Made by a program: the position numbers and the translations under genes. This document shows positions 1 through 32,934 of a stretch of DNA of 32,934 bases, piece after piece. The number at the start of each line of letters is the position of its first letter. The first letter of the stretch is position 1. This stretch comes from an uncultured Bacteroidales bacterium (lineage in GTDB: Bacteria; Bacteroidota; Bacteroidia; Bacteroidales; F082). The stretch covers positions 1-32,934 of the forward strand of contig CAMUYT010000011.1 of assembly GCA_947164955.1 (NCBI GenBank). The letters run 5' to 3'. The notes below the pieces were generated by a model. The model had not been told where the DNA came from, ran no database searches, and saw only the letters and a program-made list of their open reading frames with translations.

Positions 1-279
1 GGTGAGACTTCCAAAACAAGATTGTCGGCGATGGCGGGTGGCTTGATGAAAGTGTCGGATCATATGTGCCTTCGCTTGGGCTTGGGCTATGGCAACAGCA
101 CCTTGCTGTGGCATACCGAGGACGGGCGTTGGCTTCGCAATACTGCATATAGTGCGGCAGGACTCGACTTGTCGGCTGGCGTGCAATTGCATTTGAACGG
201 TTTTGTTGTATCGGCCGAAGCTGTCACAACTCAATTTCAGACAGTTGAAGCCAAAATAGGAATAGGTTATGCGTTTTAG
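1..279 (+). CDS. Outer-membrane beta-barrel protein, 3' end only
   Basis: The reading frame is open from the left edge of the window, so the true start lies outside and only about 92 C-terminal residues are visible. They alternate polar and hydrophobic residues (GLDLSAGVQLHLNGFVVSAE), as in beta-strands of an outer-membrane barrel. The protein ends in Gly-Tyr-Ala-Phe, the terminal aromatic residue typical of barrel proteins recognised by the BAM complex. The final 11 bases overlap the start of the next lipoprotein gene, so the two are probably translationally coupled and may act together at the outer membrane. The barrel subfamily cannot be named from this fragment. Confidence is high that it is a coding 3' end and moderate that it is a barrel. 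Confidence 0.7.
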   Translation, partial: GETSKTRLSAMAGGLMKVSDHMCLRLGLGYGNSTLLWHTEDGRWLRNTAYSAAGLDLSAGVQLHLNGFVVSAEAVTTQFQTVEAKIGIGYAF

Positions 280-2668
280 AACTTTATTGTTATGCTCGCT
301 CTTCATGGCAGCGTTTATGTCGTGCAAGAAGGATCCCGCGCCTGAGATGCAACGTTTCCAGATCGTGAAGGAACAGGAAATGGTGGAAGTTGGACCAAGG
401 CAAGCGACCATCAGCGGCTCGTTCATTTATTCGGGGACAGTCAAGAGCTTGATAGTCAAGGCTGCTGACAACGAACAACTCGATGGATCCATCGACTATG
501 AAGCCGTCCTCGATGGAAAGAATTACACAGTCAGGCTTGAAGGACTGTCACCGGCGACCCATTATTATTATAGGTATGAGGCCGACTATGGTTCCGCCGA
601 CCTTTACGTCAGCGAGGTGGATGGTTTCACCACGTTAATGACAGTCCCTACTGTGATAACTGTAGAAGTGCTTGACATCGACAGCACCTCGGTGCGTGTC
701 AATTGCAAGATTGTCTCTGACGGAGGTGAGCCCATCACTGAATGCGGCGTATGCTGGAATGACCATGGAGTGCCCTCCGTAAGCGACAGTTGTCAGGTCT
801 GGCAAGGTGGAGAGACGGACGATTATTTCTGCCTTATGACGGGATTGCCGACATCTACCACCCTGTATGTGAGGGCTTATGCAAAAAATAGTGGTGGCGT
901 GGGTTACGGGCAGATTGTCGCGTTCCAAACAGGCTCGGAGGTGACCGCCCCAGTGGTTGCCACTTTAGCCGTCGATTCCATTGGGCCTTTCTATGCCCTT
1001 TGCTTGGGTAGGATCGTCTCAACGGGGGGCAGTCCGATCACCGAATGTGGCGTGTGTTGGAGCTTTTTGTCAGAGCCTACGATTTCAAGTAGCCATGTGG
1101 TGGTCGAAAACGGAGCGGCGGGCGATTTCAGTGCCCCGATGCGCGGACTGACACCGACAACGAATTATTATGTGAGGGCTTACGCTGTCAACTCAAAAGG
1201 CATCTCTTATGGCGAGATGCTCGAATTCGTGACCCTCAGCGACCAGGTACAAGGACTTAATGTGACCACCATGGAAGTGACGGATGTCACAGCGACAAGC
1301 GCAGTTGCACATGGCACAGTGACGGATGACACGGGTGAAGTTATCTTGGAGCGAGGCGTCTGCTTGTCGGAGGCCCCTTACCCTTCCATCAACAACAGGT
1401 GCTTCCCTGTGGGGAGTGGCGTTGGCAATATTGAGGTTACCATGGATAGTTTGGCCTATACCAAAGATTATTACGTCAGAGCCTATGCCAAGACGCGTGG
1501 ACAAGGCGTCGTTTATGGTGACAACGTCCTCTTCCGCACTCCAGCTGCCCTTCCTGTGGTCAGATTGATCTCCATCGATGAGATTACCGAGAGCACGGCT
1601 CATCTGTTGGGAGAACTCGTTGATGAGGGAGGTGCCTACGCTTACCCAGGCGGCTTCTGCTGGGGGCTCAATCCCAATCCTACCGTAGCCGACCACTATG
1701 CGCCACATTTGGACATTTATATCGACAACTTGATTCCTGGCACAACCTACCACGTGCGCGCCTGCGCCCAAAACAGCGCAGGTGTGGGCTATAGCAATGA
1801 AATGACTTTCACCACCCTAAATCTCACCCCGAATGATATTGTTGGATCCATAGGTGGGCTTTTTTCGATTAGCGAGACCGAGCAAGTGATGTTTTCACAA
1901 GGCAATCTCCAGTATCAGGCCTCAACCAACACTTGGCGTTTTGCGGAGCATCAGTGGGACATTGTCGGCGAGGACAACGTCAATATCTCTCCCACCTACA
2001 ATGGGTGGATTGACCTTTTTGGATGGGGCACTTCCAACAACGATCATGGCGCGGTGTGTTACCAGCCTTGGTCGTTAGGTAAAGATAATGATTATGATCT
2101 TTTTTATGCCTATGGTGACTCCGAAGCCAACCTCGAAGACTATACGGGAATGGCCGACTGGGGACGCAACCTCATCTCCAACGGTGGCAATGACGCCAAC
2201 GTATGGCGCACACTCACCAATGATGAATGGAATTATTTGCGCAATCGCCATATGACCGGTCCTTTTTATTCTAGTTATAGCGCTAATGTCAATGGAGTCA
2301 ATGGGAAGATCTTGTTGCCCGACAATTGGAGCTCAGACGTCTATAGTTTTGTGTTTGCTATCGGTGAGAATTGCTACGAAAGCAATATCATCGATGCCGA
2401 GCAATGGAGCGTGTTGGAGTCGTATGGAGCCGTTTTCCTGCCCGCAGGCGGACGGCGTAGGTCTAACCCCGATATTGTGCTTTACGGTCCTGGAATCAAG
2501 GGTTGCTATTGGTCGTCAACAATCCGTCCTGACGACTATGGCTCACAAACGGCGCGATGCCTTCAATTTGACCAAGAGATCCCAGGATTCTATAATGGTG
2601 ATGTGGAGGCATCGCGGCCTGCTGGTTGTAGCGTGCGCCTCGTCACCGTGGTTCCAGCAAAACGTTGA
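269..2668 (+). CDS. Surface-type lipoprotein with Fn3-like repeats and FISUMP-like C-terminal domain
   Basis: 799 aa. The N-terminus is a lipoprotein signal (RTLLLCSLFMAAFMSC) with the lipidated Cys at residue 19, followed by Lys-Lys-Asp. Residues about 35-520 are five fibronectin-III-like repeats of about 100 aa. Most carry a 'CGVCW' strand and end in 'TTYYVRAYA.N..GVGYG', a pattern common in Bacteroidota surface proteins. Residues about 522-799 form a separate module starting GLFSISETEQVMFSQGNLQY and containing 'WRTLTNDEW', 'ILLPDNW', 'YGAVFLPAGG', 'YWSS' and 'SVRLV'. This resembles the Fibrobacter succinogenes major paralogous (FISUMP)-like family. The start at 269 overlaps the upstream stop by 11 bp. 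The protein is probably outer-membrane anchored; ligand unknown. It is a tandem paralog of the next gene. Confidence 0.85.
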   Translation: MRFRTLLLCSLFMAAFMSCKKDPAPEMQRFQIVKEQEMVEVGPRQATISGSFIYSGTVKSLIVKAADNEQLDGSIDYEAVLDGKNYTVRLEGLSPATHYYYRYEADYGSADLYVSEVDGFTTLMTVPTVITVEVLDIDSTSVRVNCKIVSDGGEPITECGVCWNDHGVPSVSDSCQVWQGGETDDYFCLMTGLPTSTTLYVRAYAKNSGGVGYGQIVAFQTGSEVTAPVVATLAVDSIGPFYALCLGRIVSTGGSPITECGVCWSFLSEPTISSSHVVVENGAAGDFSAPMRGLTPTTNYYVRAYAVNSKGISYGEMLEFVTLSDQVQGLNVTTMEVTDVTATSAVAHGTVTDDTGEVILERGVCLSEAPYPSINNRCFPVGSGVGNIEVTMDSLAYTKDYYVRAYAKTRGQGVVYGDNVLFRTPAALPVVRLISIDEITESTAHLLGELVDEGGAYAYPGGFCWGLNPNPTVADHYAPHLDIYIDNLIPGTTYHVRACAQNSAGVGYSNEMTFTTLNLTPNDIVGSIGGLFSISETEQVMFSQGNLQYQASTNTWRFAEHQWDIVGEDNVNISPTYNGWIDLFGWGTSNNDHGAVCYQPWSLGKDNDYDLFYAYGDSEANLEDYTGMADWGRNLISNGGNDANVWRTLTNDEWNYLRNRHMTGPFYSSYSANVNGVNGKILLPDNWSSDVYSFVFAIGENCYESNIIDAEQWSVLESYGAVFLPAGGRRRSNPDIVLYGPGIKGCYWSSTIRPDDYGSQTARCLQFDQEIPGFYNGDVEASRPAGCSVRLVTVVPAKR

Positions 2669-2687
2669 ATGAAAAAATGACGATATT

Positions 2688-5108
2688 ATGGAAAAGAAAA
2701 CACGGGTTTGGTTCACTCTTGTTGCCTTGATGCTCCTTGCCGCGTGCAAGAAAGCCCCCATCCCAGGCATTGAACGCTTCAAGATACTCCCTGAAACGGA
2801 GCGGGTAGAGACGGGAAGCACCACAGCGCGCATCAGTGGACAATACGAATACTCAGGCAAAATCAATGGGATGCAAGTTCAGTTGGCGACCGATGCCTCG
2901 ATGTCGCAACCTACATCATTCGATGCGGTCATAGACGAAGATCGCTTCTCGGCGACATTGGAAGGATTGACAGCAGCAACGACCTATCACTATCGCTACG
3001 CTATCGACTATGGCGCCTCCGAACCATACCTGACCGAGACGAGCCATTTCACCACTTTGACTGAGGCTCCAGAGGTGAGGACCTTGGAAGCCACAAGTGT
3101 CGATGCCTCTACGTATAGGATAAAGTGTGAGCTGGTCTCCGATGGAGGCAATGTGTTGACGCAATGCGGCATTTGTTGGAATGAATATGGCAGCCCGACC
3201 CTTGCCGACAGCCTCGTGCTTCATCAGAACACTGAAATCGGGACTTATTATTGCCAGATGTCGAACCTTTCGATGGACAAGCGTTATCATGTCAGGGCTT
3301 TTGTCAAAACCCATCAGGAAGTGTATTATGGCGAGGCCCTTGACTTCACGACCGAAGGACTTGGCTTGCCGGTGGTGGCCACGGTCGCGATGGGCGAGGT
3401 GGCCTCGCAAACGGCCAAGGTGCTCTGTAATGTTGCGTCGCAGGGCAGTGCCCTTTTGTGCGAACGTGGGGCCTGTTGGAGCACCAACCCCGAACCGACG
3501 TTGCAAGACGACCATCTTGCAGCCGCCACGTGCGAAGTGGGCGACTACTGGATTACCATGGAAGGACTGACGCCGCAAACCACTTATTATGTCCGGGCTT
3601 ATGCCACTAACGGCAACGGCGTGGCCTATGGCGATGCAATAGCGTTCGAGACGACGGAGACACACCTCATGGGGCTGCAAGTCACCACGCTCGCGGCCAC
3701 CGACATCCAACCCACGAGTGCCCGCGTTGGTGGCATCATCACGGACGACAGCGGGCAGGTCATCATCAGGCGAGGCATCTGTTGGAGCTCTTGGTACAAT
3801 CCCTCGGTCGATAATATGACTACTTTGGCGGGAGAAGGTACAGGTAGCTTCACCGTGGAATTGACCGATTTGGAAAAAGCTACCAAGATTTACTATCGCG
3901 CCTATGCCGTGACTGACGAGCCTGCTGTTTATGGCAATGTTACCGTTTATGGCGAAGTGTTGAATTTCTTCACCCCGGCAACGGCACCTTCGGCGACTAC
4001 CTTTGAGCCTTGGGGCATAACCGGAAACAGCGCGTTCAGTGGGGGAGAAGTCCACGACAATGGCGGGCTTGAGTTATCGAATTGCGGCCTTTGTTGGAGC
4101 ACGCATCCCAATCCTACGGTGAGTGACGACACGGTCTGTTGCGGTGCCATGACGCGATTTACGCTGATGATGGATGGACTCTTGAGCAATACAACCTATT
4201 ATGTCAGGGCTTTTGCCGCCAACAATTTCGATGTGGGTTATGGTGAGGAATGGAGCTTTATAACCTCCAATACACCGCCTCAGCCTCCAACGGTGCCCGA
4301 AGGGGCCGTCAGAGGTTTGTTTGCCGTGAGCCCGACCGAACAAGTGTTGTTTTCGCAAGGGAACTTGCAGTATCAGGCATCGACTGCCACATGGCGTTTT
4401 GCCGAGCACCAGTACGACTACATCGGGGAAGACAATGCCAATATATCAGAGACTTATGAGGGTTGGATTGACCTGTTTGCGTTTGCCACATCAGGCTATG
4501 AACATGGGGGAGGCGTTACCCAGCCATGGAGATGGATCTGTGATGCAAGCCAATATTATGCCTATGGCGACCCGCATTGCAGCCTCGAGGACCGGACAGG
4601 GCAAGCCGACTGGGGCTACAATGCCATTAGCAACGGTGGCAACCAGACCGGACAGTGGCGGACGCTGACTTCGGCAGAAGCCGTATTCCTTTTGTATCAA
4701 CGTCCCACGGGAAGCGGGATGCGCTTTTGCAAAGCTGTTGTAGATGGGACCAATGGCGTGATTCTGTTTCCGCAAAGCTGGATCCAAGACTACTACCCAT
4801 TTGTAAGTTATAATGAATCCGTATCCTATTCGATGAACGTCCTTACGTTACAAGATTGGGAATTGGTGGAGTCATACGGTGCTGTTTTTTTGCCTGCGGC
4901 AGGATATCGGTATTCGTATGCTTTTTCAGTTATGGAAGTCAACTCGTATGGCTCGTATTGGTGTTCAACGCCTTTCTTCGAGAATGGTGGCTCTCCTGAT
5001 TATGCGGGTGCCATGGGCTTCGCTGATGATTTTAGCGGTGGCGGTGGCTACGGTTCCCGCTTTGAGGGGTTTAGTGTCCGCCTTGTCCGCGACGTGGAGC
5101 GGCCATAA
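2688..5108 (+). CDS. Surface-type lipoprotein, paralog of the upstream gene (Fn3-like repeats plus FISUMP-like domain)
   Basis: 806 aa, starting 19 bp after the upstream stop, so probably in the same transcript. The lipobox is VALMLLAAC with the lipid-carrying Cys at residue 20, again followed by Lys-Lys. The layout matches the previous protein: about five Fn3-like repeats with 'CGICWN', 'RGACWS', 'RGICWS' and 'CGLCWS' cores (residues about 35-530), then a FISUMP-like module from GLFAVSPTEQVLFSQGNLQY through 'WRTLTSAEA', 'ILFPQSW', 'YGAVFLPAAG', 'YWCST' and 'FSVRLV'. The two genes clearly arose by tandem duplication but have diverged substantially. The cysteine and tryptophan in each repeat core are kept, which suggests a structural role. 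Function is probably adhesion or glycan/protein binding at the cell surface; no catalytic motif was seen. Confidence 0.85.
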   Translation: MEKKTRVWFTLVALMLLAACKKAPIPGIERFKILPETERVETGSTTARISGQYEYSGKINGMQVQLATDASMSQPTSFDAVIDEDRFSATLEGLTAATTYHYRYAIDYGASEPYLTETSHFTTLTEAPEVRTLEATSVDASTYRIKCELVSDGGNVLTQCGICWNEYGSPTLADSLVLHQNTEIGTYYCQMSNLSMDKRYHVRAFVKTHQEVYYGEALDFTTEGLGLPVVATVAMGEVASQTAKVLCNVASQGSALLCERGACWSTNPEPTLQDDHLAAATCEVGDYWITMEGLTPQTTYYVRAYATNGNGVAYGDAIAFETTETHLMGLQVTTLAATDIQPTSARVGGIITDDSGQVIIRRGICWSSWYNPSVDNMTTLAGEGTGSFTVELTDLEKATKIYYRAYAVTDEPAVYGNVTVYGEVLNFFTPATAPSATTFEPWGITGNSAFSGGEVHDNGGLELSNCGLCWSTHPNPTVSDDTVCCGAMTRFTLMMDGLLSNTTYYVRAFAANNFDVGYGEEWSFITSNTPPQPPTVPEGAVRGLFAVSPTEQVLFSQGNLQYQASTATWRFAEHQYDYIGEDNANISETYEGWIDLFAFATSGYEHGGGVTQPWRWICDASQYYAYGDPHCSLEDRTGQADWGYNAISNGGNQTGQWRTLTSAEAVFLLYQRPTGSGMRFCKAVVDGTNGVILFPQSWIQDYYPFVSYNESVSYSMNVLTLQDWELVESYGAVFLPAAGYRYSYAFSVMEVNSYGSYWCSTPFFENGGSPDYAGAMGFADDFSGGGGYGSRFEGFSVRLVRDVERP

Positions 5109-5137
5109 ACTGGTTTGGATTTGTAATAATTGTTTTC

Positions 5138-5227
5138 GTCACCTTCGACTTCTCGAAAGACAAGCAAGACACCGAGCCGCAATGGATCGAATGGAACGGC
5201 AAACGGATCTTTGAGGTGATTGTTTGA
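5138..5227 (+). pseudogene. Possible 3' remnant of a lost gene
   Basis: Between the second lipoprotein and the first HTH gene, one frame reads VTFDFSKDKQD followed by EPQWIEWNGKRIFEVIV and a TGA stop at 5225-5227. The composition (Trp-rich, balanced charged and hydrophobic residues) is that of a real protein C-terminus rather than random intergenic sequence. There is no start codon or longer coding stretch upstream in this frame. It may be the tail of a gene removed by recombination. The downstream 130 bp is AT-rich and non-coding. This is only an impression from one short peptide, so confidence is low. Confidence 0.25.
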
Positions 5228-5357
5228 TATTTTTTCTTTCTCAGTGTCAGTTTGATACGGTTGTTTTCGAAAAATTTCAAAACTTTTTCGTCCACAAAAA
5301 CTGCCTTTGTCCCCTCTATTGTTTTGAATTATAGGGTAAACTCAAATTCGAAACGAT

Positions 5358-5609
5358 ATGAAGGACCAGAATACAACCTCGTCATTCCATTTAGGCAGCC
5401 TCATCAAGGCGGAGCTTGAACGCCACGGGCGCACGGCGGCGTGGCTCGCACGGCAGGTGCATTGCACACCCGAAAACATCTACAAAGTCATCACCCAGCA
5501 GTGGGTGACCATGCCGCTACTTTTCAAGATCAGCGAGGCTTTGGACCACGATTTCTTCAAGGACTGCTCGGACTACCTCCAGTCCGTGCTACCGAACAAA
5601 CCGTTGTAG
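5358..5609 (+). CDS. Small XRE-type helix-turn-helix regulator, first copy
   Basis: 83 aa. Residues about 11-62 form a compact Cro/CI-like helix-turn-helix: FHLGSLIKAELERHGRTAAW, then 'LARQVHCTPENIYKV' with the putative recognition helix at residues 37-44, then 'LLFKISEALDHDFF'. Small Bacteroidales XRE proteins share this form ('LI..EL...GR...WLA......N.Y'). There is no second domain, so it is probably a simple DNA-binding repressor or activator. It lies 249 bp after the lipoprotein stop, in an AT-rich leader where I cannot pick a convincing -7 element. A paralog starts 94 bp downstream. The placement just ahead of the giant adhesin operon suggests local control. The target is inferred, not shown. 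Confidence 0.8.
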   Translation: MKDQNTTSSFHLGSLIKAELERHGRTAAWLARQVHCTPENIYKVITQQWVTMPLLFKISEALDHDFFKDCSDYLQSVLPNKPL

Positions 5610-5685
5610 AAAAGTGATAAAATAATTCCGTTTTTCCTATAAAACTAGTTAGTATAACAATGAAATAACAAAAAAGGAATTGTCC

Positions 5686-5693
5686 TAATTTTG
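5686..5693 (+). promoter_or_regulatory. Bacteroidales-type -7 promoter element (TAATTTTG) for the second HTH gene and the 26-kb operon
   Basis: TAATTTTG matches the Bacteroidota -7 consensus TAnnTTTG exactly. No good -33 TTTG box is visible about 20 bases upstream. The element ends only 10 bases before the ATG at 5704, so the predicted transcript would have a leader of a few bases. It is the best-placed promoter for the second HTH gene and everything downstream to the terminator at 31856. The match is by eye. Confidence 0.5.
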
Positions 5694-5703
5694 TTGCGTT
5701 CTT

Positions 5704-5943
5704 ATGCATAAGGAAACGAACCAAGATATTGACTTCCACATGGGCAGGCTCATCAAGGCTGAGTTGACCCGGCAGGGGCGCACCGCCACGTGGCTGGCGC
5801 GTCAGGTGCATTGCACGCCCGAGAACATCTACAAGGTGTGCCGCCAGCAATACGTCACCATGCACCTCCTGTTCGAAATCAGCAAGGCGTTGGAGCGCGA
5901 TTTCTTCCGGGATTGCTCTTCGTATCTTGAAAGTATGGAATGA
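5704..5943 (+). CDS. Small XRE-type helix-turn-helix regulator, second copy
   Basis: 79 aa and collinear with the first HTH protein from the initial Met, which supports this start. It contains FHMGRLIKAEL, 'GRTATWLARQVHCTPENIYKV' (recognition-helix region about 38-45, identical to the first copy) and 'LLFEISKALERDFFRDCSSYLE'. Identical recognition residues suggest both proteins bind the same operator. Its stop is 19 bp before the ATG of the giant adhesin, so it is almost certainly co-transcribed with it. The HTH gene probably regulates its own operon. Alternatively it is a housekeeping-type small regulator with unrelated targets. Confidence 0.8.
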   Translation: MHKETNQDIDFHMGRLIKAELTRQGRTATWLARQVHCTPENIYKVCRQQYVTMHLLFEISKALERDFFRDCSSYLESME

Positions 5944-5962
5944 AAAATTTAAATGTAATAAT

Positions 5963-8900
5963 ATGAGAATAAGATTTTTACGTAGAAAGTGTTTTTTGTT
6001 TTTACTGTTGATGTTTGCAGTTGGATTGCAAGCTATGGCGACTGAATCCAGAGAAGGTAATCTTATTGCTTTCGCCGATGCCAATGTGAAACAGATTTGT
6101 GTGGCCAACTGGGACACCGACGGCGATGGTGAGCTGAGCTTCGAAGAAGCCGCCGCGGTGACTGTTTTGGGCAATGTGTTCCAAGGTAACGAGGACATTA
6201 CCAGCTTCGATGAGCTGCAGTATTTCACGGGATTGACTTCCATCAGAGATTCTGCGTTTAGCGGGACAAGTTTAACCTCGATAACCCTCCCCAACACGGT
6301 GACTTCCATAGGAGAGGGAGCATTTGAGGGTTGTACTAGTCTTGTCTCAATAGAAATCCCCAACTCGGTGACATCCATTGGAGAGAGAGCATTTGAATCT
6401 TGTACCAGTCTTGTCTCAATAGAAATCCCCAACTCGGTGACTTCCATAGGAGATTATGCGTTTGCAGAATCGGGCTTAACCTCGATAACCATCCCCAACT
6501 CGGTGACATCCATTGGAGATTACGCTTTTGCATGGTCTGGTTTAACCACGATAACGGTTTTGGCAGCAACGCCTCCGACAATAGGCGGACAGGCATTCCA
6601 AGATGTGGACAAGAGCATCCCAGTTTATGTGCGATCTGGCAGCATTGATCTCTTTACCAATGCTGAAGCTTGGAATGAGTTCACCAATTTCATTGTATTA
6701 ACTAATATCGAATTTGCCGATGCCAACGTGAAAGCCCTTTGCGTGGCCAACTGGGACACTGACGGCAACGGTGAGCTGAGCTTCGAGGAAGCAGCTGCAG
6801 TGACGGATTTGGGGGCTGTGTTCCAATACAATGAGGATATCATGAGCTTCGACGAACTACAGTATTTCACTGGCATAACTTCGGTTGTGTTCGAAAATGG
6901 AGGTTTCGCTGAAGGTTGTTTTATGGGCTGTCCTAACTTAACCTCACTTACGCTTCCCAGCTCTGTTACCGCAATCGGTGATTATGCCTTCTATGAATGC
7001 ACGAGTCTCACCTCTATTAATATACCCAACTCGGTGACAGCTATTGGAGAGAGTGCTTTTGAATATGCAGGCCTCACAATGGTTAACCTTCCCAATTCTG
7101 TCACTTCTATCGGAACGAGTGCATTTGCGAGCTGTGAGAACTTGATTTCGGTCATGCTTCCTGATGCATTGACAACAATAGGAGATAATGTGTTCGGTGT
7201 ATGCACAAGCCTCACCTCTATTAGAATACCAGGCTCTGTAACTTCAATAGGCGATGGTGCGTTTTCGTTTTGTATGGGTCTCACATCCTTGCATGTTGGA
7301 GCCACGGTGCCGCCCGCTTTGGCCTCTGACGTATTCATGGAGGTTAACAAGAGCATCCCCGTGTATGTGCCTGGAGGAACGACCAATGCCTATAGAGCAG
7401 CTGAGGGATGGGATGAATTCTTCAATTATATTGAAACCAGCATCTTTTTCGCCGATGCCAATGTGAAACAGATTTGTGTGGCCAACTGGGACACTGATAG
7501 CGATGGTGAGCTGAGCTTCGAAGAAGCCGCCGCAGTGACCGATTTGAGCAATGTGTTCCAAAACAATACGGAGATCACCAGCTTCAATGAGCTGCAATAT
7601 TTTACGGGATTGACTTCCATAGGAGAAGGTGCTTTTGAAGGATGTGATAACCTGAATTCAATTGTACTTCCTGAGACGTTGACATCTATTGGGGGTAATG
7701 CGTTTTCGACATCTGGACCCGATGTGTCTTCAGGACTGACTTCGATAACTATTCCTAACATGGTGACTTCCATCGGAGATGGGGCTTTTGCAGGGTTGGG
7801 ATTGAACTCGATAACCCTCCCCAACTCGGTGACTTCCATTGGCATCAATCCCTTTGCGGGTTGTACGAGTTTGGAAACCATCACGGTGGAAGAAGGAAAC
7901 ACGGTGTATGATTCGCGCGACAATTGCAATGCCATCATCGAAACTGCAACGAACACCTTGATTTCAGGATGCCAAAACACGATTATTCCCAATACCGTAA
8001 CATCAATTGGCGTCGAAGCGTTTGCGTGGTCTGGCTTGACCTCGATTATCATTCCCAACTCGGTGACTTCCATTGGAGATGGCGCATTTGGAATGACAGG
8101 GTTGACTTCTATGACCGTGATGGCAGAAACGCCCCCGACATTGGGTTATGATCCATTCCAGTCTGTAGACAAAAGCATCCCAGTATATGTGCCTTATGCA
8201 TCTTTGAGTGCGTATGAAGCCGCCGATGGTTGGAATGAGTTTACCAATTACATTGGTGTTGCATCTGGCGACATCACTGCCATAGCCGAACCTGCCGAAG
8301 CAGGCACAGTGACGGGAGCGGGACACTATGGGTACCAGACCTGCACTTTGACAGCAACGGCTTATGAGGGATACGTCTTTGTGCGTTGGATCGAAATCGG
8401 CGAGGAAGTGTCCACTAATGCCGTTTACACCTTCCCAGTGGTGGGTGATAGGAGCCTTGTGGCGCATTTTGCACTCATGGGTAACATTGTCTTTGCCGAT
8501 GAAAATGTGAAAACCATCTGTGTTGACAACTGGGATACCGACGGCGACGGTGAATTGAGTTATGCCGAAGCTACCGTAGTGACCGCTTTGGGCGGTGTGT
8601 TCCAAGGCAATACGGAGATCACCAGCTTCAATGAGTTGCAGTACTTTACGGGGCTGACCTCAATCGGAAACCAGGCCTTTGCAGGATGTGATAACCTGAA
8701 TTCAATTGTACTTCCTGAGACGTTGACATCTATTGGGGGTAATGCGTTTTCGACATCTGGACCCGATGTGTCTTCAGGACTGACTTCGATAACTATTCCT
8801 AACATGGTGACTTCCATCGGAGATGGGGCTTTTGCAGGGTTGGGATTGAACTCGATAACCCTCCCCAACTCGGTGACTTCCATTGGCATCAATCCCTTTG

Positions 8901-11900
8901 CGGGTTGTACGAGTTTGGAAACCATCACGGTGGAAGAAGGAAACACGGTGTATGATTCGCGCGACAATTGCAATGCCATTATTGAAACCGCAACGAACAC
9001 GCTTGTTAGTGGTTGCAGCACCACCATCATCCCCAACTCGGTGACAGCCATTGGAATGTATGCGTTTGCTTATACGGGCCTCACTTCAGTTGTCATACCT
9101 AGCTCGGTGACTTCCATTGGCGATTACGCTTTTGCCTATTGCACCAACCTTTCTTCAGTACTTATTCTTAACAATTCTGTGGAGATGGGTGATGAGGTGT
9201 TCAACGGCGTAGACTTGCCGGAAAACACAACGATTTCCGCCAGTGCTTCTCCTGCTGACGGGGGAGGATCGCTGGGATTTGATGAGTCGACAGGTTTATC
9301 CTCTGGTGCCATCCTAGGAACTTTTGAAGTTAATATGTCACAAGGAACTTCTAGTATTAGTATTAATACTGAATATGTTTCGCAGGGAAGTGGACAGGTG
9401 TCGTCTTCCAGTCCAATTGTTTTGGTTGCTAAGCCCAATGATGGTTGGCAATTTGTGGGTTGGCAATTCAACGGACAAGTGGTTTCCAACGACGCATTCA
9501 TGGCTTTCAGAGCTTATGGCAGTCTTGATTTTGAGATCGTATTCGATCCCTGTGGGGTTGACCCCGAACCCGAATTGCTGAGTGGGCGCTTCTCCATCAG
9601 TGGATGCTCCTCGGTTGGATTTGCGAGAAGCAATACGAAGATTACCGGGGGAGCCGATCCTAATCAAATGGACTTTGGACTTGGAGTGATTTTAGGGTTA
9701 GGGATTTCAGGTATCGATTATGCGATTGGAGAAAACCAATGGGATAGAATGACGTATGATGAAAACGACTTTAGTGGTAGTTTATTTGAAACTATGGCGG
9801 ATGGATGGGACCTTTACCCTGCTCTTTTACTAAAGGGTGGAGTTGGCTGTTGGCATATCCCAACATGGAGAGAATGGGATTATCTGATCAATCATCGAGA
9901 GACTGTTTCGGGGATGCGTTTTGCCTTTGGCACAGTGAACGAGGTGAGCGGTCTTATTCTCTTACCTGATGACTGGGTGGCAAGCACCTTCACTTTGAAC
10001 AATGTGAATGAAGTTGCCGACTATACCAACAACAGTATTGATGCCCCCACGTGGACTACTGTTTTGGAGCCTGCTGGAGCGGTTTTCCTGCCTACTAATG
10101 GTTATGTTTTGAATGGGCAGTGGATTCAAGAGACATCTGATGGTAGCGCGGTGGGGGCCTATCCTGGCCTGTTCATCTCAACTAATGGAGAGTTGGCTGG
10201 ACAATCGGGCTTCCCCATGACGGGATCAGCGACATTGATGCTCGATATGATGTTGCTCAGTGGAGATGGATTTGCTGGCACTTCAATCCGTTTGGCTAAG
10301 GTGATGGAGTCGTCCACGGCTACCATAACGCTGACGGCCAATAATTCAGAATGGGGCACGGTGACGGGTGGAGGCGTTGTGGAATGCCGACAAAGCTGCA
10401 CGGTTAGTGCCAATGCCAGCGATGGCTATGTGTTCTTGCATTGGTTGGAAGGCAACGAGGTGGTTTCCATCGACCCTGTCTATAGCTTCACGGCCTTGGG
10501 CGACCTGGATCTTACAGCAGTTTTTGCGCCTGCCGATGAGGTGTGCCAGGTGGTCGTTGAAGTGAACACGATGTCACAGTCGAACGTATTCGCTACTCTA
10601 GGGATGTTCGGAGTTGGCATCACTCTCAGCTTCGATGACGGAACGCCTACCTACTATCTTCCCTTTGCATCCACGCCTGAAGAGCTTGACTATTTTTCTT
10701 TGCTGCTATTGTCGGGTAGTTCAAGTCAAGCTCAAAATTCGAGTGTTCAGTTTTCCATCAATACACCTCGCGGTGTCCAGATCCAACTTGACCAATTTGT
10801 CCCTGACGCGCTTAATGCCATTGGAACTCTAATGTCGAACTTGACCTATACGGTAAGCTACGTTGATGGAGCAACCATTGTTGAAAACTCTAGTGAGTTG
10901 CCTTACAATTTCCTTTGCAATTGTGCTGATATCACTTTGCTTGTCGACCCTGAAGAAGGTGGTTATATTGAAACGGACGATGTACTTAACATTGGCGAGA
11001 CGGTTACGCTTACTGCTATTGCCAATTATGGCTACACTTTTGTCAATTGGACTTTTAACGGTGTTGAGGTGAGCACCGAGCCATCCTTTGTTTTCGAGGT
11101 TACGGAAGGAGGCGAGATGGTGGCGCATTTTGAACTCAGCAATTATGCTATCCAAGCTTCAACCAACCCGAGCGAAGGTGGCACGGTGACAGGTGCAGGC
11201 ACATACGCCTACGGTTCGGAATGCAGCTTGACCGCCACGGCCAATGAGGGCTACGACTTTGTGAATTGGACTGAGAATGGTGTGGTGGTTTCCACTGAGA
11301 TTGAATACTCGTTTTCGGTTACAAGCAATAGGAACTTGGTGGCAAATTTTGAGGAAGAGATAACCCTTCCCATTCCTACAGAAAGTCTTATTGCCTACTA
11401 TCCTTTCAATGGCAACGCCAATGATGAAAGTGGCCATGGCAACCATGGAACCCTACAAGGCGATACCCCACAGCTAACTACTGACCGTTTTGGTAACGCA
11501 AATAGTGCATATATGTTTGGAGGATATAACAATCAGGGATGGGTATATGTCCCCAACAGCTCTAGCCTACAATTGAATAACGCCATGTCTATGTCTTTCT
11601 GGATGAACTTGAGCGGTTACGATGGGATGGATGGTTGGGGTTCGTATTCTACCAATGCTAACTTTGCAATCATTTGTAAGGAGGGTGATAGAAATGGATT
11701 CAGCACGTGCGTGAACAAACATGAGGATGGAAGACTTAATATTAATAGTTGGAATAACAATGGTAGCTATGGAATTAATACCTATCAAGAATACACATTA
11801 GGGGAATGGATGCATTGTGTGGTTACGATAGAAGACAATTTGTCAAAAATATATATTAATGGTGTGTTACAGCAGGATAACATCAAGAACCAAGTGGATT

Positions 11901-14900
11901 TCTCCAATGCCAATAATTGTAATATGTATATTGGTATTATGCGTGCTGGCAATATGTGGTATCCCTTCAACGGAAAGATTGATGACATTGCCCTATACAA
12001 TCGCGCCTTGACACCCATGGAAGTTAATCAGTTGTATGGTCTTAATGAAGACCTTATTGCTTATTATCCATTCGATGGCGATGCATATGACTACAGCGGA
12101 AACCAATACCATGCCACCCCATACAATATTTATCAGTATGAGGAAGGTTTGATAGGGGATTGTATTGCCGTCGAAGGCCAGGGATACACTGGTAGTTCAG
12201 GAGGACATGTGATGCTTCCGGAATTGGATTTTGGAGCCTCAACGAGTTTCACACTCAATCTTTGGGTCAAGGCATTGGGCTTGTCTCATAACGATGGGGA
12301 ATCCTATATCAATTTCGGTGATGACAATGAAACAGACAGGCTTTATATCATGCAGCATCCCGATCAGATTAGGTTTGCTTATCATGAAGCTGAGATTTCC
12401 ATTCCAAAAGAGGACAGTTTTACCGATAATTGGGTGATGTATAGTTTGACTTTGGATGAAAACGGCATACTGAAGGCCTACGTCAACGGAGCCTCTGTGG
12501 GAGAGGAAAGCGTAACCTTCAATGGCATTAACACTTCTCTGGCTGCCCTTGGACGACATTGGTGGAGCGGAACTAGCCACAGTAGTAGATTCATTGGCTC
12601 GTTCGATGAGGTGAGAATTTATGGACGTGCTCTTACATCTGCTGAAGTTCAAATGCTTTATTTAATAAATCATAGAGTAAATGCTGTGGCTAATCCAAAT
12701 GAAGGTGGTACAGTAAGTGGTGCTGGCAGATATCATCACGGAGTAATGATTACGCTCACAGCTACTTCCAACGAAGGTTTCACTTTTTTGAACTGGACGG
12801 AGAACGGCGAGGAGGTCTCAACGGAGAATTCATACAGCTTCACGGTTACCGGCAACCGCGACTTGGTGGCCAATTTCGCCTTGAATTACTACGACATTAC
12901 TGCAACGGTGACCCCATCAGGAGCAGGCACAGTGACAGGTACCGGCACCTGCTCCCATGGCTCGCAATGCACGCTGACGGCCTTGGCCAACGAAGGTTAT
13001 GCCTTTAGTGCTTGGATCGAAAATGGAGAGGTGATTGCTACCGATAATCCATATACATTCACCGTTACCTCTGAAAGGAGTTTAGAGGCAAGTTTCATAT
13101 ATCCCCTGCCGATGATTGCTGATGATTTCAACGACGGCATCATTAACCAACAATTGTGGATGGCTACAGGAACTCATGTCGTGGAGGAAGATGGCCTGCT
13201 GAAATTGCAACAAAATGTAACTGACAACTATACGGCTCTCGAATCACAGCCTTTGAGCGTTCCCGTTGACAACAAGATTGTCATCAATAGGGAGTTTATA
13301 CTTCATGAACAGCTGCACAACTCTTCTTGGGGCAATCATTATTTTTATGGCAATGTCAATGTTAAACTTAATGGCAGCAACGATAACTATATAGGTGTCT
13401 GCTATTACGACGATGATTATGAGAACAGGCATGGTACGTATATCCGTACTCAGTTGAATGGAGAGGTTACCGAAACCCGTATCTGTGACGCTATTTTCGA
13501 CGCTTGGTTAACGGAAACTGTCATACTTGATTTGTCAAATGAGTTGCTGACTTACATCTTAGGTGAGAACTTGATCTCCACTATAAGCATTCCAAATCTC
13601 TCATCGCAGCAATTGAATTATTATACGGTGAGATTCAAGCCAGACGGTTGGTGGACAGGACATTATCATAACATGAATTATGTGAATATAAGCACCGAAC
13701 CGAATGCTGTTTATACAATTACTGCTCAGGGCACTCCGATTGGGGCTGGACAAGTGTATGGTGGAGGTGATTTCAGTTTGGCTGAGGCTTGCACTTTGAC
13801 CGCCATACCCAGCGAAGGTTATGCCTTTAGTGCTTGGATCGAAAATGGAGAAACGGTGTCGACTGATGCTGTCTACGGCTTCACCGTCACGGGAGAGCGC
13901 AGCCTGGTGGCCGTCTTCCTGCCCACCTACGTCATCACTGCCGAGGCCAACAATGCGGACTATGGTACTGTGACGGGTGGAGGCACCTTCATGGATGGAG
14001 AGACTTGCTCACTGACGGCCACGCCTAACGATGGATTCGGCTTTGTTGCGTGGACAGAGGATGGCGAGACAGTCTCGACCGATGCCATCTATAACTTCAC
14101 CGTTACCAGCGAGCGTAACCTTGTGGCGGTCTTTCTGCCGACATACGAGATTGCTATCGTGGCTAATGACGAGAACTATGGTTCGGTGACAGGTGGCGGA
14201 ACTTATGTGTTGAACGAGTCATGTATGGTAACTGCAACGCCCGCCGAAGGCTACCACTTCGTCAACTGGACGGAGAACGGCGACGAAGTGTCGACAGATG
14301 CTGAATACACTTTCACGGTCACCAACAGCCGCGACTTGGTGGCCAACTTCGCCCTGAACTATTACGACATCACGGCCGAGGCTGAGCCCGAAGAGGGCGG
14401 CATGGTGATGGGTGCGGGCACATACGGGCACGGTTCGGAATGCACTTTGACCGCTACAGCCAACTACGGCTACCACTTTGTCAACTGGACACTGGATGGC
14501 AGCGTGGTGAGCACTGAGCCCAACTACACCTTCACGGTGACATCGGCTGGCGACTATACAGCTAACTTCCAGCTAAACAACTATACCATCAATGCATCTG
14601 CCAACCCGAGCGAAGGCGGCTCAGTGAGTGGCACCGGCAATTACGATCACGGTACGGATTGTACGCTGACTGTCACGGCAAATGTGGGTTATACCTTTGT
14701 CAACTGGACCTTGGACGGCGTTGAAGTGGGCACCGAGCCGACCTATACCTTCACTGTATATGGAGAGGCAACGTATGTGGCCAACTTCAGTTTGAACCTC
14801 TATGAGATTACCGCCATCACCAACCCGGTTGAAGGCGGCACCATCACAGGCGCAGGCAACTATTACCACGGTGACGAATGCACCCTGACGGCCACACCGA

Positions 14901-16171
14901 TCGAAAACTACACTTTCCTGTATTGGACCGAAAACGGGAATTACCTCTCGTCAGATGCCATCTATAGTTTCGTTGCGACATCCGACCGATCACTGGTAGC
15001 GGTTTTTGCTGGCAATGAACAAACCATGACCCTGAGCCCAGGTTGGACCTGGCTCTCATCCTATATTGAAATGGATGGCATTGATGGCCTCAGCATGTTG
15101 GAGAATGGCTTGAACCCGAATGGCGTGATGATCAAGTCGCAACGCGATGGGTTCCTGTCTTATGCCGCAGATATGTGGATAGGTACATTGGAAAGTATCA
15201 GCAACGAGAAAATGTATTTGGTTAACACGAATGAGCCGACTGACGTCACCTTCACGGGTCCTGTGGCCAATATGGTGAACCATCCCATCACCTTGAATCA
15301 CAACTGGACATGGATAGGATATCCTTCGCCATTCGCATTGGATATCAACGAAGCCTTGGCCAACCTGAATGCTATCGAAGGCGACGTGGTGAAGTCGCAA
15401 TCGAGCTTCGCCACCTATAGCGTGGAAGACGGCTGGTATGGCTCACTGAACCAGTTGATGCCAGGCATGGGTCTCATGTACCAGTCGCACAACAGTCAAC
15501 CTGTCACCTTTAATTATGGCGTGGGCATGAGCCGTGCGTTGAAGGCGAATCTCACTGCAGAGAACAACCACTGGGTGCCCGACATCCATGCTTATCCGAA
15601 CAACATGAGCATCATGGCTGTGGTGGAACTCAACGGAGAGGAGCTGCAAGACGAGCGTTATGAGCTGGCAGTCTTCAATGGCAGCGAATGCCGAGGCAGC
15701 GCACGTTTGGTTTATGTGCCCTCTTTGCGTCGTTATGTCGCCTTCCTAACTGTGACAGGTGAGGATGACGTAGAACTCTATCTCGCATTGTACGATACGA
15801 GGAAGGGGAAAGCCTATTACAACACGACGGATTGCCCGAACTTTGAGGCCAATGCGGTGTTGGGTGGCCTTAGCATGCCATTCGTGGCGCGCTTTGGCAG
15901 TGCTACCGAATTGGATGAATTGGATGTCCCGAACATCGAGCTTTATCCTAACCCGGTGGTGGCTGATCATCTCTTCCAGATGGAGATGCCAGCCGAGTGC
16001 CAAGGTGCTCGGGTGAGCATCGTCAATGCCTTAGGTGCGGTGATTTCGACCACCGATGTGTATGACGAACCTGTCACCCTGCGCGCTCCGGCCGTTCCTG
16101 GCCTCTATACGGTGAGAATCGTGACCGACAAGCAAGGTGCCTTTACCAGAAAACTGATTGTAAATAAATAA
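5963..16171 (+). CDS. Giant T9SS-exported BspA-like adhesin (LRR, EF-hand-like, InlB, LamG modules)
   Basis: 3402 aa from the ATG at 5963. A TTG 36 bp upstream in frame is rejected because MRIRFLRRKCFLFLLLMF is the signal peptide. Residues 36-1080 hold four units of an EF-hand-like motif ('NWDTDGDGELSFEEAAAVT') plus BspA/TpLRR repeats ('IPNSVTSIGDYAFA'). Residues about 1204-1449 are a FISUMP-like domain related to the upstream lipoproteins. Two LamG/concanavalin-like domains lie at about 1807-2234, each starting 'LIAYYPF.G.A.D.SG', and another lectin-like domain at about 2382-2579. About twelve divergent InlB B-repeats ('GYxFVNWTENGEEVST') are scattered, six in tandem at 2580-3015. A GWTW module (3019-3189), a YPNNM/CRGS module (3200-3312) and a T9SS type-A sorting domain ('ELYPNPV', final 'KLIVNK') end it. 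The role is probably surface adhesion to glycans or host/plant material. No catalytic residues were recognised. Confidence 0.9.
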   Translation: MRIRFLRRKCFLFLLLMFAVGLQAMATESREGNLIAFADANVKQICVANWDTDGDGELSFEEAAAVTVLGNVFQGNEDITSFDELQYFTGLTSIRDSAFSGTSLTSITLPNTVTSIGEGAFEGCTSLVSIEIPNSVTSIGERAFESCTSLVSIEIPNSVTSIGDYAFAESGLTSITIPNSVTSIGDYAFAWSGLTTITVLAATPPTIGGQAFQDVDKSIPVYVRSGSIDLFTNAEAWNEFTNFIVLTNIEFADANVKALCVANWDTDGNGELSFEEAAAVTDLGAVFQYNEDIMSFDELQYFTGITSVVFENGGFAEGCFMGCPNLTSLTLPSSVTAIGDYAFYECTSLTSINIPNSVTAIGESAFEYAGLTMVNLPNSVTSIGTSAFASCENLISVMLPDALTTIGDNVFGVCTSLTSIRIPGSVTSIGDGAFSFCMGLTSLHVGATVPPALASDVFMEVNKSIPVYVPGGTTNAYRAAEGWDEFFNYIETSIFFADANVKQICVANWDTDSDGELSFEEAAAVTDLSNVFQNNTEITSFNELQYFTGLTSIGEGAFEGCDNLNSIVLPETLTSIGGNAFSTSGPDVSSGLTSITIPNMVTSIGDGAFAGLGLNSITLPNSVTSIGINPFAGCTSLETITVEEGNTVYDSRDNCNAIIETATNTLISGCQNTIIPNTVTSIGVEAFAWSGLTSIIIPNSVTSIGDGAFGMTGLTSMTVMAETPPTLGYDPFQSVDKSIPVYVPYASLSAYEAADGWNEFTNYIGVASGDITAIAEPAEAGTVTGAGHYGYQTCTLTATAYEGYVFVRWIEIGEEVSTNAVYTFPVVGDRSLVAHFALMGNIVFADENVKTICVDNWDTDGDGELSYAEATVVTALGGVFQGNTEITSFNELQYFTGLTSIGNQAFAGCDNLNSIVLPETLTSIGGNAFSTSGPDVSSGLTSITIPNMVTSIGDGAFAGLGLNSITLPNSVTSIGINPFAGCTSLETITVEEGNTVYDSRDNCNAIIETATNTLVSGCSTTIIPNSVTAIGMYAFAYTGLTSVVIPSSVTSIGDYAFAYCTNLSSVLILNNSVEMGDEVFNGVDLPENTTISASASPADGGGSLGFDESTGLSSGAILGTFEVNMSQGTSSISINTEYVSQGSGQVSSSSPIVLVAKPNDGWQFVGWQFNGQVVSNDAFMAFRAYGSLDFEIVFDPCGVDPEPELLSGRFSISGCSSVGFARSNTKITGGADPNQMDFGLGVILGLGISGIDYAIGENQWDRMTYDENDFSGSLFETMADGWDLYPALLLKGGVGCWHIPTWREWDYLINHRETVSGMRFAFGTVNEVSGLILLPDDWVASTFTLNNVNEVADYTNNSIDAPTWTTVLEPAGAVFLPTNGYVLNGQWIQETSDGSAVGAYPGLFISTNGELAGQSGFPMTGSATLMLDMMLLSGDGFAGTSIRLAKVMESSTATITLTANNSEWGTVTGGGVVECRQSCTVSANASDGYVFLHWLEGNEVVSIDPVYSFTALGDLDLTAVFAPADEVCQVVVEVNTMSQSNVFATLGMFGVGITLSFDDGTPTYYLPFASTPEELDYFSLLLLSGSSSQAQNSSVQFSINTPRGVQIQLDQFVPDALNAIGTLMSNLTYTVSYVDGATIVENSSELPYNFLCNCADITLLVDPEEGGYIETDDVLNIGETVTLTAIANYGYTFVNWTFNGVEVSTEPSFVFEVTEGGEMVAHFELSNYAIQASTNPSEGGTVTGAGTYAYGSECSLTATANEGYDFVNWTENGVVVSTEIEYSFSVTSNRNLVANFEEEITLPIPTESLIAYYPFNGNANDESGHGNHGTLQGDTPQLTTDRFGNANSAYMFGGYNNQGWVYVPNSSSLQLNNAMSMSFWMNLSGYDGMDGWGSYSTNANFAIICKEGDRNGFSTCVNKHEDGRLNINSWNNNGSYGINTYQEYTLGEWMHCVVTIEDNLSKIYINGVLQQDNIKNQVDFSNANNCNMYIGIMRAGNMWYPFNGKIDDIALYNRALTPMEVNQLYGLNEDLIAYYPFDGDAYDYSGNQYHATPYNIYQYEEGLIGDCIAVEGQGYTGSSGGHVMLPELDFGASTSFTLNLWVKALGLSHNDGESYINFGDDNETDRLYIMQHPDQIRFAYHEAEISIPKEDSFTDNWVMYSLTLDENGILKAYVNGASVGEESVTFNGINTSLAALGRHWWSGTSHSSRFIGSFDEVRIYGRALTSAEVQMLYLINHRVNAVANPNEGGTVSGAGRYHHGVMITLTATSNEGFTFLNWTENGEEVSTENSYSFTVTGNRDLVANFALNYYDITATVTPSGAGTVTGTGTCSHGSQCTLTALANEGYAFSAWIENGEVIATDNPYTFTVTSERSLEASFIYPLPMIADDFNDGIINQQLWMATGTHVVEEDGLLKLQQNVTDNYTALESQPLSVPVDNKIVINREFILHEQLHNSSWGNHYFYGNVNVKLNGSNDNYIGVCYYDDDYENRHGTYIRTQLNGEVTETRICDAIFDAWLTETVILDLSNELLTYILGENLISTISIPNLSSQQLNYYTVRFKPDGWWTGHYHNMNYVNISTEPNAVYTITAQGTPIGAGQVYGGGDFSLAEACTLTAIPSEGYAFSAWIENGETVSTDAVYGFTVTGERSLVAVFLPTYVITAEANNADYGTVTGGGTFMDGETCSLTATPNDGFGFVAWTEDGETVSTDAIYNFTVTSERNLVAVFLPTYEIAIVANDENYGSVTGGGTYVLNESCMVTATPAEGYHFVNWTENGDEVSTDAEYTFTVTNSRDLVANFALNYYDITAEAEPEEGGMVMGAGTYGHGSECTLTATANYGYHFVNWTLDGSVVSTEPNYTFTVTSAGDYTANFQLNNYTINASANPSEGGSVSGTGNYDHGTDCTLTVTANVGYTFVNWTLDGVEVGTEPTYTFTVYGEATYVANFSLNLYEITAITNPVEGGTITGAGNYYHGDECTLTATPIENYTFLYWTENGNYLSSDAIYSFVATSDRSLVAVFAGNEQTMTLSPGWTWLSSYIEMDGIDGLSMLENGLNPNGVMIKSQRDGFLSYAADMWIGTLESISNEKMYLVNTNEPTDVTFTGPVANMVNHPITLNHNWTWIGYPSPFALDINEALANLNAIEGDVVKSQSSFATYSVEDGWYGSLNQLMPGMGLMYQSHNSQPVTFNYGVGMSRALKANLTAENNHWVPDIHAYPNNMSIMAVVELNGEELQDERYELAVFNGSECRGSARLVYVPSLRRYVAFLTVTGEDDVELYLALYDTRKGKAYYNTTDCPNFEANAVLGGLSMPFVARFGSATELDELDVPNIELYPNPVVADHLFQMEMPAECQGARVSIVNALGAVISTTDVYDEPVTLRAPAVPGLYTVRIVTDKQGAFTRKLIVNK
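6338..6441 (+). repeat. 69-bp-period leucine-rich-repeat DNA duplication
   Basis: A 35-base stretch at 6338-6372 recurs exactly at 6407-6441, one 23-residue LRR unit later. It encodes 'SLVSIEIPNSVT'. The same CCCCAACTCGGTGAC core recurs at many other LRR units in this gene (for example near 7831, 8055, 8868 and 9033). Nucleotide identity beyond what the protein requires points to recent unit duplication. Confidence 0.85.
7639..7935 (+). repeat. Perfect 297-bp intragenic direct repeat, copy A
   Basis: Base-by-base comparison shows this segment to be identical to 8683-8979, at an offset of 1044 bp (348 codons). It covers several LRR units and the 'VYDSRDNCNAI' stretch. Identity is perfect at third codon positions too, while the flanks immediately diverge (CATCGAAACT versus TATTGAAACC on the right), so the duplication or conversion is recent. 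Confidence 0.95.
8683..8979 (+). repeat. Perfect 297-bp intragenic direct repeat, copy B
   Basis: Second copy of the segment at 7639-7935. Between the copies lie the end of one LRR block, an InlB repeat (about 8272-8475) and the fourth EF-hand-like unit. The duplicated unit is therefore larger than the perfect core, and its outer parts have already drifted. Confidence 0.95.
12991..13029 (+). repeat. 39-bp exact direct repeat left of the third lectin-like domain
   Basis: The 39 bases at 12991-13029 encode EGYAFSAWIENGE with flanking bases and are identical to 13813-13851 (offset 822 bp). Both copies are the centre of an InlB B-repeat. Together they bracket the lectin-like domain encoded at about 13110-13700. 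Confidence 0.9.
13813..13851 (+). repeat. 39-bp exact direct repeat right of the third lectin-like domain
   Basis: Second copy of the element at 12991-13029. The pair suggests that the intervening domain was inserted with duplication of an InlB repeat, or could be deleted by recombination between copies. Confidence 0.9.
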
Positions 16172-16185
16172 ATACCATATAAGAG

Positions 16186-19100
16186 ATGAGAAAGAATATC
16201 CTTTTAGCAATTTTCATGGCGGTGTCCATCCATTGCAATGTCTGGGCTGCTATTGACCTGGATAAGCATTGGAACTGTGATCCCTCGCTCTATCCTAACA
16301 ACATGACCGTTGTAGGTGTTGTCAAAATTGACGGCGTGGAGCAGAGCAGCAACGCCTTGGAGGTGGGTGCCTTTTGTGGAACGGAGTGCCGAGGTAGCGA
16401 AAAACTGAAATACTTCAGTCAAGTGGATCGTTATCTGGTGTTTATGACCGTTTATGGCAATGACAACGATGCCATCAACTTCAAACTCTATGACCATGGC
16501 ACAGGGCAGGAATTGGATGCCTACGTCGATGGCCTGACCTTCGAGACCAACGCCATGCATGGTCTGCCTACCGCCCCATACGAGTTTAACTTCATCCCGT
16601 ATTACACCGTTACGGCGGCCGTCAACCCGACGGGTACGGCTTCAGTTTCGGGCGCAGGGCATTTACTGGCCCACACCAACGTGAGTCTCACGGCCACGCC
16701 TCACACAGGCTACCGTTTCGTCAACTGGACGGAGAATGGGGTAGAGGTGGGCACTGAACCAACGCTGCAGTTTGAGTTGCTGGGAAACCGCTCTTTTGTA
16801 GCCAACTTTGAGATGATCATGCATCATGTCAACGTGAGCGTCAATGACGCGAACAAAGGCACGGCCACAGGCGCGGGCGACTTCCAGGAAGGAACTATGG
16901 TGACCGTTTCGGCCACGCCCAACACAGGCTTCCAATTCGACAACTGGACCGTGAATGGTGAAGTCGTATCCACCAATGCCACCTATACCTTCCAGATTTG
17001 GGAAGACAGGAACTTGGTGGCCAATTTCTCTATACTTCAAATCCATATCAATGCTAGTAATTCTCCTTACAATGGTGGTTCTATCTCAGGCGCTGATTCC
17101 TATGACTATGGTAGTCTTGTGACACTGACTGCTCGTCCTGCCAACAATTATGTCTTTGATAATTGGACCGAGAATGGGGCCTTTGTTTCAGCAGAACCAT
17201 CTATCAGTTTTACTGCGTATAATAATCGGACTTTTGTTGCTAACTATCATCTCGTGCTCCCCGAATTGCATATTACTAGCCTTTCTCACTCCGACTTTAT
17301 TGCTGGCCAGCAGGCTACGGTAACCTGGACGGTACAAAATGATGGTACAGCACCAACGCCTAATGGCGAGGTGTGGTACGACAGAGTTTGGCTGTCGGTG
17401 GAAAATCGTGTGGCGGCTGGTGATAATAATCCGAGATTATTAGGTGAATTTGCCAACATTGCTGCTTTAGCCCCTGGTGAGTACTATACCCAGACGCAAA
17501 CAGTAGATGTTCCAATTAATTTTAGCGGTCCATACTTTCTTTTTGTCATCACAGACGCATACGATGCTCACCATATTTATTGGATAGACGACGAGGTCCC
17601 GATTCCCTATAATCCCCCTCCGTATGTTGTAGCTGATAGTCACCATTGTACAGGAGGAGATTGCGGCAATATTGCAGGGAATAAAATACGAGAGTTATCT
17701 GAACTTAGTAATTTCCCATACACGCACGACAACTTATTCTATGACTATCTGACTATTGAAGTGCCGCCTTTGGCTGACTTGCAGGTGACCTCCATCATCG
17801 CTCCTGATAATATCTATTCTGGCACTACGGTCTCCGTGGTGGCGACCATCACCAATACGGGCAATGCCCATACTGATGTCGGCCAATGGAGTGATGCTTT
17901 GTATGTGTCACAGTCGGATGTGTTTGACGGAAATGCCATCCGAATTGGTACTATCCAACATAATGGCATCTTGGCACCAGAGGAATCATACGAAGTCACC
18001 TTGACAGGGACGGTTCCACTGATCTGGTATGGTACAGCATATTTTTACGTGGTTACCGATATCTATGGTCAGGTGTATGAGCATGTTGCCAACGACAATA
18101 ATACTTCGCGTTCACATGCAGTTAATATCATCTTGACCCCTCCGGCCGACTTGATTCCTACCAACATCACGATTCCATCCCAGATAAGCACTGGGCAACA
18201 ACTTTCTGTTTCGTATACGGTGTATAACCAAGGTGCAGGCAATCCGAATGTGAACTCGTGGTGCGACAAAATCTACCTGTCGTCCAACCCCAATGTCTTG
18301 GAGAATCCCATTGAACTGAAAACCGTCAACCATTACAATGGCTTGGCATCCAATGCCACCTATACGGTGACCGAATCCGTATGGCTGCCTGCTTCGGTAA
18401 CTACTGGTAATTATTACGTTTATGTGACAACGGATGCTAACGAAGAGGTCTTCGAATACATTTATGAAGACAACAATATCTTGAGAAGCACAGCTGCCTT
18501 GAATGTGATTCAGCCCGATTTGACCGTCAGACAAATCACCGCGTCGAGCACCATGACGGTCGGCTATCCCGCTTCCATCCGCTATGTCTTAAGGAATGGA
18601 GGCAATGGTTTGGTGGAAAACATTTCTGTAACCGACCATATATTGATGTCGCCCAACCCCGATATGAGCGATGCCATTCAGGTAGCAGAGGAAACGCATA
18701 CCTTGAATCTGCCGAGACTAAGAACCAGCACTTTCAATTGCAGTGTTATCCTTCCTGAAATGGATGAAGGCACCTATTACTTGTTTGTGCTTACTGACGC
18801 CGAGAACGCTGTCAACGAATCGAACGAAGGAAACAACAGTTTGTCGAAATATCCGGTCACCGTGAATCACCAACCTTTGCCTGACCTGATTCCGACAGCC
18901 TTTACTATCCCGAGCGAGATAGAGGCAGGAAGTGTCGTTGCAGTGGAGTTTGATGTTTCCAATCAAGGTGATCTTGCCCTCCTCAATAGCAACTGCGCCA
19001 TGGAGGTCTACGCCATACAGAACAACCATGAAATCCTTTGCCCCATGCAGACCCAAACCGCACCTGCGGTGGGCAATATTTCTATCCAGATGAATGCTTC

Positions 19101-21732
19101 CTTGCATTTCAGCCAGACCATCCTCATCCCCGCCAACGTCACTTCGGCATGCAACACTTTCGTGCTGAAAGTGGATGCGCAGGAAACGGTTGCCGAATTG
19201 GATGAGACCAACAATGCCATGACTGCCAATGCGACGGTGACAGACTGCCCGCTTCCCGACCTGACGGTAAGCAACATTGTCCTGCCCGATGGCGTACAAG
19301 CAGGTGGCACGGTTGCCGTGGCGTTCGACATCAACAATAGTGGCGAGGCTCCTCTGGTAACCACCGATCTTCCCGTTGCAGTCTATGCCCTTGTGAATGG
19401 GACAGAGGTCCTCTGCCCGTTGCAAAGCCAAATCGAACCGGCACAAGGTGAAGCCATTCAATTGGCGGTAGGCGAGTCCTTCCATTTCGTGCAAAACGTG
19501 TTGGTGCCGCCTACCATCGAACCTACATGCACACAAATGCGGGTGACCGTTGACCCCAACAACACCCTCTTTGAAACCAATGAAAGCAACAATAGCACCA
19601 CGGTTGCGGCCACAATACTTGACTATCCCTTCGACCTGAAGATACTATCCATTGACTTCCCCTCAGAAGTCACCGCAGGACAAACCTATTCCATTTCGTA
19701 CACCGTTAAAAACATTGGAACATGCCCGTCAGAGGATATCCCCATGTTTGTTAACAGGTATGGCAATTATTACCAAGTGCTCAACGGTAATCTTCCTAAT
19801 CCTTGGATCGACAAGGTGTATTTTTCAACGGATCAAACCATCAGCAATGACGATGTCTATGTTGTTACCAACCAGCGTCAGGTGGTTTTGAATCCGGACG
19901 ACACCTATACGGTTACCGCCAATATCATGGTGCCCTATTCGATGCTAGGCAATCCCTATCTGATTGCGGCAACCGACTGCACCCATTTTACAACCAATTA
20001 TTTAACCTACGATATGAACCGTGCCAACAACCAAGCCAGCCAGCAGTTGACCGTGTTGTTGGGCGAGCTGCCTGATTTGAGAATCACCGCAATGGATGTG
20101 AATCCTGTGCTGACTGCTGACCAATCCTATACCATCAGTTACACGGTCATTAATGAAGGGGAGTGCGCCACAACACAAAGCACGTGGAAAGACGTGTTTT
20201 ACCTGAGTGCTACGGAAGGAAATATTTCGGGCGCATACAGATTAGGCGAATGTACGCATCAAGGCGTTTTGGCAGTTGGAGAAACCTACGAGGCTACACT
20301 GAATGTGACGATACCTTCATCTGTCTCCGGAGATTATTTTGTCATTGGATATACTGATGCCACCTCACTGGTTTATGAGCACGACAACGAGGACGACAAC
20401 ATGACCAGTGTCCCCGTGACGGTTATGCTGCCCTTGCCTTGCGACTTGATTGTCGTGGCTCCGTCTTATCCTTCCACAGCCATATCAGGCGATGATATCA
20501 CGGTCTCCTGGACCTTGTTCAACACAGGAGACAATCCTGCCCAAGGACGCATCAGGGATGCTGTTTACCTCTCATCGGACAATGACTGGAGTAGCGATGA
20601 CATCATGTTAGGTTATGTTGAGAATAATGTCAATATAGCGCCCAATGGTCAACAAGATTTTGAGATGTCGACCACCATTCAAGGTGTTCCTCATGGCAGC
20701 TATTACCTTATCATCAAGACCAACATCCTCAATGCCTTGAACGAGGCCTCGTATGACAACAACGCTTGCACCGGGCCATTACCCATCGATGTAGATTATC
20801 CCGTGCTGGCCATCGGTTCCAGCGTTGACAGGACCATGGGCAGCAACCAGTATATCTACTATAAGATAGAGGTTGGACCTGAGTACGAGCATCAGACCCT
20901 ATCGTGCCATTTGATTACCACCTCATCGTATCCCGGCAATGGTTTGTATATCGCTTACGAGAATGCACCTTCGATGTCGCAGTTCGATTTCTCGATGAAT
21001 ACTCCATACGAACAGGATTTGGAGATTTTGATCCCTTCGTTGGAGCAAGGCGAGTATTACCTGCTGGCCCGTGGCAGTGCCGAAGATAATCAGCCGCAAA
21101 ACGTGACCATCTCGGCTGAAATCATAGATTTCGAAATCCTGCATATCAATGCAGACCATGGCTCCAACACGGGCTCGTTGACCACTCAGGTGCTTGGTGC
21201 CAAGTTCGACAGCATCATGGACTTCCGCCTGGTGCAAGGTGGTGAGTACATGCCTGCCGAGAAGGTTTTCTTCAGCAACTCCACCGAGTCGTTTGTCACC
21301 TTCGACCTCACCGACCTGCAAGCAGGATTGTATGACGTCGAGGCTGAGCTTCCTGGTGGCGTCATCACCATCAAGGACGGTGCCTTCACCGTTGAGGAAG
21401 GTCTGCCTGCCGAACTCTCGGTGAACATTATTGCCCCTTCAAGTGTTAGAAGCGGTAATACCTTTACGGTGAATATTGAATATGGTAATATCGGCACCAC
21501 GGACTTGAATGTCTCAGGCTTGGTGGTAGTAAGCCAAAACGGCCATTATATCTCACTAGACTCAGATGGTTTGGCGGAACAATCGACACAGCTCTATTTT
21601 GAGACTGCAGAGCCCAATGGTAACCCAGATGTTCTACGTCCAGGGACCAGGGCGACACGATCTATCTTTGTTAGAGTCAATAAAAATGAAATGATTCGGA
21701 TTGGCGTATTTGCCGTGCGTAACATGTATTGA
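16186..21732 (+). CDS. Large secreted CARDB-repeat protein
   Basis: 1848 aa, starting 14 bp after the giant adhesin stop. Signal peptide MRKNILLAIFMAVSIHCNVW. Residues 24-138 are the YPNNM/CRGS module ('YPNNMTVVGVVKIDGVEQ', 'GAFCGTECRGS'). Three InlB B-repeats follow (about 138-355). About nine CARDB-type immunoglobulin-like repeats span 356-1535, with recurrent 'DL....I..P....G....V.Y.V.N.G' and 'D....V.E..E.NN'. Next come a PPC-like jelly-roll (about 1545-1640), an IPT/TIG-like segment (about 1645-1745) and a last CARDB-like unit. There is no T9SS sorting domain, unlike the neighbours. The protein stops after 'EPNGNPDVLRPGTRATRSIF', a point where related giant RHS proteins, as I recall them, continue. 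Its codon usage becomes more AT-rich at about 17035-17760. Role is probably structural at the cell surface. Confidence 0.85.
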   Translation: MRKNILLAIFMAVSIHCNVWAAIDLDKHWNCDPSLYPNNMTVVGVVKIDGVEQSSNALEVGAFCGTECRGSEKLKYFSQVDRYLVFMTVYGNDNDAINFKLYDHGTGQELDAYVDGLTFETNAMHGLPTAPYEFNFIPYYTVTAAVNPTGTASVSGAGHLLAHTNVSLTATPHTGYRFVNWTENGVEVGTEPTLQFELLGNRSFVANFEMIMHHVNVSVNDANKGTATGAGDFQEGTMVTVSATPNTGFQFDNWTVNGEVVSTNATYTFQIWEDRNLVANFSILQIHINASNSPYNGGSISGADSYDYGSLVTLTARPANNYVFDNWTENGAFVSAEPSISFTAYNNRTFVANYHLVLPELHITSLSHSDFIAGQQATVTWTVQNDGTAPTPNGEVWYDRVWLSVENRVAAGDNNPRLLGEFANIAALAPGEYYTQTQTVDVPINFSGPYFLFVITDAYDAHHIYWIDDEVPIPYNPPPYVVADSHHCTGGDCGNIAGNKIRELSELSNFPYTHDNLFYDYLTIEVPPLADLQVTSIIAPDNIYSGTTVSVVATITNTGNAHTDVGQWSDALYVSQSDVFDGNAIRIGTIQHNGILAPEESYEVTLTGTVPLIWYGTAYFYVVTDIYGQVYEHVANDNNTSRSHAVNIILTPPADLIPTNITIPSQISTGQQLSVSYTVYNQGAGNPNVNSWCDKIYLSSNPNVLENPIELKTVNHYNGLASNATYTVTESVWLPASVTTGNYYVYVTTDANEEVFEYIYEDNNILRSTAALNVIQPDLTVRQITASSTMTVGYPASIRYVLRNGGNGLVENISVTDHILMSPNPDMSDAIQVAEETHTLNLPRLRTSTFNCSVILPEMDEGTYYLFVLTDAENAVNESNEGNNSLSKYPVTVNHQPLPDLIPTAFTIPSEIEAGSVVAVEFDVSNQGDLALLNSNCAMEVYAIQNNHEILCPMQTQTAPAVGNISIQMNASLHFSQTILIPANVTSACNTFVLKVDAQETVAELDETNNAMTANATVTDCPLPDLTVSNIVLPDGVQAGGTVAVAFDINNSGEAPLVTTDLPVAVYALVNGTEVLCPLQSQIEPAQGEAIQLAVGESFHFVQNVLVPPTIEPTCTQMRVTVDPNNTLFETNESNNSTTVAATILDYPFDLKILSIDFPSEVTAGQTYSISYTVKNIGTCPSEDIPMFVNRYGNYYQVLNGNLPNPWIDKVYFSTDQTISNDDVYVVTNQRQVVLNPDDTYTVTANIMVPYSMLGNPYLIAATDCTHFTTNYLTYDMNRANNQASQQLTVLLGELPDLRITAMDVNPVLTADQSYTISYTVINEGECATTQSTWKDVFYLSATEGNISGAYRLGECTHQGVLAVGETYEATLNVTIPSSVSGDYFVIGYTDATSLVYEHDNEDDNMTSVPVTVMLPLPCDLIVVAPSYPSTAISGDDITVSWTLFNTGDNPAQGRIRDAVYLSSDNDWSSDDIMLGYVENNVNIAPNGQQDFEMSTTIQGVPHGSYYLIIKTNILNALNEASYDNNACTGPLPIDVDYPVLAIGSSVDRTMGSNQYIYYKIEVGPEYEHQTLSCHLITTSSYPGNGLYIAYENAPSMSQFDFSMNTPYEQDLEILIPSLEQGEYYLLARGSAEDNQPQNVTISAEIIDFEILHINADHGSNTGSLTTQVLGAKFDSIMDFRLVQGGEYMPAEKVFFSNSTESFVTFDLTDLQAGLYDVEAELPGGVITIKDGAFTVEEGLPAELSVNIIAPSSVRSGNTFTVNIEYGNIGTTDLNVSGLVVVSQNGHYISLDSDGLAEQSTQLYFETAEPNGNPDVLRPGTRATRSIFVRVNKNEMIRIGVFAVRNMY

Positions 21733-21745
21733 TAATGATAATAAT

Positions 21746-24700
21746 ATGAGAACAATGAATAAGAGACTTATCCTTTTAACCTTGTCACTCTTAACAGTGA
21801 CGATGCTTCAGGCACAGAATATCATCCGCCCCAAGGTGGAATGTCCCAACGGCATCTATGTGAACAGCTATAACGGTGTGCTGTTCTACCAGCGTCCCGA
21901 TGTGTCGGTCGCCAACCGCAACATGAGGCTTGAAGCTGTGTTCTACTACAACAGTTCCTCCAACAGGAAGAACTATGGCTACGGCAACGGCTGGAGCTTA
22001 GGCTCGGAGCTGCGTTTCGTCAATGACTCGTTGGGCGTTATCATCGAGCAGGGCGACGGTCGTCAAGACCTCTACACCCGTTATGGCAACAGTTTTGAGG
22101 CCCCAGCTGGTGTGTTCAGCGCATTGAGCTTCGAGGGTGATGGCTATTTGCTCACCTATAAGGACGGCACCAAATACTATTTCACCGACACGGTGAGCAA
22201 GAAGGTGACCCAGGTGAAGGACCGTTACGACAACGCCATCACCTACACCTATCAGGAAGGCAACTTGGCCACGGCCTCCGACATCAGCGGGCGATCCTTG
22301 TATTTCGCTTGGAGCAACGACTTGTTGAGTGGCATCAGCACCTCGTTCGACGACCGCACTTGGAGCTATCAATACGACGAGAACGGCAACCTGACGGCCG
22401 TGACCGACCCGATGGGTTACACGGTGCATTATGCCTACAACAAGGACAACCGCATTAAGACCTTCACCGATGCCGAAGGCTATTCCACACATATCAGCTA
22501 TAACACCGACGGCATGGCGCATCGTGTGAAGACCGACCTTACAGACAAGTCGATACGTTACGAGTTGGCCAAGCGACAGACCATCTTTATCGATTATTTG
22601 ACAGATGCCAATAATCAATACACAAAATACGTATGGGACGAGCAGGGTAGATTGGTTGAAATTGAGAACGTCAACATGGGCACTAGTACCAAATTTGCCT
22701 ACGACGACGACAACAATCTGGTTTACCGTGAAGATGCAAATGGAAACGCCTATATTTACACCTATGATGAAAACGGCAACCGTACCTCTGAGACTGACCC
22801 TTTGGGGTATACAGAGACATACACTTATGAGAGCTCTTTTAATAAAGTTACATCCTATACAGATAAAATGGGGCATTATTACAATTATCAGTACGATGAA
22901 TTTGGAGACCTATTACAGATGAATGGACCTTTGAATTATACAATTAGTTTGACTTACAATCAATACGGGCAACCTCTTACTGTAACAGATGCGAATGGTA
23001 ATGTGACTCATTATGTGTATGATAATTATGGGAATCGGACTTCCAAAACTGACCCATTGGGGAATGTGACGACCTATACTTATAATTTGGCTGGTATGAT
23101 ACTTACGCAGACAGAACCAAACGGAGCGGTAACGACGCTTGTTTACGACAACTCGGAATGTCTTGTTGAAGCCATAGATGCATTTAATTTCAGCACTAAA
23201 TTACAGTATGATCGCAAAGGTAATTTGATTGGTTATACAGATGCGCTAAACAATACTTTTACTATGTCTTACGATGCTATTGGGCAAATAGTTTCGCTTT
23301 TATCACCAAATGGGAGTAATAGTCGTTATGGGTACATAGGAAAAAGGATGGTTGCTTATATAGATGCCAATAATAATGAAACAACATACCAATACGATGA
23401 TAATAATAGAATTATAAAGGTTATTAATCCCAACAACAAAACCATACAAATTAATTACGATAATATTGGCAATATTGTAGAAAAAGTGATGCCAAATGGG
23501 CAAGTGGTAACGATGCAATATGATGCAGCTGGTCGTGTTGTTTCTTCATCAGACCAATTGGGAACATTTTATGTTTATCAATATGATGGAAATGGTAATG
23601 TCATTCAGATTAACGATGAATTAGGGAATCCTATTTGTTTATATTATGATGCATTGAACAGACTGATTCAGATAAAGGATGCCATGAATTATTCAGAATA
23701 TTTTACTTACGATAATAATGGCAACTTAATTACATATTTGGATAAAAATGGGAATGCTGCGATTTATTCATATGATGCTAATGGCAACTGCTTGACGTAT
23801 ACAGATGCCATGAATAATGTGACATATTATGTCTATGATGCAAATGGAGATTTGTTGTCTATTACAGATGCAAATGGAGCTAGTACAACTTACGAGTATG
23901 ACTTAAAAAGAAAATTGAAGACTCTTACATTTCCTGACGGGAGAACGCGTAAGTTCTGGTATGATGCTATAGGAAACAAGATTCTTCAGGAAAATGAAGC
24001 AGGAGAACAAGTGGCGTTATCCTATGATGCCAACAATAGGTTAATAGCTATGAATTGTGTGGGTAATTCTAACGATGATTGTTATTATACATATGACTTT
24101 GCTGGTAGGTTAACAAGTGCCACCAACCAATATGCGTCTTCAGTTTTTTCATATGACCGTGAAGGTAGATTGCTATCGGAATCAACGAACGGATTGTTAA
24201 CATCCTATGCTTATAATGATGTTGAAGGAACAATTAGTATTACATATCCTAGTGGACAACAATTGTCGCAAAAATATGATGTTCGTTCAAGACTTTCTTT
24301 TATCAAAGAAAATAATACACAATTGGCATCATTTATGTATGACAATGCAAATCGAATTTCATGTAAAGAATACGCCAATGGTGTTGTTACCAATTATTTC
24401 TATGATGCTAATGGACATATTGTTCAATTGATGGATAATCAAAATCTTGTTAATTATGAAATTGAATACGATGCTGTAGGTAATCTGGTCGTGAGAAAAG
24501 ACAATGTCCATGAAGAGTCTAGTCAGGTTTATACCTATGATGCATTAAACAGACTGATTAACTATAGTAAAGGTGTTTTGGATGGGAGTAATCAAATACC
24601 TAATCCAGCACAAAACACTCAATTTGTGTTAGATGGATTAGGGAATCGTGTCCAGGTAATCAATAATGGTGAAGCATTTAATTACACTACTAATACAACA

Positions 24701-25930
24701 AACGCTTATACATCAATTATTGGCGATGGTTATAGTCAATATTTGACATATGATGACAAAGGTAACCTTTCAAATGATGGGACTCATACTTTTCAGTACG
24801 ATTACTTTAATAGATTAGTAAGTATAGATGAGGGAAACTCCGTATCGTACAAATATGACGCCCTTGGTCGTATGGTTCAGCGTCAAACTCAAACGTTGGA
24901 TGAAAACTTTGTTTTTTCAGGTAATCGGATAATAGAAAATAGAAACAGTGTCGGAGAATTGTCCTCATCATTTATTTATGGTCAAAACTCCAATGACGTT
25001 ATCAGTTCTACATTGGGTACTGAATCTTATTATTTACAAAAAGACCAATTCGGTTCTACAATAGCTTTAATTGACAATAATGCAGCTGTTAGGGAACAGT
25101 ATAGTTACGATCCTTATGGCAATACTGTTTTTTATGATCAAATGGGTAATCAAATAACGGGGTCTTCTTTGAATATGCCGATTTTGTATGGTGGTCATTA
25201 TTTAGATGACATTTCACTGTCATACCAAATTTCTGAACGTAATCTGCAACCTAGTTTTGGTAGATTTTCTGAAAAATCTGCTTTAGTTTATGCTGGATCG
25301 ATGAATAATTACGAATATCACAATAATAATCCACTAGACCCATCCGATCTTCTTCATACTAGCTTATCAATTGGTTCTAATTTTCTTGAACAAGTGGGAG
25401 GCTTTTTTGGAGGAGAAACCGCATTGGAGCTTACTAATTATTCTGACTGGCTTAGTGGTTTAGATGCTGTGGTGAAAACAACAGAATTATGGGAAACCCT
25501 GAGTAAGGGGACTGCTAGTTTCGAAGAAGAAGTGGGCCTTATGACTGAATATGCGGGAGGTATTCTTATACCTGCCATGATTGGTGCTGCAATAGGAAGT
25601 GTGATCCCAGGAGCAGGGACAGCAGTTGGTTTTGTGATTGGACTTGGAGTTGGACTCGTTCTCGATTTCGTTGTGACACCTCTTGTTGAAAAGGCAAGCA
25701 ATTGGGTGGGTTCTAAAATTGGTAAAGGAATGGATATTTTTACGGATATTCGAGAAGAAAAATGTGAGCAATTCAAACAAAATGGTTATGCCAACTCTAG
25801 TATTGCGCAACAAACTTTTGCAGATGTAGTGAATCATCCATTAAATGTAGTTGGTAACGCATGGAATTTAGGAAAGAGATTATTTAATTACGGTTATGGA
25901 TTAGGAGAAAAATGGTTCCCAGTTAATTAA
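21746..25930 (+). CDS. Exported RHS/YD-repeat protein with a variable, glycine-zipper-like C-terminal domain
   Basis: 1394 aa from ATG 21746; an alternative ATG at 21755 gives the same signal peptide (MNKRLILLTLSLLTVTMLQA). It starts 13 bp after the CARDB stop. The N-terminal RHS region contains 'YVNSYNGVLFYQRPD' and 'GNGWSLGSEL'. Dozens of YD repeats follow ('YDENGN.....DPLG..T.Y.Y'), which in this family form a hollow beta shell. The core motif is degenerate: 'FGRFSEKSALVYAGSMNNYEY' at about 1172 and 'NPLDPSDLL' at about 1195. The last about 200 residues are unique, with a Gly/Ala-rich hydrophobic stretch at about 1269-1311 ('GAAIGSVIPGAGTAVGFVIG') and 'NWVGSKIGKGMD'. GC falls sharply after about 22590. 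No small immunity gene follows. It could be a polymorphic toxin or a structural shell; I cannot decide. Confidence 0.85.
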   Translation: MRTMNKRLILLTLSLLTVTMLQAQNIIRPKVECPNGIYVNSYNGVLFYQRPDVSVANRNMRLEAVFYYNSSSNRKNYGYGNGWSLGSELRFVNDSLGVIIEQGDGRQDLYTRYGNSFEAPAGVFSALSFEGDGYLLTYKDGTKYYFTDTVSKKVTQVKDRYDNAITYTYQEGNLATASDISGRSLYFAWSNDLLSGISTSFDDRTWSYQYDENGNLTAVTDPMGYTVHYAYNKDNRIKTFTDAEGYSTHISYNTDGMAHRVKTDLTDKSIRYELAKRQTIFIDYLTDANNQYTKYVWDEQGRLVEIENVNMGTSTKFAYDDDNNLVYREDANGNAYIYTYDENGNRTSETDPLGYTETYTYESSFNKVTSYTDKMGHYYNYQYDEFGDLLQMNGPLNYTISLTYNQYGQPLTVTDANGNVTHYVYDNYGNRTSKTDPLGNVTTYTYNLAGMILTQTEPNGAVTTLVYDNSECLVEAIDAFNFSTKLQYDRKGNLIGYTDALNNTFTMSYDAIGQIVSLLSPNGSNSRYGYIGKRMVAYIDANNNETTYQYDDNNRIIKVINPNNKTIQINYDNIGNIVEKVMPNGQVVTMQYDAAGRVVSSSDQLGTFYVYQYDGNGNVIQINDELGNPICLYYDALNRLIQIKDAMNYSEYFTYDNNGNLITYLDKNGNAAIYSYDANGNCLTYTDAMNNVTYYVYDANGDLLSITDANGASTTYEYDLKRKLKTLTFPDGRTRKFWYDAIGNKILQENEAGEQVALSYDANNRLIAMNCVGNSNDDCYYTYDFAGRLTSATNQYASSVFSYDREGRLLSESTNGLLTSYAYNDVEGTISITYPSGQQLSQKYDVRSRLSFIKENNTQLASFMYDNANRISCKEYANGVVTNYFYDANGHIVQLMDNQNLVNYEIEYDAVGNLVVRKDNVHEESSQVYTYDALNRLINYSKGVLDGSNQIPNPAQNTQFVLDGLGNRVQVINNGEAFNYTTNTTNAYTSIIGDGYSQYLTYDDKGNLSNDGTHTFQYDYFNRLVSIDEGNSVSYKYDALGRMVQRQTQTLDENFVFSGNRIIENRNSVGELSSSFIYGQNSNDVISSTLGTESYYLQKDQFGSTIALIDNNAAVREQYSYDPYGNTVFYDQMGNQITGSSLNMPILYGGHYLDDISLSYQISERNLQPSFGRFSEKSALVYAGSMNNYEYHNNNPLDPSDLLHTSLSIGSNFLEQVGGFFGGETALELTNYSDWLSGLDAVVKTTELWETLSKGTASFEEEVGLMTEYAGGILIPAMIGAAIGSVIPGAGTAVGFVIGLGVGLVLDFVVTPLVEKASNWVGSKIGKGMDIFTDIREEKCEQFKQNGYANSSIAQQTFADVVNHPLNVVGNAWNLGKRLFNYGYGLGEKWFPVN

Positions 25931-25950
25931 TCAACGAAAACACTATAGCT

Positions 25951-28356
25951 ATGAAAAACAGAATATTATTAGTATTGTTGTTGTTGGCTTTATTCTATGA
26001 GCCAATCCAAGCACAACGAAGATTATTTGGTTGGGTAGAGTGTTACCAAGGCTACCAGGAACGCGAAGCCGAAAAACAGCGAATGCTTGACGAAATGGCT
26101 GCCGCTGGCATCGACATAGAAGTGCTTCTTGCCAGTGACCCCAATGAGATCATAGGCACAACGGGCTATGATGATTCCAATAGTACCGATACCTTACGCT
26201 GGGTCTCAGCCACGCAAAGTCTGCCTTATACCATTTATTTCGAGAACAATCCCGAAATAGCTACGGCTGCGGCACAGCGGGTGGAGATTAGGCACCAGAT
26301 TCACCCCTTGAGTAACCTGGCCACCTTCGGCATAGGCACCTTTGGCTTCGGTGAACATGTCTTCGCCGTGGAAGGCAGCCCCTCCAACTACCAGCAGCGC
26401 CTCGACCTCACAGCGTCCATGGGCATCTATGTGGATGTGGTGGCCGGCGTGGACGTGGTCAGCAACGAGGTGTTCTGGATTTTCCAAAGCATCGACCCGG
26501 AGACAGGCTTGGCACCACAAGGCGCCGAGCAGGGTTTTCTGCCCGTCAATGACGAGGACCACAGTGGCGAGGGCTACGTGACCTTCACCATCAAACCCAA
26601 GACTCCAGCATGCTCCACCGGTGATGAAATCACGGCCTCAGCTTCCATCGTGTTCGATGTCAATGAAGCCATCGGCACCAATGTGTGGACCAACACCATC
26701 GATGCCGTGCCGCCTACCACTCAGGTGACGGGCGAAGAATTGGCACCGAATGAGTTGTTGCTTCAGTTCTCGGGGCAGGACGACGAGGAAGGCTGCGGCA
26801 TCAAGCAATACAAACTCTATGTGTCGGACAACTATGCCGCATATCAGCTTTACGACACCTATCCTGCGGGATTGGAAGCGACCTTCACTACAGAATACAA
26901 CCACTGCTATCGCTTTATCAGCCTCGGTGAAGACAATGTGGGCAATGTGGAAGAGATGAAGAATGAACACGACTTTGAGTATGGCAACTACAACCTTGTC
27001 GTTTCGGCTGTGGCTTCACCCGAAGAGGGGGGCACCATCACGGGTGCGGGCACCTACGTGTACGAATCGGAAGTGACCCTCACCGCCATCCCCAATACGG
27101 AATATGTGTTCAGACGCTGGACGCTGAACGGCGTTCCTGTTTCGGAGGAAGAGATCTATACCTTTGACATCCATGAAGACATGAGTCTGGTGGCCGAGTT
27201 TGTCCCCGCTAGCCTTGTCGAATTGCAATACGACCTGGCCGAAGGATGGAACTGGTGGAGCACCTGCATTGACCTTGCGAATAATGGTTTGGAGAATGTG
27301 GAAAATGCGTTAGGTTCTATTGGAATTAATATCAAATCACAACGCAATGGCTTTGTCATGAACGATGATGGCGATTGGTATGGTAATTTGGAGGAACTTG
27401 ATAATCAATCCATGTATATGGTGTTGACGAATGAGCCTTCAACGATTAACCTCACGGGCCTTCGAGTAAACGCCTCCCAACTCAAGATAGAACTATCGAC
27501 CAATTGGAATTGGATTGGTTATCCCTTAAGCACCACACAGTCGGTAACAAATGCCTTGTCTCAACTGGATGCCGATGATGGTGACATGATCAAATCCATG
27601 CAAAACTTCTCTGTTTATGATGGAGAAGATGGATGGTTTGGAGCTTTGCACAACCTGAACCCTGGAGAAGGCTACATGTATTACGGTCAACAACCTCATG
27701 ACCTCTATTATACAGAAAGTAGAGGTTGTATCGATGAAGAATCGGCAGAAACCACCAATTGGAAATCCAACATTCACACATACGCCAACAACATGAGCTT
27801 GGTGGCTGTGGTTTCGCTCGACGACGAACTGCTGCGTTCTGAGAGCTACGAGGTGGCCGCCTTCAGCGATGGTATTTGCCTAGGCAGTACCCGTTTGCTG
27901 TACAATGACCGTCGCGACAGCTACTATGCCTTATTACCTGTTTCGGGTGAAGAGAACTTGGAGGTTACCTTCAAGCTCTATCGTTCCGATGCTGGATATG
28001 AATATCCTGGACAAGCGGATGAAACCTACGGTTTTGTCATCAACGGCATATATGGAAGCCTTGATAAGCCTGTGACCTTGCATTTCCATGGCAACACAGG
28101 AGTGCAGGAAATGGCGTCCGAGTTGCGTCTCTTCCCCAATCCTGTGAAGAAGGGCGGGGAAGTGCGTCTTGAGCTGCCTGATAACGACGGTCCGGTGCAT
28201 GTGGAAATCTATAATGCGTTGGATGTGTTGGTCGACACCCAGATCATGGATGGCGCTACACTCCGTCTTAGCAAGACCTTGGCCTCGGGCATCTATGTCA
28301 TCCGCGCCCAAGGCACATCCGACAGGGTTTATTATGGCAAACTAATCGTTCAATAA
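25951..28356 (+). CDS. T9SS-exported protein with DPNEIIG module, InlB repeat, GWNW and YPNNM modules
   Basis: 801 aa, starting 20 bp after the RHS stop. Signal peptide MKNRILLVLLLLALFYEPIQ. Residues about 35-250 carry 'SDPNEIIGTTGYDD', 'LPYTIYFENNPE', 'YVDVVAGVDVVS', 'FWIFQSIDPETG' and 'SIVFDVNEAI'. This module otherwise occurs, as I recall, in very large CARDB/RHS proteins of planctomycetes and cyanobacteria. Residues about 250-340 are an Ig-like region, 350-425 one InlB B-repeat, 425-590 the GWNW module ('GWNWWSTCID', 'NWNWIGYPL'), 595-715 the YPNNM module ('YANNMSLVAVVSLDDELL', 'ICLGS') and 720-801 a T9SS type-A sorting domain ('RLFPNPV', terminal 'KLIVQ'). The signal-peptide region is AT-rich like the RHS 3' end, and the rest is GC-richer. 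Role unknown; the domain order suggests a surface partner of the two preceding proteins. Confidence 0.85.
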   Translation: MKNRILLVLLLLALFYEPIQAQRRLFGWVECYQGYQEREAEKQRMLDEMAAAGIDIEVLLASDPNEIIGTTGYDDSNSTDTLRWVSATQSLPYTIYFENNPEIATAAAQRVEIRHQIHPLSNLATFGIGTFGFGEHVFAVEGSPSNYQQRLDLTASMGIYVDVVAGVDVVSNEVFWIFQSIDPETGLAPQGAEQGFLPVNDEDHSGEGYVTFTIKPKTPACSTGDEITASASIVFDVNEAIGTNVWTNTIDAVPPTTQVTGEELAPNELLLQFSGQDDEEGCGIKQYKLYVSDNYAAYQLYDTYPAGLEATFTTEYNHCYRFISLGEDNVGNVEEMKNEHDFEYGNYNLVVSAVASPEEGGTITGAGTYVYESEVTLTAIPNTEYVFRRWTLNGVPVSEEEIYTFDIHEDMSLVAEFVPASLVELQYDLAEGWNWWSTCIDLANNGLENVENALGSIGINIKSQRNGFVMNDDGDWYGNLEELDNQSMYMVLTNEPSTINLTGLRVNASQLKIELSTNWNWIGYPLSTTQSVTNALSQLDADDGDMIKSMQNFSVYDGEDGWFGALHNLNPGEGYMYYGQQPHDLYYTESRGCIDEESAETTNWKSNIHTYANNMSLVAVVSLDDELLRSESYEVAAFSDGICLGSTRLLYNDRRDSYYALLPVSGEENLEVTFKLYRSDAGYEYPGQADETYGFVINGIYGSLDKPVTLHFHGNTGVQEMASELRLFPNPVKKGGEVRLELPDNDGPVHVEIYNALDVLVDTQIMDGATLRLSKTLASGIYVIRAQGTSDRVYYGKLIVQ

Positions 28357-28391
28357 GAGTATTTAATCAATTACACAATTACAAAATCAAT

Positions 28392-30221
28392 ATGAAAAAT
28401 GTTATTAAGCTGTTAACTTTGGCGTTGTTGCTATCGGCTTCCCTCAGGTCTTTTGCTGATGGCGAACACTGGACATGGAACCATAACCTGTATCCCTTCA
28501 ATGCCACCTTTGTGGCAGTCATCAACCTTGATGGCGTGGAACAACGCAGTGACCAACTGGAGATAGGTGCTTTTTATGATGGAATCTGTCGTGGTAGTAT
28601 CATTTGTGAATATGAGGAACGTAAAGACCGCTATTTCGCTTACCTCACTATCAATGGAGAAGATGGTATGGTCATGAACTTCCGTTTGTGGGACCATGAA
28701 ACGGATAGCGAGCTGGATGTGACTTGCAGCGCGACATATACCTTTCATGGCAATGATCAGTTTGGCAGGCCCAGCTCACCATACGTGTTTTACTTTATTA
28801 CTAATCCAAAGCAAATTGTCTTCAATGGCATCGTCAATGAACAATGGTCAGTGGCAGGCAACTGGGAAGGCAATGCCCTGCCTGCCGAAGGTGACATAGC
28901 CATCGTCAACGCCCCTTGTCAACTCGATCAGGATGCAGAAGTGCTTCAACTGGTCGTGAACGACGACAAGTCGCTGACAATTACGGAAGGTCACACCCTT
29001 ACGGCAGGCAGTATCGAAAGCAATGCCGCCACCAAACTTGTTGTTGCTGATGGAGGACAACTGGTGTGCGACAATAGGGAAGGCGTGTTCGCCACGGTAC
29101 AGAAGTTCGTGGAAGGCTACGGCGAGGGTTCCGACAAATGGTGCTTCATTGCTTCGCCCTTAGTGGAAGAGATGGCCCACGCAGATGTCGGCAACCTCGT
29201 GAATGAAGAGGGCTATGACCTCTATGCCTTCGACCAAGCTGCATCCGATGGCTTGGAATGGCGCAACTTCAAGGACAACACTTTGACGCTAAATCCAGGT
29301 GAGGGCTATCTTTACGCCAATACTGCTAATGCAACGCTCGAGTTTGCGGGCGAACTCAATAGCACGGTAGATAAAGTTAGTTTGAGTTATGGTTCTGACT
29401 ATACCCAGGCGGGGTGGAACCTTATCGGCAATCCCTATACCCGTAATGCCTATGCTGACAGAAGCTATTATGTATTGGATGAGGATGGTGCGGCCTTGAA
29501 TCCTATCGCCGCATCCGAGGCCGTAGTTATCAAGCCTTGCACGGGTATTATGGTGAAGGCTTCTGCTGAAGGAGAAAAGGTCAGTTTTAGCCCTAATGCA
29601 CCGAGCGGTAGCAAAGGCAACCTGAGGATGCTGGTTTCGTCAGCTAGTCGTAGTACCTCATCCGATTGTGCCATCGTCAGTTTCAATACCAACGATGACT
29701 TGGCCAAGTTTGTCTTCCATAGCGGTGGTCCCAAACTCTCCATTCCCCAGGGAGAAAAAGAGTTTGCCATCGTTTCCGCTGAGAGAGAAGGTGAAATTCC
29801 TGTTAATTTCAAGGCTGGCGAAAACGGTAACTACACCATTAGTGTCAATGCTTCGCATGTGGATATGGACTACCTGCATTTGATCGACAATCTTACGGGA
29901 GACGATGTGAATCTCTTGGAGACACCGAGTTATTCCTTCAATGCCCGTGTTGCCGACTATGCATCAAGGTTCAAGATTGTTTTCATTTGCGGAGACGGCC
30001 CTTCGACAGACTCAGAGACCTTTGCCTATTTTAATGGCATGGAATGGGTTATCGATTATGAGGGCGAAGCCGTACTTCAGATGTTAGATGCAAAAGGGCG
30101 CATCGTCTTTAGCAAAGATGCTGTACATCGTGTCACTACGACGGGGATGGCTCCTGGTGTATATATGTTCCGCCTTGTATGTGGCAATGATGTAAAGATG
30201 CAAAAGATCGTAGTTAGATAA
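28392..30221 (+). CDS. T9SS-exported protein with N-terminal YPNNM module
   Basis: 609 aa, 35 bp after the previous stop. Signal peptide MKNVIKLLTLALLLSASLRS. Residues 24-137 are the YPNNM module in variant form ('YPFNATFVAVINLDGVEQ', 'GAFYDGICRGS'). Residues about 140-230 look like the 'W....NW......P...D..IV....' segment that begins many Bacteroidota beta-rich surface proteins ('WSVAGNWEGNALPAEGDIAI'). Residues about 230-420 hold two Trp/Gly-rich stretches ('WCFIASPL' and 'GWNLIGNPY'), reminiscent of the GWNW module in neighbours. The C-terminal about 75 residues are a T9SS-type sorting domain ('AVLQMLDAKGRIVFS', 'PGVYMFRLV', final 'KIVVR'). No enzyme motif was seen. The stop overlaps an ATG by one base, but the next gene more likely starts at 30248. 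Confidence 0.85.
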   Translation: MKNVIKLLTLALLLSASLRSFADGEHWTWNHNLYPFNATFVAVINLDGVEQRSDQLEIGAFYDGICRGSIICEYEERKDRYFAYLTINGEDGMVMNFRLWDHETDSELDVTCSATYTFHGNDQFGRPSSPYVFYFITNPKQIVFNGIVNEQWSVAGNWEGNALPAEGDIAIVNAPCQLDQDAEVLQLVVNDDKSLTITEGHTLTAGSIESNAATKLVVADGGQLVCDNREGVFATVQKFVEGYGEGSDKWCFIASPLVEEMAHADVGNLVNEEGYDLYAFDQAASDGLEWRNFKDNTLTLNPGEGYLYANTANATLEFAGELNSTVDKVSLSYGSDYTQAGWNLIGNPYTRNAYADRSYYVLDEDGAALNPIAASEAVVIKPCTGIMVKASAEGEKVSFSPNAPSGSKGNLRMLVSSASRSTSSDCAIVSFNTNDDLAKFVFHSGGPKLSIPQGEKEFAIVSAEREGEIPVNFKAGENGNYTISVNASHVDMDYLHLIDNLTGDDVNLLETPSYSFNARVADYASRFKIVFICGDGPSTDSETFAYFNGMEWVIDYEGEAVLQMLDAKGRIVFSKDAVHRVTTTGMAPGVYMFRLVCGNDVKMQKIVVR

Positions 30222-30247
30222 TGAATAACAATAAACTATACATATCA

Positions 30248-30508
30248 ATGAAGAAACTAGCAATAATAATAGCCCTTGTTCTTGGAATGAACACCTTAAC
30301 ATTTGCCCAAGGTGGTTTGTTTAAGCGAGGCGATGAACCAGACCAACAGTTGAATGGTGGTCGCGAAGGCAGTGAAATGCCTTTGTTGCCCACGCAACAC
30401 AACCAAGGTGGAAACCATGATGCTGATGCTCCACTAGGAAGTGGGGTTATTGTCTTGTTGGGCCTAGGAGCGGGCTACGCTTTAGTGAGCAGAAAGAGAA
30501 GCGAATGA
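30248..30508 (+). CDS. Small exported protein with C-terminal membrane anchor and basic tail
   Basis: 86 aa from ATG 30248, chosen because MKKLAIIIALVLGMNTLTFA is a clean signal peptide. An in-frame ATG at 30221 would add nine polar residues. The mature part is short and polar (Gly, Asn, Asp, His-rich: 'HNQGGNHDADA'). It ends in a tripartite tail: 'PLGSG', a hydrophobic segment 'VIVLLGLGAGYALV', and 'SRKRSE'. This resembles sorting signals cut by sortase- or exosortase-like enzymes, though I cannot match it to a named class. Small Bacteroidales proteins with this tail exist, as I recall. The last four bases overlap the next gene start (ATGA), so the two are coupled. It may be a membrane-anchored partner or an export/assembly helper. 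Function unknown. Confidence 0.75.
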   Translation: MKKLAIIIALVLGMNTLTFAQGGLFKRGDEPDQQLNGGREGSEMPLLPTQHNQGGNHDADAPLGSGVIVLLGLGAGYALVSRKRSE

Positions 30509-31806
30509 GAAGATACCTGTCGATCTTTTTATTCTTGCTGTTTGCTGGAAGCGTCCGCGCCAACCATTGGGAACCTGACCCCCATCAGTATCCTTTCAAC
30601 ATGAATGTCATAGGAGTGATTGAGATCAATGGGATAGAATTGGCTGCCGAAGGTTTTGAAGTGGGCGCTTTCTGTGGCGACGAATGTCGTGGCAGCGAGA
30701 TGCTGACCTTCTATGAGGGTCTCGATCGTTATTTGGTCTTTATGACCATTTACGGGCAGTCAGGAGACGCCTTTTCATTCAAGTTGTATGACCACTCCAC
30801 TCAGAGGGAACTTGAGCTGACGCCGCCCGAAACATTGCCATTCACTGCCAACGCCATTGTGGGTGCTTTGCATGATCCTTATGTTATTTCCTTTTCTGGA
30901 GGAATGGGTGTGATTACGGCAAATGCCGTACCAGAAGAAGGGGGAACGGTAACGGGTGGAGGCGCCTATTGGATAGGGGAGACCTGCACCTTGCAGGCCA
31001 CAGCCAACGAAGGCTACGCCTTTGTAGATTGGACCGAGAATGGCCAGCGGGTCTCTACGGAGCCCACTTTGTCCATTTTCGTGATGGAGAACCGTGATTT
31101 GCAAGCCAATTTCAGTGTCAATTCGTACGAGATTATGGTTGAGGCGCAGCCGGGTGAGGGCGGAAGCGTTACAGGGCAAGGTACATACGATTATGGAATG
31201 TTGGTGACCGTGTCGGCGTCGCCCAATGATCACTATGAATTCGTCAACTGGACGGAAGACGGCATGATGCTCTCCAATATGGTGGATTTTACTTTCATGG
31301 TCAGCGGAGACCGACATCTTATCGCGACTTTTGCCGAGGAATGTCTTACAATTAAAGCCGATGTGTTTCCTGATAACGCTGGTATTATTGAAGGAATGGG
31401 CAACTATGCTTACGGACAAACCGCAACGCTTACGGCGTTCCCCAATGACAATTATGAGTTTGTTGAATGGACGGAAAACGGCGCGTTTGTTTCTAACCAA
31501 AGCTCTATTACTTTCACCGTAACACAAGACCGGTACTTGGAAGCCCATTTTGGTCATTATGATGGCATAACAGAGCTTGAGCCTAAAGTGTCGATATTCC
31601 CAAATCCAACAAGTGGAATATTTACTGTTGCTGGGGCTACAGCCGATTGTGAGATGAAATTATTGAATGCTAATGGTGAACTATGTTTGTCAACGAAGAG
31701 CAATGGAGACTCTATGTTTGACATCCGTCACTATCCTAGGGGAATCTACTTCTTTGTCGTTAAAGACCGTTTGAATGCGTTTGTATACAAAATAGTATTG
31801 CAATAG
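30505..31806 (+). CDS. T9SS-exported protein with YPNNM module and three InlB B-repeats
   Basis: 433 aa. Its ATG overlaps the previous stop by 4 bp. Signal peptide MRRYLSIFLFLLFAGSVRA. Residues about 20-133 are the YPNNM module ('YPFNMNVIGVIEINGIEL', 'GAFCGDECRGS', 'RYLVFMTIYG', 'FKLYDHSTQ'), closest to the one at the N-terminus of the CARDB protein. Three InlB B-repeats occupy about 134-350 ('GYAFVDWTENGQRVST', 'YEFVNWTEDG', 'YEFVEWTENG'). Residues about 355-433 are a T9SS type-A sorting domain ('SIFPNPTSGIF', 'YPRGIYFFVV', final 'KIVLQ'). It is the last gene of the operon, 49 bp before a strong terminator. Composition drifts AT-rich after about 31330. It probably acts as a compact binding or spacer protein at the surface. 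Confidence 0.85.
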   Translation: MRRYLSIFLFLLFAGSVRANHWEPDPHQYPFNMNVIGVIEINGIELAAEGFEVGAFCGDECRGSEMLTFYEGLDRYLVFMTIYGQSGDAFSFKLYDHSTQRELELTPPETLPFTANAIVGALHDPYVISFSGGMGVITANAVPEEGGTVTGGGAYWIGETCTLQATANEGYAFVDWTENGQRVSTEPTLSIFVMENRDLQANFSVNSYEIMVEAQPGEGGSVTGQGTYDYGMLVTVSASPNDHYEFVNWTEDGMMLSNMVDFTFMVSGDRHLIATFAEECLTIKADVFPDNAGIIEGMGNYAYGQTATLTAFPNDNYEFVEWTENGAFVSNQSSITFTVTQDRYLEAHFGHYDGITELEPKVSIFPNPTSGIFTVAGATADCEMKLLNANGELCLSTKSNGDSMFDIRHYPRGIYFFVVKDRLNAFVYKIVLQ

Positions 31807-31855
31807 ATCTTGTGGAAACTGACAAAACCAGTTTATATTCTTAATTTGTGACGTT

Positions 31856-31894
31856 CGGAGGCCGCCCCGCTTGAGGTGGTCTCCGGTTTTTTTT
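31856..31894 (+). terminator. Intrinsic terminator of the surface-protein operon
   Basis: Arms CGGAGGCCGCC (31856-31866) and GGTGGTCTCCG (31875-31885) pair over 11 bp, with two G-U pairs and an 8-nt loop. Eight T residues follow at 31887-31894. It sits 49 bp after the last T9SS gene, with nothing coding between. Confidence 0.9.
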
Positions 31895-31976
31895 ATACAA
31901 TGTCAAATACGAAACTGTTTAAAATCGAACTACCTTTTCGTGATTATTTAAAATATTAAAGTTCAATACTATACCC

Positions 31977-32016
31977 GACAGCAAACGACAGCAAACGACT
32001 ACTGTCGACAACAAAC
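31977..32016 (+). repeat. Tandem GACAGCAAAC repeats with an inverted CGACAG/CTGTCG pair; possible operator
   Basis: GACAGCAAAC occurs at 31977-31986 and 31987-31996, with the variant GACAACAAAC at 32007-32016. CGACAG at 31986-31991 and CTGTCG at 32002-32007 form an inverted repeat with a 10-nt spacer. The cluster lies 64 bp before the nuclease-like gene start, just upstream of its likely promoter. That suits a regulator-binding site, but no regulator is identified. Confidence 0.45.
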
Positions 32017-32049
32017 GTTTAATCAACGGCTTGGTCTTGACAAACTCCG

Positions 32050-32057
32050 TTACTTTG
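32050..32057 (+). promoter_or_regulatory. Possible promoter of the nuclease-like gene
   Basis: TTACTTTG resembles the -7 consensus TAnnTTTG with one mismatch, 22 bases before the ATG at 32080. A TTG at 32031-32033 could be part of a -33 box, but the 16-nt spacing is short. Confidence 0.35.
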
Positions 32058-32079
32058 CAGCATCAAAATCGATAAAGCT

Positions 32080-32538
32080 ATGACGGACAGAAGACCATTC
32101 GACAAGGAAAAAACTACCAAAATCCCGTTTTCGGAATTAATAGAGCTAATCAATCAAAAGTGTGACTACAGATTCGCCATCATCGACAATGAGGTGGATG
32201 AGGAACTGATGGCTTTGGCCAAAAAGGAAGGAATTGACCTGACAGGCTACAAGCACGTGATTGAAACTAGTGGAACAAGTCACTCACAAAACAGGCATGG
32301 GGAGAATAGTAAAGACAGAATGCCTTTGGCAATGGAGGATTATTTCCTTATTCCTTACATCATCAAAAACCGAGATTCTGTAATTATTTCTCCCTCAGTG
32401 ACAAGGATACATAAAAACAGGGTCTTCATTTACGAAAAGAAGATAGGTAACCAATACGTGTACGTGGAAGAGATAAGGAGAGGAAGAAACAAAAGCCTAG
32501 CTTTTCAATCACTACGAAAAAGAAAAGCCCCCGATTAG
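32080..32538 (+). CDS. Putative nuclease of the phage-type Barnase/EndoU/ColicinE5-D/RelE-like superfamily
   Basis: 152 aa. The C-terminal half has the arrangement expected of this superfamily: 'YKHVIETSG' then 'SHSQNRHG' with His68 and His73, 'MPLAMEDYFLIPYII' (residues 81-95), a strand 'RVFIYEKKIG', 'YVYVEEIRRG' with Glu130/131, and 'LAFQSLRKRK' with a conserved-type Ser/Arg ending. Family members are mostly phage or mobile-element RNases and toxin domains. The N-terminal about 50 residues ('IELINQKCDYRFAIIDNEVD') are helical and unassigned. The gene stands alone after the operon terminator, with its own promoter-like region. There is no co-directional antitoxin gene; instead a candidate structured RNA runs toward it from the opposite strand. 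Assignment rests on motif memory, so moderate. Confidence 0.6.
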   Translation: MTDRRPFDKEKTTKIPFSELIELINQKCDYRFAIIDNEVDEELMALAKKEGIDLTGYKHVIETSGTSHSQNRHGENSKDRMPLAMEDYFLIPYIIKNRDSVIISPSVTRIHKNRVFIYEKKIGNQYVYVEEIRRGRNKSLAFQSLRKRKAPD

Positions 32539-32546
32539 GAGGCTTT
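32516..32546 (-). terminator. Intrinsic terminator on the - strand, overlapping the 3' end of the nuclease-like gene
   Basis: Read on the - strand, AAAGCCTCC and GGGGGCTTT pair over nine positions with one mismatch around a TAATC loop. The 3' arm is followed by TCTTTTTC. On the + strand the same hairpin has no T-tract after it, so it primarily ends a - strand transcript. The stop codon of the + strand gene lies inside the loop. Confidence 0.65.
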
Positions 32547-32635
32547 AGTCTGTTATCGCGGAGGGTGTCATGCCGTGGCCTGTCCCTTACGTCTTGATAA
32601 TCCGCTGTTTTTCTATCCGTTTCCGCGACCAACAA
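32516..32635 (-). ncRNA. Candidate structured small RNA, about 120 nt, convergent to the nuclease-like gene
   Basis: The - strand between a TATTTTTG element and the terminator at 32546-32516 contains a perfect 7-bp closing helix: TCGCGGA (32628-32622) with TCCGCGA (32562-32556). Inside, GATAG/TTATC and GGG/CCC can pair, giving a branched fold of one outer stem and two hairpins. No reading frame with a start fits between promoter and terminator. I do not recognise a tRNA, tmRNA, SRP RNA or RNase P signature. Promoter, helix and terminator together make a real transcript plausible. Ends are estimated. Confidence 0.5.
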
Positions 32636-32639
32636 TTTG

Positions 32640-32647
32640 CAAAAATA
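32640..32647 (-). promoter_or_regulatory. - strand Bacteroidales -7 element (TATTTTTG) for the candidate small RNA
   Basis: On the - strand the sequence reads TATTTTTGC, an exact TAnnTTTG match. It lies about 12 bases before the closing helix of the candidate RNA. No clear -33 TTTG box was found at the usual spacing. Confidence 0.5.
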
Positions 32648-32720
32648 CAACTTTCCCATAAACCACATGCCTAATCAATAAAAAATCAACAAAAAATGTC
32701 GCTGGTAGACCAAAAAAAAC

Positions 32721-32728
32721 TATTTTTG
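32721..32728 (+). promoter_or_regulatory. Possible promoter for the gene beginning at 32884
   Basis: TATTTTTG matches TAnnTTTG exactly. It would give a leader of about 150 nt containing the REP-like element and the heptad repeats. The rest of the stretch 32539-32883, apart from the - strand RNA and these repeats, shows nothing coding. Confidence 0.35.
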
Positions 32729-32771
32729 TCCCTTTGTTGGGCTGCTTGTCCTGCGTATCGCGTCACGCAAC

Positions 32772-32793
32772 GGTCACTGAGCTTGTCGAAGTG
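32772..32793 (+). repeat. REP-like element
   Basis: CACTGAGCTTGTCGAAGTG has CACT and AGTG ends that can pair (32775-32778 with 32790-32793). The sequence, or its reverse complement CTTCGACAAGCTCAGTG, is familiar as an abundant dispersed short repeat in many bacterial genomes. Only one copy is in this window. Confidence 0.55.
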
Positions 32794-32811
32794 TCCCGCG
32801 TCAAAACCACA

Positions 32812-32853
32812 AATCTTGAATCTTGAATTTTAAATCTTAAATCTTAAATCATT
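32812..32853 (+). repeat. Heptanucleotide tandem repeat, about six units
   Basis: Units AATCTTG, AATCTTG, AATTTTA, AATCTTA, AATCTTA and AATCATT follow each other at a 7-bp period. The array lies 30 bp before the ATG of the last gene, in the predicted leader. Similar AT-rich heptads occur in Bacteroidales intergenic regions, as I recall. Confidence 0.8.
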
Positions 32854-32883
32854 AAATACTAACTATTAAAACACCCACAAATC

Positions 32884-32934
32884 ATGACTACAGAAAAAAC
32901 ACAAGAAGAAGCTGCAAAACTGAGGCAGGAGAAA
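32884..32934 (+). CDS. Start of an unidentified gene, cut by the window edge
   Basis: From ATG 32884 the frame reads MTTEKTQEEAAKLRQEK to the right edge, 17 codons with no stop. The start is rich in Glu, Lys and Gln and probably helical or coiled-coil, with no signal peptide, so a cytoplasmic protein is likely. The family cannot be told from this fragment. The start is preceded by an A-rich, heptad-repeat leader, which is normal for Bacteroidota. Confidence 0.55.
   Translation, partial: MTTEKTQEEAAKLRQEK

Follow-up and report, generated by a model that had tools for sequence, protein, structure and literature searches.

A putative gene-split giant surface protein of Bacteroidota with an exchangeable middle and a single T9SS tail

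Comparison with relatives gives good support to the view that three consecutive genes of an uncultured, gut-type Bacteroidales bacterium encode a giant modular surface protein in a conserved multi-gene form, its middle being exchangeable. On balance we favor the further reading that these genes represent a giant modular surface protein split over separate genes, whose products would assemble in the periplasm and whose third product would take or tether the complex by its tail. The stretch of DNA analyzed here (the window, 32,934 nt) is one whole contig of a 2.39 Mb genome that is 72.8% complete, and the named relatives closest to it are Bacteroidales MAGs, one of which is titled as coming from yak reticulum. 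A sequence-only reading of the window had proposed a giant RHS-type protein split into three exported proteins with gaps of 13–20 bp between their genes. The three open reading frames were confirmed at the stated places and with the stated domains (Table 1), with gaps of 13 bp between genes 1 and 2 and 20 bp between genes 2 and 3, all on the same strand. The same reading had assigned a signal peptide to each gene and a T9SS sorting domain to the last protein only; signal-peptide-like N-termini are indeed found on all three (read by eye for gene 1, by a simple test for the other two), and among the three TIGR04183 matches just gene 3.

Table 1. Features of the three-gene locus and its neighbors (positions in the window)
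Feature	Positions	Strand	Description
Upstream neighbor (P0005)	5927..16171	+	3414 aa; repeats and T9SS tail; ends 14 bp before gene 1
Gene 1 (P0001)	16186..21732	+	Exported stalk protein, 1848 aa; signal peptide, ~110-aa module, 3 InlB B-repeats, CARDB repeats, conserved end domain ("cap")
~110-aa module, gene 1 N-terminus	16264..16596	+	45% identity to P0004 N-terminus (28464–28799)
CARDB-like repeats	17257..20796	+	Pfam, 7 stretches; 9 units marked by eye
Cap domain (p1ct)	20791..21672	+	P0001 1536–1829
Gene 2 (P0002)	21746..25930	+	Exported RHS protein; start ATG 21746; signal peptide, DUF6531, YD repeats, RHS core, C-terminal tip
RHS tip	25352..25927	+	P0002 1218–1409; hydrophobic, glycine-rich
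Gene 3 (P0003)	25951..28356	+	Exported clamp/anchor protein, 801 aa; signal peptide, DUF7619-type domain, InlB repeat, T9SS type A tail
DUF7619-type clamp domain	26131..26727	+	P0003 61–259
T9SS type A sorting domain	28129..28353	+	TIGR04183, 28.7 bits (cut-off 23 bits)
Downstream neighbor (P0004)	28392..30221	+	609 aa; T9SS tail; starts 35 bp after gene 3

Domain content of the three proteins

The CARDB repeats of gene 1 are matched by Pfam with an E-value of 8e-65, and its cap is predicted as an all-beta domain (single-chain model, pLDDT 94.7); profile comparison gives weak matches for it, one to a metalloprotease chain (2luw, E 0.005) and one to a DUF4352 chain (8q30, E 0.002). The clamp of gene 3 matches Pfam DUF7619 (E 1.2e-14; 55 bits against a cut-off of 27), and its single-chain model (pLDDT 94.1) finds its best solved matches, at modest TM-scores, in pilin SpaD and AgI/II domains, some of which hold isopeptide bonds, as well as in Cna-type domains (TM up to 0.54 of target) and Ig/Fn3 chains. 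DUF7619 is given as a predicted isopeptide domain in the accessible part of one source (PMC12617251). The window clamp has the Pfam match and resembles isopeptide-type domains of pilins and adhesins in fold, if also Ig/Fn3 chains, whereas the columns of its Lys/Asp/Asn triad read I67, H115, and A229. The triad is retained in 4 of 114 aligned clamps, a set that leans towards loss because one of the two search patterns demands Ile at the place of the isopeptide Lys. Linking of the parts by DUF7619 isopeptide bonds is not supported, since the triad is lost. Both neighbors carry T9SS tails, and in one relative (L044) a P0004 homolog likewise sits 3′ of gene 3. The C-terminal ~500 aa of P0003 (26860–28353) and P0005 (3′ end) are 36% identical, and from this likeness the anchor half of gene 3 looks exchangeable too. 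A stretch related to the ~110-aa module of gene 1 precedes the T9SS tails of P0003 and P0005 (by eye); the module, for which no Pfam name was found, could be a docking part.

Gene 2 belongs to the RHS/YD-repeat proteins by its tandem YD repeats and RHS core: Pfam finds RHS_repeat in 14 stretches (E 1.2e-102) plus DUF6531, and Rhs_assc_core matches at 32.3 bits, slightly below its cut-off of 32.5. Among 60 genomes searched with P0002, its own included, two others hold a match of about 50% identity and a further two a weak one; its own genome also contains a second RHS-related ORF (L290, G000:C7), which spans 2274 aa and has a signal-peptide-like start. RHS polymorphic toxins carry DPxG autoprotease motifs near the core end, and the corresponding stretch of the window reads NNNPLDPSDLL (by eye). 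The match to the solved Rhs protein 7q97 stops at P0002 1212, right before the tip. The tip, which shows two G-x3-G-x3-G steps and a Pfam DUF6861 match of 19.4 bits, under the cut-off of 28, looks membrane-active. Like known RHS polymorphic toxins (7q97, 8h8b, 8qja, Tse15, Tse5), the protein combines a YD-repeat shell and DUF6531 with a core whose tip is swapped in relatives. Unlike them, it has a Sec-type signal peptide and no PAAR/VgrG match, its gene is flanked by a cap gene on one side and a clamp gene with a T9SS tail on the other, and an immunity gene directly 3′ is absent, the clamp gene following after 20 bp.

The three-gene order of the window occurs in 5 of 99 genus genomes (its own, G035, G017, G416, and G406), at the window and at loci L044, L045, L088, and L089. 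The RHS cores of L044, L045, and L088 are 92–94% identical over 1173–1185 aligned residues, and their ends (last 220 aa) are unrelated (24–26% over 19–172 aligned residues); between the window and L089, identity is 63% in the core and 33% in the tip. The core end was located by its motif for the window and L089 only; the last 220 aa were taken as the tip for L044, L045, L088, L112, and L113, where this motif was not found. Judged from these alignments, the RHS protein shows the polymorphic-toxin trait of a conserved core with an exchanged C-terminal tip. Among 18 RHS ends scanned with Pfam, the end of L088 alone gives an above-cut-off match, to Peptidase_M23 (E 1.3e-11); L112 gives a weak Lipase_3 match below the cut-off (E 0.015), and the L045 end contains CxxHDxCY, seen by eye only, which we take to resemble a phospholipase A2 motif. 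The RHS tip probably acts on the envelopes of neighboring cells. A plain adhesin or matrix complex, in which RHS and thrombospondin-3 parts serve as stalk elements and not as effectors, would fit the clamp's fold matches to pilins and adhesins and the middle parts other than RHS, which look structural by eye. That near-identical RHS cores bear unrelated ends, one of them an M23 peptidase, speaks against this explanation and leaves it doubtful, although the best placed of the alternatives to a split surface protein with exchangeable cargo.

Split and fused relatives

Within the genus, the clamp domain was found in 20 of 99 genomes, the window's own included, at 23 places, all regions of which were read. 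The sequence-only reading would have been refuted had the three genes rarely adjoined in related genomes or had fused homologs been lacking; neither proved to be the case, and the genes adjoin in relatives of the genus and in further Bacteroidota, so that their order is no product of chance. At seven loci (L090–L096), a cap gene comes first and a tailed clamp gene last, with two other genes for exported proteins in between, one of which encodes thrombospondin-3 calcium repeats; most other loci of the genus hold a partial cap and the clamp in a single ORF. An annotation or assembly artefact is ruled out, since the same order with signal peptides recurs in many genomes. Joining of the parts by frameshift or read-through is not favored because the parts begin with signal peptides.

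Fused homologs, which the sequence-only reading had expected, exist. CARDB repeats, cap, RHS, and clamp (the order CARDB–RHS–DPNE) stand in single ORFs in genus g73 (L049–L051 in G343, L052 in G157), in Nostoc sp. FACHB-973 (L184), in an Anaerolineae MAG (L145), and in a "Clostridia" MAG (L155); for L184 and L049, a Pfam check bears out CARDB, RHS_repeat, and DUF7619. Such giants had been expected in cyanobacteria and planctomycetes, which holds for Nostoc; in the two planctomycete homologs found (L173 and L185) cap and clamp are fused, but the RHS-repeat profile finds no RHS repeats between them. Intermediate forms, with a cap gene followed by a fused RHS–clamp gene, are seen in L061, L183, and Spirosoma L116, and Pfam finds RHS_repeat, DUF7619, and a T9SS tail in L183. 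Thrombospondin repeats are fused between cap and clamp in Roseithermus (L053/L175) and in L174.

The survey comprised 115 clamp ORFs after removal of 6 duplicates; as the set was gathered by the clamp and sampled selectively (the best 80 of 175 confirmed loci from the species-genome collection; 18 of 20 regions of one early set hand-picked from matches with a split-type match), its counts describe linkage given a clamp and not prevalence. With a cap required to cover at least 120 of 295 profile positions, cap and clamp share an ORF in 54 cases (8 with RHS, 2 with thrombospondin repeats, 44 other; 15 of these 54 caps are partial). In 52 cases the cap lies on a separate upstream gene of the same strand ending within 9 kb, with a middle consisting of RHS fused to the clamp (3), separate RHS (13), thrombospondin (12), or other parts (24). 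No cap is in view in the remaining 9, of which 8 have <500 nt upstream and one (L106) is truly without a cap. Interrupted copies are L060 and L177, each with an in-frame stop, and L107 and L144; L060 is counted as fused, the other three as split. Exported thrombospondin-3 repeat proteins hold the RHS slot in L090–L096, L118, L121, L123, L136, and L143.

These counts bear on the explanation that the three genes encode co-expressed but independent proteins, two of them periplasmic or otherwise exported beside a T9SS surface protein and tied to it by shared regulation. In its favor, the neighbors P0004 and P0005 are also closely packed, each with a tail of its own. Yet cap and clamp form one polypeptide in 54 of the 115 ORFs and the cap lies on an upstream gene in 52 more, and exchange affects the middle parts whereas cap and clamp are retained, so that mere co-expression appears unlikely.

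When cap and clamp are combined in one tree (88 rows), the split loci, 48 in number, come out as a single clade (SH-aLRT 98), with L177 apart; 15 fused loci with a partial cap, as well as L055, L107, and L144, stand outside this tree. The split or fused state needs two changes, one of which is the broken L177, a single frame interrupted by a stop with no signal-peptide-like start after it and most likely a broken fused gene. With labels that leave out L177, L107, and L144, the split loci occupy one side of one branch in the cap-only tree (SH-aLRT 96; 48 split vs 39 fused), and the clamp-only tree needs three changes. Outgroup rows that keep two isopeptide residues (D/N) are fused in 14 of 16 cases, a rooting that is imperfect in that 1 of the 16 falls on the wrong side. 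As this outgroup, though not clean, is mostly fused, the trees favor one old fission, by which a giant surface protein became an operon in one Bacteroidota clade (48 loci). Rows left out were L107 from A3, four from A4, and 7 of the 59 middle ORFs from A5; near copies were left out of A6 and A7, and A7 also lacks L177 and one further L181 stretch.

At least 10 changes of middle type are required on the tree if "other" is taken as one class. Judged from this distribution, the middle is a swappable slot for RHS, a thrombospondin-3 pair, or other parts, between a cap and a clamp that stay. In a quick RHS tree (34 rows), 14 of 15 split-operon RHS proteins group with the standalone RHS of L217 and L218 (98), and the 8 fused RHS proteins fall together (100), joined by the split L116 (98); this tree carries letter-composition and long-branch warnings, and the window row was flagged for odd composition. 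RHS was probably recruited into the slot, since 14 of 15 split RHS proteins group with standalone RHS, apart from the fused giants, and the tree suggests that RHS entered it more than once. The plain form of the original proposal, a single giant RHS protein cut in three, is not favored by the RHS tree: fused giants do exist, but what was split is a general protein of CARDB–cap, middle, and clamp–tail, the middle of which need not be RHS.

Export signals and tailed neighbors

The simple signal-peptide test is positive for 48 of 52 clamp genes, 49 of 59 middle ORFs, and 16 of the 21 cap genes with their 5′ end in view. As controls, 15 of 2000 stretches from inside fused proteins test positive, and none of 20 junctions from 10 fused proteins. 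The TIGR04183 tail is found in 39 of 48 clamp genes and in none of 51 cap genes or 52 middle genes; two of the 9 clamp genes without this match have matches to other secretion signals. The window's own genome encodes SprA and holds 122 T9SS tail matches. A joint function on the periplasmic side, with stalk and RHS as periplasmic factors and just gene 3 reaching the surface, would agree with the absence of the tail from all 103 cap and middle genes. It is the least probable of the alternatives and rather improbable: in tailed fused forms (e.g., L053, L056) cap and middle lie in the tailed chain and hence share its destination, and CARDB/InlB stalks are typical of outside proteins. Cap and clamp distances correlate at 0.67 in split and 0.33 in fused forms (permutation maxima 0.25 and 0.29); neither this correlation nor the conserved neighborhood proves contact, and shared descent explains part of it.

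In Flavobacterium johnsoniae, the interior of the SprA pore binds the CTD, from which CTD-first substrate exit is inferred by the authors in the available part of their study (PMC10994853). Gene 3 resembles the type A substrates described there in having a signal peptide and a C-terminal type A CTD, whereas genes 1 and 2, which have neither a TIGR04183 nor another CTD match, have the signal peptide only. The T9SS is described as moving folded proteins in the accessible portion of a review (PMC9251779); in the part of the literature searched, no account was found of a CTD-less partner carried via the T9SS. Tat hitchhiker export, as far as the same review text covers it, is similar in that a signal-bearing subunit carries a signal-less partner, but the Tat system is an inner-membrane route, while in the present case each partner has a Sec signal of its own and the signal lent would be the CTD. 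For TANFOR polymorphic toxins of Bacteroidetes, the excerpt consulted (PMC7073777) supposes T9SS export and leaves it as a hypothesis. These toxins share a signal peptide, C-terminal toxins, and proximity to CTD-bearing genes with the present locus; they differ in their N-terminal domain, and the present locus is further set apart by the existence of a fused counterpart of the neighbor set and by a tail on one gene alone.

Twelve further RHS loci were hand-picked, two of which (L224 and L225) belong to the fused cluster. At seven of them (L219–L222, L226–L228), an RHS gene without a detected tail is directly followed by an exported protein (ORF length 151–440 aa) with YD-type strands and a T9SS tail, the signal peptides of all seven and the YD strands of L219, L227, and L228 having been assigned by eye. 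In L217 the next gene is tailed and lacks YD strands, L218 has a tailed gene 1.4 kb downstream, and L223 has no tailed neighbor. The small YD-plus-tail proteins look like another tail carrier and are possible export adaptors. Among 30 control loci with an RHS core from 296 genomes, which end ~1.5 kb after the core, 3 are cluster loci and 1 of the 27 others (L275, the same gene as L217) has a tailed gene, a lower bound given that the local tail profile is less sensitive than TIGR04183 and missed at least one tail (L061). A tail-bearing neighbor as a general rule for RHS genes is not supported by this count. An adaptor profile (A8) run on the 296 genomes retrieved mostly tails alone among the matches listed; 7 short ORFs among these match from the YD part on, 6 of them the profile's own and one new (L289), with no RHS gene directly upstream.

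A proposed assembly and its meaning

In the assembly we propose, gene 1 would supply a stalk ending in the cap, gene 2 the cargo slot, here filled by an RHS shell with an exchangeable tip, and gene 3 the clamp with its anchor. Each part would cross the inner membrane through its own signal peptide, and association via cap, cargo, and clamp would most likely take place in the periplasm. The single T9SS tail of gene 3 would then take the complex through the outer membrane or hold it there; a bound partner could follow the tailed substrate through the T9SS. Separate genes would leave a free C-terminus to both the tip and the T9SS signal, and a cargo on its own gene could for this reason exchange its RHS tips without touching that signal. 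It is reasonable to suppose that the three parts reassemble; we infer the assembly, the carriage and export route by the clamp tail, and an effector role or toxicity of the tip. The tail-less parts could also stay in the periplasm.

More tentatively, Bacteroidota might carry CTD-less cargo, RHS effectors included, non-covalently on a T9SS-tailed partner, with the old split having made the cargo exchangeable and the YD-plus-tail proteins being a second invention; we hold this possible but would not yet lean towards it. The locus bears on the way in which Bacteroidota export large proteins, among them polymorphic toxins without a tail, and offers a testable answer, namely that a partner lends its T9SS signal. 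The pattern hints that one of the parts may bring a toxin-like, exchangeable cargo to the surface of the cell. The findings also suggest that a giant surface protein was split once, long ago, into the genes of an operon, which then became modular, its cargo exchanged between fixed ends.
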